A DNA stretch of 64,000 nucleotides from an uncultured Flavobacteriaceae bacterium (GTDB lineage Bacteria > Bacteroidota > Bacteroidia > Flavobacteriales > Flavobacteriaceae), in NCBI GenBank assembly GCA_947500445.1, contig CANMSB010000002.1:124001-188000 (forward strand). The letters are read 5' to 3'. The first letter of the stretch is position 1. Every line of letters starts with the position of its first letter. A program made the position numbers and the translations under genes. Below the pieces are notes generated by a model, which worked only from the letters and a program-made list of their open reading frames with translations, was not told where the DNA came from and made no database searches. Of this stretch, positions 1 to 64,000 are shown piece after piece.

Positions 1-1411
1 TATAATTCACGATCGCACCGGGTGCCAAATCGTCAAAAAAGCCATCCCCATCCAAATCCTCGAACCCTCCGGGACCATCGGGGTCTACCCCGGGCATCCC
101 ATGATCGCTATCGTTAACAACGGCATAGGAACCGAGCCCCCTGTTTGCATTTTGGGTGTGCGGAAGTCGAACAATGGGCATCGGATTTCCCGTATCCGTG
201 AAAATGAAGTTGGACAATAACTTGTGCGGTTGAGGCCCGTCATTACCCCATAGGCCATTTTCGGTACTACTCAGCGATATGGTATTATAAGTTCCAAAAC
301 CAGTGTTCAACACAACGTCGAACGCCGGTACGGTTCCCTCATTTACCATTTGGGCAAGATAGGTGGCCCCATTAACAAGATCTATACGGCCGAACGTGGT
401 CAGTTCCCTGATATTGAGATCCGGGCCTTCCTGGGACACATTGACCAAGGCCGAGACCGGACTGGTTACCTGACAGATTTCCGAGGTACTACACCCCCAT
501 TCGGATTGGTGCGTAATGGAGAGACTGCCACAACCTGCGACCACAAAGCGTTCTTCCAACGCCACCACTTCCGTTTCTTCGAAACTGGAATCCCCGTCGC
601 CCACATTTCCTAAAAAGGGAGCTGCACTGAAATCGATACTATAATAGAAGACGTTTCCCGAAACCGAGTTCGGAGTCAATGTTGTGCCATTGAACCGCAA
701 CTCATAGGAAGCGTTTAAATCGGGGTCGACGGTGACCGTATGGTAGAACAGCTGTGTGTTTCCGTTACCGGAATTGGTAATCTCTATTGGTTTTGTTATT
801 GTTTGACCGTTGGTGGCCGTAGAGTTGCTATAATTTAATATGGACAATAACGGACTTAAAAAGTTATAGGAGTTGATGGTGGGGTCGGTATCCGAATCGG
901 TCTGCGCGCCACTGGCGTTGACATAGGAAACGGTGTGTGCATCTTTAAAAAGGCCGCCGTTGTATGAAAACTGAACGGCGTCACAATCCGCGGTCTTTAG
1001 AAATCGAAATTGTACCCGGTCCGAGGTTTGCCAATTGGCGTTCCCCGGGCGCTCCAAGGTAAAAATGGGCGCGTTGGGGTCGGTGTCGTCCACGGTCAGC
1101 GTGAAATCGCCGGAACCCTCTTGATTTCGAATTTCTTCTGTTCCGGGAATATAGGAAACCCCATCGGGAAGCGTAAAAGAAATTTCAAAACTGTTGTTTT
1201 GGTCCGTTTTTGATAGAATGTTCAAGAAGGTAAAGGCATTGTTGGCGCCTCCGCAGGGCCCTAGATCGTTCGAGCTTACGCCTACCCGAAAATCGGGATT
1301 GTTGATTTGGCCCGAAACGGTATATCCGAATAGGATACAGCAACACAAGATGGTAAATTTTGATATTGCCGACGCTGTAGCGGCCCTTTTAAGAGAAGTA
1401 ATTGCCCCCAT
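1..1411 (-). CDS. Secreted surface protein, DUF11-like, 3' part beyond window edge
   Basis: Reading the minus strand from an ATG at 1409-1411 gives about 470 codons with no stop before the window edge, so the C-terminus is missing. The N-terminus has a positive region followed by a hydrophobic stretch ending in VSGQ, a Sec signal peptide. The mature part is low-complexity, Asp/Asn/Thr/Gly-rich beta-sandwich sequence with phrases typical of DUF11/conserved-repeat proteins (for example LPDGVSYIPGTEEI and ITNSGNGN) and an Asp-rich DGPGGFEDLDGDG run that may bind calcium. It lies 205 bp downstream of the giant adhesin on the same strand, so the two may be co-expressed. A T9SS sorting domain at the missing C-terminus would be expected but cannot be seen. 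No enzymatic motif is visible. Confidence 0.7.
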   Translation of the reverse strand, partial: MGAITSLKRAATASAISKFTILCCCILFGYTVSGQINNPDFRVGVSSNDLGPCGGANNAFTFLNILSKTDQNNSFEISFTLPDGVSYIPGTEEIRNQEGSGDFTLTVDDTDPNAPIFTLERPGNANWQTSDRVQFRFLKTADCDAVQFSYNGGLFKDAHTVSYVNASGAQTDSDTDPTINSYNFLSPLLSILNYSNSTATNGQTITKPIEITNSGNGNTQLFYHTVTVDPDLNASYELRFNGTTLTPNSVSGNVFYYSIDFSAAPFLGNVGDGDSSFEETEVVALEERFVVAGCGSLSITHQSEWGCSTSEICQVTSPVSALVNVSQEGPDLNIRELTTFGRIDLVNGATYLAQMVNEGTVPAFDVVLNTGFGTYNTISLSSTENGLWGNDGPQPHKLLSNFIFTDTGNPMPIVRLPHTQNANRGLGSYAVVNDSDHGMPGVDPDGPGGFEDLDGDGFFDDLAPGAIVNY

Positions 1412-1616
1412 TTGTTTTTGGTATGTAGGTAAAATTTGGGTTTCCGGAACCGGTATGCTCGATACCAAGTTCACGACACTAAAATAAGCGCAAGGGTTTT
1501 CTGGGGGAAATCTTTGTTGTGTATCCGCTTTTTTTAATGGTAAATGCCTTATAACTTGTTATTTCCTACTTTTTTTCACTGTTGTTTGGTCGTTTTTTGT
1601 TTGGTCGTTTTTGGGG

Positions 1617-4600
1617 TTATCGGGAAATGTACAGCCAACCTGTCCGTGGGGTTGCTTCTCCGTTCCCAAGGTCGAGCAGGTAGTAATAGGTGCCTACCGG
1701 CAAACGTTCTTCGGTGGCAATGGTCGCCCTGCCCATGGAGCTTCCGTCCCACGTATTGTTATAGCCCTGCGCTTCGAAAACCAGCGTTCCCCAACGGTTA
1801 TACACCTGTAAGGTGTTGTTGGGATACTGTTCTATACACTCGATAAAGAAGAAATCATTGGCACCGTCGTTATTTGGTGAAAATTCGTTGAACACTGTCA
1901 AACACTCACTTTGGGTGACCGTAGGTGTCGCTTCTCCCCGGTCGTTTTCGGTATTCGGATCGATCTGATCTACATAAATGAGTTCGGCAATATTGGTATA
2001 GTCGTCTATATCGGTCACTGTTACCGTCATTTCCAAAATAGCGGTATCCGATGGCGCAATGCTGGGTATTTCCCAAGTTTGGGACACTTCTTCATACACC
2101 CCGTTAGCGGTATTGGTGGAAACCAGTACATACCCTTGTGGCAGTTGGTCCTCGATCCCTATGTTCGTAGCTTCATACGTACTATTGTTGGTCACCGTAA
2201 TGATAAACGTAATGGTGTCCTCGAAAAAGGTTTCTGCGCTGTCGACGGTTTTTACTACTTCCAAATCCACTGTAGGGGAAGGAATGGAAAAACGTGCCTC
2301 GTCGTCCTCACTTTGGTCGCCATCATCATTGTCCGGGGCCGAATCGGGATCAAATTGGTCCGTTGTGGTCACCTGGGCCGTGTTAGTGTATTCATTGATG
2401 GTGTTGGACGGTACGTTTACGGTCACCTCATACGACACGGTTTGCGTTCCTACGGGTACGGAGGGAAGCACCCAAGTAATGGTATCCGCTGCATTGGTAC
2501 CCCCGTTGTTTATGGTTCCCAAGGTGAAGCCGGAAGGAAGGTTGTCTACAAGGGTTACGTTGGTGGCAACGCCCGGTCCATCATTGGTCAATGTCAGCTC
2601 AAAAGTTACGGTATCTCCGGCATTCGGATTTTGTATGGAAGCGGCGCTTAGGGCCTTTGTCAGACTTAAGTCGGCAGGGATAAGTAGTATGGAGGCATTG
2701 TCCTCATCATCTTCGCTCTGATCACCGTCATCGTTATTTGGGGCGGAGTCTGGATCAAATTGATCGACCTGGGTCACTTGAACAATGTTCATATACTCCG
2801 CGTTCCGCCCCGTAGGGATGTTTACTGAAACCTCAAAAGTAAGGACCACCGGCGTACCACTGGGTACATTTAGCCCGTTCCATGTAATAATGGTACCTGT
2901 CTGTGTGCCGCCATTATTAATGTTGGTAACGGTGAATCCTTCGGGGACGGTATTTTCTATGGATACGTTGGTCGCCTCATCACTTCCGTTGTTCACCACT
3001 TCCACGGTAACCATGAGCACATCGCCCGGATTGGCATCCGATGCCGATATGGTGTTGATAAGCTCTAGATCCGTCTGTTGCGGTGTAATGGTGGTACTGC
3101 TTTCATCGTCTTCACTTTGATCCCCGTCGTCATTATTTGGGGTCGAGTCCGAATCAAATTGATTGGAAGCGGTCACTTGCGCCGTATTGGTATATTCTCC
3201 GGGGATGTTTGCCGGTTGTTCTATAGTCGCTTCGTAAGATACGGTTTGGCTTCCTACTGGTACCGAGGCAATTGTCCAGCTGATGTTGTTCGCGGTACTT
3301 GTGCCGCCATTGTTTATGGTGCCCAAGGTGAAACCGGATGGCAAGCGGTCTTCGACGGTAACGTTGGTAGCATCGTTCGGCCCATCATTGGTCAAAGTAA
3401 GTTCAAAGGTAATGGTATCTCCAACATTCGGGTTAGGTACCGTAGTTGTTTTAACCAGGCTTAAATCCGATACCATGATTGAAACGGAGGCATTGTCCTC
3501 ATCATCCTCACTTTGATTCCCATCGTCGTTGTTGGGAGCGGAATCCGGATCGATCTGATCGGCCTGAATTACTTGTACCGTGTTGGTATATTCTCCAGAA
3601 GTTCCGGTCGGGGCATTGATTTCCGCCTCGTAGGTAAGATCGATGTCCCCGGCCGTTACCGTGGCCAGGTTCCAGGTAACGACGCCTCCTGCGAAATTAC
3701 CGCCATTTGAAATACTGGTCGGGTTTACGGTATACCCCACGGGAACATTGTCGGCTATGACCACATTGGTGGCGGTATCGGGCCCATTGTTGGTAAGGGT
3801 AACGGTAAAGATTACCGTATCGGAAACATTGGGGTTGGGTTCGTTTACTGTTTTTTCCAATTGAAGATCTGACAATTGGCAGGTTAGCGAAGCCGAATCA
3901 TCGATAACATCTGGATGGTAAGCGCCATAGGCCGCTGCGGTTACCCTCCCCGAACCATCGGTAGCCGCAGGCGATCCGGAGCCGTATTGGCCGTTGTCCG
4001 GACCGTCGGCATTCGGATCTTGATAAGCCTCGTTGGCGTCGCTACAACCGTCGCCATCGCTATCCAGTATTCTAAGGTCGGGATTTCCATCGGTATCGCT
4101 GTCCTGTAAGGTGTAATTGATATTACCACTTTCTAAAGGGTTTTCAACAGCGTCCGGTAAGCCGTTTGCTCCGGCACTTCCGTTTACCGTGCCGTTGGTA
4201 TGGGGTTGTGTGTGCCCCGCTTCTACGGCATCAAAAATACCATCGTTATCGCTATCCACATCCAAACGGTCCACTACGGTATCGTTATCGGTATCGCGAT
4301 CACAATTTGCCGAAAATACGTTAAATGGAATCAATTGCTTGGCAAGGGAAGGTCCTTCGTACCGGACTTCCAACCGTTCTCCTCCGAAACGTTCAAAGAA
4401 CGGAATTTCAATCTGATAGGTGCCCGGGGCCAAGGTAATTGTGCCCGAACGCTCCCGGAAACCGTGGGCCCCATCGTTATTCACGATTTCGGCCCCGTCG
4501 ATGAACAGTTTTGAACCATCGTCGGACTGGGTATAAAAAGTATAGCTTCCGCCGGTAGTTATGGCTATAAAACCGGAATAGCGAATGGCAAAGGTTTCCC

Positions 4601-7600
4601 TGTCCCCATTGTCCAGTAAATTTTGTAGGTTATCAACATCGATTTCGTTTACCGACCCTTCGAACGTGGCATTATTAGTAGGAATGTTATCGGTTGTTCT
4701 TCCGGGCACATCGATTTCGAAAAACTGATAGTTCAAAATTCCGCTACACAAATCACTTTCCTCTAAATCTGGTACTCCGTCGTTATCATCGTCAAGATCT
4801 TCAAAATTAAGCACGCCATCGTTATCGGTGTCGTGGTCCACATATATTTTCGCCAGTCCGTTGCTACAGTTCGATGGATTGGCCGTTTCGCAAATGCGAT
4901 ACCCAATAACATAATATCCGGGCTCGGTATTGGATGCCAGATTCACCGTACCATCGGGGTTCATGGAAATACTTCCGGTAGGATCCGGTGCTATTTCCGT
5001 TAGCGTTACCGTGGAAAGGGTTACGGGCGTCTGGTTTAGGCGATCGTTGGTGAGTACATTGTATATCGCAGTACTTCCCGGTATTCCGTTTATAGGGGTT
5101 AGGTTCGAATCTTCGGCAGCTTGTATCGGAGCAATATCCACTGTTGCGTATGCGATTGCGCGATCACAGGTTCCTGGAGCGCTTAAATCGCAAATTTCAT
5201 ATTCGAAGGAGTACGTCCCGACCGACGTGTTGGGTATAATACGGGTAGTGCCGTTGGAATTTAATCGAAATCGATTTCCGGCCGAGGTCGTGGTCCGTCG
5301 TAGCGAAACATTTGATAATGTGGCCGTGTTTCCGTTTACCAGATCATTGTCAAGTACATTGTAAATATTGTTCTGCCCAGTGGTTCCGCTAATGCTACCG
5401 GTGTAATTATCATCTACCGCTGTAATACAGTCGGGAGCCGTTACATTGGTTTGGGCAGTACAGGTGGTGGCTTCGCTCACCGTTACCGTAATATCGGTTC
5501 CATTGGGTACTCCGGAAACGGTCCAGCTATTCCCTCCGTTATCGACCGTGGTTCCTGCAGTACTGGTAACGGTTCCTCCACTTACGGTCAGGTCGACCGT
5601 ATAGGTAGCAGCGGGAGCACAACTTGGCGTGCCGACGATGGTGATGGTAGGAGGCGCATTTACGGTGACTATAATTTCAGAACGGCCACTCTCGCAGCCA
5701 TTGGTCGTTTGGCTTACGAAATAAGCGCTGTTCCCGACAGTTGCGGTACTTGGCGTTGGAGCGGTAGTATTGCCCGTTCCTCCCGTTGCGGCCGTGTACC
5801 ATAACAAATTGGTGCCGGATGCGGTAAGCGCAGATGCCGTATCGCCTTGGCAGTAGGTTACTGGGGAACTAACGGTAGGAGCCGATGGAATCGCATTTAT
5901 TTCTACCGTTATTTCCGCCCGTGTACTTTCGCAGCCATTGGCATTCGTTTGGGAAACATAATAAGAGGTGTTTCCTGTAGTTGCCGTGCTTGGTGTAGGA
6001 GCGGAAGTGTTTCCCGTGCCTCCTGTCGGAGCGGTATACCATAGCAAATTGGATCCCGTGGCGGTCAAGGGGCTTGCCGTATCCCCTTCACAGTAGGATA
6101 CCGGTGTGCCGATTCCCGGTGGAGACGGGCTGTTGTTGATCGTAACGACGATTTCGGAACGGGCGCTTTCACATCCGCTCGCACTGCTCTGGCTTACGTA
6201 GTAGGAAGTACTTCCCGCCGTTGTGGTACTCGGTGTAGGAGCGGTAGCATTTCCGGTTCCTCCCGTGGCATTGGCATACCATAATAGGTTGGAGCCTACC
6301 GCAGTCAAAGCGGAGGCGGTATCTCCGGAACAGTAAACTACCGGAGTGTTTACCGTTGCTGCGTTGGGTACGGTATTTCTTGTAATGATTACTTCGTTTC
6401 TGGTAGCACTGGTACAACCGGTCACCGTATTTCTGGTTTCTGCGAAAAAGCTGTTGGCGCCGTCGGTTAGGCTACCTGCTGCTGGCTGGTAGGTTAAAGA
6501 GCCCGTTATTAGGGCGGTACCACCGGAAGCGGAAGCAAACCAATCCACAGTTTCGTCCGGTCCGACGCCTACGGACACTGTAGGAACCGTATCCCCTGCG
6601 CAAAAGGCCAGATTACCGCTATCGTCCGTAGGTGCGTTTACAGTAGGGCAACTACAGTTGGGAGCGGTAACGTTAAGGGTATTGGTACAGGAATTACCGG
6701 TATCGGTTACCGTTATGGTAATATCGGTTCCCGAAGTAACGCCGGAAACGGTCCAGTTGTTTCCGCCATTGTCGGTAACGGCCCCTTGGGTACTGGTTAC
6801 CGTTCCCGTACTTACGTTTACGGAAACGGAATAGGTGGCTAGATCGACCGAACAGCTTGGTGCGGTGGCTATGGCTATCGTCGGTGTTTCCCGTACGACG
6901 ACCACAATTTCGGAACGCGGGCCTTCACAGTCATTGATCGTTTGGCTGACCCAGTAGGATGTGGATCCAGAGGCGGCGGTGCTCGGGGTAGGTGCGGTAT
7001 TGGTACCACTGCCTCCGATTGCCGAGGTATACCATAAGAGATTTGACCCCGATGCGGTCAATGCACTCGCCGCATCTCCTTGGCAATAGCTTACCGGAGT
7101 GGTTACGCCAGGGGCGGCCGTATTGTTTTGAACGGTAACATCAAAACTATAGGTTCCGGTGTTTCCGTTGGAATCGGTGGTTTCAAAAGTATTGGTGGTG
7201 GTGCCCAAAGGAAACGTTCCTCCGGAGGCAATACCGGCAGTTTGGGTTATGGATAATACCATTGGAGCACAGCTGTTCGCAGGATCCGAAAGTTGCACGC
7301 CAGGAATACTTAGATTATCCATGCGTACACGTTTTGAGGTATTTACTTTGGTGTCACTATCAAATTCGAACCGAATACGGTAATTCCCTGTTTGTGTAAC
7401 GGGTATTCTTGCAGCGTTGGTTGCTAAATCAGTATAATTGAAGGTATAGATGGGGGTAGTAATCGCTGCTTCATCTTCCAATAAGACCGTTATCGTGTTT
7501 ACACCGCTAGGATGTGCCTGTAAAGCATGTATAAAGCTAATTTCCCCTGTTCCGTTCAGATAAACTAAGGGACTGACAAGCCCCCGGGTAAAACTTGGTT

Positions 7601-10256
7601 CTATTTCCGAAGTATAAAAACTAGTGTTTCCGGCCAAAGGCGCACTTGTCGTTACGGTACTTCCAAAGAAGATATAACACTGCGCGATCAAGTCGTTTCG
7701 ACTGGCAACTTCGAAATCGGTAACAACAGGAAAAGTACCAGTATTGGCTACACAGTTATCCGTAACGGTTGGTGTCGCATAATTTACAATGGCGGAACAA
7801 CCTGCGCTGCTTGCTGCAACGGTTATATCCGTTGGGCCGCTGATAACCGGGTCAATAGTGTCGGTTACAACGACATCGAAACTGCAAGAAACCGAATTGC
7901 CGCCGAGATCCGTGGCGGTGTAAATTACGGAAGTGGTTCCGGGTAAAAACTCATCTCCTGGAGCGTAACCATTGGACGTAATGGTTGCCGTTCCACAATC
8001 ATCGGTAGCGGTAGGTGGTGTCCAAGTTACTACCGCTCCACAACTACCTGCTGTAGTATTGGCGGTAAGAGGCCCCACAGGGCACCCTGTTATCACGGGA
8101 TCCGTAGTGTCGGAAACGGTCAATATGGCCTCATTGGAGGTGGCGGGGCTACAGCTTGCCGCAGGACTGTTGGCGATGGCACGAAAACGATCGCCGTTCA
8201 TGGCGATGGTCGTACCGCTGATCACTAGATCTGCACTTTGTGTACCACTATAGGGAGCCGCTTCGCTGAGGTCGTTCCAACTGCCCGATGTAAAGCGCTG
8301 CCATTGAAAGCTGCCGGAATTATTGGCACCGGCAGAGAAGGTAACGTTCGTTCCCGGACAGACCGATTGATTTGAAGGACTAGATGTTATGGTCGGTGGC
8401 GTGTTTACGTTTACGATGAGCTGCGCACGATTACTTTCACAGGTTATGCTACCGGATGAAGCGGATTGCGATACCCAAAAATTTTGTGTGCCCTGGGCCG
8501 AGGTATCCGGTCGGGTGTTGCCTGCGATAATATTGCCCCCGGTAGCGGCATCGTACCAGGTCAAATTTGTTCCGGTGGCATTGGAATCCAATGTGCCGGC
8601 GGTATCCCCGATACAATATTCGACCGGACTGGTAACGCTTGGTGCGGATGGTCGGTTAAAGACCACTACTTCAATTACTGCCCTTGGACCTTCGCAACCA
8701 CTAGGGTCATGCACCTGGCTCACATAGTAATCGGTGGTAGCGGCCACGGATGTGTCCGGGGTGGGTGCGCTTCCAAGAGCGGGTCCCCCGGTTGCGTTTG
8801 AATACCATCGCAGGCTGTGGTCGGTAAGCGCGGTAGCCGAAAGGGGAACAGCGGTATCCCCAACACAATACTCGATCGGTGTGGTTACTGTCGGTTCCGG
8901 GGGCAGCGGTATCTGCTGCAAGGTAATTTCCAAACGGTCTACACTGGTACAGCCCGAAGATGAGTTTTCGGTCTCTACAAAATAGGTTCTTAAAAGATCC
9001 GTGGTGGTGGGCGGCTGATAGGTAGTACTTCCAGCTTGTATCTGTGTGCCCGCCGAGTCGTACCAGTTTGCGGTTTCGCCCGAACCGACCGAAACGGAAA
9101 GTTCGGGTGGTGTGGTGCCGAAGCAATGCGAGTAAGTGGTTTGACCTGTCGGTGGATTTATGTTGTTTTCTACCGTAATCGTAAAAGAGCGTTCGATTTC
9201 GTTTCCAGCGGAATCTTCCACCTCATAGGTAATGGTAGTGACACCAACGGCAAACTCATCGCCGCTCTGTAGTCCTGTTCCATCTTCCCTTTGTACAAGG
9301 AAACGATCTAGATCGCAACTAGGGTCGTTAATGTTGGTGACTATGGTTCCTGGCAACAAGAGGTCATCCAAGTAGCCAGTTTGTCCGGAGGTCAAAAATA
9401 GGTCCGAGTAGTACCGAATCCTTACTTTTCTATTACCCGAGAACGTAATAGGAAGATTTTCTTGTTGGATTGTGGTGGTGGTATACACTTCGGAAAAGAA
9501 ATTTGGGATGACCACAACATCGTTCTGGTCAAGAATATCTACAATTAGGGTAGCATTATCGCCAATTGCCGAAATGCCATGTGAAAACGAGATTTCCCCA
9601 TCGCCGGTAAATAAGAGTACCGGACTGGTAAACTCGCTGGAAAAGAAAGGAATACTCGATAAAACGGGCGCCTGCAAGTAATTGGACCCGTTGATGGGAC
9701 TGCCAGGTTCTATGGTCGTTTGATAAAAATCGTAGCATTGGTTCGTCGGTGATTCAAAATCTTGTAATACCGGAGCTACTCCCTGACCGGCAGGGCAGTT
9801 ATCGGTAGCTTGGGGATATGCCCAACTATGGACCGCCGTACAAGTAGCGGGGTCCGCGTTTAAAACAACATCACTTGGAAACTGCGTAAAAACAGGGTTG
9901 TCATTGTCGGAAACGATAACATTGAAACCGCAGGTCGTAATTTCCCCAATAGCATTTTCCGCACGATAGATTACCGCCGTGGTTCCTGGTAAAAAAAGAT
10001 CTCCGGGGTCATAGTTACTGGTAACCGAGGTCGCTCCCGAAGCGGAGGGGGGAGTCCAATTGACCGTAGCCTCGCACGTTCCCGGGGTATAAGTGACCAC
10101 GACATCGGTCGGGGGGCAACCTGTAAAAGATGGAGGAGGTGCACTATTCGTTTCAACTATGCCGAAGGCGTGGTATGCAGCGTTTTCGGGAACGCTAAAA
10201 CTGGCGAACAATCCGAAAACAAACAATAGAAAAACTAAGGTTCTTATTTGGGGCAT
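1617..10256 (-). CDS. Giant multidomain surface adhesin with gliding-motility-associated C-terminal sorting domain
   Basis: 2,879 residues. A signal peptide (about 1-28) is followed by HYR-type modules (about 38-160, and again near 720-830; GTTxVIYTA and DNCxxx motifs). Two related beta-sandwich modules share the GEISF(S/I)H motif (about 165-310 and 835-990). A series of Ig-like CHU_C-associated repeats (about 370-620 and 1040-1530) has the recurring pattern YCxGDTAxxLxA..LLWY. A PA14-like domain (about 1855-1970) is bracketed by Asp-rich Ca-binding TSP3-like repeats (DTDNDGVLNFEDLDDDNDG). Five DUF11 repeats (about 2125-2780) precede the C-terminal CHU_C/TIGR04131 domain (about 2785-2879; FSPNNDGANDFF, NRWGTLVFE, WDG, GTYYY). 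That last domain is the type B signal for type IX secretion and surface attachment. Likely a cell-surface or gliding/attachment adhesin. I saw no protease or glycosidase catalytic domain. Confidence 0.92.
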   Translation of the reverse strand: MPQIRTLVFLLFVFGLFASFSVPENAAYHAFGIVETNSAPPPSFTGCPPTDVVVTYTPGTCEATVNWTPPSASGATSVTSNYDPGDLFLPGTTAVIYRAENAIGEITTCGFNVIVSDNDNPVFTQFPSDVVLNADPATCTAVHSWAYPQATDNCPAGQGVAPVLQDFESPTNQCYDFYQTTIEPGSPINGSNYLQAPVLSSIPFFSSEFTSPVLLFTGDGEISFSHGISAIGDNATLIVDILDQNDVVVIPNFFSEVYTTTTIQQENLPITFSGNRKVRIRYYSDLFLTSGQTGYLDDLLLPGTIVTNINDPSCDLDRFLVQREDGTGLQSGDEFAVGVTTITYEVEDSAGNEIERSFTITVENNINPPTGQTTYSHCFGTTPPELSVSVGSGETANWYDSAGTQIQAGSTTYQPPTTTDLLRTYFVETENSSSGCTSVDRLEITLQQIPLPPEPTVTTPIEYCVGDTAVPLSATALTDHSLRWYSNATGGPALGSAPTPDTSVAATTDYYVSQVHDPSGCEGPRAVIEVVVFNRPSAPSVTSPVEYCIGDTAGTLDSNATGTNLTWYDAATGGNIIAGNTRPDTSAQGTQNFWVSQSASSGSITCESNRAQLIVNVNTPPTITSSPSNQSVCPGTNVTFSAGANNSGSFQWQRFTSGSWNDLSEAAPYSGTQSADLVISGTTIAMNGDRFRAIANSPAASCSPATSNEAILTVSDTTDPVITGCPVGPLTANTTAGSCGAVVTWTPPTATDDCGTATITSNGYAPGDEFLPGTTSVIYTATDLGGNSVSCSFDVVVTDTIDPVISGPTDITVAASSAGCSAIVNYATPTVTDNCVANTGTFPVVTDFEVASRNDLIAQCYIFFGSTVTTSAPLAGNTSFYTSEIEPSFTRGLVSPLVYLNGTGEISFIHALQAHPSGVNTITVLLEDEAAITTPIYTFNYTDLATNAARIPVTQTGNYRIRFEFDSDTKVNTSKRVRMDNLSIPGVQLSDPANSCAPMVLSITQTAGIASGGTFPLGTTTNTFETTDSNGNTGTYSFDVTVQNNTAAPGVTTPVSYCQGDAASALTASGSNLLWYTSAIGGSGTNTAPTPSTAASGSTSYWVSQTINDCEGPRSEIVVVVRETPTIAIATAPSCSVDLATYSVSVNVSTGTVTSTQGAVTDNGGNNWTVSGVTSGTDITITVTDTGNSCTNTLNVTAPNCSCPTVNAPTDDSGNLAFCAGDTVPTVSVGVGPDETVDWFASASGGTALITGSLTYQPAAGSLTDGANSFFAETRNTVTGCTSATRNEVIITRNTVPNAATVNTPVVYCSGDTASALTAVGSNLLWYANATGGTGNATAPTPSTTTAGSTSYYVSQSSASGCESARSEIVVTINNSPSPPGIGTPVSYCEGDTASPLTATGSNLLWYTAPTGGTGNTSAPTPSTATTGNTSYYVSQTNANGCESTRAEITVEINAIPSAPTVSSPVTYCQGDTASALTASGTNLLWYTAATGGTGNTTAPTPSTATVGNSAYFVSQTTNGCESGRSEIIVTVNAPPTITIVGTPSCAPAATYTVDLTVSGGTVTSTAGTTVDNGGNSWTVSGVPNGTDITVTVSEATTCTAQTNVTAPDCITAVDDNYTGSISGTTGQNNIYNVLDNDLVNGNTATLSNVSLRRTTTSAGNRFRLNSNGTTRIIPNTSVGTYSFEYEICDLSAPGTCDRAIAYATVDIAPIQAAEDSNLTPINGIPGSTAIYNVLTNDRLNQTPVTLSTVTLTEIAPDPTGSISMNPDGTVNLASNTEPGYYVIGYRICETANPSNCSNGLAKIYVDHDTDNDGVLNFEDLDDDNDGVPDLEESDLCSGILNYQFFEIDVPGRTTDNIPTNNATFEGSVNEIDVDNLQNLLDNGDRETFAIRYSGFIAITTGGSYTFYTQSDDGSKLFIDGAEIVNNDGAHGFRERSGTITLAPGTYQIEIPFFERFGGERLEVRYEGPSLAKQLIPFNVFSANCDRDTDNDTVVDRLDVDSDNDGIFDAVEAGHTQPHTNGTVNGSAGANGLPDAVENPLESGNINYTLQDSDTDGNPDLRILDSDGDGCSDANEAYQDPNADGPDNGQYGSGSPAATDGSGRVTAAAYGAYHPDVIDDSASLTCQLSDLQLEKTVNEPNPNVSDTVIFTVTLTNNGPDTATNVVIADNVPVGYTVNPTSISNGGNFAGGVVTWNLATVTAGDIDLTYEAEINAPTGTSGEYTNTVQVIQADQIDPDSAPNNDDGNQSEDDEDNASVSIMVSDLSLVKTTTVPNPNVGDTITFELTLTNDGPNDATNVTVEDRLPSGFTLGTINNGGTSTANNISWTIASVPVGSQTVSYEATIEQPANIPGEYTNTAQVTASNQFDSDSTPNNDDGDQSEDDESSTTITPQQTDLELINTISASDANPGDVLMVTVEVVNNGSDEATNVSIENTVPEGFTVTNINNGGTQTGTIITWNGLNVPSGTPVVLTFEVSVNIPTGRNAEYMNIVQVTQVDQFDPDSAPNNDDGDQSEDDEDNASILLIPADLSLTKALSAASIQNPNAGDTVTFELTLTNDGPGVATNVTLVDNLPSGFTLGTINNGGTNAADTITWVLPSVPVGTQTVSYEVTVNVPSNTINEYTNTAQVTTTDQFDPDSAPDNDDGDQSEDDEARFSIPSPTVDLEVVKTVDSAETFFEDTITFIITVTNNSTYEATNIGIEDQLPQGYVLVSTNTANGVYEEVSQTWEIPSIAPSDTAILEMTVTVTDIDDYTNIAELIYVDQIDPNTENDRGEATPTVTQSECLTVFNEFSPNNDGANDFFFIECIEQYPNNTLQVYNRWGTLVFEAQGYNNTWDGSSMGRATIATEERLPVGTYYYLLDLGNGEATPRTGWLYISR
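1900..3890 (-). repeat. Five tandem DUF11-coding repeats, about 400 bp each
   Basis: A recurring block that encodes DPDSxPNNDDGxQSEDDE appears at about 2341, 2749, 3145 and 3541, a spacing of 396-408 bp, with a diverged fifth copy nearest the C-terminus. Each unit codes for one DUF11 module with the shared phrases TLTNDGP, ATNV and INNGG. Such repeats allow copy-number change by recombination. Confidence 0.85.
5660..6420 (-). repeat. Tandem Ig-like (CHU_C-associated) repeats, about 240 bp each
   Basis: Nearly identical segments coding for PVxYCxGDTASxLTA and LLWYxxxTGGTGN recur at about 5851, 6091 and 6331, so the period is 240 bp. More diverged copies lie at about 7083 and 8608. They are consecutive Ig-like domains of the giant adhesin. 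Confidence 0.8.
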
Positions 10257-10486
10257 TTGTTACGATTTGGTAGGTTCAATACACTGCCGCTGATATCATT
10301 TTAAACTTGGGAGAACCTATTCAGACTAAAGCTTTAACGCAGGTTTTACCCTGGCAATGCCTTATATCGATGTTTTGTTGTAAAAAGCGGGTAAGTTGTA
10401 GTGAACGGGTAGATTTTTGAGGTATCCTACAAATAAACCTGGGTTTATCGAAAAATGTAGGCGCCTGTAAGAGCGGTATAATAGGG

Positions 10487-10522
10487 GTTTAAGTGGATTC
10501 TTACGAAGACTTCTACTTAAAC
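10487..10522. promoter_or_regulatory. Hairpin upstream of the giant adhesin
   Basis: Arms 10487-10497 and 10512-10522 are complementary over 11 bp with one G-T wobble. The structure sits about 230 bp upstream of the adhesin start, in the 370-bp gap before tatA. It could be a regulatory hairpin or a decayed terminator. Apart from this and the terminator next to tatA, I see nothing else in 10257-10626. Confidence 0.35.
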
Positions 10523-10569
10523 GATTAAAATGAACTTTTTAGTAAATATACCTTTTGGTATGAGTTAGG

Positions 10570-10612
10570 CCAATAAAAAAGCCCCCGAAAATTTCAAGGG
10601 CTTTTTTATTGG
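10570..10612. terminator. Bidirectional intrinsic terminator after tatA
   Basis: A perfect 15-bp inverted repeat (10570-10584 and 10598-10612) with A-rich and T-rich flanks and a GC core (AAAAAAGCCC/GGGCTTTTTT). It lies just downstream of tatA, which reads leftward, and would terminate that transcript. Confidence 0.85.
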
Positions 10613-10626
10613 AGAAATGGAGTCGA

Positions 10627-10809
10627 CTACTCCTTTTTTTCTTCCAATTTATCGTCTTCTTTAGAAGCGTCTTTAAATTCTTTGATGCCACTACCTAGAC
10701 CTCGCATTAGTTCCGGGATTTTCTTTCCTCCGAACAAAAGCAGTACTACGACCACTACTAAAATAATTTGTGGGGCTCCGATGGCCAAAAAGATATATGA
10801 AGTTATCAT
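10627..10809 (-). CDS. tatA: TatA/MttA-family twin-arginine translocase subunit
   Basis: 60 residues. One N-terminal transmembrane helix ([20 protein letters not shown]) is followed by an amphipathic helix with the family signature [21 protein letters not shown] and a charged Lys/Glu tail, the standard TatA layout and length. TatA oligomerises in the inner membrane to form the pore for folded Tat substrates with TatC. It is transcribed leftward, ends at a strong terminator, and is divergent from the M23 peptidase gene. TatA-next-to-M23 is a common flavobacterial arrangement. Confidence 0.95.
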
Positions 10810-10991
10810 TAGATTTTCTGTTTGATTGGTAAAGATACTAAAAAGTTTTTTGCCTATATGTACCCCTAACGGAGCTCTTGCGTTTTAATTGCCCGGTTAC
10901 AAGGCTATCTGCCCCGGTATAACACCCATCTAACCAATTGTTAATAGGTATTAAAAACGATAAGGGGACCTTAAAAATTGAATGTGAAGCT

Positions 10992-10999
10992 TATATTTG
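10992..10999 (+). promoter_or_regulatory. Putative Bacteroidota -7 element before the M23 gene
   Basis: TATATTTG fits the TAnnTTTG consensus of Bacteroidota sigma-A promoters and lies 8 bp before the chosen ATG. No convincing TTTG -33 element sits at the right distance, so this is a weak call. Confidence 0.3.
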
Positions 11000-11006
11000 T
11001 GCTACT

Positions 11007-11876
11007 ATGGCAAGAAAAAGAAAAAAAAGAGGGGAGATCAAAAGGAAACTCTTGCACAAATACCGTTTGGTTATCCTGAACGAAAGTACCTTTGAAGAGA
11101 AAATCTCCTTTAAACTTAGTCGGCTAAACGTTTTTGTCACCGGCTCGCTTTTTATTATCGGACTTATCGGTCTTACGACCTTGTTGATCGCCTTTACGCC
11201 GCTCAGGGAATACATACCCGGCTATTCTTCCACCAAGTTGAAAAAACAGGCCACCGAACTCACCTATAAAACGGATTCACTGGTACGCACCCTTTATTAT
11301 GCCAATCGGTATTTAGACAATGTTCGAATGGTGCTCCGCGGGGATATCGAAAATAGCGAGGTCAATCGAGACTCCCTGTTCGAACGTTTCAAATTAGATC
11401 CCGCGTCCGTAAATTTGACCCCTATCAAGGAAGATTCCCTTTTGCGTGCCGAAGTTGCCCTTGAGGACAAGTACAATTTGTTCGAGCGAAATGTACGCAA
11501 TACCAACGTGGTTTTTTTCCCTCCATTGAGCGGCACCATATCCCAATCGTACGATACGCAGAAAAAACACTATGCCGTTGATGTTGTAGCGCCTTTGGAA
11601 AGTCCCATAAAATCGGTTGCCGATGGTACGGTTATTTTTGCGGAGTGGACGGCCGATACAGGGCACGTTATTATTATCGAGCATCGCGACGGACTTTTGA
11701 GCGTTTACAAGCATAACGCTTCGTTGACCAAGGGGCAGGGCGATATCGTAAGTTCTGGGGAAGTCATTGCATCGGTAGGAAATACCGGTGAGTATACTAC
11801 CGGTCCGCACCTGCACTTTGAATTATGGAACAATGGCGTTCCCCTGAACCCCACCGATTATATCGATTTTAAATAG
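11007..11876 (+). CDS. M23-family (LytM) metallopeptidase, membrane anchored
   Basis: The start at 11007 (MARKRKKR) is preferred to the in-frame ATG at 10938 because the added residues look non-coding and a TATATTTG element lies at 10992-10999. About 289 residues: a basic cytoplasmic N-terminus, one TM helix (about 47-70), a coiled region, then a LytM domain (about 165-285). The motifs HYAVDV (first His/Asp pair), YKHNASL and GPHLHFE supply the zinc ligands and catalytic His. It probably cleaves peptidoglycan cross-bridges or regulates such cleavage at the periplasmic face. The gene ends 5 bp before the GH3 gene, so they are likely co-transcribed. Confidence 0.9.
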   Translation: MARKRKKRGEIKRKLLHKYRLVILNESTFEEKISFKLSRLNVFVTGSLFIIGLIGLTTLLIAFTPLREYIPGYSSTKLKKQATELTYKTDSLVRTLYYANRYLDNVRMVLRGDIENSEVNRDSLFERFKLDPASVNLTPIKEDSLLRAEVALEDKYNLFERNVRNTNVVFFPPLSGTISQSYDTQKKHYAVDVVAPLESPIKSVADGTVIFAEWTADTGHVIIIEHRDGLLSVYKHNASLTKGQGDIVSSGEVIASVGNTGEYTTGPHLHFELWNNGVPLNPTDYIDFK

Positions 11877-11881
11877 CGCCT

Positions 11882-13378
11882 ATGTCCCTCAAATCGATTG
11901 CAGCAAAATTGTTTGCCAAGCACATTGCCAAAAAGACCTTGAAATGGACGAATAATCCCGTTGCCACCCAGGAAAAGGTTTTTCAAGATTTGATTGCAAC
12001 GGCACGGCACACGGTATTCGGTAAGGACCATGGTTTTGATACCATAACGAACCATGCCGACTTTGTGCAAAAAGTACCGATCCGGGATTATGAACAGTTG
12101 AAACCTTATGTAGAACAGGTATTGGAGGGTCGACCGGATGTTTTATGGCCCGGACTGCCCGTTTATTTTGCGAAGACATCCGGAACTACTTCGGGCGCCA
12201 AATACATTCCCATTACCAAAACGTCCATTAAGCAACAAGTAAACGCCTCCCGAAATGCCATTCTCAGTTATATTCACGAAACCGGGAATACCGACTTTGT
12301 TAACGGTAAAATGATTTTTTTACAGGGAAGTCCGGAGTTGACCGAAAAAAATGGCATCAAATTGGGAAGGTTATCGGGAATATCGGCCCATTATGTGCCC
12401 AAATATTTGCAGACCAACCGACTTCCCAGCTGGGAAACCAATTGTATCGAAGATTGGGAAACCAAAGTGGATGCCATTGTATCGGAAACCGAAAATGAAA
12501 ACATGACCGTTATTGCGGGTATTCCTTCATGGGTACAGATGTACTTTGAGCGGCTACGGGCGAAAACGGGAAAACCGGTAGGGGAACTTTTTAAGGGGTT
12601 CGAACTCTTTATTTATGGAGGGGTTAATTACGAACCCTATCGCGCGACTTTTGAAAAGCTGATCGGCCGAAGGGTGCCCAGTATCGAACTGTTTCCCGCC
12701 AGTGAAGGCTTTTTTGCGTATCAAGATTCCCAAACGGAAAAAGGCATGTTGCTTTTACTTGACGCCGGTATTTTTTATGAATTTGTGGCAGCGGATACCT
12801 TTTTTGATGAATCGCCCGTGCGGCTGGGAATTAAGGACGTGCAGCTGCACGTTAATTACGTAATGATCATTAGTACCGATGCCGGTCTTTGGGGCTATAA
12901 TCTAGGGGATACCATTCAGTTTGTTTCCTTAAACCCCTATAGAATAGTCGTTTCCGGAAGAATCAAGCATTTTATTTCGGCCTTTGGAGAACATGTTATC
13001 GCTAAAGAGGTGGAGGAAGCAATGCAGCTGGCAATAGCGCAGACCGATGCCGAGGTAAACGAATTTACCGTAGCGCCACAAATTACCCCACAAGGCGATG
13101 AACTTCCCTACCACGAGTGGCTCGTAGAGTTCCAAAAAGTGCCGTCGGATCCCGATACGTTCGTTTCAATATTGGATAATGCCCTGCAAAAACAGAACAG
13201 TTATTATTACGATTTGATAACGGGCGGTATTTTACAGACCTTGAAGATAAGCGCGATTCGTCCGGGGGGCTTTTTGGAGTATATGAAATCCATTGGGAAG
13301 CTTGGTGGCCAGAACAAGGTACAACGGCTATCCAACGACCGCAAATTGGCCGATGGACTACGCTCATTTAAGCGGTAA
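11882..13378 (+). CDS. GH3-family (auxin-responsive-promoter-like) acyl-adenylating protein
   Basis: 498 residues, full length for bacterial GH3 proteins. It carries the adenylation-type phosphate loop SGTTSGAKYIPIT (about 100-112), followed by the family's conserved blocks (SEGFFAYQ, NYVMIISTDAGLWGYNLGD, FGEHV). Plant GH3 enzymes adenylate acids and join them to amino acids. In Bacteroidota the substrate is unknown, so only an acyl-adenylate/amide-synthetase-like reaction can be inferred. It lies 5 bp downstream of the M23 gene. No signal peptide, so cytoplasmic. Confidence 0.9.
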   Translation: MSLKSIAAKLFAKHIAKKTLKWTNNPVATQEKVFQDLIATARHTVFGKDHGFDTITNHADFVQKVPIRDYEQLKPYVEQVLEGRPDVLWPGLPVYFAKTSGTTSGAKYIPITKTSIKQQVNASRNAILSYIHETGNTDFVNGKMIFLQGSPELTEKNGIKLGRLSGISAHYVPKYLQTNRLPSWETNCIEDWETKVDAIVSETENENMTVIAGIPSWVQMYFERLRAKTGKPVGELFKGFELFIYGGVNYEPYRATFEKLIGRRVPSIELFPASEGFFAYQDSQTEKGMLLLLDAGIFYEFVAADTFFDESPVRLGIKDVQLHVNYVMIISTDAGLWGYNLGDTIQFVSLNPYRIVVSGRIKHFISAFGEHVIAKEVEEAMQLAIAQTDAEVNEFTVAPQITPQGDELPYHEWLVEFQKVPSDPDTFVSILDNALQKQNSYYYDLITGGILQTLKISAIRPGGFLEYMKSIGKLGGQNKVQRLSNDRKLADGLRSFKR

Positions 13379-13495
13379 GGGCAAACAACGTGAAAGCTGT
13401 CCAAGGAACAACTTCGCTTTTGTGCCTTTAAACGGTATGCTATATGGTGCCGGTTTTTGAAGCCCTTCGGGAGATAGCGGCACTAAAAATGGGTG

Positions 13496-13525
13496 TTTGC
13501 GTTTTAATTATTAGTTGTAATTTCG
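13496..13525 (+). promoter_or_regulatory. Bacteroidota-type promoter for the DUF6909/Wzz/rml operon
   Basis: TTTG at 13496-13499, an 18-bp spacer and TAATTTCG at 13518-13525 closely match the -33 TTTG / -7 TAnnTTTG consensus. The chosen ATG follows 14 bp later at 13540. This supports the downstream start rather than the in-frame ATG at 13444. Confidence 0.55.
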
Positions 13526-13539
13526 TTGTAAATTCAACT

Positions 13540-15225
13540 ATGGCCAACACGATTAAAACGACACGCGCACAGGAATCCACCAATGCCATTGAGCGCTTGT
13601 ACATTACCATGCGCCACCTGTTCAATAGGGGTTTTTACAAACCGAACGGGGTTTCGGGGGAATCCTTAAAAAATGCGCTTTTGCAATTGCGCCCCGAAAT
13701 ATACGGTAGCGTGGCCGAGGAAAAATCGGAATTGAACGGGCTTATCTATGTTCTGGAACGTTTACCGGAGGGGATAGAGGAATGCAGGTTCATTAACCTT
13801 ACTTCCGATGAAGGCTATGGAAAATCACATTTCACCCCCATCATACCACCAAAACGGCGTCGGAACTGCTATCGGATCGATGCCGAACAAATGAATATTG
13901 AAATTACACGGGGCAGGTCCGATATTTATGATATTCTTACCCACTTGACCTTTCTTTTCATTGAATCGGAGAAAATTTGCAATCGGGTATTGATCGAAGA
14001 TTCCGATAAGACCATTAGAGACTGGAAAAAATTGGAATCGGCGGTGAAAAAAAATAAGCTTACCCAAGCCGAAAAGGAAGTGGCAATAATTCATACCGCC
14101 ACCATACTGGGGCGCTCTTTTGAAGATACCATGGACATTTACACCCGTTTTGCGACTAAAAAACGTCCGGAACGGTTTTTACATATTATTTACTGGTTGG
14201 GAAAACTGGCCATCGAGGAGGAGCTTACAGGCGAAAAACGAGCCATAACCTTCACTTCATTGTTACGAGAGCGGCTCGGCCATCATATTCATGGAGAGCG
14301 ATGGGCGAAAACCATTAAACAAGTACTTGCAAAAAACGGATTGTTACGGCGCCCTATTCATATTATCAGCGCCAACATGCATAGTGTTATGAACTCCCTT
14401 TTTGCCCGAAATGCACTTCAAAAAGAATTTCCGAATACGGAATCTTTGGAGATATATGAGGCATTAAGCTCATCTGCGAACACCGATTTCCGAAACAAGG
14501 TTATTAAGGAAGCGAGTAAAAACGGAATGCTTTCGGTGGACGATACTTCCGGAACCAATATCGACGTACAAATTTTTGATTTGGCAAAATTGGGTCCGGC
14601 AGGCTGTTGTTATGAATTGGACCCTAATATTCCCGATGATGAAAAACCTGTTATCTTTGTTATGGACTATGCATTTGGGGAGCAGGCATATGAGACCATC
14701 GACGAGCTGTTAAGGCCTTACGGGAAGAACAAGAACGATATGACGTTTTTGAATATCAAGTCGATTTCGATAATGGGAAAGGCAGGCATCCTCGAGGGTG
14801 GAAAAGGAGATTTAATGATTCCTTCCGCACATATTTTTGAAGGGACCGCCGATAACTATCCGTTTCAAAATCAGCTAAGTGCCGAGGATTTTAAAGGGCA
14901 TGGACTTGAAGTATGTGAGGGAACTATGGTTACCGTTTTGGGAACCTCACTCCAAAACAAGGATATTTTAAAGTTCTTCCATAGGAGTACTTGGAACGTA
15001 ATAGGTTTGGAAATGGAAGGGGTACACTACCAAAAAGCCATACAATCGGCCTCTAAGATAAGAAAGAGTATTGCGGAAGACGTTCAGGTGCGGTACGCGT
15101 ATTATGCCTCTGACAACCCTTTGGAAACCGGAAGTACCTTGGCCTCGGGCGGTTTGGGCACTACCGGGGTAAAACCGACCTATTTGATTACCGATAAAAT
15201 TTTAAAGCAAATTTTCAATACATAG
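13540..15225 (+). CDS. Conserved flavobacterial protein, DUF6909-like, with nucleoside-phosphorylase-like C-terminus
   Basis: 561 residues from the ATG at 13540 (MANTIKTTRAQ). The longer frame from 13444 would cross the predicted promoter. I recognise it as the DUF6909-type family common in Flavobacteriia; the biochemical role is not established. The C-terminal third contains GLEMEGVHYQKAI, resembling the EMEG motif of purine nucleoside phosphorylase/nucleosidase folds, and an Asn/Gly-rich DNPLETGSTLASGGLG segment. This hints at a nucleotide-handling fold, which is an inference only. No signal peptide or TM helix. It is 3 bp upstream of the Wzz-like gene and heads the rml operon, so it may be linked to cell-surface sugar supply, or may simply be co-transcribed. 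Confidence 0.75.
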   Translation: MANTIKTTRAQESTNAIERLYITMRHLFNRGFYKPNGVSGESLKNALLQLRPEIYGSVAEEKSELNGLIYVLERLPEGIEECRFINLTSDEGYGKSHFTPIIPPKRRRNCYRIDAEQMNIEITRGRSDIYDILTHLTFLFIESEKICNRVLIEDSDKTIRDWKKLESAVKKNKLTQAEKEVAIIHTATILGRSFEDTMDIYTRFATKKRPERFLHIIYWLGKLAIEEELTGEKRAITFTSLLRERLGHHIHGERWAKTIKQVLAKNGLLRRPIHIISANMHSVMNSLFARNALQKEFPNTESLEIYEALSSSANTDFRNKVIKEASKNGMLSVDDTSGTNIDVQIFDLAKLGPAGCCYELDPNIPDDEKPVIFVMDYAFGEQAYETIDELLRPYGKNKNDMTFLNIKSISIMGKAGILEGGKGDLMIPSAHIFEGTADNYPFQNQLSAEDFKGHGLEVCEGTMVTVLGTSLQNKDILKFFHRSTWNVIGLEMEGVHYQKAIQSASKIRKSIAEDVQVRYAYYASDNPLETGSTLASGGLGTTGVKPTYLITDKILKQIFNT

Positions 15226-15228
15226 TTT

Positions 15229-16239
15229 ATGGGAAACCAGACACCCCCTACTCCTAATACTACTTCCGATGAGATTGATTTGGGGCAATTAGTTAAATTG
15301 GCAAAAAAAGTAATCAATAAGGTTGGAAACTTTTTCTTAAGGGTTTTCATTTATTTGAAGAAAAATGGGATAAAGTTGGGAGGCTTGATCATCATAGGTC
15401 TTGCAATCAGTTTTGGACTCAATCAAATTATTTCCAAGAAACTTAAAACCGATGTAATTGTTCGACCCAACTTTGAGAGCAAGAATTACTTATATGAGGT
15501 AGTAGCTGAGTTAGAGGCAAATATCAAATCAAAAAATGAAGTCTTTTTCAAGGGGCTAGAAATCGCGATATCCGATTTGGAAGGGTTTAAAATTGAGGTT
15601 AATGCCATTGAGGATGAGAAAGCTAAGACCGACGAAGCCATTATTAACGAAATGAAGTATTTAGAAGTACTTGAAAATTTCAAGGATGAAAGCTTCGTTA
15701 TCGACATTCTACGTTCAGAACTTTCTGAACAAAGCGTAATCAATCACAAAATTACGTTTACGTATAAAAATTCAACTAAAGGCCCGGCCATTGTCAAAAA
15801 GTTGATGGCATATATCAACACTAACACCTATTTTGATGGCCTAAGGGAGGTTCATATTGCCAATGCCCATTCCAGAATCGAGAAGAATACAAACCTGATA
15901 AAACAAATCGATGTTTTGGTGGACAATTATGCTAAGGCACTGTTATCCGAAAAACAAAAATCGGGTACCGGAGTAGTCTACATGGAAAAGGAAAACACCT
16001 TGAATGTACCTTCTCTTTTGTCACAGAAGGACGTGCTACTCAAAGAAATAGAGGACAAAAGAGTGGAATTAACCCAGCAAACAGGGATACTTAGTATTTT
16101 GAATTTTGGCAAGACCCAAGAGGTAAGTAAGTCTTTTTTTAATCGAACCTACTTCTTGATACCGGCTATTTTAGTCGTCGGTTTTCTGCTGTTATCCTTC
16201 TTCAAGTACCTTGAGCTTAAGGTAAAGGAAATCGAATAG
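15229..16239 (+). CDS. Wzz/chain-length-determinant-like polysaccharide co-polymerase
   Basis: 336 residues. TM helices lie near 48-68 (GGLIIIGLAISFGLNQII) and near the C-terminus (310-328, YFLIPAILVVGFLLLSFF). Between them is a roughly 240-residue extracytoplasmic part with strong coiled-coil character (about 205-290). This two-TM, coiled-coil layout is that of Wzz-type co-polymerases lacking the fused BY-kinase domain. Such proteins set O-antigen or capsule chain length in the inner membrane. Sequence similarity is weak, so the call rests on topology and on position directly before rmlBACD. Confidence 0.7.
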   Translation: MGNQTPPTPNTTSDEIDLGQLVKLAKKVINKVGNFFLRVFIYLKKNGIKLGGLIIIGLAISFGLNQIISKKLKTDVIVRPNFESKNYLYEVVAELEANIKSKNEVFFKGLEIAISDLEGFKIEVNAIEDEKAKTDEAIINEMKYLEVLENFKDESFVIDILRSELSEQSVINHKITFTYKNSTKGPAIVKKLMAYINTNTYFDGLREVHIANAHSRIEKNTNLIKQIDVLVDNYAKALLSEKQKSGTGVVYMEKENTLNVPSLLSQKDVLLKEIEDKRVELTQQTGILSILNFGKTQEVSKSFFNRTYFLIPAILVVGFLLLSFFKYLELKVKEIE

Positions 16240-17274
16240 ATGGAAACCGGACCCGATATGAGAACACTGTTGGTGACTGGGGGCGCGGGCTTTATAGGCA
16301 GTAATTTTATTCCTTTTTATTTAGACAAAAACCCTTCACATCAAATTGTCAATTTAGACAAGTTGACATATGCCGGTAATCTGCTAAATTTAATAGATGT
16401 TGTCGATGACAATCACTATCATTTTTTTGAGGGCGATATTTGTGATAAACATACGGTAGATAGCCTTTTCGATAAGTTTGAAATTGATGGCGTTATCCAT
16501 TTTGCGGCGGAATCGCATGTAGATAACTCCATTGCAGATGCAAGTAATTTTGTAAAAACCAATATAGAGGGAACGCATGTATTGTTGGAAGCCGCTAAAC
16601 GGTATTGGATGACCGAAGCAAACGAACTCAAACCTGGTTTTGAACAAGCGCGTTTTCACCATATTTCTACGGATGAAGTATACGGTAGTTTGGGTGCCGA
16701 AGGTTTTTTTACCGAGGAAACGCCTTATGCACCTAATAGCCCGTACAGTGCCTCAAAGGCCGCTTCCGATTTTCTGGTAAGGAGTTATGGACATACCTAT
16801 GGGCTTCCCGTGGTTACGACCAACTGTTCCAATAACTATGGACCGAAGCAGCATGATGAGAAACTGATACCGACCATAATTCGACATGCCTTATCGGGCA
16901 AACCGATACCCATCTACGGGAATGGAAAAAATATAAGGGATTGGTTGTATGTGGAGGACCATTGTATTGGTATAAATATGGTTTTTGAAAGCGGTGTTTT
17001 AGGAGAAACATATATTATCGGTGGCGATACGGAGCATACGAACATTGCAGTCGCAGAGCGAATATGTGCTATTTTGGATGAAGTATTCCCAAAGGAGAAA
17101 GGATCATATAACGATCAAATCACTTTTGTAAAGGACCGTTTGGGACATGATTGGCGTTACGCCATCGATGCCGGTAAAATGAAAAGTCAAATGGGTTGGA
17201 AACCCCGAGAGAACTTTGATTCCGGCTTGCGTAAAACCGTTGCTTGGTGCTTAGAAAAATACCAAAAAGTATAA
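16240..17274 (+). CDS. rfbB: dTDP-glucose 4,6-dehydratase
   Basis: An extended short-chain dehydrogenase. The NAD-binding [10 protein letters not shown] is near residue 12, [10 protein letters not shown] carries the catalytic Thr/Asp/Glu region, and YSASKAASD has the YxxxK pair. It converts dTDP-glucose to dTDP-4-keto-6-deoxyglucose, step two of dTDP-L-rhamnose synthesis. The reading frame starts directly at the stop of the Wzz-like gene (16240); MRTLLVTGG at 16258 is an equally good start and fits the family length better. It is followed 2 bp later by rfbA. Confidence 0.95.
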
Positions 17275-17276
17275 AA

Positions 17277-18140
17277 ATGAAGGGAATTATCTTGGCCGGT
17301 GGTACCGGTACACGTCTGCACCCCATTACCTTAGCGGTAAGTAAGCAATTGATGCCTATTTACGACAAGCCAATGATCTACTATCCGCTAAGCACATTGC
17401 TGTACGCCGGCATACAGGAGATTTTGATCATTACCACTCCCAAAGATCTTGAATTGTTTCGATCGCTCCTTGGCGACGGCACTCGCTATGGATGTTCTTT
17501 TTCTTATGCGGTCCAGGCCGAACCAAAGGGTTTGGCGGAAGCATTTATCATTGGAGCCGATTTTATCGGAGGGGACAAAGTTGCACTCATTCTGGGCGAC
17601 AATATATTTTATGGGTCAGGACTTGCCAAACAGATGCAGGAACACAACGACCCGGACGGAGGTGTTATTTACGCCTATCATGTTCACGACCCCGAGCGTT
17701 ATGGTGTAGTGGCCTTCGATGCCTTGGGAAAGGCCATCAGCATAGAGGAGAAGCCGGAACGCCCAAAATCAAGTTATGCCGTTCCGGGCATTTATTTTTA
17801 TGACAACCAAGTGGTCGATATTGCGAGGGGGATTGCGCCAAGTTCACGTGGTGAGCTCGAAATCACCGATGTTAATCGGGCTTATCTTGAAATGGGCAAA
17901 CTACAGGTGAGTATATTAGATCGTGGCACGGCATGGCTCGATACGGGCACTTTTCAGTCCTTGATGCAGGCTTCCCAGTTTGTGGAAGTATTGGAAGAAC
18001 GACAGGGCCTCAAAATCGGCGCTATCGAGGCAGCAGCCTTTGAAATGGGATATATCGATGAAAAGGAATTCACGGCTTTAACCGAACCTTTAATGAAAAG
18101 TGGTTACGGAGAAAAGCTATTGGGTATTCTTAAGCAGTAG
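17277..18140 (+). CDS. rfbA: Glucose-1-phosphate thymidylyltransferase
   Basis: 287 residues from MKGIILAGG at 17277; the extra upstream codons in frame overlap rfbB and are not needed. The nucleotidyltransferase signature GGTGTRLHP (about 8-16) and the conserved [17 protein letters not shown] and LGDNIFYG blocks identify RmlA. It makes dTDP-glucose from dTTP and glucose-1-phosphate, the first step of the dTDP-rhamnose pathway. It sits tightly between rfbB and rfbC (2-bp gaps), indicating one operon. Confidence 0.96.
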
Positions 18141-18142
18141 AA

Positions 18143-18688
18143 ATGACAGGAACGAAAACCGCATTAAAAGGTTGCGTAATACTTGACGCACCGCTTTTTA
18201 AAGACGAAAGGGGGTATCTGACCGTTGTTTATACCGATGAGCGATTTAAGGAGGCGACCGGTTCAGCGGTAAACTTTGTACAGGACAACCAATCGTTTTC
18301 TCAGTATGGGGTATTGCGTGGGCTGCATTATCAAAAAGGCAAACACGCTCAGGGAAAATTGATACGTGTGCTACAAGGTTCGATATTGGATGTGGCAGTG
18401 GACCTTCGAACAAACTCGCCCACATTCAAACAGCATATCAGTGTCGAGCTAAGCTATGAGAATAAAAGACAACTTTTTATACCAAGAGGTTTCGCGCACG
18501 GTTTTGTGGTTTTAAGCAATACAGCTGAGGTACTTTACAAATGCGATAATTATTATAACAAAGAAGCAGAGTGTGGGATTGCCTACAACGATCCCGACCT
18601 TGCTATTGACTGGAAAATACCGTCCCATTCCCAGATTTTGTCCGAAAAAGACAGGGCGCTACCAAATTTTGATATGGCCAGCTTATGA
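18143..18688 (+). CDS. rfbC: dTDP-4-dehydrorhamnose 3,5-epimerase
   Basis: 181 residues, normal RmlC length. The cupin core has the signature GVLRGLHYQ with the catalytic His (about residue 65), LDVAVDLR, and FIPRGFAHGFVVLS. It epimerises C3 and C5 of dTDP-4-keto-6-deoxyglucose. The stop overlaps the rfbD start by 4 bp (ATGA), which implies translational coupling. Confidence 0.96.
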   Translation: MTGTKTALKGCVILDAPLFKDERGYLTVVYTDERFKEATGSAVNFVQDNQSFSQYGVLRGLHYQKGKHAQGKLIRVLQGSILDVAVDLRTNSPTFKQHISVELSYENKRQLFIPRGFAHGFVVLSNTAEVLYKCDNYYNKEAECGIAYNDPDLAIDWKIPSHSQILSEKDRALPNFDMASL

Positions 18689-19539
18689 GCAAGATTATCG
18701 TTACTGGTGGAAGTGGACAATTGGCAACGTGTATCAAAACCGTAAGCAAGCCTTCTGAAAATTCTTTTGTCTTCCTCGATAAGAACAGTTTGGACATCAC
18801 CGATTACAATGCCGTCAACGCTTTTTTTGAAAAGGAAATGCCAGGCTTTTGTGTGAATTGTGCGGCGTATACCGCTGTAGATAAGGCCGAGGCGGAACCA
18901 CAAAAGGCTGCGCTCGTAAATGTTGATGGTGCTAGAAACTTGGCCTTGGCTTGTGCGAAATATAGTGTGAAGCTCATTCATATTTCTACCGATTTCGTCT
19001 TCGACGGTCGTAAAAAAACACCGTACAATGAGAAAGACGACACCAATCCGCTTGGGGTCTACGGACAAACCAAATTGGCAGGGGAAAAGGCCATTATGGA
19101 GAATTTAAAAACCTATTTCATACTGAGAACGTCATGGCTATACTCTGAATACGGGCAAAATTTTTTGAAAACGATGTTACGCATGAGCAACGATAGTAAA
19201 GAACTTCGAGTAGTCAATGATCAAAAGGGCACTCCAACCTATTCCCTGGATTTAGCACATTTCATTGTTGGGCTCATCGATAAAAATGAGGATAGGTACG
19301 GGCTCTATCACTATAGTAATAAAGGGATGGCCACTTGGTTTGATTTTGCGTTGACGATTTTCGAAAATTTGGGGATACGTTGTCATGTGGTCCCCATTGC
19401 GACCGGTGAGTTCGCCGCTACCGCAAAACGACCGAAATATAGTGTTTTAGAAACTACCGAGGTTGCGAGCGTATTTGATATTCAAATTCCCGATTGGAGG
19501 GAAAGTCTTAAAAAATGTCTGGTTGGGATGCGATTATAA
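18685..19539 (+). CDS. rfbD: dTDP-4-dehydrorhamnose reductase
   Basis: 284 residues, SDR fold. The N-terminal nucleotide motif is GGSGQLATCI, HISTDFVFDG marks the active-site strand, and YGQTKLAGE holds the YxxxK catalytic pair. It makes dTDP-L-rhamnose, the end product of the four rml enzymes. It is the last gene of the operon that begins at 13540; a 480-bp gap follows. Confidence 0.95.
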   Translation: MSKIIVTGGSGQLATCIKTVSKPSENSFVFLDKNSLDITDYNAVNAFFEKEMPGFCVNCAAYTAVDKAEAEPQKAALVNVDGARNLALACAKYSVKLIHISTDFVFDGRKKTPYNEKDDTNPLGVYGQTKLAGEKAIMENLKTYFILRTSWLYSEYGQNFLKTMLRMSNDSKELRVVNDQKGTPTYSLDLAHFIVGLIDKNEDRYGLYHYSNKGMATWFDFALTIFENLGIRCHVVPIATGEFAATAKRPKYSVLETTEVASVFDIQIPDWRESLKKCLVGMRL

Positions 19540-20020
19540 GGAAGTGTTTTAGGAATAGTTTATTGTTGAGAGATTAAGGAAACTACTTTGTTAGGCAAAC
19601 AAAGAGACCCACTGGATATGGACTTTAATCTTTAAAAAAGAACGTTACTCCACTTGCATCTAAAATATAGCATTTAGCGTTGTTCAAAAGGCAATTTATT
19701 TAAGATGACCTGGGAAAGATTTATTTGGCCAAACTTTGCTGGAACGTATAAAGGTATTGCGCTTGGATAACGCTCAAAAATTTACTTTTGGAATGGAACC
19801 CGACCCACTATGCGCCGCTTTTAGCGCTTTACCCATAAAGACCTTAGTGCCAAATGCCTGACAGAAAAGGCGCATAGCCTTTGTTATTCCGTAGCTCCCA
19901 TCCGCGCTATACCTGTAGCGTAACGGAACAATCGTTTGGAATATCGTATTTTTACGTTTATCATAGTTTTCTTAATCGGAACTAGCCATTTTCATATGAT
20001 TATTAATTTCGGGGGGCCGT
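19540..20020. other. Non-coding gap in the polysaccharide locus with a nested inverted repeat
   Basis: No convincing ORF on either strand. At about 19894-19935 outer arms TTCCGT/ACGGAA enclose an inner CGCTA/TAGCG stem, which could act as a terminator for the rml operon or as a regulatory hairpin. The stretch probably also holds the promoter for the downstream polymerase/flippase genes, but no clear TTTG/TAnnTTTG pair was found. Confidence 0.4.
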
Positions 20021-21340
20021 ATGTTGAGTAAGCGAATTCTGAAAAAATTACCGTTTTTTTTTCTCTTTTTATTGTCGTTTTATCCGTTGATGAAATCGGG
20101 TATCGCCTCCACAACCGCTATTCTTTTTTTGTCCTCTACCTTGCTCGTTTACCGTAAAAATTTTGCTTTAAGATATCAGGATTATGGCTTAAAACCTTTG
20201 ATTGTAAATTGTGGTTTCTATGTTTTATTACTTCTTTCTATAGGATATTCGGATAACATTGCGGACGGCTTCAAAAAGGTACAAGCCAGCTTGCTACTGT
20301 TGTTCTTTCCTAGTGTTGTCATATACTTCTTACCAAGAATAAAAGAAGAAACTTTTAAGTATCTATCGTACGGTTTTATTGTTTCGAACCTGATTTTGCT
20401 AATTTACTTTTTCCATGTTCTTATCGATGGCCTTGAAATAGACAGGTTCCCGAAACTATCCGAAAGTAGTTTTTTGGCACAAATCAAAGCGTTGAACACA
20501 TATCCTTACGAATTTGCCCTATCTAAGGCCCAAAAGCATTTAAACGTAATTTATGAATCTCACAAAGTGTACGTATCCTTGCACTTTCTTACGGCCATGT
20601 TGCTTTCATTTCGCTTGCTTATGAAGGCAAAGGTATGGATCGTAAATAAGGTGCTTTTGGGTGTCTTCACCATTATGTTCACTCTTGCTATCGTATATAG
20701 CCAAGCAATAACAACGGTGTTAGCACTTATTGTGATTATCGGTTTATTTCCGTTTTTCTATTTCAGAGGACGGCTAAGTAAAATGATGTTTATCAGTGGT
20801 ATTATCATACTTATAACAATAGGTAGTTTCATAGGGGTTTTTGATACCTACGCGAACAAGAATACCACATCTGTTTTCAAATTGTTTTCATCGGTCTTTA
20901 AATCAGATACTGTTGAAAGAGGTGTAGACAAGCGCATCTACATCTACGACTGTAGTGTGGATTTGATAAAAAAACAACCTTTTTTCGGCTATGGAGTTGG
21001 TGATGTCCAAAAGAAACTAAATGAATGTTACAGCGAAAAAAATTATAAAATTGCCGAGTACCAATCTACAGGAACGGATATCAACTCGCATAATTATTAT
21101 CTGAATATGTGGTTGTCTGCAGGTTTTCTGGGATTGGGATCCCTTATTTTTTTGTTTATATATAACTTGATTCTTGCATTTCGGGTAAATGAATACATAT
21201 ATGTTTTTTTCTTATTGGCTTTCGCTCTAAGTTTATTGACCGAAAATATTTTGGTGCGCATGGCAGGGGTATTCCTATTTGCGGTTTTTAACGCTTTGTT
21301 TTATTCCATAAGTACTATCGATGTCCAAAGAAAACGATAA
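20021..21340 (+). CDS. O-antigen ligase/polymerase family membrane protein (Wzy_C type)
   Basis: 439 residues with about 11 hydrophobic segments. The Wzy_C hallmark is near the C-terminus: NSHNYYLNMWLSAGFLGLG, preceded by KRIYIYDCSVDLIKKQPFFGYGVGD, a typical loop of WaaL/Wzy-type glycosyltransferases. It acts on undecaprenyl-linked glycan at the periplasmic face, either polymerising units or ligating them to lipid A-core. The locus also encodes another Wzy-type protein at 22741, so this one may be the ligase. The 3' end overlaps the flippase gene by 20 bp, which suggests coupled translation. Confidence 0.8.
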   Translation: MLSKRILKKLPFFFLFLLSFYPLMKSGIASTTAILFLSSTLLVYRKNFALRYQDYGLKPLIVNCGFYVLLLLSIGYSDNIADGFKKVQASLLLLFFPSVVIYFLPRIKEETFKYLSYGFIVSNLILLIYFFHVLIDGLEIDRFPKLSESSFLAQIKALNTYPYEFALSKAQKHLNVIYESHKVYVSLHFLTAMLLSFRLLMKAKVWIVNKVLLGVFTIMFTLAIVYSQAITTVLALIVIIGLFPFFYFRGRLSKMMFISGIIILITIGSFIGVFDTYANKNTTSVFKLFSSVFKSDTVERGVDKRIYIYDCSVDLIKKQPFFGYGVGDVQKKLNECYSEKNYKIAEYQSTGTDINSHNYYLNMWLSAGFLGLGSLIFLFIYNLILAFRVNEYIYVFFLLAFALSLLTENILVRMAGVFLFAVFNALFYSISTIDVQRKR

Positions 21341-22721
21341 GCCAAGAAGTTTAGCCAAGGGTTCCTTTATATACGGTATTGGCAACATAGGTACGTTGGT
21401 AATTAACTTCTTTTTAGTGCCGCTGTACACATTTTATCTTTCGAACGAGGAGCTGGGCTATTTTGATTTGGTCGCCTCGGGGCTAATTTTGATGGCACCT
21501 GTTTTTTTCGGGCATATAGAACTCGCGGTCGTTCGTTGGGTCTTGGCCAACAAAAATACCAAGAATGTTACCGATGTGGTGTCAAATGCCCTTGTGGTGT
21601 TTTTGGCGGGCCTTTGTCTTTTTACACTTGTATTTGGGCTGGTAAATGCGTTCTCCAATGTGACGCTGGCGAAATACGTTTTTGTTTATCTGATTTCCAA
21701 TTTTTTCTACATTATCGTAAAACAGGTAATCCGCAGCGTCTTTTCGTCCACACATTATGTACTAACGGAACTTTCCTATGTTCTTATGGTGCTATTGTGC
21801 AGTATCTTTTTTGTGGGCAACTATGGCCTGAAAGCTATTTTTCTTTCCTACGGGTCGGCGTCGATTGTACTTTTAGTTTATGTTCTTGCCATGGGGATAA
21901 CGAAGTACATAAGTTTCAACACTATGAAAATGACCATTACAAAGGAATTACTGGGTTATTCCTTTCCTTTGGTGTTGAACGCCATAAGCCTTTGGATGAA
22001 CAACCAATCCAGTAAGTACATAATTGCCTCTTTCCTTACTTTGAGCGCCAACGGTATCTATGCCATAGCATTTAAGATTGCTTACGTAATACAAATCTTA
22101 AATCGTATTTTCTATTTTTCTTTACAGGACAAAATGTTTGCAGTTTACGGTAAAGCGGAGTTTAAAGACTTTTTTTCAAAAACGTTCAATACGTATTCGG
22201 GATTGTTATTTTCGTTGCTTTACCTGCTTATAGCTGTCCAGAAGGTGTTACTGCCTTTGATTATAGATACGTCTTTCTTGGAGGCGACACGATACATCCC
22301 TATCTTGGCCCTAGGGGTAGTATTTATGTCGTTATCCTCCGTTTTAGGCATTATATATCAATGTGAAAAGAAAAATATGCACGCATTCAAAACCTCTCTG
22401 GTATCAGGTATCTTAATTGTGTTTATGGGGTTTGTATTAATTCCCGATTATGGACTTTACGGTGCTGCGCTGGTTTTTATGATAGGTAATTTTATCTGGT
22501 TGCTCTATCGCTATATTGATATTCAGAGGTATACCGTTGTAAAGGTCAAGATGTTATTTTTTTTGATGTACATCGCTACCGCTTTTGTATTGTTTCTGAT
22601 TACCAACAACGAGGGTATTTGGTATATCGTTTTGGGTATTGTTGTCGCCGTTTCTGCTTCCGTACTGTTCAATCGAGAATTGTTACGAACCAAGTTATCG
22701 GCCATGAGGAAATTTTTTTAA
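21321..22721 (+). CDS. Polysaccharide flippase (Wzx/MATE-like)
   Basis: 466 residues with about 12-14 TM helices evenly spaced. The N-terminus (SLAKGSFIYGIGNIGTLVINFFLVPLYTFYLS, residues about 9-40) is typical of polysaccharide biosynthesis flippases, and WMNNQSSKYIIASFL near residue 225 matches the central motif. It would flip undecaprenyl-PP-linked repeat units to the periplasm. It overlaps the ligase-like gene by 20 bp. Confidence 0.88.
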   Translation: MSKENDKPRSLAKGSFIYGIGNIGTLVINFFLVPLYTFYLSNEELGYFDLVASGLILMAPVFFGHIELAVVRWVLANKNTKNVTDVVSNALVVFLAGLCLFTLVFGLVNAFSNVTLAKYVFVYLISNFFYIIVKQVIRSVFSSTHYVLTELSYVLMVLLCSIFFVGNYGLKAIFLSYGSASIVLLVYVLAMGITKYISFNTMKMTITKELLGYSFPLVLNAISLWMNNQSSKYIIASFLTLSANGIYAIAFKIAYVIQILNRIFYFSLQDKMFAVYGKAEFKDFFSKTFNTYSGLLFSLLYLLIAVQKVLLPLIIDTSFLEATRYIPILALGVVFMSLSSVLGIIYQCEKKNMHAFKTSLVSGILIVFMGFVLIPDYGLYGAALVFMIGNFIWLLYRYIDIQRYTVVKVKMLFFLMYIATAFVLFLITNNEGIWYIVLGIVVAVSASVLFNRELLRTKLSAMRKFF

Positions 22722-22740
22722 TCATATTTTTAATTAACAC

Positions 22741-24162
22741 GTGCGAATTTTACTTTCCATAGCGTTCTGTCTGCTGAGTATAATAATCTTGGCCACACAA
22801 TGGTATGGGTTTGGATTATTTTTTTCATTAGTATCTTATGGCCTTGTTTTGTATCAGACCTTTAGGACGGTAGGTGTTAATTCCGTACTATTTCTTTTTA
22901 TGGTCTTGTTCGGTATGTACGGGTATAGTGTTCCTATTTCCGTTTTTTTTGATGCGGACATTGGTTGGCATCGGGTGGCAAAGCTAAGGTCATGGCAAAA
23001 AGTGGACGACTCATTGTTTTCTTTCTTGATCAGCAATCAACTTGCATTATTGGCAACGGCCATACTTTTTCTGTTTTTCGTTAAAAAGCGGGTCATGAAG
23101 ATACCTGTCAATGCTACGAGCAAAGTAAACGCTAATTATTATCGGTTCGCTTTGGTTGCGGGAATTCTATCCAGTTTAAGCGAAGGCCTTAATTTTTTGC
23201 GTGCCGGTGGTTTTGGTGCTATTTCCCATGGCAAGGCCTTTTATCAAGGCGCTGTGAATGATTTGGCAATGAACATTCCCTATGAAGGCTTTTTTTACAT
23301 TTCAATAGCCTTGTTTGCGCAGTTTTTCGCAACGGTTCAAAGTAAAACTGATAAGTACCTTACTTATCTCCCGCCTTTTTTAGTATCGATTGTATTTATA
23401 CTCTTTATCAATCTTGCTATCGGGGAAAGGGGAACCCTATTGGTAGCTATGGTGGTCTTTGTTCTGGCTTACACCATCAAAAGAAGGATTACAAAAGTCG
23501 GTTTTTCCTATATTTTGCTTTTATCGTTTGTTTACGTTGCGTTCAACGTTCTGACCTTGTTAAGGGAGAAGAATATCGAATACAAGGGTTTTTCAAAATT
23601 TTTCGCAAGCTATGACCAAAAGCTGTATAAGTTAATGAATCCGGCGAATTCAGAATTTGGTTCACCAGCTTTGAACTATCGAATCTTTATCACGAAAAAG
23701 GAAGAAGACTACCGGTACAAAATTGGCAAAACCTATACTGAAATTACTACGGCCTTCATTCCCAGGTATGTTTATCCAACCAAACCGATAGGTATCGTTT
23801 TTGAATTTAGGGATAAATATTTTGCCGAACGCAAAGAAATGGGATCTACTGCGGGAACCGGCTTTTCCTCATTGATGGAGGCCTATATGAATTTTTGGTA
23901 CTTTGGACCCTTTGTGGTATATCTTGTCTTTATGTTTTTTCTGATTTATATGGAAAGCAAACGCGGGAGACAAAAAATCTTCACGGATTTATTATATCTT
24001 CTTTTGTTCAATGTGTTTCTTATTTTCTCAAGGTCGGCATCGCAATATATCCTCTACACTCTTTTCATGTACATTGGGCAAATACTTGTTGTTACTTTTG
24101 TTTATAAAGCATTGCCCAAAAAGGTATTTAACGTTTTAGAAATTAACGATGCAAAGAGGTAA
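22741..24162 (+). CDS. O-antigen repeat-unit polymerase (Wzy-like)
   Basis: 473 residues starting with GTG at 22741. Multiple TM helices. The C-terminal third holds GTGFSSLMEAYMNFWYFGPF (about 379-398), the pattern found in oligosaccharide repeat-unit polymerases, and a conserved periplasmic loop with EFRDKYFAERKEMGSTAG. It is the most likely Wzy polymerase of the locus. It overlaps the following glycosyltransferase gene by 14 bp. Confidence 0.75.
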   Translation: MRILLSIAFCLLSIIILATQWYGFGLFFSLVSYGLVLYQTFRTVGVNSVLFLFMVLFGMYGYSVPISVFFDADIGWHRVAKLRSWQKVDDSLFSFLISNQLALLATAILFLFFVKKRVMKIPVNATSKVNANYYRFALVAGILSSLSEGLNFLRAGGFGAISHGKAFYQGAVNDLAMNIPYEGFFYISIALFAQFFATVQSKTDKYLTYLPPFLVSIVFILFINLAIGERGTLLVAMVVFVLAYTIKRRITKVGFSYILLLSFVYVAFNVLTLLREKNIEYKGFSKFFASYDQKLYKLMNPANSEFGSPALNYRIFITKKEEDYRYKIGKTYTEITTAFIPRYVYPTKPIGIVFEFRDKYFAERKEMGSTAGTGFSSLMEAYMNFWYFGPFVVYLVFMFFLIYMESKRGRQKIFTDLLYLLLFNVFLIFSRSASQYILYTLFMYIGQILVVTFVYKALPKKVFNVLEINDAKR

Positions 24163-25255
24163 AATCTGTTTTTTTGTTCCCTTCTATCCCCTTATAACGG
24201 GAGGGGCCGAATATCAAGCTAAATTGATAGCTTTAGCCCTTCAAAAGGAAGGGTTCACGATTGTATATGTCTCCTCCGGCCATGAGCATGAAAAATGTGA
24301 GACTATAGATGGTTTTAAAGTATATCAATTAAAAGTGTCGGCAAGTTTGAGCGATAAAATGTCACTTTACAGCACCTTTATAAAAAAGGTCGGCAAAATT
24401 ATCCGCGACGAAGCGCCCAATATGCTCTATCAACGCATGTTGAATACCTTTACCTATCGCTTTTCCAATCTTGCAAAAAATCTTAAAATCCCTTTTGTGC
24501 TTCATATTGCGGACAATTATTCCATCGAATTCGGTACGGGCACCAAGGATTTACTTAAAAGAAAACTCTTCAAGCGTATTTTAAAAAAGAATCCAATAAT
24601 TATTTGCCAGACGGAATACCAACGAAGCAAAATACGGGATTTTAAATATGAGCCCACAGCGGTAATTCCCAATATGCACCCTTCGATATGCAGCAGTGTA
24701 CCTACAAAGGATAAGAAACGAATTGTTTGGATCGGTAATGCCAGACCGGTAAAACAGTTAGAAGTATATTTGGAACTAGCGGAGTGCTTATCCGATTCCG
24801 ATTACGAATTTCATGTTATTGGAAAGCTTCCGGATAATAACTACGGAAAATGGTTGCAAGAAAAGGTGGTTGCCAACAGGAATATCGAGTATCATGGGAT
24901 TCAAAACAATGATTTTGTGAATTCGTTTTTAAGCCGTTCGGCCTTGTTGATCAACACTTCCGTTTCAGAAGGATTTTCAAATACTTTTATACAAGCCTGG
25001 ATGTGCGGCACCCCTGTTCTTGCATTAAATTCAGATCCAGGGGGTATTATAAAAACCAATAAAATTGGATTAAACTGTAATGGCGACAAATCAATGCTTG
25101 CCAATAGTATTGAAGAAATTTTAGAATCCCCGACCTATGGCACACTGTGCGAAAGATCGCTGGAAACTGCAAATAGTTTTTTCGCTATAGAAAAGAACAT
25201 TCCTAAATTCATTACTATTTTAGAAGAAGCAAAGCATGACCGAAAAAAACCCTAA
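24149..25255 (+). CDS. GT4-family glycosyltransferase
   Basis: 368 residues, GT-B fold. The N-terminus PLITGGAEYQAKLIALALQ is the acceptor-domain glycine-rich loop; the C-terminal donor-domain motif SEGFSNTFIQAWMCGTPVLA includes the E-x7-E pair. It transfers a nucleotide-activated sugar to the growing lipid-linked repeat unit at the cytoplasmic membrane face. Donor sugar cannot be predicted. It overlaps its neighbours by 14 and 20 bp, so it is translationally coupled on both sides. Confidence 0.85.
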   Translation: MQRGKICFFVPFYPLITGGAEYQAKLIALALQKEGFTIVYVSSGHEHEKCETIDGFKVYQLKVSASLSDKMSLYSTFIKKVGKIIRDEAPNMLYQRMLNTFTYRFSNLAKNLKIPFVLHIADNYSIEFGTGTKDLLKRKLFKRILKKNPIIICQTEYQRSKIRDFKYEPTAVIPNMHPSICSSVPTKDKKRIVWIGNARPVKQLEVYLELAECLSDSDYEFHVIGKLPDNNYGKWLQEKVVANRNIEYHGIQNNDFVNSFLSRSALLINTSVSEGFSNTFIQAWMCGTPVLALNSDPGGIIKTNKIGLNCNGDKSMLANSIEEILESPTYGTLCERSLETANSFFAIEKNIPKFITILEEAKHDRKKP

Positions 25256-26204
25256 CGATGACCGACGGATATTATGGACTCATAATTTCCCTAAAATACC
25301 AGGAGGAGGCGGGGTCTGGATGTACAATCAATACGAATTTGTCAAGGATAAGGTCGATCTGTACTATATGAATGATCTTCGGAATCCGATTTGGTTTATA
25401 CTACATTTGTTCCGTCTTCGACGAATATCGAAAAAATATGAGATCGTTCATGCCCAGTATGGTTCTGCTGTAGGTTTTCTGACCAGTTTTGTAAAAGCTA
25501 TTCGTATCGTTTCACTGAAAGGCTCCGATTGGTACAAAGCGCCTGGCCGTTCCATATTTGACAGATTAAGAATATTTTTGGGATCGGCCTTAACGAAATT
25601 TGCACTCCTGAGAAGCAATCATGTGATAGTAATGTCGGATGCCATGCGGTCGATGGTCGTAAAAAAGTTCCCTGAAACCAGGATTACTACAATAGTAGAC
25701 CCGATCGACATAGAAAATTTTGTCGCGACACCTGAAAACCGACAAAGACCCGTAAAGAGGGTATTGTTCGCGTCATCTACCTTGCACAATCCAACAAAAC
25801 GGTTTTCGCTCGCGAAAAAGGCGGTTTCGCATCTTCAAAAGAGAATGGAAAATGTAGAGCTGGTGGTAATGACAAAAGTCCCATACGATAAAGTGAGCGA
25901 GTTTATGAACGCTACAGATGTGTTGTTACTGACCTCGACCCATGAAGGTTGGCCGAATGTCGTAAAAGAAATGTTGGCCTTGGACAAACCTTTTGTAAGC
26001 ACTGATGTAAGTGATTTGGCCGCAGTTGCCTCAAAAACCAATTCTTGTTATGTATGTACCGATGATTTTAAAGAACTCGGCGATGCGCTGTTTAAATCAC
26101 TTAACGCCCCTAAAGAGGATTTGAGATATTTGGTAGAATCCTATAGCATGGAAAGTGCTTTGAGCACGCTGTATAAGGTTTACGACCAATATTCAAGGCC
26201 ATAG
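25236..26204 (+). CDS. GT4-family glycosyltransferase
   Basis: 322 residues, GT-B fold. An N-terminal PGGGGVWMYNQYEFV loop and the donor-domain motif STHEGWPNVVKEMLALDKPFV (about 236-256) are seen. It is shorter than usual for GT4, with a compact acceptor domain. It overlaps the preceding glycosyltransferase by 20 bp. The linkage formed is unknown. Confidence 0.82.
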   Translation: MTEKNPNDDRRILWTHNFPKIPGGGGVWMYNQYEFVKDKVDLYYMNDLRNPIWFILHLFRLRRISKKYEIVHAQYGSAVGFLTSFVKAIRIVSLKGSDWYKAPGRSIFDRLRIFLGSALTKFALLRSNHVIVMSDAMRSMVVKKFPETRITTIVDPIDIENFVATPENRQRPVKRVLFASSTLHNPTKRFSLAKKAVSHLQKRMENVELVVMTKVPYDKVSEFMNATDVLLLTSTHEGWPNVVKEMLALDKPFVSTDVSDLAAVASKTNSCYVCTDDFKELGDALFKSLNAPKEDLRYLVESYSMESALSTLYKVYDQYSRP

Positions 26205-26267
26205 AACATTTCATTTAAGCTTGAAAATTAAAAAATAGCCGTAATCTTGTAGGTAAACGTTATTACA

Positions 26268-27428
26268 ATGGAAGCCTTAGAAATAGAATTGTCTATCGTA
26301 ATGCCATGTTTAAATGAGGCAGAAACTTTGCAGGTTTGCATTGAGAAGGCCAAAAGCTTTCTGGAAAGCTCTCAAATAAGGGGAGAAATCGTTATTTCCG
26401 ATAATGGAAGTACCGATGGCTCTCAGGATATAGCACTTGAAAATGGCGCTAGGGTCGTGCATGCTCCGGAAAAGGGTTATGGCGCGGCGCTCTTAACAGG
26501 TATCCAAAGCGCAGAGGGAAAATATGTTATCATGGGTGATGCCGATGATAGTTATGACTTTCTTGGACTAATGCCCTATGTTGTTAAATTGAGGGAAGGT
26601 TATGATCTGGTAATGGGAAATCGTTTTAAGGGAGGTATTAAAAAAGGGGCTATGCCCTTCATACATAAATACTTGGGAAACCCTGTATTATCTTTTATAG
26701 GACGACTGTTTTTCAAAATTCCGATACGTGATTTTCATTGTGGACTTAGAGGGTTTAAGAAACAATCGTTTATTAAAATGGATCTTCATACAACAGGAAT
26801 GGAGTTCGCCTCTGAAATGATCGTTAAAGCGGCCTTGAACAAAATGAAGATATCTGAAGTTCCTACCGTCCTCTCTCCTGATGGTAGAAGCAGACCGCCA
26901 CATCTGAGAACTTGGAGGGATGGTTGGCGGCACCTTCGATTTTTACTTATGTTTTCTCCAAATTGGCTCTTTTTGTACCCTGGTGCGGTTATTACCATTT
27001 TGGCAGCAGCTTTTAGTTTTATATTGGTCTTAAAACCCGTTAGCCTAGGGGGAATCACTTTTGACATTCATACCATTATTATTATGGCCTTTATGCTCAT
27101 TATTGGCATACAACTCATTTTTTTCCACTATTTCGTCAAAATATATAGTGTTGTAAAAGGTTTGGTTCCGGAAACGAAGGATTTTAATAAAATGTTCAAT
27201 TACTTCAATTTGGAAAGAGGGTTGGTTTTAGGTCTTATACTTACTCTTTTAGGCATCGTTCAAATTGCCTATAATTTTTACACTTGGGGAACTCTAGGTT
27301 TCGGCGGTTTGGAACCCGTTATTTTTGTGAGAAGAGTGCTACTTGCCGTAGTACCCCTTACATTGGGCTTACAAACAATAATGTATAGTTTCATGTTCAG
27401 TATTATCGGTATTAAAAGAAACAAATGA
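26268..27428 (+). CDS. GT2 glycosyltransferase, dolichol-phosphate-mannose-synthase-like, with TM tail
   Basis: 386 residues. An N-terminal GT-A domain (about 5-230) starts SIVMPCLNEAETL and has DNGSTDGS and the DxD-like MGDADDSYDF. It is followed by four TM helices (about 240-385). This layout is that of polyprenyl-phosphate hexose synthases, which load a hexose onto undecaprenyl phosphate for periplasmic GT-C enzymes. That fits the large multi-TM protein encoded two genes downstream. The stop overlaps the methyltransferase start by 4 bp. Confidence 0.85.
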   Translation: MEALEIELSIVMPCLNEAETLQVCIEKAKSFLESSQIRGEIVISDNGSTDGSQDIALENGARVVHAPEKGYGAALLTGIQSAEGKYVIMGDADDSYDFLGLMPYVVKLREGYDLVMGNRFKGGIKKGAMPFIHKYLGNPVLSFIGRLFFKIPIRDFHCGLRGFKKQSFIKMDLHTTGMEFASEMIVKAALNKMKISEVPTVLSPDGRSRPPHLRTWRDGWRHLRFLLMFSPNWLFLYPGAVITILAAAFSFILVLKPVSLGGITFDIHTIIIMAFMLIIGIQLIFFHYFVKIYSVVKGLVPETKDFNKMFNYFNLERGLVLGLILTLLGIVQIAYNFYTWGTLGFGGLEPVIFVRRVLLAVVPLTLGLQTIMYSFMFSIIGIKRNK

Positions 27429-28108
27429 GTTCACCTTTAGCAAAAGACAAAAAGAACTTTTTAGATCGTATGCTTATCTCTTTTCATCGGAATGTTTCGC
27501 ATGGGAATAGGGTAGAACTGTTGTCAAAATTACTTTACAAAGAAATGCGGTTCCTAAAAGAAAAGGACATTAAAGAATCATTATTTTTCTTAGATGTGGG
27601 TTGTGGGGATATGACTATTGGGAATTCTATAGCAGAGATGGATACAGACATCCATTTTAAGGGTATCGATATTCACCAGATTACCGACGATTTAAAGAAT
27701 TCTGAAAAATGGAAAAACTATTCCTGCTTCGATGGTAAAACAATTCCCTTTGCTGATAATTCTTTTGATGTAGTGCTTTTCAGTGATGTATTGCATCACG
27801 ATTTTGATAATATCGAGCGTTTGTTGACCGAAGCAAAACGCGTTTCAAAATACATAGTGATCAAAGATCACTTTGAATATGGTTTTCTTTCGCGAAAAAT
27901 ACTTCAGCTAGCGGACATTGTAGGAAATTATGGTTATGGAATTTCTATTCCAAAAAAATATATGTCCAAAAATTCCTTTTTGAAATTGATAAGCGCTTGT
28001 GGTTTGAAAGAAGTTAGGCGAATGTGCCCAATACATCTTTACGACCACAATTTATTGGTTAAGACGGTTTTTAGACCAAAATATCAATTTATCAGTATAC
28101 TAAAATAG
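27425..28108 (+). CDS. Class I SAM-dependent methyltransferase
   Basis: 227 residues. Motif I LDVGCGDMTIGN (about 57-68), an acidic residue after the second strand (FKGIDIHQI), and the post-motif FSDVLHHD (about 118-125) mark a Rossmann methyltransferase fold (Methyltransf_11 type). Located among glycosyltransferases and coupled to the preceding GT2 gene (4-bp overlap), so it probably O-methylates a sugar or a lipid-linked glycan. No TM segments. Confidence 0.85.
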   Translation: MSSPLAKDKKNFLDRMLISFHRNVSHGNRVELLSKLLYKEMRFLKEKDIKESLFFLDVGCGDMTIGNSIAEMDTDIHFKGIDIHQITDDLKNSEKWKNYSCFDGKTIPFADNSFDVVLFSDVLHHDFDNIERLLTEAKRVSKYIVIKDHFEYGFLSRKILQLADIVGNYGYGISIPKKYMSKNSFLKLISACGLKEVRRMCPIHLYDHNLLVKTVFRPKYQFISILK

Positions 28109-28156
28109 GATGTAAGCCATGGTCCGCACCATTAATAATTTTGAATCATTATAGTA

Positions 28157-29968
28157 ATGAAGCGTTTAAAGCATCTCTTTAGATCCAAGGAAATTCGTTT
28201 TTTCATACTCTCGGTGGTGCTCTTGCAGTCTGGGTTTTACCTAAACCTTTGGAATGTTGCGGATAAATCTTGGTTTTACACGTTTCAACAAAGTTCGGAG
28301 AGTTTGATTATTGGGCGTTTAGCCGCATCTGAAAGAGAGGGTCTTTCGTTTAAAGCGGGTTTACTTGGGAGATATTGTACCGAAGGTGATGTATTTGATC
28401 AGTATCCGTTCTATGAAAACAAAAAGCAGGAGGCCGAAAAAGAGTGCTTTGAGACGTATGATAGTCAAATCGCCGGGCAAGCCTTTGTATTTGTTTTACT
28501 AGATCAGCTCTCACCGTTTTCAAAAGCTACAAACATTCGCTTTTTCAGGTTTTGTTCAGCACTTCTTCTTGCTATTATACTTGCCCTGTTCCTGTCTTGG
28601 GTAAGCCGAAGGTACGGATTGATTACAGCTTTTATTACCTTACTTTTTTGCCTTTCGTCACATTGGCTTACCGTATTCGGAAGAAATCTATATTGGGTAG
28701 TTGGAGTACTTTACGTACCGTTCATATTTATGTTGTACCGACTCGATGCCGAAAGTTCCAAAAGAAAATCGGAATTAAGTTTTAAGAAAATTACGCTGTT
28801 TTCGTTTTTACTGGTCTCGTTGAAATGTGTGTTCACAGGTTTTGAACTAATTACGACGACACTTGTAATGTTTGTTGTTCCCATTGTTTACTTCGCCTAT
28901 CTTGATTCCTGGAAGAGAATGAAATTTTTTAAAAGGGTGTTAGGCGTTTCATTGGGGGTGGCCTGTGCTGTTTTATTTTACTTCATTGCGCTGGCCTTTC
29001 AGTTATCCTTCGTAAAAGGATCATTGACTAAAGGTTTTGAGCACATTGCCTATAGTTTTTCAAAACGCACCTCTGGCGGTGATGGAGATTTTCCTGAGAT
29101 AATAAAAGAATCGCTCGAAAGTACCGTCCCGGGGGTACTCGAAAAGTATTGGTCCGGGGTAGCCATAGATTTGAACACTTTTGTTGATTCTTCTTGGAGA
29201 AGTTTTTTTAGCATAGATTACGGCGAGCTGATATTGTTGTTCATTATCTTTTCCATCCTAGTGGTGATTGTCAAAAGTACCGGTAAAAGTGTTTCGGACC
29301 TGAAAAGAAAGAAGGCATTGGTTATTGTGACTTGGTTGTCCATTTTAGCACCGTTGTCATGGCATATAATTTTTAAGGGTCATTCCTATATCCATACGCA
29401 TACTAATTTCATTGCATGGTACATGCCGTTCTGTCTCTTTGGTTTCGCCATTATTGGCAATGCGCTTTCTACGAGTAGTGAATACGTTAAAAAATTGTAT
29501 TACGCTTCGAAACGAACTTATAAGGTATCATTTCAATTAGGTATTCTGATCATATTAACACTATGGGCCGTACAGCAGTATGACGGGATTGTCAGGTATG
29601 AAGCGTTAAAAAGTGTTCAAAAAGAATCAAATTTACTTGCCAGTACTTCAGGATTCGAAATATATCAATACGATAATAAACTTTGGTATTTTAAAAGTAA
29701 CGCCAGCCCAACGCAAATGAGGACGAGATTTTTTTTGCACGTTGTTCCTGAAAAAAATGAATCCCTGCCACAAGTCCGAAGAAAATACGATTATGCAAAC
29801 CTTGACTTTTATTACCGTGACAATCTTTTTTCCTTGCCATGGTGGAAGGTGCAAAAAAATGACATGATCGTTTCGGTCGCTCTTCCGGAATATCAAATCA
29901 AGACAATCAAAACAGGACAATTTTTAGGAAAGGAAATCGTGTGGGAAGCCGACATTAAATTACCCTAG
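28157..29968 (+). CDS. Large multi-TM protein, possible GT-C glycosyltransferase
   Basis: 603 residues, about 10-12 TM helices. A first periplasmic loop (about 35-105) is rich in charged residues and contains two Cys (RYCTEGD and EKECFETYD). There is a second large loop around 290-350 and a soluble C-terminal domain of about 110 residues. The topology resembles GT-C enzymes that use polyprenyl-phosphate sugars, consistent with the polyprenyl-phosphate hexose synthase-like gene two genes upstream. I see no sequence motif that proves catalysis, so the function is tentative. Confidence 0.5.
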   Translation: MKRLKHLFRSKEIRFFILSVVLLQSGFYLNLWNVADKSWFYTFQQSSESLIIGRLAASEREGLSFKAGLLGRYCTEGDVFDQYPFYENKKQEAEKECFETYDSQIAGQAFVFVLLDQLSPFSKATNIRFFRFCSALLLAIILALFLSWVSRRYGLITAFITLLFCLSSHWLTVFGRNLYWVVGVLYVPFIFMLYRLDAESSKRKSELSFKKITLFSFLLVSLKCVFTGFELITTTLVMFVVPIVYFAYLDSWKRMKFFKRVLGVSLGVACAVLFYFIALAFQLSFVKGSLTKGFEHIAYSFSKRTSGGDGDFPEIIKESLESTVPGVLEKYWSGVAIDLNTFVDSSWRSFFSIDYGELILLFIIFSILVVIVKSTGKSVSDLKRKKALVIVTWLSILAPLSWHIIFKGHSYIHTHTNFIAWYMPFCLFGFAIIGNALSTSSEYVKKLYYASKRTYKVSFQLGILIILTLWAVQQYDGIVRYEALKSVQKESNLLASTSGFEIYQYDNKLWYFKSNASPTQMRTRFFLHVVPEKNESLPQVRRKYDYANLDFYYRDNLFSLPWWKVQKNDMIVSVALPEYQIKTIKTGQFLGKEIVWEADIKLP

Positions 29969-30044
29969 GGGTATTAAGGCAATGTCCTTTATTTGAACGA
30001 GTTCTCCCAAAAGCTTTAAATCAGTTTATAGTACAAATTAAAAT

Positions 30045-30794
30045 ATGGCATTAGTATCAATAGTAACCCCCGTCTATAATTCAGAGAGGTATATTGAGGA
30101 AACGATATCCTCCGTTCGTGCACAAACATACGAACATTGGGAGCATATATTGGTAGATGATTGTTCTACCGACAGCAGTGAATCGCTAATAAAAGCATTA
30201 CAAAAACAGGACGATAGAATTAAATACTTTCGTCTAGAAAAAAACGGTGGAGCGGCCATTTCTCGGAATAAAGGCATTTCAATGGCAAAAGGAGACTATT
30301 TAACTTTTTTAGACGCTGACGACATATGGTTTCCAGAATTTATAACCAAAAGCATAAGCGCTCTTAAAAAGAATAATGTCACGTTTGTTTTCTCTAGTTA
30401 TAAACGATTTGATGAAAATTTAACACCGCTCCTCAAAGATTTTATCGTTCCGGAGAAAGTGCGCTATGATGATATTTTGAAATCGAATTCCATAAGTTGT
30501 CTTACCGCTTTTTTAGATATTAAAATAATGGGTAAAAAGTATATGCCTTTGATCAGGAAACGCCAAGACATGGGCCTTTGGATTTCGTATTTGAAGGAGA
30601 TTGATTATGCGTTAGGTATTCAGGAGCCTTTGGCCATTTACCGAATTAGAAAGGACTCTTTGTCAAGGGACAAAAAAAAGCTGCTAAAGTCACAATGGTA
30701 TTTTTATAGTAAGGTGGAAAAACTTGGTTTTTTCACTTCAATATACTACATGGTCCATTGGATGATTAGAGGCTTTTTAAAGTACCAAGGTTAG
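30045..30794 (+). CDS. GT2-family glycosyltransferase
   Basis: 249 residues, GT-A fold. Begins SIVTPVYNSERYIEETISS, then LVDDCSTDSS, NGGAAISRNKGI and the metal-binding LDADD at about residues 88-92. This is the layout of the short GT2 transferases common in O-antigen and capsule loci. Sugar specificity is unknown. Separated from its neighbours by 76 and 111 bp gaps. Confidence 0.88.
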   Translation: MALVSIVTPVYNSERYIEETISSVRAQTYEHWEHILVDDCSTDSSESLIKALQKQDDRIKYFRLEKNGGAAISRNKGISMAKGDYLTFLDADDIWFPEFITKSISALKKNNVTFVFSSYKRFDENLTPLLKDFIVPEKVRYDDILKSNSISCLTAFLDIKIMGKKYMPLIRKRQDMGLWISYLKEIDYALGIQEPLAIYRIRKDSLSRDKKKLLKSQWYFYSKVEKLGFFTSIYYMVHWMIRGFLKYQG

Positions 30795-30905
30795 AAGCAG
30801 TTCTTTACTAAACTGCTATTCAGGGAGAAATACGATGGACTTGTTGGTATTTAAGTGGTTTTTACAAAAGAACACCTATTTTTGAGGACAAATGTTTACC
30901 CAAAT

Positions 30906-32273
30906 ATGCCCAGACCATCCATCCTAAATTCCATTGAACGTAAGTTTATATTGCTTATCGGGGATCTCGGTATAGTGCTGTTATCGCTCAATGTTTTTAT
31001 AAACCATGCTACAAATACCGAGTTTATTTCCGTTCGCTATAAAATCAGTTTGTTTGCTTTTGGTATTTTCGTGTATTTGGCCTTGGCATATATTTTGGAG
31101 TTCTACAGTTTGGAAAAAGTAAGTAAGCGCCGGAACATTTTTTCGCAATCTACCTATGTTAGTGGACTATTCGTTTTTTTGGTCTTTATTTTTTCCGTCC
31201 TCGTTTTTGATGCCAGCTTTTGGCGAATTCCGTTATTATGCTTTTTGTTGCTCACACCTGTACAAATAGCTGGTTGGCGATTGCTGTTCAGAAATATTTT
31301 TGCGGCGATTCCGGATTCCAAAAACGTCCTTTACATCTACGATGATCATACCAATAAAAGTCTTCGAGAAGACATCGCCTTGATTGATGGAGACCAAATT
31401 AAAACGTTTCATAGAGTAAAACTGACGTATTCCATACAAAACGATTCTGCCGTGAACAAAAAGTTCTTTTTGTCCGCGGCAAGCAAAATAGACACGTTCA
31501 TTATAAATACCAAAGGGTATAATGAATTGTCGCAAGATTTGGAAAAGTTGCTATTAAGGTCTATCGTTAAGGGGAAGGAAGTTATTTCATTTACTTCCTT
31601 TTATGAAAATACGTATGAGGCTATGCCCATTCGTTCGCATAACGATAGTTTTTACGAGCTGTTACAGCTTCGCAATAAGAAGATTAGATATTTACAGGTT
31701 ATTTTCAGTTTTTTAATGAACTTTTTTCTTTCTTTGTTCGTCGGGATCATTTTTATATTAATTATACCGTTCGTCTACGTTGGTAATTTGTTTTTCAATA
31801 AGGGTCCGCTGTTTTACAATCAAAAAAGGGTGGGTCTTCACGGAGAGGAGTTTAAAATATATAAGTTTCGTTCTATGGTGGTGGATGCGGAGAAGGAAGG
31901 GGCAAAAATGGCCACGAGCGGGGACGCTAGGGTAACCCCTTTTGGGAAAATACTTCGTTTGTTCCGTATTGATGAACTACCACAGATCATATCGGTAGTA
32001 AAAGGCGATATGCAATTCATAGGCCCGCGGCCGGAACGAAAAATATTTGTGAACGAGATTACAAAATTGACCCCGTATTACAATGTTAGGCATCTGATCC
32101 GACCCGGGATAACCGGTTGGGCGCAGGTGAAGTATAAGTATGGTCAGAATCTGGAAGATTCGGTAAAAAAATTGGAATATGATTTTTATTACATCAAAAA
32201 CAAGTCAATAACATTAGATTTGAGGATTGTCTTTAAAACGGTTACCACGGTGCTGTTTTCACGAGGGATTTAA
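30906..32273 (+). CDS. Exopolysaccharide polyprenyl glycosylphosphotransferase (WbaP/WcaJ-like)
   Basis: 455 residues from the ATG at 30906 (MPRPSIL); a GTG at 30855 would add 17 residues of unlikely sequence. The N-terminal half has four TM helices and a cytoplasmic CoA-binding-like region. A fifth TM (about 275-300) leads into the Bac_transf catalytic domain with YKFRSMVVDAE, RIDELPQIISVVKGDMQFIG, GPRPER and RPGITGWAQV. It starts each repeat unit by moving a sugar-1-phosphate onto undecaprenyl phosphate. Located 9 bp before the UDP-glucuronate decarboxylase gene. Confidence 0.9.
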   Translation: MPRPSILNSIERKFILLIGDLGIVLLSLNVFINHATNTEFISVRYKISLFAFGIFVYLALAYILEFYSLEKVSKRRNIFSQSTYVSGLFVFLVFIFSVLVFDASFWRIPLLCFLLLTPVQIAGWRLLFRNIFAAIPDSKNVLYIYDDHTNKSLREDIALIDGDQIKTFHRVKLTYSIQNDSAVNKKFFLSAASKIDTFIINTKGYNELSQDLEKLLLRSIVKGKEVISFTSFYENTYEAMPIRSHNDSFYELLQLRNKKIRYLQVIFSFLMNFFLSLFVGIIFILIIPFVYVGNLFFNKGPLFYNQKRVGLHGEEFKIYKFRSMVVDAEKEGAKMATSGDARVTPFGKILRLFRIDELPQIISVVKGDMQFIGPRPERKIFVNEITKLTPYYNVRHLIRPGITGWAQVKYKYGQNLEDSVKKLEYDFYYIKNKSITLDLRIVFKTVTTVLFSRGI

Positions 32274-32282
32274 ATAGCGTAA

Positions 32283-33266
32283 ATGAAAAAAGTTTTAATA
32301 ACCGGAGGTGCGGGTTTTTTGGGTTCGCATTTGTGTGATCGCTTTATCAAGGAAGGTTTCCATGTCATTGCCATGGACAACCTCATTACGGGCGACCTAA
32401 AAAATATTGAACACCTGTTTCCGCTGGAGCAGTTCGAGTTCCACCATCATGATGTATCAACGTTTGTGCACGTTCCGGGCGAATTGGATTATATTCTGCA
32501 CTTCGCTTCCCCGGCAAGCCCGATAGACTATCTTAAAATACCGATAGAGACGTTAAAAGTGGGTTCGTTGGGCACGTTAAATCTGTTAGGCGTGGCCAAA
32601 CAAAAGAAAGCGACTATTTTGGTGGCCTCTACTTCGGAGGTATATGGGGATCCGTTGGTACACCCCCAGACCGAGGAGTACTATGGTAACGTGAGCCCAA
32701 TAGGGCCTAGGGGCGTTTATGACGAGGCCAAACGGTTTATGGAGTCCATTACCATGGCCTACCATCGTTTTCATGGAGTGGATACACGTATCGTGCGTAT
32801 ATTTAACACCTATGGCCCGCGAATGCGTTTGAACGACGGTCGGGTAGTACCGGCATTTATGGGTCAGGCACTTCGCGGGGAGGACCTTACCGTGTTCGGG
32901 GATGGTTCCCAAACCCGTTCCTTTTGTTATATAGATGATCAGGTAGAGGGAATATACCGTTTGTTATTTAGTGATTATGCCGAACCGGTAAACATTGGCA
33001 ACCCACATGAAACGACCATCAAAGAGTTTGCCGAGGAGATCATCAAACTTACGGGGACCGAACAGAAGGTCATTTATAAGCCGCTACCACAAGACGATCC
33101 TTTGCAAAGGCAGCCCGACATCAGCCGGGCAAAGGAAATATTGGATTGGGAGCCAAAAGTGCCCCGTTCAGAGGGATTAAAAATCGTATACGATTACTTC
33201 AAATCCCTTCCTTTATCGGTGCTACAGCAGAAAGCGCACCGAGAATTCAATCAAAAGCAACACTAG
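32283..33266 (+). CDS. UDP-glucuronate decarboxylase (UDP-xylose synthase-like) / NAD-dependent epimerase
   Basis: 327 residues. NAD-binding [14 protein letters not shown] (8-21), STSEVYGDP (about 118-126), catalytic YDEAKRF (YxxxK) and [10 protein letters not shown]. The combination of [12 protein letters not shown] and the [14 protein letters not shown] block is characteristic of UXS enzymes, which convert UDP-glucuronate to UDP-xylose. This implies a pentose in the surface glycan. Lies 36 bp before purD. Confidence 0.88.
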
Positions 33267-33302
33267 CACATACGATAACCGTTTGGTTCAAATTTTACAC
33301 TT

Positions 33303-34574
33303 ATGAAAATACTGATCGTCGGTTCGGGCGGCCGCGAACACACCATGGCCTGGAAACTGAAGCAAAGCCCAAAACTAACAAAGCTGTATGTGGCGCCCGG
33401 AAACGCGGGAACGGCCGACATCGCCCAAAACATACCGATAGGGGTCAACGATTTTGAGGCCATAAAGCAATTGGTGTTGGAAGAAAACATAGAAATGGTC
33501 GTCGTAGGGCCGGAGGACCCACTGGTGAACGGCATCCACGATTTCTTTTTGGAGGACCCGGACTTGAGCGGGATTGCCGTGATAGGGCCGCAAAAGGCCG
33601 CGGCAACCTTGGAGGGGAGCAAGCAGTTCGCCAAGGAATTTATGATGCGCCACGGTATTCCTACTGCCGCATACCAGAGTTTTACGGTCGATACCCTTGA
33701 TGAGGGGTATCGTTTTTTGGAAACCCTGACCGCGCCTTATGTGCTAAAGGCGGACGGACTTGCAGCCGGAAAGGGCGTATTGATCTTGGAAGAGCTCGAA
33801 CAGGCCAAAAAGGAACTGAAATCGATGTTGATCGATGAAAAGTTCGGCAATGCCAGTACTACCGTGGTCATTGAAGAGTTTTTGGCGGGTATCGAACTCA
33901 GCGTTTTTGTACTGACCGATGGGGACGGATACCAGATCTTGCCTACCGCAAAAGATTATAAACGTATCGGGGAAGGCGATACCGGATTAAATACGGGCGG
34001 CATGGGGGCCATTTCCCCTGTTCCTTTCGCCGATAACGTATTTATGGATAAGATACATGCCAATATAGTCAAACCTACCGTAGAAGGCCTTAAAAAGGAT
34101 AATTTGCCCTATAAGGGATTTATTTTCATCGGATTGATAAAGGTGGGGGACGAACCCAAGGTAATCGAGTACAACGTGCGTATGGGAGATCCGGAGACCG
34201 AAGTGGTATTGCCGCGGATCCAAACGGACCTGTTGGACCTTTTGAAGGCGACCGCAGCGGGTACGCTAAACGAGATCGAGCTAAAGATCGACGACCGTAC
34301 AGCGGCTACCGTAATGCTCGTTTCCGGTGGATATCCCGAAGCCTATGAAAAAGGAAAGGAGATTACCGGTTTCAGAAATGTTCAGGACGCTTTGGTATTC
34401 CACGCGGGCACCCAGTTGAAGGACGGTAAAGTGCTTACCAACGGGGGGCGCGTAATGGCCATAACTTCTTACGGCGAAAATTTTAAAGAAGCTTTGGCTA
34501 CCTCCTATACGAACATAAATACCGTTCGGTTCGATCAAATGAATTATCGAAAGGATATTGGTTTCGACCTATAA
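33303..34574 (+). CDS. purD: Phosphoribosylamine-glycine ligase
   Basis: 423 residues, normal for GARS. The N-terminal KILIVGSGGREHTMAWKL, the ATP-grasp elements ADGLAAGKGV and GIELSVFVLTDG, and NVRMGDPETEVVLPR are signature blocks. It catalyses the second step of de novo purine synthesis. It directly follows the polysaccharide genes but belongs to core metabolism. It converges with the DUF6341 gene. Confidence 0.96.
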   Translation: MKILIVGSGGREHTMAWKLKQSPKLTKLYVAPGNAGTADIAQNIPIGVNDFEAIKQLVLEENIEMVVVGPEDPLVNGIHDFFLEDPDLSGIAVIGPQKAAATLEGSKQFAKEFMMRHGIPTAAYQSFTVDTLDEGYRFLETLTAPYVLKADGLAAGKGVLILEELEQAKKELKSMLIDEKFGNASTTVVIEEFLAGIELSVFVLTDGDGYQILPTAKDYKRIGEGDTGLNTGGMGAISPVPFADNVFMDKIHANIVKPTVEGLKKDNLPYKGFIFIGLIKVGDEPKVIEYNVRMGDPETEVVLPRIQTDLLDLLKATAAGTLNEIELKIDDRTAATVMLVSGGYPEAYEKGKEITGFRNVQDALVFHAGTQLKDGKVLTNGGRVMAITSYGENFKEALATSYTNINTVRFDQMNYRKDIGFDL

Positions 34575-34655
34575 ACCAAACTGACCGACATCAGTGTTGG
34601 CGGCTTTGGGCCGTCGAAAACGGTTAACGTAGTGGCGTAACCGTATTTTGGAGGG

Positions 34656-34877
34656 TTAAAGGTAGGAGTGGGACGTAATGCTCTTGTCCTCTTCACCATT
34701 GTCGTTGTAGCTCTTGAGTTGCAGCATCCAATACCCGAAAGCCACGAATCCAATTGCAAAAAACACCCAATTCAGCATATTGGAAGTCCACCAACTTTCC
34801 ACAAATCGAAGAAAATCGAACGGGGCGAAAAGATAGTTGACAAATAGATCGGCGATACCTTCAAAAAATGCTTTCAT
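34656..34877 (-). CDS. Small conserved flavobacterial membrane protein (DUF6341-like)
   Basis: 73 residues. The conserved N-terminal FFEGIADLFVNYLFAPFD and SWW are followed by one TM helix (MLNWVFFAIGFVAFGYWML, about 35-53) and a polar tail with YNDNGEEDKS. I recognise it as the DUF6341 family of Flavobacteriia; function unknown. It is divergent from the DUF6427 gene, its usual genomic companion. Confidence 0.8.
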   Translation of the reverse strand: MKAFFEGIADLFVNYLFAPFDFLRFVESWWTSNMLNWVFFAIGFVAFGYWMLQLKSYNDNGEEDKSITSHSYL

Positions 34878-34961
34878 CGGAATGTACTGGTTAAAGTTAA
34901 ACGTATACCGTTACGTTTCATTGCCCAGGGCAGGCTTCGTTTCGTTGTCCATGCCCGGATT

Positions 34962-34994
34962 TTTGAATTTCAGCAACAGTAATCAGTATATTTG
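34962..34994 (+). promoter_or_regulatory. Bacteroidota-type promoter of the DUF6427 gene
   Basis: TTTG at 34962-34965 and TATATTTG at 34987-34994, with a spacer of 21 bp (slightly long), lie 24 bp before the ATG at 35019. Confidence 0.5.
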
Positions 34995-35018
34995 AGTACA
35001 AAAATATAAAAACGCCCG

Positions 35019-35960
35019 ATGATTTCAAGCTTTTTTGGTAAAACAAAGCCCGCTAATTACATTGTTTTGCTGATTACCGTGTTCGTTTGTTACTGTTTTG
35101 TGCACTTTTTTCTTTTCGACAAACACTACGGCCCCGAATATTTTATACTGCAGTTGGTTACCCTGGCCACGCTTTGTTTTGGATATTTTGTGATGAATTT
35201 CATCGTAAAACGGAATAAGGTAACGGGTCCAAATTCGTATACGATTTTGTTCTTCACCCTATTTTTATTGGTGTTCCCAAAGACATTGATCGATAGCAAC
35301 GCCATTTATTGCAGTTTTTTTTTATTGCTCGCCTTGCGAAGGCTGATCAGCCTACATTCCCTAAAGGCCATACGGTCAAAACTGTTCGATGCTACCCTAT
35401 GGATCGTTATCGCCAGCTTGTTTTACGATTGGGCGTTGTTGTTCCTGTGCTTGGTATACCTGGCCACCTATGTTTACGAACCGAAAAACATAAAAAACTG
35501 GTTGGTACCTTTTGCCGGGGTTTTTGCCGCCGGTATGGTCATTTACTGCGTTCTTACGGTTTTTGGATGGGTCGATTTTGTTTGGGAACACTATGTTTTT
35601 GACTACCGTTTTAATAAGGCGAACTTTTTAAACTGGGCCACCAGTACCAAATTGGTGCTTTATATCGCCGCGGTTTCCATCGTGGGGCTGCTTTCTTTTG
35701 TGAAACTGGGTAAGGCCGGTATGGGAAAGGTGGCTACAATGCGCTTGGTGGCCGTAGCGTTTGTTTTGGGTGTCCTTTTAAACTTTTTGGTCTCCGGAGC
35801 GGAGGTATACCCGATAATGGTGACGTTTTTTCCGGCCTCCATATTTTTTGCAAAGTATGTGGAGTCCATTCGAAGGGCGAATATGAAAGAAGTGACCCTG
35901 ATGCTGTCCATTTTTTTACCGCTTATGGTATTCTTCCTTAGCCTGGCCATAGGCGATTGA
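35019..35960 (+). CDS. DUF6427-like polytopic membrane protein
   Basis: 313 residues with about 9-10 TM helices. The N-terminus MISSFFGKTKPANYI and the segment DSNAIYCSFFLLLALRRL match the DUF6427 family of Flavobacteriia, typically encoded near purD and DUF6341. Function unknown; the polytopic layout is consistent with a transporter or a membrane biogenesis factor, but nothing in the sequence decides this. Confidence 0.8.
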   Translation: MISSFFGKTKPANYIVLLITVFVCYCFVHFFLFDKHYGPEYFILQLVTLATLCFGYFVMNFIVKRNKVTGPNSYTILFFTLFLLVFPKTLIDSNAIYCSFFLLLALRRLISLHSLKAIRSKLFDATLWIVIASLFYDWALLFLCLVYLATYVYEPKNIKNWLVPFAGVFAAGMVIYCVLTVFGWVDFVWEHYVFDYRFNKANFLNWATSTKLVLYIAAVSIVGLLSFVKLGKAGMGKVATMRLVAVAFVLGVLLNFLVSGAEVYPIMVTFFPASIFFAKYVESIRRANMKEVTLMLSIFLPLMVFFLSLAIGD

Positions 35961-36105
35961 GCGTCACTTATAAGTTTCCGTTGTAGTAGCGGGTGGGTTG
36001 GGCCAGTGCACCTTCTTGAAAGGAGATTACGGCTACAGAAACGTCCCAAACGGGCGTCACCACTTAAGTTTACCTATGGTCCGTCGTTAACTATGATAAT
36101 ATCGG

Positions 36106-36113
36106 TATATTTG
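36106..36113 (+). promoter_or_regulatory. Putative -7 element for the DUF4254/GT9 operon
   Basis: TATATTTG lies 19 bp before the DUF4254 start codon. The matching -33 TTTG is not clear. Confidence 0.4.
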
Positions 36114-36132
36114 ATGTCAAAATAAGGTAACC

Positions 36133-36735
36133 ATGTTCAGTGACTTTGCATACCAGATTTTTGAGGAAAGCATTAAAAAATACCATGTCTTGGACAAGGT
36201 AGATCAGGTTTTTGAAAATCCATATCCCAAATCGGAGGTATCACATCTGTTATACCGAAAAAATTGGATCGATACGGTACAATGGCATTATGAGGACATA
36301 ATTCGTGACCCGGACATCGTTCCTGAAGATGCCTTGGTATTAAAACGTCAGATCGACGCCAGTAATCAGGACCGCACCGATTTGGTAGAGTATATCGATA
36401 GCTACTTTCTGGAAAAATACCGATCGGTAGAAGTTCGGGAAGAAGCAACGATCAATACGGAAAGTCCGGCTTGGGCCATAGACCGTCTGTCCATCCTAGC
36501 GCTAAAGGTGTACCACATGAACGAAGAGGCCAACCGGAGCGACGCTTCCGAGGAGCACCTGGCAAAATGCCGCAAAAAACTTGCTGTGCTATTGGAACAG
36601 CGCAAGGACCTTTCCACCGCAATAGACCAACTACTTTCCGATATTGCCTCCGGAGAAAAGTACATGAAAGTGTACAAGCAAATGAAAATGTACAACGATG
36701 ATGAGCTGAACCCGGTACTTCGCGCTCAAAAATGA
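36133..36735 (+). CDS. DUF4254 domain protein
   Basis: 200 residues, soluble, predominantly helical. The conserved block LLYRKNWIDTVQWHYEDIIRDP and the later AWAIDRLSILALKVYHMNEEAxR identify DUF4254. In Bacteroidota this family is regularly encoded next to a family-9 glycosyltransferase, as here (10-bp gap), which suggests a role in LPS/core assembly. No catalytic residues can be named. Confidence 0.85.
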   Translation: MFSDFAYQIFEESIKKYHVLDKVDQVFENPYPKSEVSHLLYRKNWIDTVQWHYEDIIRDPDIVPEDALVLKRQIDASNQDRTDLVEYIDSYFLEKYRSVEVREEATINTESPAWAIDRLSILALKVYHMNEEANRSDASEEHLAKCRKKLAVLLEQRKDLSTAIDQLLSDIASGEKYMKVYKQMKMYNDDELNPVLRAQK

Positions 36736-36745
36736 ACCCCTTGTA

Positions 36746-37792
36746 ATGGGCACTCCCGTTCACAAACACCTATTGGTAATCCGGCTTTCCGCCATGGGCG
36801 ATGTGGCCATGACCGTTCCCGTGCTGCGTGCGCTTCAGGAACAACACCCCAACTGCACCGTTACGGTGCTCACCCGTTCGTTTTTTTCACCAATGTTCGC
36901 GCAACTTCCGCAGGTGTCGGTATTTACCGCCGATGTAAAAGGGCGGCATAAAGGTGTTTTGGGGCTTTGGAGGCTTTATCGTGCCCTAAAACAATTGGAC
37001 ATTACCGAGGTAGTAGATCTACATGCCGTATTGCGCAGTACCATACTAAAGGTTTTTTTTAAATTCGGGAGCACCCCTTTCTTCGGTATCGATAAAGGCC
37101 GTTCGGATAAAAAAGCATTGACGGCCCCAAAAAAGAAGGTATTCGCACGCTTGAAAAGCACTCATGAACGGTACGCGACCGTTTTCGGTAAGGCCGGATA
37201 TCCCATTTCGTTACAAAAGACACATGTGCTGGAAAAAGAGGCGCTATCCACTGCCGCCCGATCGATTGCCGAGAACAGGCCGCGTAAATGGATCGGTGTG
37301 GCACCTTTTGCCGCGCACGAGGGAAAGCAATATCCTTTGGAACTAATGAAAAAAGCGCTTGCTGTACTGCAACAACAGGTCGATTGTACCCTCTTTTTGT
37401 TCGGAGGGGGGAAAAAGGAACAGCTGTTGTTGGATACCTTGGTAGGCGATACCGATCGGGTAAACGTAACTGGTAAGCTAAGCTTTGCGGACGAACTGTC
37501 GTTGATTTCGAATTTGGACGGTATGGTGGCGATGGATAGTGGCAATGCACATTTGGCAGCAATGTACGGGGTTCCCGTAGTTACCCTTTGGGGCGTTACC
37601 CATCCGTTTGCGGGGTTTTATCCGTTCGGTCAGCCCGATTCGTTGGCCTTGTTGGCCGATAGGGAACAATTTCCCCTTATACCGACTTCCGTGTATGGAA
37701 ACAAGGTTCCCGAAGGATATGAAAACGCTATAAAAACGATCGGTACCGAGGCCATCGTTCAAAAGGTGAGGGCGATGTTGGAACTTTCCTAG
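36746..37792 (+). CDS. GT9-family (heptosyltransferase-like) glycosyltransferase
   Basis: 348 residues. N-terminal LVIRLSAMGDVAMTVPVLRAL (about 10-30) is the heptosyltransferase signature, and the C-terminal domain has MVAMDSGNAHLAAMYGVPVVTLWG. It probably adds a sugar to the LPS core. It shares a palindromic CTAG at its stop codon with the convergent TetR-family gene (overlap 4 bp). Confidence 0.9.
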   Translation: MGTPVHKHLLVIRLSAMGDVAMTVPVLRALQEQHPNCTVTVLTRSFFSPMFAQLPQVSVFTADVKGRHKGVLGLWRLYRALKQLDITEVVDLHAVLRSTILKVFFKFGSTPFFGIDKGRSDKKALTAPKKKVFARLKSTHERYATVFGKAGYPISLQKTHVLEKEALSTAARSIAENRPRKWIGVAPFAAHEGKQYPLELMKKALAVLQQQVDCTLFLFGGGKKEQLLLDTLVGDTDRVNVTGKLSFADELSLISNLDGMVAMDSGNAHLAAMYGVPVVTLWGVTHPFAGFYPFGQPDSLALLADREQFPLIPTSVYGNKVPEGYENAIKTIGTEAIVQKVRAMLELS

Positions 37793-38415
37793 GAAATGTT
37801 GGCCGTCGCGGTCTTTACTTCCAAAGATTTTAAATAGTTTCTAAGCTGCGACATAAAACGATACTTTCTTGCCGAAGGGGTAATTTCCACCATTAAGGTT
37901 CGAACCCCCATATAGGCGCTCATGAGAAATACGGCAACGCCTTCCGCATCTACATGGCGGTTGATGTACCCGTTGAACTTCCCCCGTTGTATGGCCGATA
38001 CCAAATTCACTTCCCAAACCTTAAGAATGTTGTTCAGGTGTTTCATAACCCGTTCGTTTCTTCCGTTGAACTCGTTGATAAAGTTGCTCAATACAAAGCC
38101 ATAGTCCAGTTCGTTATGTACGGCGGTTTCCAAAGCGTCCTCAAAACAACTGTTGATAAGGTCCAAGGTGTGCTCGTGTCCCTCAATGGGCTCTATAAGT
38201 ACCGTGTATATTTTTCGTACCAGGAGATTTTCAATGATTTGGATAAAGAAATCCTCTTTCGATTTAAAGTGATGGTAAAAAGCCCCTTTGGACATGGAGA
38301 GTTCCTTTAACACGTCATCTACACTCGTGTTATAGTAGCCCTTACTGTAAAAAAGATACAGTCCGGTAACCTGCATGCGTTGCATTGTAGCCATTCGTTT
38401 CAGCGTCTTGTCCAT
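37789..38415 (-). CDS. TetR/AcrR-family transcriptional regulator
   Basis: About 208 residues from MDKTLKRMATM (38415); an upstream in-frame ATG at 38460 adds 15 residues not seen in the family. The N-terminal HTH has GLYLFYSKGYYNTSVDDVL and SMSKGAFYHHFKSKEDFF, the classic recognition-helix pattern. The C-terminal ligand domain is like that of TetR_C type repressors with a dimeric helical fold. Target unknown; the nearest candidates are its own promoter or the arsenosugar genes behind it. Confidence 0.9.
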   Translation of the reverse strand: MDKTLKRMATMQRMQVTGLYLFYSKGYYNTSVDDVLKELSMSKGAFYHHFKSKEDFFIQIIENLLVRKIYTVLIEPIEGHEHTLDLINSCFEDALETAVHNELDYGFVLSNFINEFNGRNERVMKHLNNILKVWEVNLVSAIQRGKFNGYINRHVDAEGVAVFLMSAYMGVRTLMVEITPSARKYRFMSQLRNYLKSLEVKTATANIS

Positions 38416-38651
38416 AAGATACGGGTTTTTTGTAATACCGACCAACCGGTCGCTATACAATAACCGGGTGTTCGGCCGTTACCATACGTGAAACGGACAA
38501 AAAACAATAAAACTCGCTAAAGTGCTTTATGGAGCATTCTGGTACGACAATTTTTTATGGACACAGACCGATGGGTTGGTCCCCATGTTCAAACAGACAG
38601 GTTATAACGGACCATTTGGAGCAATATTCCGAACGGTACGTTGGCGGACCT

Positions 38652-39707
38652 TTAGGTAACCGTACCTTGGCAGCTGCTTCCCGCTCCGGCCGTACAGCCA
38701 TAGCAGTGCTGTGAGATAATAATGTTACGGTCGTTCAGTACCTCCTCATTATAATCTTTAATGTGTTTTACCTTACTGGCCACTTTTAGACCCAACATTT
38801 GGTTAAAGTCACAATCGTAGATCCAACCGTCCCAGCTGATCGAAATGGTATTGGTACACATCACATTTTCTACCGCCCCAGGATTATAGGCCTCCACAAG
38901 GGCGTACATATAATCTTCGTAGTTTTCCGAAGCGATCAAGTAATCTAAAAAACGGGCAATGGGCAGGTTGGTTATGGCGAAGAGATTGTGAAAGGCGATG
39001 TCGAAATCTTCTTTCAAGGCTTTTTTAAAGTCCTTTTCCATTGCGGCTTGATCTCCTGGTAAAAAGGCACCCGAAGGGTTGTACACCAAATCGAGGCGCA
39101 AGGGACTGTCCGGCATACCGTATCCGACGGCGTTCAGCTCCTGTAAGGCCTTGATCGATTTGTCGAAAACGCCGTCGCCCCTTTGTTTGTCGGTTTTTCC
39201 TCGGGTATAATGGGGCATCGAGGAAATGACGTGCACATTGTGTTTTTTAAAGAAATCCGGAAGGTCGTAGTACTTTTTATTGGCCCGAATAATGGTGAGG
39301 TTCGATCGAACAATAAAATCCTTGATGCCCGCTTTGGCGGCTTCTTCTACGAACCAGCGAAAGTCGGGGTTCATTTCCGGCGCCCCACCGGTCAGGTCCA
39401 AGGTATGCGCCCCGGTATTCTTGATGATCTCCAAACACATCTGCATGGTATCGCGGGTCATGATCTCCTTGCGGTCGGGTCCGGCATCCACATGGCAATG
39501 CTCGCACACCTGGTTGCACATATAGCCCACATTGATCTGGAGGATTTCCAGCTTTTTGGGCCGTAACGGAAAATGTCCTATTTCCGCAATCTTGTCCTTG
39601 AAAAACGGGAGCTCCCCTTCTTCAAAAACACCACCGTTCAATATATCGAGTTGCCTATTGCTCTCGGCAAGGGCATTGTGCCTTGCTTTTAATGATTTTG
39701 TAGCCAT
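38652..39707 (-). CDS. arsS: Arsenosugar biosynthesis radical SAM protein ArsS
   Basis: 351 residues. The radical SAM cluster motif CNQVCEHCHVDAGP (CxxxCxxC, about 68-81) is followed by DLTGGAPEMNPDFRWF, and a C-terminal Cys-rich segment HCYGCTAGAGSSCQG fits a SPASM-like tail of ArsS. The family converts methylated arsenic species to the 5'-deoxyadenosyl precursor of oxo-arsenosugars. It is the last gene of a three-gene minus-strand cluster. ArsM, the methyltransferase that supplies its substrate, is not in the window. Confidence 0.93.
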   Translation of the reverse strand: MATKSLKARHNALAESNRQLDILNGGVFEEGELPFFKDKIAEIGHFPLRPKKLEILQINVGYMCNQVCEHCHVDAGPDRKEIMTRDTMQMCLEIIKNTGAHTLDLTGGAPEMNPDFRWFVEEAAKAGIKDFIVRSNLTIIRANKKYYDLPDFFKKHNVHVISSMPHYTRGKTDKQRGDGVFDKSIKALQELNAVGYGMPDSPLRLDLVYNPSGAFLPGDQAAMEKDFKKALKEDFDIAFHNLFAITNLPIARFLDYLIASENYEDYMYALVEAYNPGAVENVMCTNTISISWDGWIYDCDFNQMLGLKVASKVKHIKDYNEEVLNDRNIIISQHCYGCTAGAGSSCQGTVT

Positions 39708-39809
39708 TTTTTTAAGTGTTCAGTATTCGGTATGCCGTACAGCGCGGCCCCATATCGGTAATTTGGGATTGGGGGCACCGCGCAAATTCCAGCTTATGCC
39801 GGAATGGTA

Positions 39810-40145
39810 TTACATACTCAGTTTATCGTACTTGTTCATCATTTGTACGCCGTGTACAAGAGTGGCCCCACTTTCTATTGCGGCACCAGCATGCACGGCC
39901 TCCATCATTTCCTCTTTGGTAATGCCCTTTTGCAGGCCGTCTTTGGTGTAAGCATCAATACAGTAGGGGCATTTGACCACATGGGCCACAGCAAGGGCGA
40001 TCAGGGATTTTTCTCGGGCGCTGAGCGCACCTTCCTCAAATACTTTTCCGTAATAATCAAAAAATTTGGTGCCCAGTTCTTCGCTCCATTCGGTTATTTT
40101 ACCAAATTTTCTAAGATCGGCCGGGTCGTAATATGAATTTGCCAT
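39810..40145 (-). CDS. Arsenosugar-associated peroxidase-like protein (AhpD/CMD family)
   Basis: 111 residues. The AhpD-like CxxC active site is present as CPYCID (about 60-65), flanked by the conserved LIALAVAHVVKC and AVHAGAAIESGATLVHG. It is a homologue of the small carboxymuconolactone-decarboxylase-fold protein that accompanies arsS in Bacteroidota. It may provide a thiol-based redox step. It lies 102 bp upstream of arsS and 94 bp downstream of the TIGR04282-like gene. Confidence 0.88.
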   Translation of the reverse strand: MANSYYDPADLRKFGKITEWSEELGTKFFDYYGKVFEEGALSAREKSLIALAVAHVVKCPYCIDAYTKDGLQKGITKEEMMEAVHAGAAIESGATLVHGVQMMNKYDKLSM

Positions 40146-40239
40146 AAATGTTTTTTTAGGTGATGGAACTGCCGGAGTCCCGTTATCGAAACGCCGGATT
40201 TTAAAAGGAATCGCTCAAAAGAGCCTATTTTGCGTAGAG

Positions 40240-40926
40240 TTACATTCGCGGAGAGCCCTTATTGAAGGGAATACTGCCATGCGGTATCGTTACCAGCTGT
40301 TCCACATAAGGGTTTCGGCTTGGTTTGGGCCGCAGTATCAAAAGAATGGCCGCGAGGAGTTGGCCTGAGGCCTTCTTGACCACTGAAACATAACGGTAGA
40401 GATCTTTGGTGGTGTTAATATCCAAAAGACGGGCCAGTTGAAACACCGAGGAACCCTGTTCCGACGCAAGCCGCATCAAAGCAGCGGCGGTGCGAGCGGT
40501 CTGCCAAGGCAATTGCCTGAATTTTGCGGCACAAAACTGTTCGGTATGAATGCCTAAGAGGTAGCATCCCCCATCCTTATCCGGGCCGACCACCATATTT
40601 TTTTTGTCCAGCCGCTTCAAAGCGGTAAGGATATGGTGTTTTTTTAGTTCCGGAGCATCGTTGCCCACGGCAATGATCTGTTGGTAGCCCAATGCAAAAA
40701 ATCGCTCCAGGGCGTTGGTAAACTTTTCTCCAAAGGTAGCGCCTAATTGAAGGGTTTCGTTGAGGTGTACCACATCCAAACCTGTTTTTTGGGCCGTTTT
40801 CAGGGTCTGTTCGGTAAGCGCATCAAACAACGATGCACCTTGCGCGATGGGTTTGTGCTCCATTTCGGCCTGCGCGGAACGTGCAAAAACGAGTACTAAA
40901 GTATTATTTTCGGTGAATGCCCCCAT
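40240..40926 (-). CDS. DUF2064 / TIGR04282-like arsenosugar biosynthesis transferase
   Basis: 228 residues. Resembles the DUF2064 GT-A-like nucleotidyl/glycosyltransferase family: LVLVFARS at the start, then VGNDAPEL (canonical form GSDCPDL) and VVGPDKDGGCYLLG. The glycine/arginine-rich N-terminal loop usually seen in the family (PxPGxVKTRL) is replaced by SAQAEMEHKPIAQG, so nucleotide binding may be altered. It is upstream of, and probably co-transcribed with, the AhpD-like gene and arsS. Confidence 0.8.
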   Translation of the reverse strand: MGAFTENNTLVLVFARSAQAEMEHKPIAQGASLFDALTEQTLKTAQKTGLDVVHLNETLQLGATFGEKFTNALERFFALGYQQIIAVGNDAPELKKHHILTALKRLDKKNMVVGPDKDGGCYLLGIHTEQFCAAKFRQLPWQTARTAAALMRLASEQGSSVFQLARLLDINTTKDLYRYVSVVKKASGQLLAAILLILRPKPSRNPYVEQLVTIPHGSIPFNKGSPRM

Positions 40927-41259
40927 AAATTTTACCTACCGTGAAATTACAAATAAATTACGGCCCGTCATATCGGTCGGTATGGAATCCGATTCTTTAC
41001 TCGATAATCGAGATTTAAATGGCTCGGACGCTTGCGTCGAAATCAATGTTAATTTTCGTTCTAATGCCTCGTGGGCTTGCCCCTAGGTTGTTTACTTTGG
41101 ACGGCAAAAATAATGAAGTACCGTCCCACCGCCTAAGTGGAGCAGATTTCGGACAACTTGCCGTTGCTTCCGAGAACCTTGTGTATCGGGCGGAGTAAAG
41201 TGCTTGTAGGAGGGCTCGAAGATTGCTATCTTTCTAAAAACAACATATTACTAGAAAAC
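40927..41259. other. Non-coding region between arsenosugar genes and the accessory island
   Basis: No credible ORF. A perfect short palindrome (CTCGA-taa-TCGAG) occurs near 41000. The stretch presumably holds the promoter of the arsenosugar operon. Confidence 0.4.
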
Positions 41260-41436
41260 ATGGATTTGAAGAAACACGCTAAAAAACTACTAATAGGTGG
41301 GTTAGTGATTCTACCTATGGCACTATACCTATTGACCAGGACCGATTTGAAGGGATTTTCCACCCTAGGAAGTATACTGATCGGTATTTCGACACTGTCC
41401 ATCTTATTGGGGCTTTACCACTCCCAGAAACAATGA
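41260..41436 (+). CDS. Small one- or two-TM hypothetical protein
   Basis: 58 residues from the ATG at 41260 (MDLKKHAKKLL). Basic N-terminus, then two hydrophobic segments (LLIGGLVILPMALYLL and LGSILIGISTLSILLGLYH) separated by TRTDLKGF. Layout of a small inner-membrane protein. No family recognised. The upstream extension in the same frame is not membrane-like and is discarded. Confidence 0.45.
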   Translation: MDLKKHAKKLLIGGLVILPMALYLLTRTDLKGFSTLGSILIGISTLSILLGLYHSQKQ

Positions 41437-41587
41437 ATTTTTTCGGGTTTTGCTTGTTGAACAGCAATGTGCGTTGTCGCAAAGGAAGTCGCTCAACCTT
41501 GGGTTTTTGAAGGAATGTCGGAAGGGGCTTTTGGGACTAAGTGTCGTGAGCGATTGGAGCAAAAAACCTGTATTAAAATTTTGAAAG

Positions 41588-41764
41588 TTTAACCCGGATT
41601 ATGCATGAGAACTTCGTAATGAAGCTTTTAGCTGCGATAAAATATGACATTTTATGAATGTAAGCATAGCAGCGCTACGGTTACATTTAAAAATGTAGCG
41701 CAGCACCATATTTTGAAGTAGCTGGAAGCTGTAATAGATTTTCTAATGCATAATCCGGGTTTAA
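41588..41764. repeat. MITE-like nested palindromic element, about 177 bp
   Basis: Perfect 16-bp terminal inverted repeats (aacccggattatgcat at 41591-41606 and its complement at 41746-41761) flank an inner imperfect pair (41621-41646 with 41708-41731) and a central hairpin (GCGCTAC 41672-41678 with GTAGCGC 41695-41701). The whole element could fold into one long stem and has no coding capacity. A non-autonomous transposon or an intergenic palindromic repeat is most likely. No second copy was found in this window. Confidence 0.6.
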
Positions 41765-41781
41765 TCTTAAAAAACAATTAT

Positions 41782-41877
41782 ATGCGCCTAAAGTTAAGTA
41801 CGTCTACCGTTTCAACAATCGTATTTTTCTTAGTCTTGGTAGGGCTTTACCTTGGTTATTTGGATGGTTCGGCCTAA
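41782..41877 (+). CDS. Possible 31-residue single-TM peptide
   Basis: ATG at 41782 to TAA at 41875. The product has a basic start (MRLKLST), one clean TM helix (IVFFLVLVGLYLGYL) and a short tail. It begins 18 bp after the palindromic element. Too short to be sure; kept because the hydrophobic profile is coherent. Confidence 0.25.
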   Translation: MRLKLSTSTVSTIVFFLVLVGLYLGYLDGSA

Positions 41878-41934
41878 TATTTTGGTATAACGGAATGTTT
41901 CCAAATTGGGTTGGACGGTGGCGTAAAATTCACT

Positions 41935-43626
41935 CTAATTGGTTTTTTCCGCCAAAAGCAATGCATTATAGGCGTTGATAACGCCCCCGGTTTTAGATAA
42001 AGAATCGAAAGGAAGGTTTTCAAATGTTTTATCGTTGGTTTTACGACGTACCGAAACAGGATATTGGACGGCAGACCCCAACAGTAGCTGCTTTAAGTCC
42101 GATACTTCCAGGGCTGGATGATAGCTTAATACAAGGGCCGCAACTTTTGATACCATGGCCGCAGATGCCGAAGTTCCATAGGAAAGTGTGTAACCGTTTT
42201 CTTTAGCGCTTGTAGTTCGAATGTGCTCGCCCGGCGCAAAGATATCGACTTCTGTTTTACCGATATTGGTCGCAGTATGTACAAAGGTACTGTCCAAAAC
42301 ATAGTTGGATGCGCCTACGCGAATAAAGTTCTGGGAAATTTCCATTCCCTTGCTGTCGATGTCACTGGGGTACTTTATATTATCGGCCAGATCTAAGTCC
42401 AATCCGGTATTTCCTGAAGAGGCAACGATGAGCACGTTGTTTTGTGCTGCATATACAATGGCATCCTTGACCCATTCGGGATATAAGGAGTGGTATTTGC
42501 CGGAACTGATATTGATAACTTGTGCGCCATTGTCAACGGCATACCGTATCGCCAAAGCAATATCCTTGTCGTGTTCGTCCCCAAAACCTGAAACACAGAG
42601 CGGCATAATTTTGATGCTGCCCATTATCTTCTCCAATTTTTTGGATTGAAAGGACGACAGTACTACTCCGGCCATCTTAGTGCCATGGTCCATTAAATGG
42701 AGGTTGTGATTTACATTGGGGTTGCCATAGGCGTTATCTAAAATATCATTTTTATTGTCTCCGGTGGCTTGTCCGTCCTTATAATCAAGTGCGAGCATGA
42801 CCTCTACCTTTTTGCTTACCATCAACATATCCGCAGCGATTCGCCGATCATTTATGTTTTTGGAAAAATACAGTTTGAAGTCATTTACGGCCGTAAGCAT
42901 TTCCGAATCATTGGAAAATTCGTTTTCCCATTGGTGCAGCTGCTCAATGTCAAAGGTGTCTTTTTGGGTTTTGGAACGGATGAGGTGCTTGTTTGCGAAG
43001 TATTTTTCCCGTAGCGAGTCCATGCTACGGAATTGTCTTTCTACGGAAACTTTTTTTTCATCATATGCTTTCTTGGCTTTTAAATAATCCCGGTAGTTGT
43101 AGACCTGTGCTTTATGGTCAGGTGCTTTACCGCCAAGGGAATCATAAACTGATCGGTATTTTTTAATGATTCGGGTATATTCATAGCTTGTAAAAGCAAT
43201 ATTGTCTCCATTGCCATTGCCATTGCCTAAAAAGTTCCAGCCATTGGCATCGTCTACATATCCATTGCCGTCATCATCAAGGGAATTGTTAGGGATTTCT
43301 CCGCGATTTACCCAAAGGTGATTTCTGATTTCGGGATGATTAATTTCCATGGACATATCAATAATGGCCACCGTTACAGTATCTCCTTGTTTGTCCGCTA
43401 AGAGGGAGTCATAGGCGCGCTCCAAACTTATCCCTGGAATGGTGTCAATTGCAATGTCCTTAATGGGCCAGCTAGGGAGTAGGGAATCGCCAAAAACTTT
43501 CTTTTGGTTTGCATCGATTTGTACTTCATTTGAAGCAATAAGCTGGCGTTTTGATTGCTGGGAGCAATTGAATAGGAACGCAATCATTAGTACAAAGCTG
43601 GTATATTTGATTATTATGGTAGTCAT
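41935..43626 (-). CDS. S8-family subtilisin-like lipoprotein protease (copy A)
   Basis: 563 residues. Lipoprotein signal with Cys21 (AFLFNC). The triad is intact: Asp90 in VAIIDMSMEI, His314 in DHGTKMAG, Ser486 in YGTSASAAM. Between Asp and His is a roughly 200-residue helical insert preceded by the Ca-binding-like block NSLDDDGNGYVDDANGWNFL, shared by all S8 copies here. The conserved phrase DTIPGISLERA comes just before the catalytic Asp strand and also recurs in the array. It is predicted to sit on the outer or periplasmic side of the envelope. In lanthipeptide loci S8 enzymes (LanP) often remove leaders; here that role is inferred only from context. Confidence 0.9.
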   Translation of the reverse strand: MTTIIIKYTSFVLMIAFLFNCSQQSKRQLIASNEVQIDANQKKVFGDSLLPSWPIKDIAIDTIPGISLERAYDSLLADKQGDTVTVAIIDMSMEINHPEIRNHLWVNRGEIPNNSLDDDGNGYVDDANGWNFLGNGNGNGDNIAFTSYEYTRIIKKYRSVYDSLGGKAPDHKAQVYNYRDYLKAKKAYDEKKVSVERQFRSMDSLREKYFANKHLIRSKTQKDTFDIEQLHQWENEFSNDSEMLTAVNDFKLYFSKNINDRRIAADMLMVSKKVEVMLALDYKDGQATGDNKNDILDNAYGNPNVNHNLHLMDHGTKMAGVVLSSFQSKKLEKIMGSIKIMPLCVSGFGDEHDKDIALAIRYAVDNGAQVINISSGKYHSLYPEWVKDAIVYAAQNNVLIVASSGNTGLDLDLADNIKYPSDIDSKGMEISQNFIRVGASNYVLDSTFVHTATNIGKTEVDIFAPGEHIRTTSAKENGYTLSYGTSASAAMVSKVAALVLSYHPALEVSDLKQLLLGSAVQYPVSVRRKTNDKTFENLPFDSLSKTGGVINAYNALLLAEKTN

Positions 43627-44075
43627 CTGCTTAATTTCTTTGAACGCTTTTTAAAGTGTACATGAACATTTTAAAACCGATGCCCTGCATAAAAATTTGG
43701 GCATATGGGCGTTGACACCGGTATGATATTGTTTGTAAAGACTTCAAAATTGGTCGTTTGTCCTGTTCTATCCGGGTAAAACGGCCTTTATGCAGTAAGA
43801 AAAACGATAAGAAATACCGCTGGCACATGAATTCCCTAGAAGGGATAGTAAAAAAAAGCAATTTACGAACCCTTTTGAACAGAATCGCATGCTGCGGAAC
43901 TTTTTACCATAAAATACCCATTTTAATTCGCTATTTCATTTGAGTTCTATGGAGAAAATGGAATTAAGGGTAAAATAGGGATTCCTTGTGCCGTAGCGGA
44001 CAAAACCAAGGCGTTAAAACATAAAAGACCAAACGGTTTTATGCGTGGTGTTATCTCCCGAAACCAACTGGCTGT
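43627..44075. other. Gap between S8 copy A and S9 copy 1
   Basis: 449 bp. A 76-codon minus-strand frame (43631-43861) exists but has no recognisable product and an unusual composition, so it is not called. I found no GG-leader sequence, and no clear promoter or terminator. Confidence 0.4.
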
Positions 44076-46214
44076 TTAGCGCCTTAGCTGTATTTGCCAC
44101 CAGGCAAATCCAAAAAGTCTGGCTTTGACCATTCTAGGGGTGACGGAATGGCCTCCGGTCCGCACATCCAGTAAAGTAGGGTTTTCAGAAGTGTTTGCTT
44201 GTTGTAGCCTGGCAATATACTTCCCGCTTTCCCAAAGGTCGATACGATTGTCCTTTGAGGAGGGTGATAGCAGTACCGCAGGGTACTTTTTATTCTCCTT
44301 GATGTTCAAATAGGGATCCATAGCGATCAAAAAGGGTGCTTCCTTTGGGTTCTCAATAGCTCCATATTCCAAATAGGTAGAATTTCGATAGGATCCCGCG
44401 GTCGACCTTGTTGGGTTCAGTTTAGGGACATCGCCCAAAAAAACACGAAACAGGTCCGAACGCTGATTGATGGCCATGCCCCCTGCAATGCCTCCGGCGC
44501 TTCTTCCGTATAGCGCTATGGATCGATTGTCGGTATACCCTTTCGAAATCATATACGCTGCCGAGGATATTATATCTTTCCAAGAGTTTTTCTTAGTTTC
44601 CTTTTTCCCGGCATCATGCCAGTCCTGCCCTTTCTCACCACCGCCCCTAATATGCGCTATGGCCAGCATACCGCCTTGGGCTACCCATGCCAAACGGGAA
44701 GGGGAGAAAAATGGCGATTGGTTTGTTCCAAAAGCACCGTACGCTATCAAAAGTGTTGGCATGCTGGCGCGTTTCCGGCGTGCCGAGTTGTAAATAAGGG
44801 ACAAAGGTACCATTGCGCCGTCATGCCCTTCAATTTCGAGTTCTTCTACTATTAAGGCATTGAATTCGGGATATAAGGGAATGGGTACCAGTTCTATTTG
44901 TTGGGAAATCGCCCCGTCGTCTATAGTGTAGCGCATCAAATCTGTGGCCCAGCCAGAACATTCTATTAAAATTTTATTACCATGGATGTTGATGTTCGAT
45001 TTCAGTACTATTTTACCTGCATCTCCCGGAATGGACACCTTCCGCGTAGTTTTCCCGCTTTTGTATTGCAATTCGGCACGCACTCCGTTTTCATATACGG
45101 TAAAATATATTCCGTTTTTCGTGGGAACAAAATCATTGATGACCCGTTCGGCATGTCCGTCAACAACTATAGTAGGGCTGGAAAAATCGATATTTTTCAT
45201 ATCGATATAGTAGATGCCAAAGTTTTCCTTCCATTTTGCCGACATAAAGTAATACCGGTCCCCTATAAATTGCCCCTGGCCACCCAAAACTTTCCAATCC
45301 GCTTTATGAAGCAATTTCCAATCGGGAACTCCCGAGCGCACCGATTCAATTGTAGCAAAGTAAGTGTCATAGTAAGGTGAGGCTGCCGCGGCATAGCCCA
45401 AAATGTACTTGGAATTACTGGAGGAAACTTTCGTAGCCGGAAACAATTCCCTTTTAATCGGAGTATCAATGGTGTTGCCAAAAATGTTCGAATCTTCCTC
45501 TTGTTTTTTCCCAATGATGTGAAGGCGGGCATAAGAATTCTCTTTAAACCCTTTCTGTCCTTTGGTGATAATTGGAAAATAAGTATAAGTAAAACCAGAG
45601 CTGTCGGGCAACCAATGGATACCATTAAACTTGCTCGGAGCCAAATGGGTCAGGGTATCCGAAACCACTTTTCCGGATGCACATTCGATGACGAACAGTT
45701 CTGATGAAAAGTCGCCACTTTTGGAAAGTGATACGGCAACATATTCCCCGTTCCAGGATGGTTTTAAATCGTCGATTCTATAATCACCGATATCGCTATT
45801 ATAGTTTTCCGGGTTTAATAGCAGTTTTTCATTATTTCCTTTTTTGTCCGCCATAAAGAGCTTAAAAGGAAGTTCATTTTCAGGTTGTTTTGTGTAAAAT
45901 ATGCTACCCTTTTCGTCCAAGCGCACCCTATTCGCCCAGCTAAGGGTTTTGGCATTGGCCGATTGTATTGCCTCATAAAATTGGGATACGGTACTTAAGG
46001 TATCCAATATGGATTTGGTCAATTTTTCTTGATGGCCAAACCAGTTTTGCACTGTGGAGTCCTTTACCGATTCCATGTTTCTATACGGGTCCGTTACGGT
46101 AGTACCAAAAATGTTCTCAGTAACTGGTTTTGCTGGGAATTTAGGGTAATCATAGGTCTGCCCGTAGCTATAGGAGAGGGATAGCATCAATAAAAAGAGC
46201 AGCGGTCCGTACAT
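44076..46214 (-). CDS. S9-family prolyl oligopeptidase, secreted (copy 1)
   Basis: 712 residues. Signal peptide (about 1-18, ending YSYGQ), then the POP N-terminal signature KPVTENIFGTTVTDPYRNME, a seven-bladed beta-propeller (about 70-440) and an alpha/beta-hydrolase domain. The triad is visible: Ser572 in YGRSAGG, Asp in SSKDNRIDLWE (about 658), His in TGGHSVTP (about 693). The IRGGGEKGQDWHDAG loop is typical of S9A. POPs cleave after proline in short peptides. Some act in RiPP pathways as leader peptidases or macrocyclases (FlaP, PCY1, POPB), a possible role here. It lacks the C-terminal HPEFQP tail found in the other two copies. Confidence 0.92.
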   Translation of the reverse strand: MYGPLLFLLMLSLSYSYGQTYDYPKFPAKPVTENIFGTTVTDPYRNMESVKDSTVQNWFGHQEKLTKSILDTLSTVSQFYEAIQSANAKTLSWANRVRLDEKGSIFYTKQPENELPFKLFMADKKGNNEKLLLNPENYNSDIGDYRIDDLKPSWNGEYVAVSLSKSGDFSSELFVIECASGKVVSDTLTHLAPSKFNGIHWLPDSSGFTYTYFPIITKGQKGFKENSYARLHIIGKKQEEDSNIFGNTIDTPIKRELFPATKVSSSNSKYILGYAAAASPYYDTYFATIESVRSGVPDWKLLHKADWKVLGGQGQFIGDRYYFMSAKWKENFGIYYIDMKNIDFSSPTIVVDGHAERVINDFVPTKNGIYFTVYENGVRAELQYKSGKTTRKVSIPGDAGKIVLKSNINIHGNKILIECSGWATDLMRYTIDDGAISQQIELVPIPLYPEFNALIVEELEIEGHDGAMVPLSLIYNSARRKRASMPTLLIAYGAFGTNQSPFFSPSRLAWVAQGGMLAIAHIRGGGEKGQDWHDAGKKETKKNSWKDIISSAAYMISKGYTDNRSIALYGRSAGGIAGGMAINQRSDLFRVFLGDVPKLNPTRSTAGSYRNSTYLEYGAIENPKEAPFLIAMDPYLNIKENKKYPAVLLSPSSKDNRIDLWESGKYIARLQQANTSENPTLLDVRTGGHSVTPRMVKARLFGFAWWQIQLRR

Positions 46215-46329
46215 GGTACTTTTCGAGTTTTTGATAAAATCACTTTAGGATAAATGTAGGAGATTTTCGATTCAAAAGAAAGCTTACCGGATGTTTCTAC
46301 TTCATGTTGCTTCCTAAAAGTGCATCACC

Positions 46330-47957
46330 TTAATCTGACATATTTTTTGCCATTTTTAGCGCTTCAAAAGCGTTAATGACACCCCCACATCGAGAAAGTT
46401 CATTAAAACGTACCAAGGTATCGTTTACTTTAACAGGAGTATCATAGATTGTAGCCGTACTTAAAAGTATGTTTTTAATTTCTGCCGCCGTCAAGTCTGG
46501 ATAATACGACAAAACCATAGCGGCAACACCGCTAGTAACGGAAGCGGAAAGAGATGTGCCGTTTAAACTGAAGTATTTTCCCTCCGTAGGGTTGGTCGTT
46601 ATCATTTCCGCACCGGGCGCAAAAATATCAACATTGTTTTTACCGTAACACGAACGTGACCATTTCAGCGATTCGTTGGCAACCTTGTTGGCCGCCCCTA
46701 CCGAAATGAAGGTGTTTAGTCTTTCTCCGCTATCAAGTGAATATCCATTAGGATAGTTTACATTTTCTTTTATGTCGAGGTCCAAATTCTCGTTCCCTGC
46801 CGATGTAACGAAAAGGACATTGTTCTTATGGGCGTATTCTACCGCCTTAAAATAGCTTTCTTTATGTTCCAGATGATAGGTGCTAATACTGTAGTTTATA
46901 ATACGGGCACCATTATCGACTGCGTATTGCACGGCATTGATAAAGTCCTTGTCCCTTGGTGCCCCGATGGGCATTATTGATAATGGCATAAGCTTTATGT
47001 TGTTAGAGATACCTTTTATGCCGATACCGTTGTTTCTCTTTGCTGCAATTAAGCCAGAAGTTTGGGTTCCGTGCATCGACTTTCCTGAATTTCCCAAACC
47101 TTGTTATTCCCATATCCGTTATATGCTAGAACATCTGGGGAATCATCTATTTCAAGGTACGGATCATATGTTAAACTATTACTCAATAGCTTTTCCGAGT
47201 AAGCGATATCGATAAGATTGTTTATATCCTGAATGGTTATCTTATAGCGGGTTGCCATTTTAATGAAATCGATGGAATTTTGTAGTTCCGATGTATTGGA
47301 TACTTGTTGGGGTAAGCTTTCTATAAAGTCCGGGTTTTCAAAAGCACCGGGAAAGTCTTCAATGGCCTTGTAATAGTTATTTCTAAGTTCTGTAGCCCAT
47401 GCTATTGTTTTTTCCGCATTCTGTATGCCCTGTTTCATATTGTTTAACAAAACCGAGATGAGCATACTATCTTTCGTTTGCTTTCCTATTAAATCGGAAA
47501 CTTTTGATACGTTATACTTTTTCATCAAGCCCCGTAAAATTCTTACTGGTTGAAAGTTACCAACGGATATCGTTTTTCCGTTTCGGCTTCCTAAATAGTT
47601 CCAACCATGTATATCATCGATGTAGCCGTTATTATCATCGTCAATATTATTATTTGGGATTTCATTTGGATTTGTGTATACCATGTCGATCAACTCCTCG
47701 TGATAGATGTCCACTGGCGCATCGATGAGGGCAACTATGATTTCTGTCGGTTTCTGGGGTAGCTTGGATATATAGTAGGTAGCACTGTCCATGGCAATTC
47801 CCACCAGAGAATCCTTAGGGGAAGCCATATACCAATCCGTAAGTTCGGTATCGACATCGGAAAGGGTTTTGTTGTTTTGAAATGCTTGTTTTGCTTCGTT
47901 GTTTCGTGCACAACTGACAACTAAAAGAATAATGATGATGGGAAAATGAGCTTTCAC
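46330..47957 (-). pseudogene. S8-family lipoprotein protease (copy B) broken by a frameshift
   Basis: Two overlapping minus-strand frames make one S8 protein: an N-terminal part (47957-47049) with lipobox Cys16 (VVSC) and catalytic Asp79 in VALIDAPVDI, and a C-terminal part (47097-46330) with His in MHGTQTSG and Ser in NGTSLSAS. Restoring one base in the GTTTGGG run at about 47093-47100 joins them as GYGNNKVLGNSGKSMHGTQ, matching the paralogues. The shift falls just before the catalytic His, so the product would be inactive unless ribosomes slip. All catalytic residues are otherwise intact, so the mutation is recent or a sequencing error. Confidence 0.85.
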
Positions 47958-48027
47958 AATTTACTATAATCTATTCTGCACTTATTCATCTTTGTGAAAT
48001 GAAACAAAACCATGTTTGGGAAGAAAT

Positions 48028-49734
48028 CTATGGCTTGTTCACCATTTGATCCGCCATTAAAAAAGCGTTATACACATTTACAATTTTTCCCGATTTGCTA
48101 AGCGTGTCAAAGGCTTTCCACTGGTACGCTTTGTTGGGCAGGCGTATTTTGACTTTTACGTCATATGCTACCCCGGAATTTAAGAGTATTTCCTTTAGCT
48201 CGGAGGCATGTAGCTCGGGAAAACGGGACCATACGAGTGCAGCAGTCCCCGATACCAAGGCGGAAGACAGGGAAGTGCCGCTATCCAATTTAAACGTATC
48301 GAATGGCATGGTCGTTATAATTTCTTCTCCCGGAGCAAAAAGGTCTACATCATAATTCCCATAATTGGAAAATCGGGAGCGTAAATTTTCACCTACTTTA
48401 TTCGAGTTGGAGCCAACAAGGATAAAGGTATTCCCGAATTCCGGGCCATTATCCAGGTTGTCGTTGGGATAATAGTCGTTCACCTCATTCAAATTATAAT
48501 TGCTATTGCCTGCGGACGAAATTACCAATACCCCTTTGTCACTGGCATATTTTAAAGCATCCAATACCCAAACGCTGTTCAAGGACAACGCTTTACCAAA
48601 ACTCATATTAATAATATCCGCGTTATTGTCTACGGCGTACCGGATACCAAGAGCGATATCTTTATCATGTTCGCTTCCATTGGCCGAAATACAGACCGGC
48701 ATCAGCTTGCAACTGTCACAAATACCACGGATCTTGTTTACGGTGTCCGGCTTTGATGCGATCAAACCGGCTACTTCCGTACCATGGTACAATTTGTCCA
48801 GATTTCCGTTTATGATGCCGTTTCCGTACGCTTTTTGTTCAAGATTGTATGGATCATCTCCTTGTACCGATCGGTCGTCATAATCCATATTGTACATATG
48901 GTCGCGTTTGTTTCGCGCTTCCGACTCAAAAGTATCGATCCATTCTTCGGACAGCTCATATTTAAGGTAATCGGCCATATAGTAGATCAAACGCGCCAAT
49001 TCCTTGTCTTTTTCTTTGTAGCGACTATAAAGACTGTCCAGCTGCGTTATAGTATAGTCTTCCTTTGGAAAAAATGTTTTTAGCGTGTCTTTTGATTTTG
49101 GAAAGGTATTTCGTAAAAAGGCGACATACTCCATGTTCCCGTCCACTTGTTCCAATCCCTTCTGGTATTCCTTTTTGGCTTTTTCGTAAGCGTCCAATGT
49201 AATTTTTATACGGGCGGAATCCTTTTCATAACCCCTAATGATGCGAACCGATTCATCACTGGAGAAAATCACGTTTTCGCCGAATGTGTTCCCTAAAAAA
49301 TTCCAACCATTAACATCGTCTACGTAGCCATTGCCATCATCATCTTTTCCATTCTTGATTTCCTTGGGGTTTTTCCATAGGTGTTGTGCCAGATTTTTAT
49401 GCTCAATGTCCATTTCGGTATCCAACACCGCAATAACGATTTCCCTTTTGCTGTCACCTATCAAACCTTCTTCTTCGGCCCTTAGTAAACTGATGCCCGG
49501 TATGGTGTCGGTTAAAATGTCTTTTAAGTGCCAGAGATTTTTTTCTTCGCCCGATACCATTTTTGTTTTGCTATAGGAGGCCTCCCATGAGATAGGAGTA
49601 ACTTGAGCGACAGCCGTTTTTAAAACTACAAACAAAAAGACTCCAAGAGCGATAACACTTTTCAATTTTTTCACGATACTAAAAATTTTTTCACGATAAA
49701 TTTGACCATAGGAAAAGCTAGTTGTTCTATTCAT
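48028..49734 (-). CDS. S8-family subtilisin-like secreted protease (copy C)
   Basis: 568 residues. Unlike copies A, B, D and F there is no lipobox Cys; a Sec signal (VIALGVFLFVVLKTAVAQ) is present. The ATG at 49734 leaves a 20-residue polar extension, so a GTG at about 49674 (VKKLKSV) may be the real start. Triad: Asp105 (IAVLDTEMD), His317 (YHGTEVAG), Ser488 (DSGTSLSSA). It carries the shared KDDDGNGYVDDVNGWNFLG block and a helical insert with alternating charged residues. Also contains a Cys pair in RGICDSCKLM not seen in the paralogues. Confidence 0.9.
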   Translation of the reverse strand: MNRTTSFSYGQIYREKIFSIVKKLKSVIALGVFLFVVLKTAVAQVTPISWEASYSKTKMVSGEEKNLWHLKDILTDTIPGISLLRAEEEGLIGDSKREIVIAVLDTEMDIEHKNLAQHLWKNPKEIKNGKDDDGNGYVDDVNGWNFLGNTFGENVIFSSDESVRIIRGYEKDSARIKITLDAYEKAKKEYQKGLEQVDGNMEYVAFLRNTFPKSKDTLKTFFPKEDYTITQLDSLYSRYKEKDKELARLIYYMADYLKYELSEEWIDTFESEARNKRDHMYNMDYDDRSVQGDDPYNLEQKAYGNGIINGNLDKLYHGTEVAGLIASKPDTVNKIRGICDSCKLMPVCISANGSEHDKDIALGIRYAVDNNADIINMSFGKALSLNSVWVLDALKYASDKGVLVISSAGNSNYNLNEVNDYYPNDNLDNGPEFGNTFILVGSNSNKVGENLRSRFSNYGNYDVDLFAPGEEIITTMPFDTFKLDSGTSLSSALVSGTAALVWSRFPELHASELKEILLNSGVAYDVKVKIRLPNKAYQWKAFDTLSKSGKIVNVYNAFLMADQMVNKP

Positions 49735-49773
49735 TTTCAGCAGGCAATAGGGTTGTTTTCCTATTGGAACCAG

Positions 49774-51453
49774 TTAGTGCTCAGGAATAGCACTACGGTT
49801 TTTGTCCGATGCTCTAAACTGATCGGCTAACAAGATAGCGTTATGGGCGTTTACTATTGCACCTGATTTTGAAAGAGAGGAAAAAGGCGCAGTTTCCTTC
49901 TTTTTTTTACTAAGTGTGGGCATGGTATTGTAACGATTCCCTGAACTCATAATAATTTTCTTTACCTGCGTAGCGCTAAGAAACGGGTAGTAAGAGCGCA
50001 GAAGTGCGGCGATACCCGATACTATAGGTGCGGACATGGAAGTACCGGACGCAAAACTAAAACCACTGTGTCCGGAAGGAGCGTATATATCTACAGCTGG
50101 CGCAAGAATATCCACGTTCTCCTTACCGTAGTTGGAATTGTAGTATTTGAACCCTAATTCCGCTTGGTAGGTACTTCCGCCTACCATTATAAAATTTTGG
50201 GCAACTTCGTTGTGGATGTAGTCCGAATCGTTTGGAAAGTAGTTTTTGTTATCATCAATGTTAGTATTGGCGTTTCCCGCGCCGTTTACAATGAGCACAT
50301 CTTTTTCGGCCGCGTAGGCGATTGCTTCCAACAACCAGTTCTTATTGGTTGAAAACTCTTTGATTATGCTCATGTTAATTATTCTTGCACCGTTATCTAC
50401 CGCGTACCGGATGGCCAAGGCCAGGTCCTTATCGTGTGCTTGACCATAACAAGCAGCTACTATGGGCATAATTTTAAATTTGGCAGTTGCTGTTTTTGAG
50501 ATTTTAGGTGATGAAACGAATTTCAATATTGTTCCTGCGACCGGGGTTGCATGGTCGATAAAATCTTGATCGTAAGAAACAATGTTGTTTCCGTAGTCGG
50601 TGTCTCTTATGTTTGATGGGTCGTCTTTTGTAATCGCCCGTTCATCATAATTAAAATTGTAATAATATTTTCGGTAACGATTATGAATTTTCAGGTCTGC
50701 GATAGCGTCATCTATGCTATAGTCATGCTTTACGGCCCATTTTAAGGTTTCTATTTCTTTTGAAAGACTATCGGTCCGTTTCGCGATGCTATCTAATTTT
50801 TTTAAGGTCAGCTTAGGTCTGGGAACAATGTTTTCAAAAACGGCGACCGCTCTTTTAAGGTCTTCGGTATAGGTGCTGTCGCTAATAAAATACTCCTCTC
50901 GTTGTTTGGCCTTGTCCTTTAGGGTTTTTTTTGCTTTGCTGTAGTCCTCCTCGGTAAAATCTAGTTCACGCTTATTTTTACTGTTTTCATAATATTTGAC
51001 GATACGCGTAAACTCGAAATACTCATAAATTAGCCTATCCCCATTTTTATTCCCGATAAAGTTCCAACCATGCACATCGTCAACGTAGCCGTTTCCATCA
51101 TCGTCGATGTTATTGTTCGCGATTTCATTTTGGTTTTTCCAAAAGTTCTTAGTGATAGAAGGGTGTTTAGGGCTAATATCCGTGTCAATTACCGCGATGA
51201 TAATTTCCTCATTATGTTTTCCTTTTAAGCGTTCATGTGCCCGCTGTAGGCTTGTTCCCGGTACCGTGTCTTGACCGTAATCCATCAAATACCAAGTCTG
51301 TTTTTCTTTATCCGACAGGGCTACCTTCTTTTCAACAAATGGTACCGGCTTATTTAAATTCTTTGGTTGTTGGGCATTGCATCCTATTAAGCCCGTAATT
51401 AAAAAGTAAAAAAGAGACTTTACATTCATGATAATTGTACTGTGATGTTTCAA
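49774..51453 (-). CDS. S8-family lipoprotein protease (copy D) with variant His motif
   Basis: 559 residues by the ATG at 51453, or 551 from MNVKSLFYF at 51429, which gives a better signal peptide. Lipobox LIGC (Cys25 in the longer form). Triad: Asp90 (IAVIDTDIS), His301 in DHATPVAG, Ser472 in SGTSMSAP. The usual HGT around the catalytic His is HAT; the Gly-to-Ala change is rare in subtilases and could reduce activity. The segment following (TILKFVSSPKISKTATAKF) replaces the Asn-rich NNGIGIxG loop of other copies. Only 51 bp lie between it and the upstream S9 gene, so they are probably co-transcribed. Confidence 0.9.
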   Translation of the reverse strand: MKHHSTIIMNVKSLFYFLITGLIGCNAQQPKNLNKPVPFVEKKVALSDKEKQTWYLMDYGQDTVPGTSLQRAHERLKGKHNEEIIIAVIDTDISPKHPSITKNFWKNQNEIANNNIDDDGNGYVDDVHGWNFIGNKNGDRLIYEYFEFTRIVKYYENSKNKRELDFTEEDYSKAKKTLKDKAKQREEYFISDSTYTEDLKRAVAVFENIVPRPKLTLKKLDSIAKRTDSLSKEIETLKWAVKHDYSIDDAIADLKIHNRYRKYYYNFNYDERAITKDDPSNIRDTDYGNNIVSYDQDFIDHATPVAGTILKFVSSPKISKTATAKFKIMPIVAACYGQAHDKDLALAIRYAVDNGARIINMSIIKEFSTNKNWLLEAIAYAAEKDVLIVNGAGNANTNIDDNKNYFPNDSDYIHNEVAQNFIMVGGSTYQAELGFKYYNSNYGKENVDILAPAVDIYAPSGHSGFSFASGTSMSAPIVSGIAALLRSYYPFLSATQVKKIIMSSGNRYNTMPTLSKKKKETAPFSSLSKSGAIVNAHNAILLADQFRASDKNRSAIPEH

Positions 51454-51503
51454 AAATAGTATCGTTGAATCGCTTTACGTTATATTAATTCCCCCGTCCA
51501 TTT

Positions 51504-53651
51504 TTAATTGGGCTGAAAATCGGGATGTCCTGTTTGCCAAAGGGCAAAGGAAAGCATGTTGGCCAACTCCACGTTTTGTTTTTCTATTTTTACGGAAAGG
51601 CCATGTCCGCCCTTGGAATCTACAAAAAACAATATCGGCTTTCCCGAAGTAGATGCTTCCCGAATCCTAGCCGTAAACTTTCCGGCCTCCCAAGCATTTA
51701 CCCTTGCATCTTTTAAGCCCGCGGTTAGCAACATGGCAGGATAATCCGTGCCCTCCGTTATGTTATGGTAAGCATCCATTTCCAATAGCGCCTTAAATTC
51801 AATGGAATCTTTAACCGTTCCAAATTCTTTTACGTTGTTTGGTCCATTGGGGCCTGTTTCTGTCCTTACCGTATTTAGTGTGCCTACCCTTATCATGGCG
51901 CAACCATAGAGATCAGGCCTTTCGGTAACCGCCCTTCCTATTAAAATACCCCCGGCACTAGCGCTAAAAATAGCGATGTTCTGTGGCGAGGTGTATTTTT
52001 TTGCAATCAAATATTCCGTACAGGAAATAAAGTCTTTCCATGTGTTCGGTTTTGTGGTTTTAAAACCACCCTTGTACCAACCATCTCCTTTTTCCCCGCC
52101 GCCTCTCACATGTGCCACAGCATAAACGCCACCGTGTTGGATCCAATAAGGCATATATTTTTCAAGTTTGGGCCTATCCGAAATACCGTATGCGCCATAA
52201 CTGCTCAGCATTACCCTTTGTTTACCATCGAGCGTTGTCCCTTTTTTGTGTATTATGGAAAGCGGTATCATTTCGCCATCATGGGACAAAACTTCTACCT
52301 CTTCGACAACCAAGTCGGAAAGTTCTGCGCTTGAAGACCGTTCTTCAAAGGGTAATGGTTTAAAAGAACTGGATTCATGATCATACTTGAATAGGGTCTT
52401 TTTTAACGTCCACCCTTCCAGTTCGATCCAGAAGTCCCTAGAAAACTTTTCCTTTGTAATGATATTCAAATGCCCTGCGGTCATGGGCAATTTTATTTCT
52501 TTGGCACCAGTGTTGTCCAACAGAAAAAGACTGGTTTCTACACCGTTTCGCATTCTAGCGTACAAAATACCGTTTGAAATAAGTTTAAAATCCGTAAGTA
52601 CTAGGTTAGGGTCTTCCGGAACGACGATTTCCGGATTCTCAAAATCAGGTTCATGGACCGAAGTTTTACAAATTTTGAAGTTAGGGGCATTGTAAGCGGT
52701 CAAAAAATAGACCTCCTTGTCTTTAAGAAAAAACTGAGCGACCTTATGCTTTTTAGTAAATAGCCTTTTCCAGTTTTTTGCATCTTTTTTGGGACTAACA
52801 AAATAATCCGCATAAGGTCCCGGCCCCCAAATGCCCGCAAAAAGATAAGGGTCATCCGGATGTTGTAGATCCACCTCTGGGAAGTCTTCGGTATTAAACG
52901 GCAGTTCGGGATTGTTGGCCTTGGAAAGTATTATGTTCAAGTTTTTTGGGTCGCAGCCGATTTGGTATAATACCGTTTTGGTGTTCAGTAAATAACCCTT
53001 GTTTTTTTTATCGATAATTGGCATGTGCTCATAGGTAAAACCTTTTCCATCTTGCATCCAATGTACACCGCCCAATCCGTTGGGCCAACAGTGCGTTATG
53101 GTTTCCGGTAAAACTTTTTGGTTTTCTATATCGAAAATGCGCATTATCGAAACTCCCTCATCATCTTTGGTGAGGCCTATTACAACGTACGACGAATCCC
53201 AGTTTGGTTTGAAATAGTTTATGGTATAATTGTCGCCCATACTTTTTGGGCTTAAAATAAAGCGTTCCTTTTTATCCGCTGCAGGGCGATAAAACAACTC
53301 CTTGGTGTTTTCCGCTTTATTGATTTTTAAATAAAAATAGCCGCTCGTATGGGTAATGTATATGGATGAAATAGTGTTTTCATCTTGAAACTGATCGAGA
53401 TTTATCTGTTCGAACAGGGCATCTTTTTTTTTGATTTTCGACATTGCCGCATTGCCCGCCATCGTGTTTTTTGCGTACCAGTCTAAAACTGTTGAATCCG
53501 AAAGGTTTTCTAGGTAACGATAGGGGTCGTTTACTGGAGTTCCAAAATAGAAATCGGTAACGGTTTTTTTAGGAAGAGAAAGGCTATGTTGCTGAGCGTG
53601 GCAACAGATGAGGCCAAATAAGAGAACGGAGATACAGAATTTTATTGACAT
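51504..53651 (-). CDS. S9-family prolyl oligopeptidase, secreted (copy 2)
   Basis: 715 residues. Hydrophobic signal region with a Cys pair (LLFGLICCHAQQ), which may be a lipoprotein signal. N-terminal TDFYFGTPVNDPYRYLE, beta-propeller, then the hydrolase domain with Ser565 in FSASAGG (first Gly of the GxSxGG nucleophile motif replaced by Ser), Asp in AGLKDARVNAWE and His in KGGHGLS. The tail ALWQTGHPDFQPN matches copy 3 (60051) closely. It is followed 51 bp later by S8 copy D on the same strand. Substrate unknown. Confidence 0.92.
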   Translation of the reverse strand: MSIKFCISVLLFGLICCHAQQHSLSLPKKTVTDFYFGTPVNDPYRYLENLSDSTVLDWYAKNTMAGNAAMSKIKKKDALFEQINLDQFQDENTISSIYITHTSGYFYLKINKAENTKELFYRPAADKKERFILSPKSMGDNYTINYFKPNWDSSYVVIGLTKDDEGVSIMRIFDIENQKVLPETITHCWPNGLGGVHWMQDGKGFTYEHMPIIDKKNKGYLLNTKTVLYQIGCDPKNLNIILSKANNPELPFNTEDFPEVDLQHPDDPYLFAGIWGPGPYADYFVSPKKDAKNWKRLFTKKHKVAQFFLKDKEVYFLTAYNAPNFKICKTSVHEPDFENPEIVVPEDPNLVLTDFKLISNGILYARMRNGVETSLFLLDNTGAKEIKLPMTAGHLNIITKEKFSRDFWIELEGWTLKKTLFKYDHESSSFKPLPFEERSSSAELSDLVVEEVEVLSHDGEMIPLSIIHKKGTTLDGKQRVMLSSYGAYGISDRPKLEKYMPYWIQHGGVYAVAHVRGGGEKGDGWYKGGFKTTKPNTWKDFISCTEYLIAKKYTSPQNIAIFSASAGGILIGRAVTERPDLYGCAMIRVGTLNTVRTETGPNGPNNVKEFGTVKDSIEFKALLEMDAYHNITEGTDYPAMLLTAGLKDARVNAWEAGKFTARIREASTSGKPILFFVDSKGGHGLSVKIEKQNVELANMLSFALWQTGHPDFQPN

Positions 53652-53789
53652 ACTTGAAGGTTGGAAGGCTTTTATGGCGCCCCTGTCGTTTTTTTGCGAT
53701 AGGGCAAGAGCGTGATGACCTTTTCTAAATCAGCAATATGGGTTACATCATGTTTTCTGAGGAATTGAGGACTTCCCTCGTTGTATTTC

Positions 53790-54000
53790 AAAAGTAATAC
53801 AGAATCATCGATCTGTGGGTATGGGTCCGTACATTATACCAGAAATGGTATTATCACGTCGCCCAATAACTTTTCCAAATAGGCGATTTTAATAAGGTTG
53901 TTTATATCGGAGATCGATGTCTTTTAGGCTGTAGCTACTTTAATTGAATTAATTGGCTTTTGTAAGTTCGAACCGTAGAAGAGATAGAATGTTAGGTTTC
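53790..54000 (-). pseudogene. Decayed S8 protease fragment
   Basis: Reading leftward, the sequence gives a run matching the insert of S8 copy B: SDINNLIKIAYLEKLLGD against QDINNLIDIAYSEKLLSN, preceded by NSIKVATA followed by an in-frame TAA (copy B has NSIDFIKMATRY), and later DPYPQIDDS against DPYLEIDDS. Stops and frame breaks interrupt it. Downstream (53652-53790) a tail ending KKTTGAP remains open but is not recognised. The 414-bp gap between S8 copy E and S9 copy 2 is therefore the relic of another S8 gene. Confidence 0.75.
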
Positions 54001-54065
54001 GCTAACGGCGGAATCGTCAAAGGCTATGGTTATGCGTAAATGGTCTTTCAACCGGGAACCATGTT

Positions 54066-55709
54066 TTAATTTTCGGTTCGTTTCTCGGCCAGCAACAACG
54101 CATTGTACGCATTGACTATACGACCGGATTTCGAAATACTGGAAAAAGACACCATTTTTTCTTCCCCATCGTTTGAAAGCAGCACGTTACCGGCGTACCG
54201 CGTACCCGATTCCATTAGTATTGACTTTATTTCCTTTGCGCTAAAATTCGGATAGTGTGAGCGCAAAAGACCGGCAACCCCGGTAACTATAGGGGCGGCA
54301 AACGAGGTGCCGTCTACAAGCTCATAGGTATCGTTGCTTGAAGTGGTATAAATATTTTTTGCAGGCGCCATTATATCTACAGTTTCCGGCCCGTAATTGG
54401 ACTCCGTATACTTTAAGTTGTCATCTAAATGTTCTGTACTCCCACCTATCATTAGGAAGTTTTCAATAAATTCAGGTTCATGGTAATCAGTATCGTTAGG
54501 GTAGTGATTTTTTTCCTTATCAAGGTTTCTATTATCGTTGCCGGCCGCAGTAATAACCAATACGTCTTTTTTTGCTGCATACTTAAGCGCATCAAAGACC
54601 CACTGTTTATGTAAAGAAAATTCCTTGTTGATACTTATGTTTATAATTTTTGCGCCTTTATCGACAGCGTAGGTTATGGCCAATGCCAGGTCTTTATCGT
54701 GCGCTTCGCCGTTAACGGCCACCACTAAGGGAATAATCTTCACTTTTGGAACGATACCTGTTATGCCAACGCCATTTTCGGTATTGGAGGCAATTATTCC
54801 AGTTACATTGGTGCCATGGGAAATAGTATCTTTTACGTTGTCTATTCGGCCATTACCGTAGCCGATGTCCCCTAGGTCGTCGGAGTTATCCCCAATTGCT
54901 TGTCTTTCCTTGAATTCCGTAGCATAATACATATTCAATTGTCTTTTCCGAAACTCCAGATCCTCTTCTAAATCAGCGATATTCATATCGTAAAGTAAGG
55001 GAAGTTTCACAGCGTCAACCGCATCTTTTAAAGGGTTATCGCTTTCCGCGATCGAATCTAAAAGCGAAATAGAGGGTATCCGACCGTTTAAGTAGGATTT
55101 GATGGTTTCAAGACCCTTATAGTAGCTGTCGATAATAACCTTTCCCTGTTCTATAACGGACGTTATGGTATTTCTTTTTTTGTTCAATACCTTTTTTGCC
55201 CTTTTGTAAAGGAGATAGTTTGCTTTGTTTTCAGCGCTTAGTGTATCCGAGTTTCTATTAAAATAATCCTCATAGAACCTTACAACACGTACTACCTCGT
55301 AGTTTTGATATATGGGATTGGCACCGCCCGAACCCGCAAGATAGTTCCAACCATAAATATCGTCTACAAGCCCATTACCATCATCATCTAACTTATTGGC
55401 CTTCTCCTGTTCGTTGGTCCAAAAGACCGAATTCAAATCTTCATGTTCCAGATCAAAAGCGGTATCCAGTACTGCTATTACTATTGTATCCGATTTTTTA
55501 TCGGCGATAAACTCACGCGCTTTTTGCAAACTGATCCCGGGTGTCGCGTCAGTTTCCAAATCTAGAAGATACCATTGCTTTTTATCGATTTTGGTTTTTG
55601 GGATATGTTTGGTTTTGGATGGCTCAGAAACTAGTTGTTGTGCATTGATGTGGCAATTGAAGTATAAACACGATAGCACACCTAACATAAGAGACCTCAT
55701 TAACGTCAT
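54066..55709 (-). CDS. S8-family subtilisin-like secreted protease (copy E)
   Basis: 547 residues. Hydrophobic N-terminus (LMLGVLSCLYFNCHINAQQ) could be a Sec signal cleaved after NAQ or a lipobox variant. Triad: Asp82 (IAVLDTAFD), His298 (SHGTNVTG), Ser469 (DGTSFAAP). The block KLDDDGNGLVDDIYGWNYL replaces the common version, and a long charged insert follows. It is closest to copy D in the segment after the catalytic Ser (GLLRSHYP against ALLRSYYP). It lies 66 bp after copy F on the same strand. Confidence 0.9.
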   Translation of the reverse strand: MTLMRSLMLGVLSCLYFNCHINAQQLVSEPSKTKHIPKTKIDKKQWYLLDLETDATPGISLQKAREFIADKKSDTIVIAVLDTAFDLEHEDLNSVFWTNEQEKANKLDDDGNGLVDDIYGWNYLAGSGGANPIYQNYEVVRVVRFYEDYFNRNSDTLSAENKANYLLYKRAKKVLNKKRNTITSVIEQGKVIIDSYYKGLETIKSYLNGRIPSISLLDSIAESDNPLKDAVDAVKLPLLYDMNIADLEEDLEFRKRQLNMYYATEFKERQAIGDNSDDLGDIGYGNGRIDNVKDTISHGTNVTGIIASNTENGVGITGIVPKVKIIPLVVAVNGEAHDKDLALAITYAVDKGAKIINISINKEFSLHKQWVFDALKYAAKKDVLVITAAGNDNRNLDKEKNHYPNDTDYHEPEFIENFLMIGGSTEHLDDNLKYTESNYGPETVDIMAPAKNIYTTSSNDTYELVDGTSFAAPIVTGVAGLLRSHYPNFSAKEIKSILMESGTRYAGNVLLSNDGEEKMVSFSSISKSGRIVNAYNALLLAEKRTEN

Positions 55710-55775
55710 TTTAAGGGTCCGGTAAGGTAAAAATTATTTGCTTAGTTCGTTGAAAGTTCCAGTCTCACAATATCG

Positions 55776-57473
55776 TTATTTGCTTTTAGAAGCCATTTTT
55801 TTAGCCATTTTCATAGCGGAATAGGCATTTAAAACTTTTCCAGATTTTGATAGGTCTTTGAAGAGAACGCTATCTTTTTCCCTCGTACGAACCCTCAATG
55901 TATCGAAAGCCGTTCCGCTGGACATTATTACTTCCTTTACTTGTGTATGGCTTAATTGGGGGTAATGTGACCAAATAAGGGCGGCGACGCCGGAAGTAAG
56001 TGCACTTGATAAGGATGTTCCAGAATTTTCAATATATTGCTGCATTCGGGTATCAGTTGTTTTAATACCACTTCCCGGGGCGAAAAGATCGACATTTTCT
56101 TTTCCATAATTTGAGTAAAAGGCGAGCAACCCTTTTCCCAAGGATTTAGTACTTGCGCCGACTGATATTAAATTATCTACTGAATCCTCTCCATAGGTGT
56201 CGTTAAAATAGGTTCTGTTCTCAGGGATATCCAGGTTTTTTCCTTTATTTCCCGCCGAGGTGATAATTAAGACGCCATTTTTCTCCGCATATTTTAATGC
56301 ATAAAATAGCAGTTCTTCATTTTCGGTATATTCTTTGCTTCCACTTAAGTTGATTATTTTGGCTCCGTTATCAACTGCATACCTAACGGCATTCGAAAGG
56401 TCTTTATCGTTATAATGACCATATTCCGGACTAATGGTCAATGGCATTATTTTAATCCTATTGGATAGCCCACGTATCCCTATTCCATTATTTCTTGTGG
56501 CCGCTATGATACCTGAAACTTGTGTTCCGTGAAAAACATGGCTTTGTGCTTTTACATTTCCATTCCCATACCCCACAGTTTCTATATCTAATGGGTCGTC
56601 ACCTATTTTCGAACGTTCGTTGTAATTTAAGTTGTTACAGGTATAAATGTCAATTAAAGTATTCTCTTGGTCCCTATAAGTGTAATCAAAGGTGTACCCG
56701 TAGGAGATGTTTTTCTTCATTTGGGCTACTAGCCTTTCTTCATTCTCATTACGAATTTCAAGTGTATCTAACTGTGCTATGGTATAATCGTCATGGCCAG
56801 GTATTCTATCAGAAAATAACTTTATAAACTGATAAAACTCTTCCCGTACTTCTTTATCGGTTTCTAAATACGGTTGTTCCTTACTGTTTACACCGTTATA
56901 TTTTTCTAGGCAATATTGATAGAGTTTAAAATCTTGTAAATTGTCCGTACTTATTTCCGATAATTTTTTGCCTTCAAATTTCTTTCCAAATTTCCTTAAA
57001 ACCCTTACCTGCACAAAAGACGCATATCTTTCATATCCGTATTGTCCATAACCTAAAAAATTCCACCCGTTAACATCATCAACAAAACCGTTGTTGTCAT
57101 CGTCTTTTTGATTGTTGGCAATTTCTGTTTTATTCACATATATTTGATTTCTAAGGTCTTCATGGTCAATATCAATTTGGGTATCCATTACGGCTACAAT
57201 CACCTTTTCTCCGGCGTCCTCTAAATTTAATTCTCGGTAAGCCTTGTCCAAACTTATTCCAGATATGGAATCTATTTTTGGGTCTTCATGAATCCAAGAA
57301 CTATCTTCTTTTTTAGTATTTATTGGTAATGGTTGGGTACTCTTTTTACAAGAAACGAATCCAAAAAAAAGTAAAAAATAAAAGAGAATTACAAATAATC
57401 TCAGAGGATATTTACTAAGCAGCCTGATAACAGGCTGCTTTAAATTATTTTTCATACTAGCGTATCTATTCAT
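55776..57473 (-). CDS. S8-family subtilisin-like lipoprotein protease (copy F), first gene of the array
   Basis: 565 residues. Lipoprotein signal with Cys42 (FGFVSCKK) after a long basic lead (a start at MKNNLKQ, 57455, is possible). Triad: Asp97 (VAVMDTQID), His315 (FHGTQVSG), Ser487 (NSGTSLSSA). KDDDNNGFVDDVNGWNFLG and RNNGIGIRGLS are shared with copy B, suggesting B and F are the closest pair. The ATG at 57471-57473 overlaps the stop of the upstream GG-leader peptide frame (shared ATGAATAG), an arrangement expected of translational coupling between a precursor and its peptidase. It is more AT-rich than the flanks of the window. Confidence 0.9.
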   Translation of the reverse strand: MNRYASMKNNLKQPVIRLLSKYPLRLFVILFYFLLFFGFVSCKKSTQPLPINTKKEDSSWIHEDPKIDSISGISLDKAYRELNLEDAGEKVIVAVMDTQIDIDHEDLRNQIYVNKTEIANNQKDDDNNGFVDDVNGWNFLGYGQYGYERYASFVQVRVLRKFGKKFEGKKLSEISTDNLQDFKLYQYCLEKYNGVNSKEQPYLETDKEVREEFYQFIKLFSDRIPGHDDYTIAQLDTLEIRNENEERLVAQMKKNISYGYTFDYTYRDQENTLIDIYTCNNLNYNERSKIGDDPLDIETVGYGNGNVKAQSHVFHGTQVSGIIAATRNNGIGIRGLSNRIKIMPLTISPEYGHYNDKDLSNAVRYAVDNGAKIINLSGSKEYTENEELLFYALKYAEKNGVLIITSAGNKGKNLDIPENRTYFNDTYGEDSVDNLISVGASTKSLGKGLLAFYSNYGKENVDLFAPGSGIKTTDTRMQQYIENSGTSLSSALTSGVAALIWSHYPQLSHTQVKEVIMSSGTAFDTLRVRTREKDSVLFKDLSKSGKVLNAYSAMKMAKKMASKSK

Positions 57474-57621
57474 CTCTTACTCGACAATCTTTGGAGGTTA
57501 AAATCGCTGTTTCGTCATTTGTGCCAGCTCCTCCTAAAATGCTGTTGACTTTTGTAAATTTAGCAATTTCAAATTTTTTAATATGATATCCAGTACTGCC
57601 GATACTCTCGTATCTGATTTT
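57466..57621 (-). pseudogene. GG-leader RiPP precursor-like peptide lacking its start codon
   Basis: Minus-strand open frame of 51 codons bounded by TAA (57622-57624) and TAG (57466-57468). It contains KKFEIAKFTKVNSILGG followed by a 20-residue tail AGTNDETAILTSKDCRVRDE with Thr, Ser and one Cys. The leader aligns with that of the intact peptide at 59821 (KKFKIAKLDKPQLIFGGGG). There is no ATG, GTG or TTG in the frame; the region before KKF overlaps a fragment of an S8 gene, so recombination probably removed the original start. Its stop overlaps the start of S8 copy F. Initiation at ATT cannot be excluded. Confidence 0.65.
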
Positions 57622-57671
57622 TTATCGGCGATAAACCGAAGCGCTTTTTGCATACTGATGCTATTTTTTGG
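57588..57671 (-). pseudogene. S8 protease N-terminal fragment
   Basis: Minus-strand codons read ISMQKALRFIADKKSDTRV followed by SAVLD, clearly matching ISLQKAREFIADKKSDTIV and IAVLD of S8 copy E, ending at the catalytic-Asp position. The frame then runs out of phase with the adjacent peptide frame. It is a deletion junction between a former S8 gene and the GG-leader peptide gene. Confidence 0.75.
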
Positions 57672-58053
57672 CCATACAAATCGATGAAAACACAAAATAT
57701 TATACAGTCCCTTTGATTTAAAAGTAAAGAAATTCTTTTGGCTTCTTCTAGCTTCATTACTCTACTATGATGGCGTGCTTTTAGCTGCGTAATTCATATA
57801 GTTCAGAAGTAAAACCTGAAAATAGGACAGGACAGGTCATCTATCCTCTCATTTTAGCATGACTTTTGTAGGGTTTACAAATCGAAGTATTGGGGGGGGT
57901 TTTGGCTTGCACCAAATGAAGTTTAACTTTAAAAAAGAATTGATTCGTATTTTTTCTTTAAGGTTTTTAATCGTTTAACGTGAAATAAGTTTGTTTGTCG
58001 AAATAAATTTGAAATCTGAAAACCCTTTCATTCATTGTAAGTTTTAGAAAAAA
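57672..58053. promoter_or_regulatory. Divergent control region with a G8 tract
   Basis: Non-coding. A run of eight G lies at 57892-57899, about 155 bp before the regulator start. TAAATTTG at 58004-58011 fits a Bacteroidota -7 element for the regulator, though a well-spaced TTTG is missing. A 20-codon frame at 57918 is not called. The region separates the leftward protease array from the rightward RiPP genes and is the likely site of regulation for both. Confidence 0.45.
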
Positions 58054-59745
58054 ATGAAACTTTTTTTTATTGTTGTTTTTTTGATTGCTAATCTGTCGTT
58101 TGCGCAGGAGTTGGATGTTGAGAACTCCAAATTTTTAAATGAAGCATCTTTTGCTGAAATACACGAATTGATTAAAACTCAATATCAAGATTCTTTGTTA
58201 GCTGAAAATTATATCGATTTGTATTTAAAAAAAGCATCCCTTGAGAAAAATATGTTGGAATTAGGAAAAGCACTGACTTGGAAGAGCTATTACGAACCCA
58301 ATGAAAAACATAAACTCAAGCTAATCGATAGTGCTATCTCTTTAACAAAAGACCTAAATTCAGATTCGTACCCAATACTGACATATACATACAAAGGCGG
58401 ACATTATTTGGCCACCGGGCAATACGATAATGCGTTGAGTACATATTTAACCGCTTTGAAACTATCCAGAAAAAATAAAAGTGAGTATTTCGAGTATTTG
58501 ACTAAACATAATATTGCTATAATAAAAGGAGAGATTGGAGAAAATGAAGAGGCACTTGATATCTTCAAGGAGTGTCTCATTTATGAAAAGTCTAGATCCA
58601 ATGGAAAGACTACCATTGAATATATTGAATCTTTGTTGAAGACCGGCGAATTTTATATCAAAACAAGTAAATTGGATTCTGCAAAACTTCTATTAGATGA
58701 GGGTCTGGTTAAATCAAACTCACTTTTTAATGAACTTAACCTCAAAATTCAATTACAACTTGGTATTTACGCATATAAAAAGGGTAAAATTAGCCAAGCA
58801 AAGAAGATTTTATCAACAGGATTGCAAAAGACCAATTTAAAGCATCCCCATTTGACCAAAACGACAATACTGTTTCTCTTCTACCTTGGTCAAATAAATG
58901 AACTTCAAAATCATAGTAAAAAAGCGATGAACTACTATTTGCAGATGGATTCACTCGTTCAGCAACAACGTGTAAAGCCAATCGAAGTAAGAAATGCTTA
59001 TTCTTACTTAATTTCAAGATATAAAAGTAGCGGTGACATAGTGGAACAATTGTCAATTACAAATAAACTTATAGAAATTGATTCTTTTAATCTAGTCAGA
59101 GGCTTTAAAATATCTAAAATTATTAAGAACAAGTTCGACACTCCGATTCTATTACAACAAAAGGAGTCTTTGATAGAAACTCTCAATAGTCAAAACAAGA
59201 GGTTTAATTATGCCTTTGTAATTGTTTCTTTGTTGTTAATATCATTAGTTGTCATTGTATTTAGATTATTTTCTAGAAAGAGAATACTAGAAAGGAGGTT
59301 CAATCAAGTGATGAAAAGTAATGACATTAACAACAAAGAAACCAAAGCTTCAGCCAGAAAAGTAAATACAGATATACCGGAGATATTAGTAAAACGGGTT
59401 GCGGAAAGTCTCCAAAAATTTGAAAATAACTCAGGATATTTGAATAATGAATTGAGTTCAAACAAACTTGCAAAACTTGCAAATACAAATACAAAATACC
59501 TATCTATCATCATAAAACAGATTAAAGGCAAATCTTATTCCAACTATATCAAAGATTTGAGAATAGATTATGCTATCAGCGAATTAAAGATAAACGCAGA
59601 CCTAAGAAGAAATTATAGTATCGAAGGAATCTCAAAAGAAATGGGATTTAACAACGTTGAATCTTTCTCTTTGGCTTTCAAAAAAAAGACTGGTTTAAAC
59701 CCATCTTATTTCATAAAAAAAATAGAAAATCAATCTAAATTCTAG
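58054..59745 (+). CDS. Membrane-anchored TPR / AraC-type transcriptional regulator
   Basis: 563 residues. Signal peptide (1-17, LSFAQ), an extracytoplasmic TPR-like helical repeat region (about 40-340; for example TYKGGHYLATGQYDNALSTY), one TM helix (about 383-403, FVIVSLLLISLVVIVFRLF), then a cytoplasmic AraC-type DNA-binding domain (about 450-557; YLSIIIKQIKGKSYSNYI, SIEGISKEMGFNNVESFSLAF, KTGLNPSYF). This one-protein sensor layout is widespread in Bacteroidota. It is divergent from the S8/S9 array and 75 bp before the small precursor gene, so it probably senses an envelope or peptide signal and controls one or both. Low GC content like its neighbours. Confidence 0.9.
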   Translation: MKLFFIVVFLIANLSFAQELDVENSKFLNEASFAEIHELIKTQYQDSLLAENYIDLYLKKASLEKNMLELGKALTWKSYYEPNEKHKLKLIDSAISLTKDLNSDSYPILTYTYKGGHYLATGQYDNALSTYLTALKLSRKNKSEYFEYLTKHNIAIIKGEIGENEEALDIFKECLIYEKSRSNGKTTIEYIESLLKTGEFYIKTSKLDSAKLLLDEGLVKSNSLFNELNLKIQLQLGIYAYKKGKISQAKKILSTGLQKTNLKHPHLTKTTILFLFYLGQINELQNHSKKAMNYYLQMDSLVQQQRVKPIEVRNAYSYLISRYKSSGDIVEQLSITNKLIEIDSFNLVRGFKISKIIKNKFDTPILLQQKESLIETLNSQNKRFNYAFVIVSLLLISLVVIVFRLFSRKRILERRFNQVMKSNDINNKETKASARKVNTDIPEILVKRVAESLQKFENNSGYLNNELSSNKLAKLANTNTKYLSIIIKQIKGKSYSNYIKDLRIDYAISELKINADLRRNYSIEGISKEMGFNNVESFSLAFKKKTGLNPSYFIKKIENQSKF

Positions 59746-59820
59746 AATTTAGGGCTTTAATACAAATGGGATAACCTAATTATTCGGAAATTGAAAACTT
59801 AATCGAAAAACCTTTTAAAG

Positions 59821-59961
59821 ATGAAAAAAAAGAAAGAATCAAAGAATGTAAGACCTTACTTAAAAAAGTTTAAAATAGCTAAACTCGACAAGCCACAACT
59901 AATCTTTGGCGGAGGGGGTAAAACCGAGGTAGTTATGTTATGCGGCCACACTGGTGGTTGA
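59821..59961 (+). CDS. GG-leader RiPP (lanthipeptide-like) precursor peptide
   Basis: 46 codons, ATG to TGA. Lys-rich start MKKKKESKNVRPYL, then leader motif KKFKIAKLDKPQLIFGGGG and a putative core KTEVVMLCGHTGG. The pattern KKxKIxKLxKxxL...GG matches Bacteroidota GG-leader natural product precursors. The core has two Thr and one Cys, the minimum for a single (methyl)lanthionine ring. It sits between the regulator and an S9 oligopeptidase, with a LanC cyclase gene next. The related but startless sequence upstream of S8 copy F supports the assignment. No precursor family could be confirmed without a search. Confidence 0.75.
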   Translation: MKKKKESKNVRPYLKKFKIAKLDKPQLIFGGGGKTEVVMLCGHTGG

Positions 59962-59989
59962 ACTAAGAATTGGTAAAATATGATAATAC

Positions 59990-60035
59990 AAGGTATAGAA
60001 GACCTTATCTAAAGGTAAAAAGTCATCTATACCTT
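59990..60035 (+). promoter_or_regulatory. Hairpin between precursor and S9 gene
   Basis: A perfect 10-bp stem (59990-59999 with 60026-60035, AAGGTATAGA/TCTATACCTT) encloses a second small stem (ACCTT/AAGGT, about 60002-60016). It lacks a T tract, so it could act as an mRNA processing or stability element, or as an attenuator giving more precursor than enzyme. Confidence 0.5.
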
Positions 60036-60050
60036 TAAGCCTTATGGACA

Positions 60051-62210
60051 ATGTTGAAAACATGCATATTATTTTTTGCTTTTTTTTTATTTAAAGTAGG
60101 TTTTACACAGGAAAAAATTAATTATCCCTCTTATAAAAAAGGCAACTTTAAGGAAGAGATTCACAATATTGTGGTTTCTGACCCATACCGTGGATTAGAA
60201 AATCTGAAAGAGCCAGAAACTCAAAGTTGGTTTAAGAGTCAAAGCTTTCTTGCCGATAGTCTACTCGAAATGGTACCTAAGGAAAGGTTTTTAAAAAAGT
60301 TTTTAGCTTTTGAGAATTCCCAAAAAAATCTTGTCAGAACCTATCGAATAAAAGAAAATGGCAACTACTTTTATTTGAAAAAGAATGATGATGGTGTAGA
60401 AAAATTATTTTTAAGAAGAGACAAACATAGTCAAGAAACCTTGTTGTTTGATCCGGAAGCATATCGAAAAGGACATTTTATTCGTTATTACAAGGTAAGT
60501 TGGGACGGTCTTAAAGTGGCAATAGCTATTTCTAAGAAAGGTGAAAAGGAAAGCTTGGTAGTAGTTTATGATGTTAACCTAGAAGGGCTTCTTGAGGATG
60601 TGGTTGAGGACTTAAGTCCGGGCCATGCAGGAAACTTATCTTGGTTTCCGAATAATATGGGTTTTTTTTATACGAAAGTGCCCCATTTTAGGTATGATGA
60701 TAAAACCTATTTATTGGAAACTGAAGCCAGTTATCACCTAATTGGAGAACATAAAAAACAACGCACAATTTTTTCTAAGAATAATAATCCAACTATTCCA
60801 TTTCAGAAAGGAGATATCGCAACTATTTTAATTTCAAATTCAAGCACTTCTTATCTTATTGGAACACTTTCCAATACAAATGACCATCATGATGTTTACT
60901 ATGCTAAAATCAACTCTTCCAATAACTACGATAACATTGAATGGTTACCCTTGTTTACGAAGAAGGAACAAATAGTTCAGTTTTTCATCAAAGAAGATTT
61001 TCTGTTTTTTCGAACATCAAAAGGTGCTTCAAGATATAAAATATGTAAGACTTTGCTTAAAAATCCAAATTTCAACAACCCTGAAGTTTTGATCTCAGAA
61101 CGGGATGATTCAGTTATATCCGATTTTGAGTGCCTAGATGGCAAAGTCTTTTTTACAATTAGAAAGAACGGGGTAAAATCTAAATTCTTTGTAAAAGAAA
61201 AAGACTCGGAAACTGAAATAAAATTACCTTTTTCCGCCGGCGAGACCAGTGTTTTTTCAGAGGGTAAAAAGTTATTTGTAAAGGTTAATGGCTGGACGGT
61301 ACCCACTAGCTATTTTCAATATGATTATGGGAAAGGTATCTTAACCAATGTTAGTTTGGATAACGGCTCCTATCCAGAATTTGAGCAAATAGTTGTTGAA
61401 GAAATTGAAGTAAAATCTCATGATGGGGCATTGGTTCCAGTTTCAATACTTAGAAAAAAGGAACTTAAAAAAAATGGAAAAAGCAGAGCAATGCTTTACA
61501 CCTACGGTGCATATGGTATTTCATATTCTCCGAGGTTTTTTATTCCTTTTGTCACTTGGGTTTCTGAAGGTGGGGTTTTAGTATTCCCACACGTAAGGGG
61601 TGGTGGTGAAAAGGGAAACTCTTGGTATGAACAAGGCAAGAAAGAGACAAAAGCTAATACTTGGTTAGATTTAATTGCTACAGCTGATTATTTGATTGAA
61701 AATAACTACACTTCGAAAAGATATCTTATAAACCTTGGGATAAGTGCCGGAGGAATAGCGGTAGGAAGGGCAATCACTGAACGACCAGATTTATTTAAGG
61801 TAGCTATTATGGATTCTCCCGCTCTTAATATGGTCAGATATGAGTTTCAGCCAAGTGGCCCAAATAATGTTCCAGAATTTGGAACAATCAAAGATTCAAC
61901 CCAGTTCCAGGCGTTATACGAAATGGATTCTTACCATCATCTGGAAACAGATGTTGAATACCCATCGATTATGGTAAAAGTGGGTATGAAAGATGGCAGC
62001 GTTACGCCTTGGGATTCTGCCAAATTTATCGCAAAAGCGCAAAACATGACGATTCCCACAAACCCCGTACTGTTCTCAGTGGACTTTCAAGGTGGTCATG
62101 TCGGGGATGGTACCGTTGAAGGTATATATAGAAACTTTTCTGAGTTGTATGCTTTTGCATTATGGCAAACAGGACATCCTGAATTTCAGCCAAAAATGAG
62201 AAATAGATAA
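60051..62210 (+). CDS. S9-family prolyl oligopeptidase (copy 3), RiPP operon
   Basis: 719 residues. Signal peptide (about 1-19, KVGFTQ). POP N-terminal HNIVVSDPYRGLENL, a beta-propeller, then the hydrolase domain with Ser565 in LGISAGG, Asp in VGMKDGSVTPWD and His in FQGGHVGDG. The tail ALWQTGHPEFQPK pairs it with copy 2. Encoded 89 bp after the precursor and 9 bp before the LanC gene, so it is a strong candidate for processing the modified peptide, in analogy to the POP-type peptidase FlaP of class III lanthipeptides. That role is inferred, not seen. Confidence 0.92.
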   Translation: MLKTCILFFAFFLFKVGFTQEKINYPSYKKGNFKEEIHNIVVSDPYRGLENLKEPETQSWFKSQSFLADSLLEMVPKERFLKKFLAFENSQKNLVRTYRIKENGNYFYLKKNDDGVEKLFLRRDKHSQETLLFDPEAYRKGHFIRYYKVSWDGLKVAIAISKKGEKESLVVVYDVNLEGLLEDVVEDLSPGHAGNLSWFPNNMGFFYTKVPHFRYDDKTYLLETEASYHLIGEHKKQRTIFSKNNNPTIPFQKGDIATILISNSSTSYLIGTLSNTNDHHDVYYAKINSSNNYDNIEWLPLFTKKEQIVQFFIKEDFLFFRTSKGASRYKICKTLLKNPNFNNPEVLISERDDSVISDFECLDGKVFFTIRKNGVKSKFFVKEKDSETEIKLPFSAGETSVFSEGKKLFVKVNGWTVPTSYFQYDYGKGILTNVSLDNGSYPEFEQIVVEEIEVKSHDGALVPVSILRKKELKKNGKSRAMLYTYGAYGISYSPRFFIPFVTWVSEGGVLVFPHVRGGGEKGNSWYEQGKKETKANTWLDLIATADYLIENNYTSKRYLINLGISAGGIAVGRAITERPDLFKVAIMDSPALNMVRYEFQPSGPNNVPEFGTIKDSTQFQALYEMDSYHHLETDVEYPSIMVKVGMKDGSVTPWDSAKFIAKAQNMTIPTNPVLFSVDFQGGHVGDGTVEGIYRNFSELYAFALWQTGHPEFQPKMRNR

Positions 62211-62219
62211 AATTCCGAT

Positions 62220-63437
62220 TTGAGTTCAATTAAAGCGAGTTTGGAAAAAAAACTCCACGATTTCAACAATGATTTAACCTGTAATCTAGATAAATGTACA
62301 GAAATAGGGCTTTTATCCGGAAAAATGGGCGTTGCTTTATTTTTTTACTACTACTCCATGTATTTTAAAGAATATACCGTTAAAAATAAAGGTTCTTTCT
62401 TGTTGGAAGAAATATGTGAATGTATAAACACCGGATTTAATATTCCCACTTTTTGTAGTGGAATTAGCGGTATTGGATGGGGGATGGATATCCTGAATGA
62501 GGAAGGCTTAGAAGATATCGACACTAACTACTTGTTTTCCGATATGAAACAATATGTTAGTGATTCTTTAAATTTTTTCTTTAAAAAAAACAAATATGAC
62601 TTTTTACATGGATACCTCGGAGTCGGGTTTTTTTTATTAAACAGGTTGAATTATCCAAATTCTTCTGACATGCAGTCATTCTATATAAAAAAGTTAGAAG
62701 AAGTTATTGCAAAATTAAATACCACCGCCGTAATCCTCGAGAACCAAGCTTACTGGGTTATAAGCAAGGAAGAAAAAGAGGAATCAGAAATAAATCTTAG
62801 CCTTTCACATGGAATGGCAAGCATAATAAATTTTCTGTCACGTGTTAACTCTTCACCTTATTTTAAAGGACAAGTTGTTACTTTATTAAATAAAGCTTGT
62901 CGCTTTTTAATCTCTATCAAGCATATACCCAAAAGTGAGGATTCTTATTATGGCAATCACATATTTCTAGATAAGTTTGAGAAAAAAAACTCCAGGTTGG
63001 CTTGGTGTTACGGAGATTTAGGAATTGGAATCTCTTTATGGCACGCCGCTATTTCTATTAATGACAAAAACCTATTTAAAGAGGCTATGCTTATTTTAAA
63101 ACACTCGGCCAATAGAAGAGACACCAGTAGTACCTTAGTAAAAGATGGAGGTTTATGTCACGGAGCTTTTGGAGTGATGCATATTTTCGATTTTTTATAC
63201 AAAAAGACAGGTGTAAAAGACTTTAAAAATGCCTCTGAATTTTGGTTGCTAACTGGATTGGAAACTGGATACCATGAAAATGGCTTGTCAGGATTTTTAT
63301 CATGGAATCCGGATGAAAATGGAATTTGGAAAGTAGAAGTAGATATTCTTGATGGAATCTCTGGAATAGGCCTTGCCATAATCTCATATTTATTTCCAAA
63401 AGAACTTAAGTGGAATAAATGCCTTTTGATAGGATGA
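62220..63437 (+). CDS. LanC-like lanthionine cyclase
   Basis: 405 residues from a TTG start; an upstream in-frame TAA excludes an earlier one. The double-barrel LanC repeats are seen as FCSGISGIGWG, FLHGYLGVGFFLL, LSHGMASIINFL, WCYGDLGIGISLW, LCHGAFGVMHIF and ILDGISGIGLAIISYL. Zinc ligands are Cys263 (WCYG), Cys313 and His314 (LCHG); the conserved acid/base His is at about 197. This matches the NisC arrangement (Cys284, Cys330, His331). LanC joins Cys to dehydrated Ser/Thr to make thioether rings and normally works with a LanB dehydratase. No LanB is in the window. Confidence 0.92.
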   Translation: MSSIKASLEKKLHDFNNDLTCNLDKCTEIGLLSGKMGVALFFYYYSMYFKEYTVKNKGSFLLEEICECINTGFNIPTFCSGISGIGWGMDILNEEGLEDIDTNYLFSDMKQYVSDSLNFFFKKNKYDFLHGYLGVGFFLLNRLNYPNSSDMQSFYIKKLEEVIAKLNTTAVILENQAYWVISKEEKEESEINLSLSHGMASIINFLSRVNSSPYFKGQVVTLLNKACRFLISIKHIPKSEDSYYGNHIFLDKFEKKNSRLAWCYGDLGIGISLWHAAISINDKNLFKEAMLILKHSANRRDTSSTLVKDGGLCHGAFGVMHIFDFLYKKTGVKDFKNASEFWLLTGLETGYHENGLSGFLSWNPDENGIWKVEVDILDGISGIGLAIISYLFPKELKWNKCLLIG

Positions 63438-63450
63438 CGGAGTGATTTTT

Positions 63451-63497
63451 TAAGCCTTTTCCTGAAAACTCACTGAAAAATCAATGGTTAAGGCTTA
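63451..63497 (+). terminator. Possible terminator hairpin after the LanC gene
   Basis: Arms TAAGCCTT (63451-63458) and AAGGCTTA (63490-63497) form an 8-bp stem with a long AT-rich loop. No run of T follows, so it is a weak terminator at best. Confidence 0.3.
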
Positions 63498-63540
63498 GGC
63501 GCACATTCAGGTTTCTCCGATGAAGCTCTAACGGAGTAGC

Positions 63541-63566
63541 GGGGTCTGTAAATTAAACTCTGTCCG
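63541..63566. mobile_element. IS256-type terminal inverted repeat
   Basis: The GGGGTCTGTAAATTAAACTC sequence at 63541 lies at the C-terminal end of the transposase gene and has the GGGxCTGTAAA form of IS256-family ends. It marks the left boundary of the insertion. The other end is outside the window. Confidence 0.6.
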
Positions 63567-64000
63567 TTGATTCGATTCCTTTGGGGCTAGCCCCAAAGGA
63601 ATCGGCGTTTAATGCCAGTGGTATTCTATCCCCAAATTTAATATAAAGTTGTTGAACGGTAAGGCTCCAATTGTGCAAAGGGCTTGTCCATTTCTTCTCG
63701 ATGTTCTTTGTGGCCAGATATACCAGTTTTAATAGGGCCATATCGTTTGTGAAGGCACCCTTGGTCTTGGTGACCTTGCGTACTTGGCGGTGGAAGCCCT
63801 CCACGGCATTGGTGGTATAGATGATCTTCCTGATTGGCTCGGTGTACTGGAAATACTGGGACAGTTGCTCCTAATTACGCTGCCAGCTCTCGATGACCAC
63901 GGGGTATTTTCCTTCCCATTTTTCTTCCAGGTCCAATAGTCTGTCCTCGGCCACTTCCTTGCTCGTGGCCCGATAGACAAGTTTCAGGTCGCGCATGAAC
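63553..64000 (-). pseudogene. IS256-family (mutator-type) transposase, C-terminal part, interrupted by a stop
   Basis: The minus strand reads in one frame from the window edge: FMRDLKLVYRATSKEVAED, then EEKWEGKYPVVIESWQRN, a TAG (complement of 63871-63873), then EQLSQYFQYTEPIRKIIYTT, NAVEGFHRQVRKVTKTKG and IEKKWTSPLHNW. This is the conserved C-terminal region of IS256 transposases, where a Trp (WEQL) is normally found in place of the TAG, so TGG to TAG is the simplest explanation. The N-terminal DDE parts are outside the window. Probably inactive. Confidence 0.85.
63573..63604. repeat. Perfect 32-bp palindrome in the IS end
   Basis: Sixteen-base arms centred on CTAG (CGATTCCTTTGGGGCT and its exact complement) with no loop. 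It lies inside the last codons of the transposase frame and next to the terminal repeat. It may block transcription across the element boundary. Confidence 0.6.

Follow-up and report, generated by a model that had tools for sequence, protein, structure and literature searches.

Our analysis of this 64,000-nt stretch of flavobacterial DNA (the window) points to a satellite class I lanthipeptide-like operon at 58054-63437, in which a short precursor peptide is encoded together with a TPR-AraC regulator, a prolyl oligopeptidase (POP3) and a LanC cyclase. On balance, we favour a pathway in which the dehydratase is supplied by another contig of the same genome (C15), LanC forms a ring, a C39 transporter exports the peptide and POP3 trims it. 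The four genes, with that of the TPR-AraC protein in first position, likely constitute an operon (Table 1). The initial annotation had proposed a small lanthipeptide-like pathway with the POP as its leader peptidase; the POP and LanC genes do belong to a conserved RiPP-like operon, but the locus contains no dehydratase, the LanB proteins being encoded on C15. The upstream TPR-AraC gene, the signal-like N-terminus of the POP, the absence of LanB and a C39 exporter outside the window had not been part of that annotation.

Table 1. Features of the operon and its surroundings (window coordinates).
Feature	Position	Strand	Basis
Peptidase array: five full-length S8, one split S8, two POPs	41935..57473	-	Pfam S8/S9
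Remnant of a second precursor, upstream of S8 gene, ...YHIKKFEIAKFTKVNSILGGAGTNDETAILTSKDCRVRDE	57466..57618	-	profile match 2.8e-7
TPR-AraC regulator, 563 aa	58054..59745	+	Pfam HTH_18 3.1e-11, TPR_12 8.1e-8
Precursor leader, residues 1-31	59821..59913	+	ends in first GG; predicted cut somewhere within GGGG
Precursor core GGKTEVVMLCGHTGG, 2 Thr and 1 Cys	59914..59958	+	ORF translation
Prolyl oligopeptidase POP3, family S9, 719 aa	60051..62210	+	Pfam S9_N 2.2e-41, S9 7e-39
LanC cyclase, 405 aa, TTG start	62220..63437	+	PF05147 1.3e-35
Transposon copy, Mutator/IS256-type transposase, frame-disrupted	63547..64000, on to equivalent of 64875	-	PF00872 2.4e-74
HlyD and C39-ABC exporter, outside window	equivalents 65136-66305 and 67030-69243		PF03412 3.4e-36 (L004 4030-6243)

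The precursor gene is a 46-codon ORF with an ATG start (59821-59961, plus strand), whose translation, MKKKKESKNVRPYLKKFKIAKLDKPQLIFGGGGKTEVVMLCGHTGG, reads as initially annotated: residues 30-33 are GGGG, followed by a 13-residue tail (KTEVVMLCGHTGG) with two Thr and one Cys. It has the organization expected of a class I precursor, a leader plus a core with Ser/Thr and Cys, and its core contains neither Ser nor Pro. The peptide has no family match in Pfam or NCBIfam at E≤1, and a single-sequence search of 299 genomes returned only two other genomes below 0.001, which would fit an ORF that arose by chance next to peptidase and LanC genes with no relation to it. The 12 matches outside its own genome at E≤0.1 included cassette-borne peptides (G077, G123, G050, G085), a LanC-linked precursor (G288), peptides for which the region read shows no cassette (G058, G071, G188) and matches in long open frames, which were left out of the counts (G075, G078, G084, G129). 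The NCBIfam model for class I lanthipeptide leaders (NF038153, curated cut-off 22 bits), which leaves the window peptide unmatched at E≤1, scores above this cut-off for three of the nine related precursors scanned (23.8, 25.1 and 22.8 bits). However, when all 842 window ORFs of 20-150 aa were ranked with a profile from 37 peptides, none of them from the window's genus, the 46-codon ORF came first with 37.7 bits (7.6e-11; runner-up 6.1 bits, 0.56), with the caveat that most of these training peptides had been gathered with a 10-sequence profile that itself contained the window peptide. The best of 2000 shuffled versions of the window peptide reached 12.0 bits. At the level of sequence conservation, the leave-out profile, the shuffles and the operon of a congener contradict a chance ORF, to which we accord almost no probability. 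Rfam gave no structured RNA at gathering scores in 57000-64000.

This congener (G667, locus L162) carries the four genes in the same order with intact frames, again with no LanB in the operon. The identities amount to 52% for TPR-AraC, 56-57% for the POP and 48% for LanC, with the G667 protein being the nearest row to the window LanC in the LanC tree. The G667 precursor, which ends in ...GGGTKSEPAALCNDDTNGNG, has a profile score of 5.4e-15 and, as judged by eye, shares an LC position with the window core; the Cys is present in the precursors of both LanC-bearing operons. Across 19 leader codons, 7 are identical, 8 synonymous and 4 nonsynonymous. The expectation that the frame is kept in relatives retaining the S9 and LanC genes holds in this one such relative found. 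The exact four-gene operon was detected in no other genome; it is missing from the regions read in the 13 further genomes of the family that have a LanC match. In L162, LanC is not followed by an exporter.

The initial assignment of a POP-type S9 peptidase and a LanC protein with Cys/Cys/His ligands was confirmed by Pfam matches and by alignment of the motifs with 2BKL and 8BYK, respectively. POP3 has the Ser, Asp and His residues that we take, from 2BKL, to form its active site, and its N-terminus appears signal-like by eye, suggesting that it is probably secreted. In the POP tree, it groups with its G667 counterpart (100/100), separate from the other window POPs, of which POP2 falls with the POPs of L059 and POP1, on long branches, with that of L170. 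The WCYG and CHG motifs of LanC align with 8BYK, so that, at the motif level, the presumed zinc ligands C, C and H are all present; a single-sequence scan of genome contigs gave no named relatives of this protein. The TPR-AraC regulator comprises an N-terminal signal-like segment, a TPR region, a hydrophobic segment around residues 385-405 (both segments judged by eye) and a C-terminal AraC HTH. It is the sole full-length match in its genome, with 14 others covering the C-terminal part only.

Class I clusters contain LanB, and none was found in the operon or on its contig. The genome's only pair (LanB_N and LanB_C), as identified by a whole-genome search, lies on C15 next to a C39 transporter. 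The locus alone therefore cannot make lanthionine, and dehydration, if any, would have to occur in trans. LanB is present in all 38 genomes searched. Both the window's genome (G000) and G667 encode exactly one LanB_N, in each case on a contig other than that of the operon, and their LanB loci show synteny with each other (C39-ABC 85%, HlyD 72%, LanB_N 57%). In a tree limited to LanB_N proteins of 600-900 aa, from which full-length LanBs (L057, L104, L136) and fragments (L112, L125) were omitted, the genome's own LanB falls among LanC-partnered LanBs (branch 100/99), and those of the cassette family discussed below fall outside this clade. Two other LanC loci of this genome, on C40 and C31, likewise encode Cys-rich GG precursors, with no LanB within the 17-19 kb read.

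The same absence could mean that the operon once had a LanB of its own and is now a relic, with an unmodified precursor and with POP and LanC genes that are decaying or kept for other reasons. A transposon, with inverted repeats at L004 547-564 and 1858-1875, adjoins LanC and separates the four genes from the HlyD and C39-ABC exporter, and a split S8 gene and the remnant of a second precursor lie nearby; given this local decay and the TTG start of LanC, a partial loss of function is possible. However, the LanB-less operon recurs in G667 with intact frames at about 50% identity, the active-site residues of POP and LanC are intact in the alignments, and 15 of the 19 leader codons are identical or synonymous, which makes a relic unlikely. 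When the window peptide is part of the profile, the precursor remnant scores 1e-7; the 5' part of this remnant resembles, by eye, a piece of an S8 gene. The peptidases of the upstream array are of the same kinds as those adjoining relatives' precursors, one of them (S8c) sharing 48% identity with the S8 peptidase next to the precursor in L058; any action on the window precursor is putative. Relatives of the exporter (59-76% for C39-ABC, or 60% for HlyD) are found near 8 of the cassette-type loci that were read, although L119 and L217 among these look like one contig.

In the favoured pathway, the 46-residue precursor, whose ORF is backed by conservation, would be synthesized in the cytoplasm and dehydrated at its core Thr residues by the sole split LanB from C15. 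The operon's LanC would then link the core Cys to a dehydrated Thr, yielding one methyllanthionine ring, as suggested by the integrity of its ligand motifs and by the presence of the Cys in the two operons that contain LanC. A C39-ABC/HlyD exporter, from the vicinity of the operon or from the LanB hub, may subsequently cut at the GG site and export the peptide: as for substrates of C39 transporters (PCATs), a double glycine ends the leader, and a C39-ABC exporter lies close by beyond the transposon, the cleavage itself being predicted. POP3 would trim the exported peptide outside the cytoplasm, as S8 or S15 peptidases may do in related cassettes. Its signal-like N-terminus, together with the GG motif of the leader and a C39-ABC gene in the neighbourhood, makes POP3 more likely to act as such a second-step trimmer than as the leader peptidase initially envisaged. 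Its substrate is nevertheless uncertain, since the window core lacks Pro, which is present in 20 of 22 POP-linked cores. Finally, TPR-AraC could conceivably control the operon, perhaps with the product as the signal that it detects.

Several elements of this system recur in known lanthipeptide pathways. Class I lanthipeptides of Bacteroidota, such as pinensin and its relatives, have an LxLxKx5L leader, a GG site, a C39 transporter and a split LanB, as set out in Walker 2020 (PMC7268733), and leader type, GG site, C39 exporter, LanC and split LanB are common to both. In contrast, LanB here lies outside the operon, which includes POP and TPR-AraC genes, and its precursor has one Cys and a leader unmatched by the NCBIfam model. 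Lanthipeptide gene clusters that encode an S9 POP have been described for class III, in which FlaP (flavipeptin) and LanPB (family III 3) process the peptide (PMC10885120 and PMC7268733), whereas POP3 has a signal-like N-terminus and is accompanied by a GG leader, a nearby C39 exporter and class I-like enzymes. The proposed route would resemble the two-step processing by a PCAT and a secreted serine protease outlined for lichenicidin (LicT/LicP), cytolysin (CylB/CylA) and mersacidin (MrsT) in PMC10885120, with AprE as the partner of MrsT (PMC8581636), in that an extracellular serine protease would act after C39 cleavage at a GG or comparable site. However, those systems belong to class II, and here the peptidase is of family S9, S8 or S15 and both cuts are predicted.

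The window operon has relatives in a larger family of Flavobacteriales cassettes, frequent in Chryseobacterium, in which TPR-AraC is combined with a GG peptide and a peptidase of family S9, S8 or S15. These cassettes usually encode a split LanB themselves, and most lack LanC; no description of them was found in the literature searched. As in these cassettes, its TPR-AraC gene adjoins one GG peptide and a serine peptidase gene (POP3) adjoins the peptide, but both it and the G667 operon carry LanC and no LanB. The 10-sequence profile gave 57 matches in 39 genomes, from which 40 regions (L098-L137) were taken, some with more than one match, leaving 11 matches aside (G394, G405:C38, three in G566, G360, two in G316, one in G496, two in G335). 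Among the 36 fetched loci that pair a profile match with TPR-AraC, the slot beside the precursor holds an S9 (21), S8 (9) or S15 peptidase (4) in 34, and LanB is absent within 6 kb in 10; such locus counts are not independent, since several loci come from one genome and the loci from a scan for LanC-less LanBs overlap others. Core statistics cover 37 peptides, with 11 of 48 rows dropped (L114, L129, L137, L116_7360, two of L041, two of L042, three of L047). The single Cys of the window core, initially regarded as unusual, is not out of the ordinary here, with 35 of the 37 cores having none or one.

LanC is absent from 20 of 35 genomes carrying related peptides (omitting G335, G360, G517, G315, G316, G436 and G566 from the 39, and adding G085, G123 and G077 from the single-sequence search), indicating that the wider family can dispense with cyclization. 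The window product might then also be linear, its LanC forming no ring and instead, for example, binding or protecting a peptide with a single Cys. However, the intact LanC ligand motifs, the Cys in both LanC-bearing operons and the grouping of the genome's LanB with LanC-partnered LanBs speak for a ring, and we regard a linear product as rather improbable.

For the LanC-less cassettes, LanB_C might catalyse a [4+2] cyclization instead of an elimination. Pyritides and thiopeptides feature several Dha-forming Ser residues, or a YcaO enzyme for azoles. At least two Ser are present in only 15 of the 37 cores, and YcaO was found in none of the 22 genomes searched, the window's own included, compared with 5 of 14 control genomes, which speaks against YcaO/azole chemistry; the window core, too, is free of Ser. 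Moreover, the cassettes of the loci read typically have a single LanB_C, and the LanB_C rows listed keep the Y..E..RY and H..NR motifs, which we take to be elimination residues. Pyritides and pearlins do share with the cassettes LanB-family enzymes without a LanC cyclase and precursors with few or no Cys, pyritides being known with neither LanC nor Cys (PMC11002830). Unlike them, however, the cassettes keep the motifs of eliminating LanBs in both LanB halves and have a peptidase and TPR-AraC as partners, so that a pyritide- or thiopeptide-like chemistry seems highly improbable. A large lanthipeptide survey (PMC7268733) took LanC as its anchor and dropped ORFs with no core Cys, and would therefore have missed a LanC-less LanB family.

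The location of a TPR protein gene beside a small peptide gene is reminiscent of RRNPP receptors such as Rap and NprR. Among PDB entries, a profile of 45 TPR-AraC proteins matched RapF (5.7e-13) and those of NprR type (4.2e-8 to 2.9e-7), but its matches to TPR proteins of generic or engineered kind were stronger (best 1.4e-26). In contrast to RRNPP receptors, TPR-AraC has an AraC HTH and an apparent membrane segment; the likeness is one of sequence to TPR folds only. In G667, only three of six TPR-AraC genes adjoin a GG peptide, one of them weak (E 0.09), which contradicts a strict pairing and weakens the sensing step. It is tempting to speculate, albeit with little confidence, that the cassettes represent a RiPP class, absent from the literature searched, of short, often Cys-free GG peptides that are dehydrated by LanB without a cyclase, trimmed extracellularly by S9, S8 or S15 peptidases and sensed by membrane-bound TPR-AraC, acting as pheromones of Flavobacteriales in the form of linear dehydropeptides. 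In that case, the window operon would be a branch with LanC in the place of LanB, using a shared LanB hub.

Collectively, the window operon suggests that LanC, peptidase and precursor can be sited away from the dehydratase. The related cassettes raise the question of what a complete split LanB produces in a genome without LanC and YcaO. Moreover, it will be interesting to see why the genes for the peptide, the TPR regulator and a serine peptidase, drawn from any of three families, stay together.

The precursor ORF, the prolyl oligopeptidase (POP3) and the LanC gene lie where the initial annotation had placed them (window at G000:C2:124001-188000; draft genome of 5.18 Mb, 177 contigs, 99.8% complete), and the sequence of the 46-codon peptide matches its description. 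Intergenic gaps are short across regulator, peptide, POP and LanC, and the four genes are presumably transcribed as one operon. By eye, the N-termini of both the TPR-AraC regulator and POP3 are signal-like, and the regulator additionally carries a single internal hydrophobic stretch. POP3 contains Ser, Asp and His residues aligned with the catalytic ones of 2BKL, and the Cys and Cys-His residues of LanC align with 8BYK.

Features of the window, its genome and related loci (C, contigs of the own genome; L, genomic loci read around matches)
Feature	Location	Strand	Remarks
TPR-AraC regulator	58054-59745	+	563 aa, immediately upstream of peptide gene
Precursor peptide	59821-59961	+	
POP3	60051-62210	+	
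LanC	62220-63437	+	
Transposon inverted repeats	63547 and 64875 (window-equivalent)		PF00872 transposase in pieces
S8 and POP array	41935-57473	-	five full-length S8, one split S8, two POPs
Split S8	46330-47957	-	two overlapping frames, 46330-47097 and 47049-47957
Second GG precursor remnant	57466-57618	-	directly upstream of S8 gene; 5' end resembles S8 gene piece
Further S8, downstream of window	L004 9662-11296	-	
C40 LanC locus	L005 9100-10299, 13359-13571		Cys-rich GG precursor
C31 LanC locus	L006 9602-10810, 10975-11184		Cys-rich GG precursor
Peptide run	L137 3604-6959	-	19 short GG-leader peptides in tandem, many near-identical
Precursor run	L104 14410-15674	+	five near-identical tandem GG precursors (GGITCSTAGSTIIIKDQVS type), then 1025-aa LanB-like ORF

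When 299 family genomes were searched with the window peptide as a single sequence, 13 of them, counting the own genome, had a match at E<=0.1; besides the own genome, only G077 (2.2e-4) and G123 (8.0e-4) fell below 0.001. The peptides of these two genomes and the weaker ones of G050 and G085 lie directly 3' of a TPR-AraC gene and 5' of an S8 or S9 peptidase gene; among the eight other weak matches, four were looked at, one being a LanC-linked precursor and three showing no cassette in the region read. A profile of ten such peptides, with the window's own and that of G050 among the seeds, produced matches at E<=0.01 in 39 of the 395 genomes of the order, these two seeds included. Using a leave-out profile of 37 peptides from outside the window's genus, a mildly circular comparison in that most of them had been gathered by a profile containing the window peptide, the ORF ranked first among 842 small window ORFs (E 7.6e-11; runner-up 0.56) and scored 37.7 bits, whereas the highest score among 2000 shuffled versions was 12.0.

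A TPR-AraC match at E<=1e-20 was found in 3 of 10 genus genomes, own included. One of them, G667, contains the complete operon in identical order (locus L162), without an adjacent LanB. Its products share 52% (TPR-AraC), 56% (POP) and 48% (LanC) identity with those of the window, and its precursor, MKVKKKLSLKKFKIAKLNNPQNIFGGETVQDCGGGTKSEPAALCNDDTNGNG, matched the leave-out profile at 5.4e-15. Comparison of 19 aligned leader codons shows 7 unchanged, 8 with synonymous and 4 with nonsynonymous differences. The two POPs cluster with 100/100 support, and the G667 LanC is the row closest to the window LanC in the LanC tree. The precursor frame had been expected to persist in relatives that keep the S9 and LanC genes, and it does so in G667, the sole relative found to keep both; judged from sequence, the operon is thus conserved. 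It was not seen in the regions read of the 13 further family genomes in which LanC was matched; in one of them, G177 (L054), LanC and POP genes lie end to end where the contig stops.

More broadly, the peptide is related to those of a wider family of cassettes with TPR-AraC, GG peptide and peptidase, usually with a split LanB (LanB_N and LanB_C). Among 40 loci fetched from profile matches (L098-L137), the match lies no more than 700 bp from a TPR-AraC gene in 36. In 34 of these 36 a peptidase fills the neighbouring slot (S9 in 21, S8 in 9, S15 in 4), the remaining two being L122, which is truncated where its contig ends, and L137, without peptidase; LanB_N lies at most 6 kb away in 26 of the 36. 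The best 80 of 535 matches in a scan with a LanC-less LanB yielded 79 loci: 44 with TPR-AraC, adjacent peptide, peptidase (POP 35, S15 9) and LanB but no LanC within 4 kb, 19 with LanC, and 16 missing at least one part or cut by a contig end. Chryseobacterium, the source of the first query row, which biases its share, contributes 48 of these 79 loci and 43 of the 44 cassettes; other genera include Aquimarina, Kordia and Sinomicrobium. In whole-genome searches, LanC-like genes were present in 15 of 35 genomes with such peptides and absent from the other 20 (all 99-100% complete), LanB was found in 38 of 38 genomes, and YcaO in none of 22 (control genomes: 5 of 14 positive). The S15 enzymes (L110, L115, L118, L124) are X-Pro dipeptidyl-peptidase-like, and the linked cores do not begin X-Pro. 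The window array comprises the same S8 and POP kinds as are found beside precursors in relatives, and two or three S8 genes in tandem are also present in L101, L114 and L133. The L137 peptide run adjoins a TPR-AraC gene whose product is 42% identical to the window's.

All 37 cores contain Thr, their commonest residues being G, D, T and N; 14 have no Cys, 21 have one and 2 have more. A Cys-x6-Ser motif (CANGDDGS, CAFPDNAS and similar) recurs in nine (L100, L102, L103, L105, L109, L112, L116, L117, L128), including in LanC-less genomes (G487, G558). Aligned with NisB, the LanC-less pair of L098, the one pair compared, corresponds to residues 39-693 (LanB_N) and 733-987 (LanB_C). An R..R.TPFG motif was found throughout the listed LanB_N rows with the exception of L103, L105 and L117, and Y..E..RY and H..NR motifs in the LanB_C rows listed; the pattern RY.D...H.R.R as written failed on many rows. 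The consulted portions of the open PMC literature, including PMC7268733, PMC9993889, PMC9248904, PMC10885120, PMC11002830, PMC10352776 and PMC3091789, do not show the cassette, and PMC12181424 contained none of the relevant terms; it may have been described earlier, since subscription papers lay outside this scope. In PMC7268733, mining was anchored on LanC and Cys-free cores were discarded.

With a profile built from 45 TPR-AraC proteins, RapF and NprR are among the matches, but generic TPR proteins match more strongly. A GG peptide lies beside only three of the six TPR-AraC genes in G667. That the regulator senses the product is put forward purely as a proposal.

Past the operon, beyond the transposon copy, lie HlyD and C39-ABC genes. 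C39-ABC homologs with 59-76% identity occur near cassettes in L113, L119, L181, L217, L231, L232 and L235 (L119 and L217 appear to be the same contig), as does an HlyD of 60% identity in L062; no exporter lies 3' of LanC in G667 L162. The POP had initially been cast as the leader peptidase. However, for lichenicidin, cytolysin and mersacidin, PMC10885120 describes cleavage at GG by a C39 exporter followed by a secreted serine protease; given this known route, POP3 is more likely a trimmer of the exported peptide than the enzyme that takes off the leader. An argument against such trimming is that the window core lacks Pro, whereas 20 of the 22 cores linked to a POP and all 10 linked to an S8 peptidase contain it.

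The own genome encodes one LanB_N (PF04738 search), on contig C15, adjoining LanB_C, C39-ABC and HlyD-type genes. G667 also has a single LanB_N, in a syntenic locus (identities: C39-ABC 85%, HlyD 72%, LanB_N 57%) that additionally carries LanC and two Cys-bearing GG peptides. No LanB was found in the 17-19 kb read at the C40 and C31 LanC loci. In a tree of 46 LanB_N, all 15 LanC-neighbour rows and the C15 LanB share one side of a 100/99 branch, with the 30 other rows outside it. The window operon combines the family's regulator, peptide and peptidase with LanC in the place where others carry LanB; this hybrid gene content has been seen in two species and probably relies on a LanB of the LanC-partnered type acting in trans. 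The economical reading would be that a single LanB hub supplies several satellite loci.
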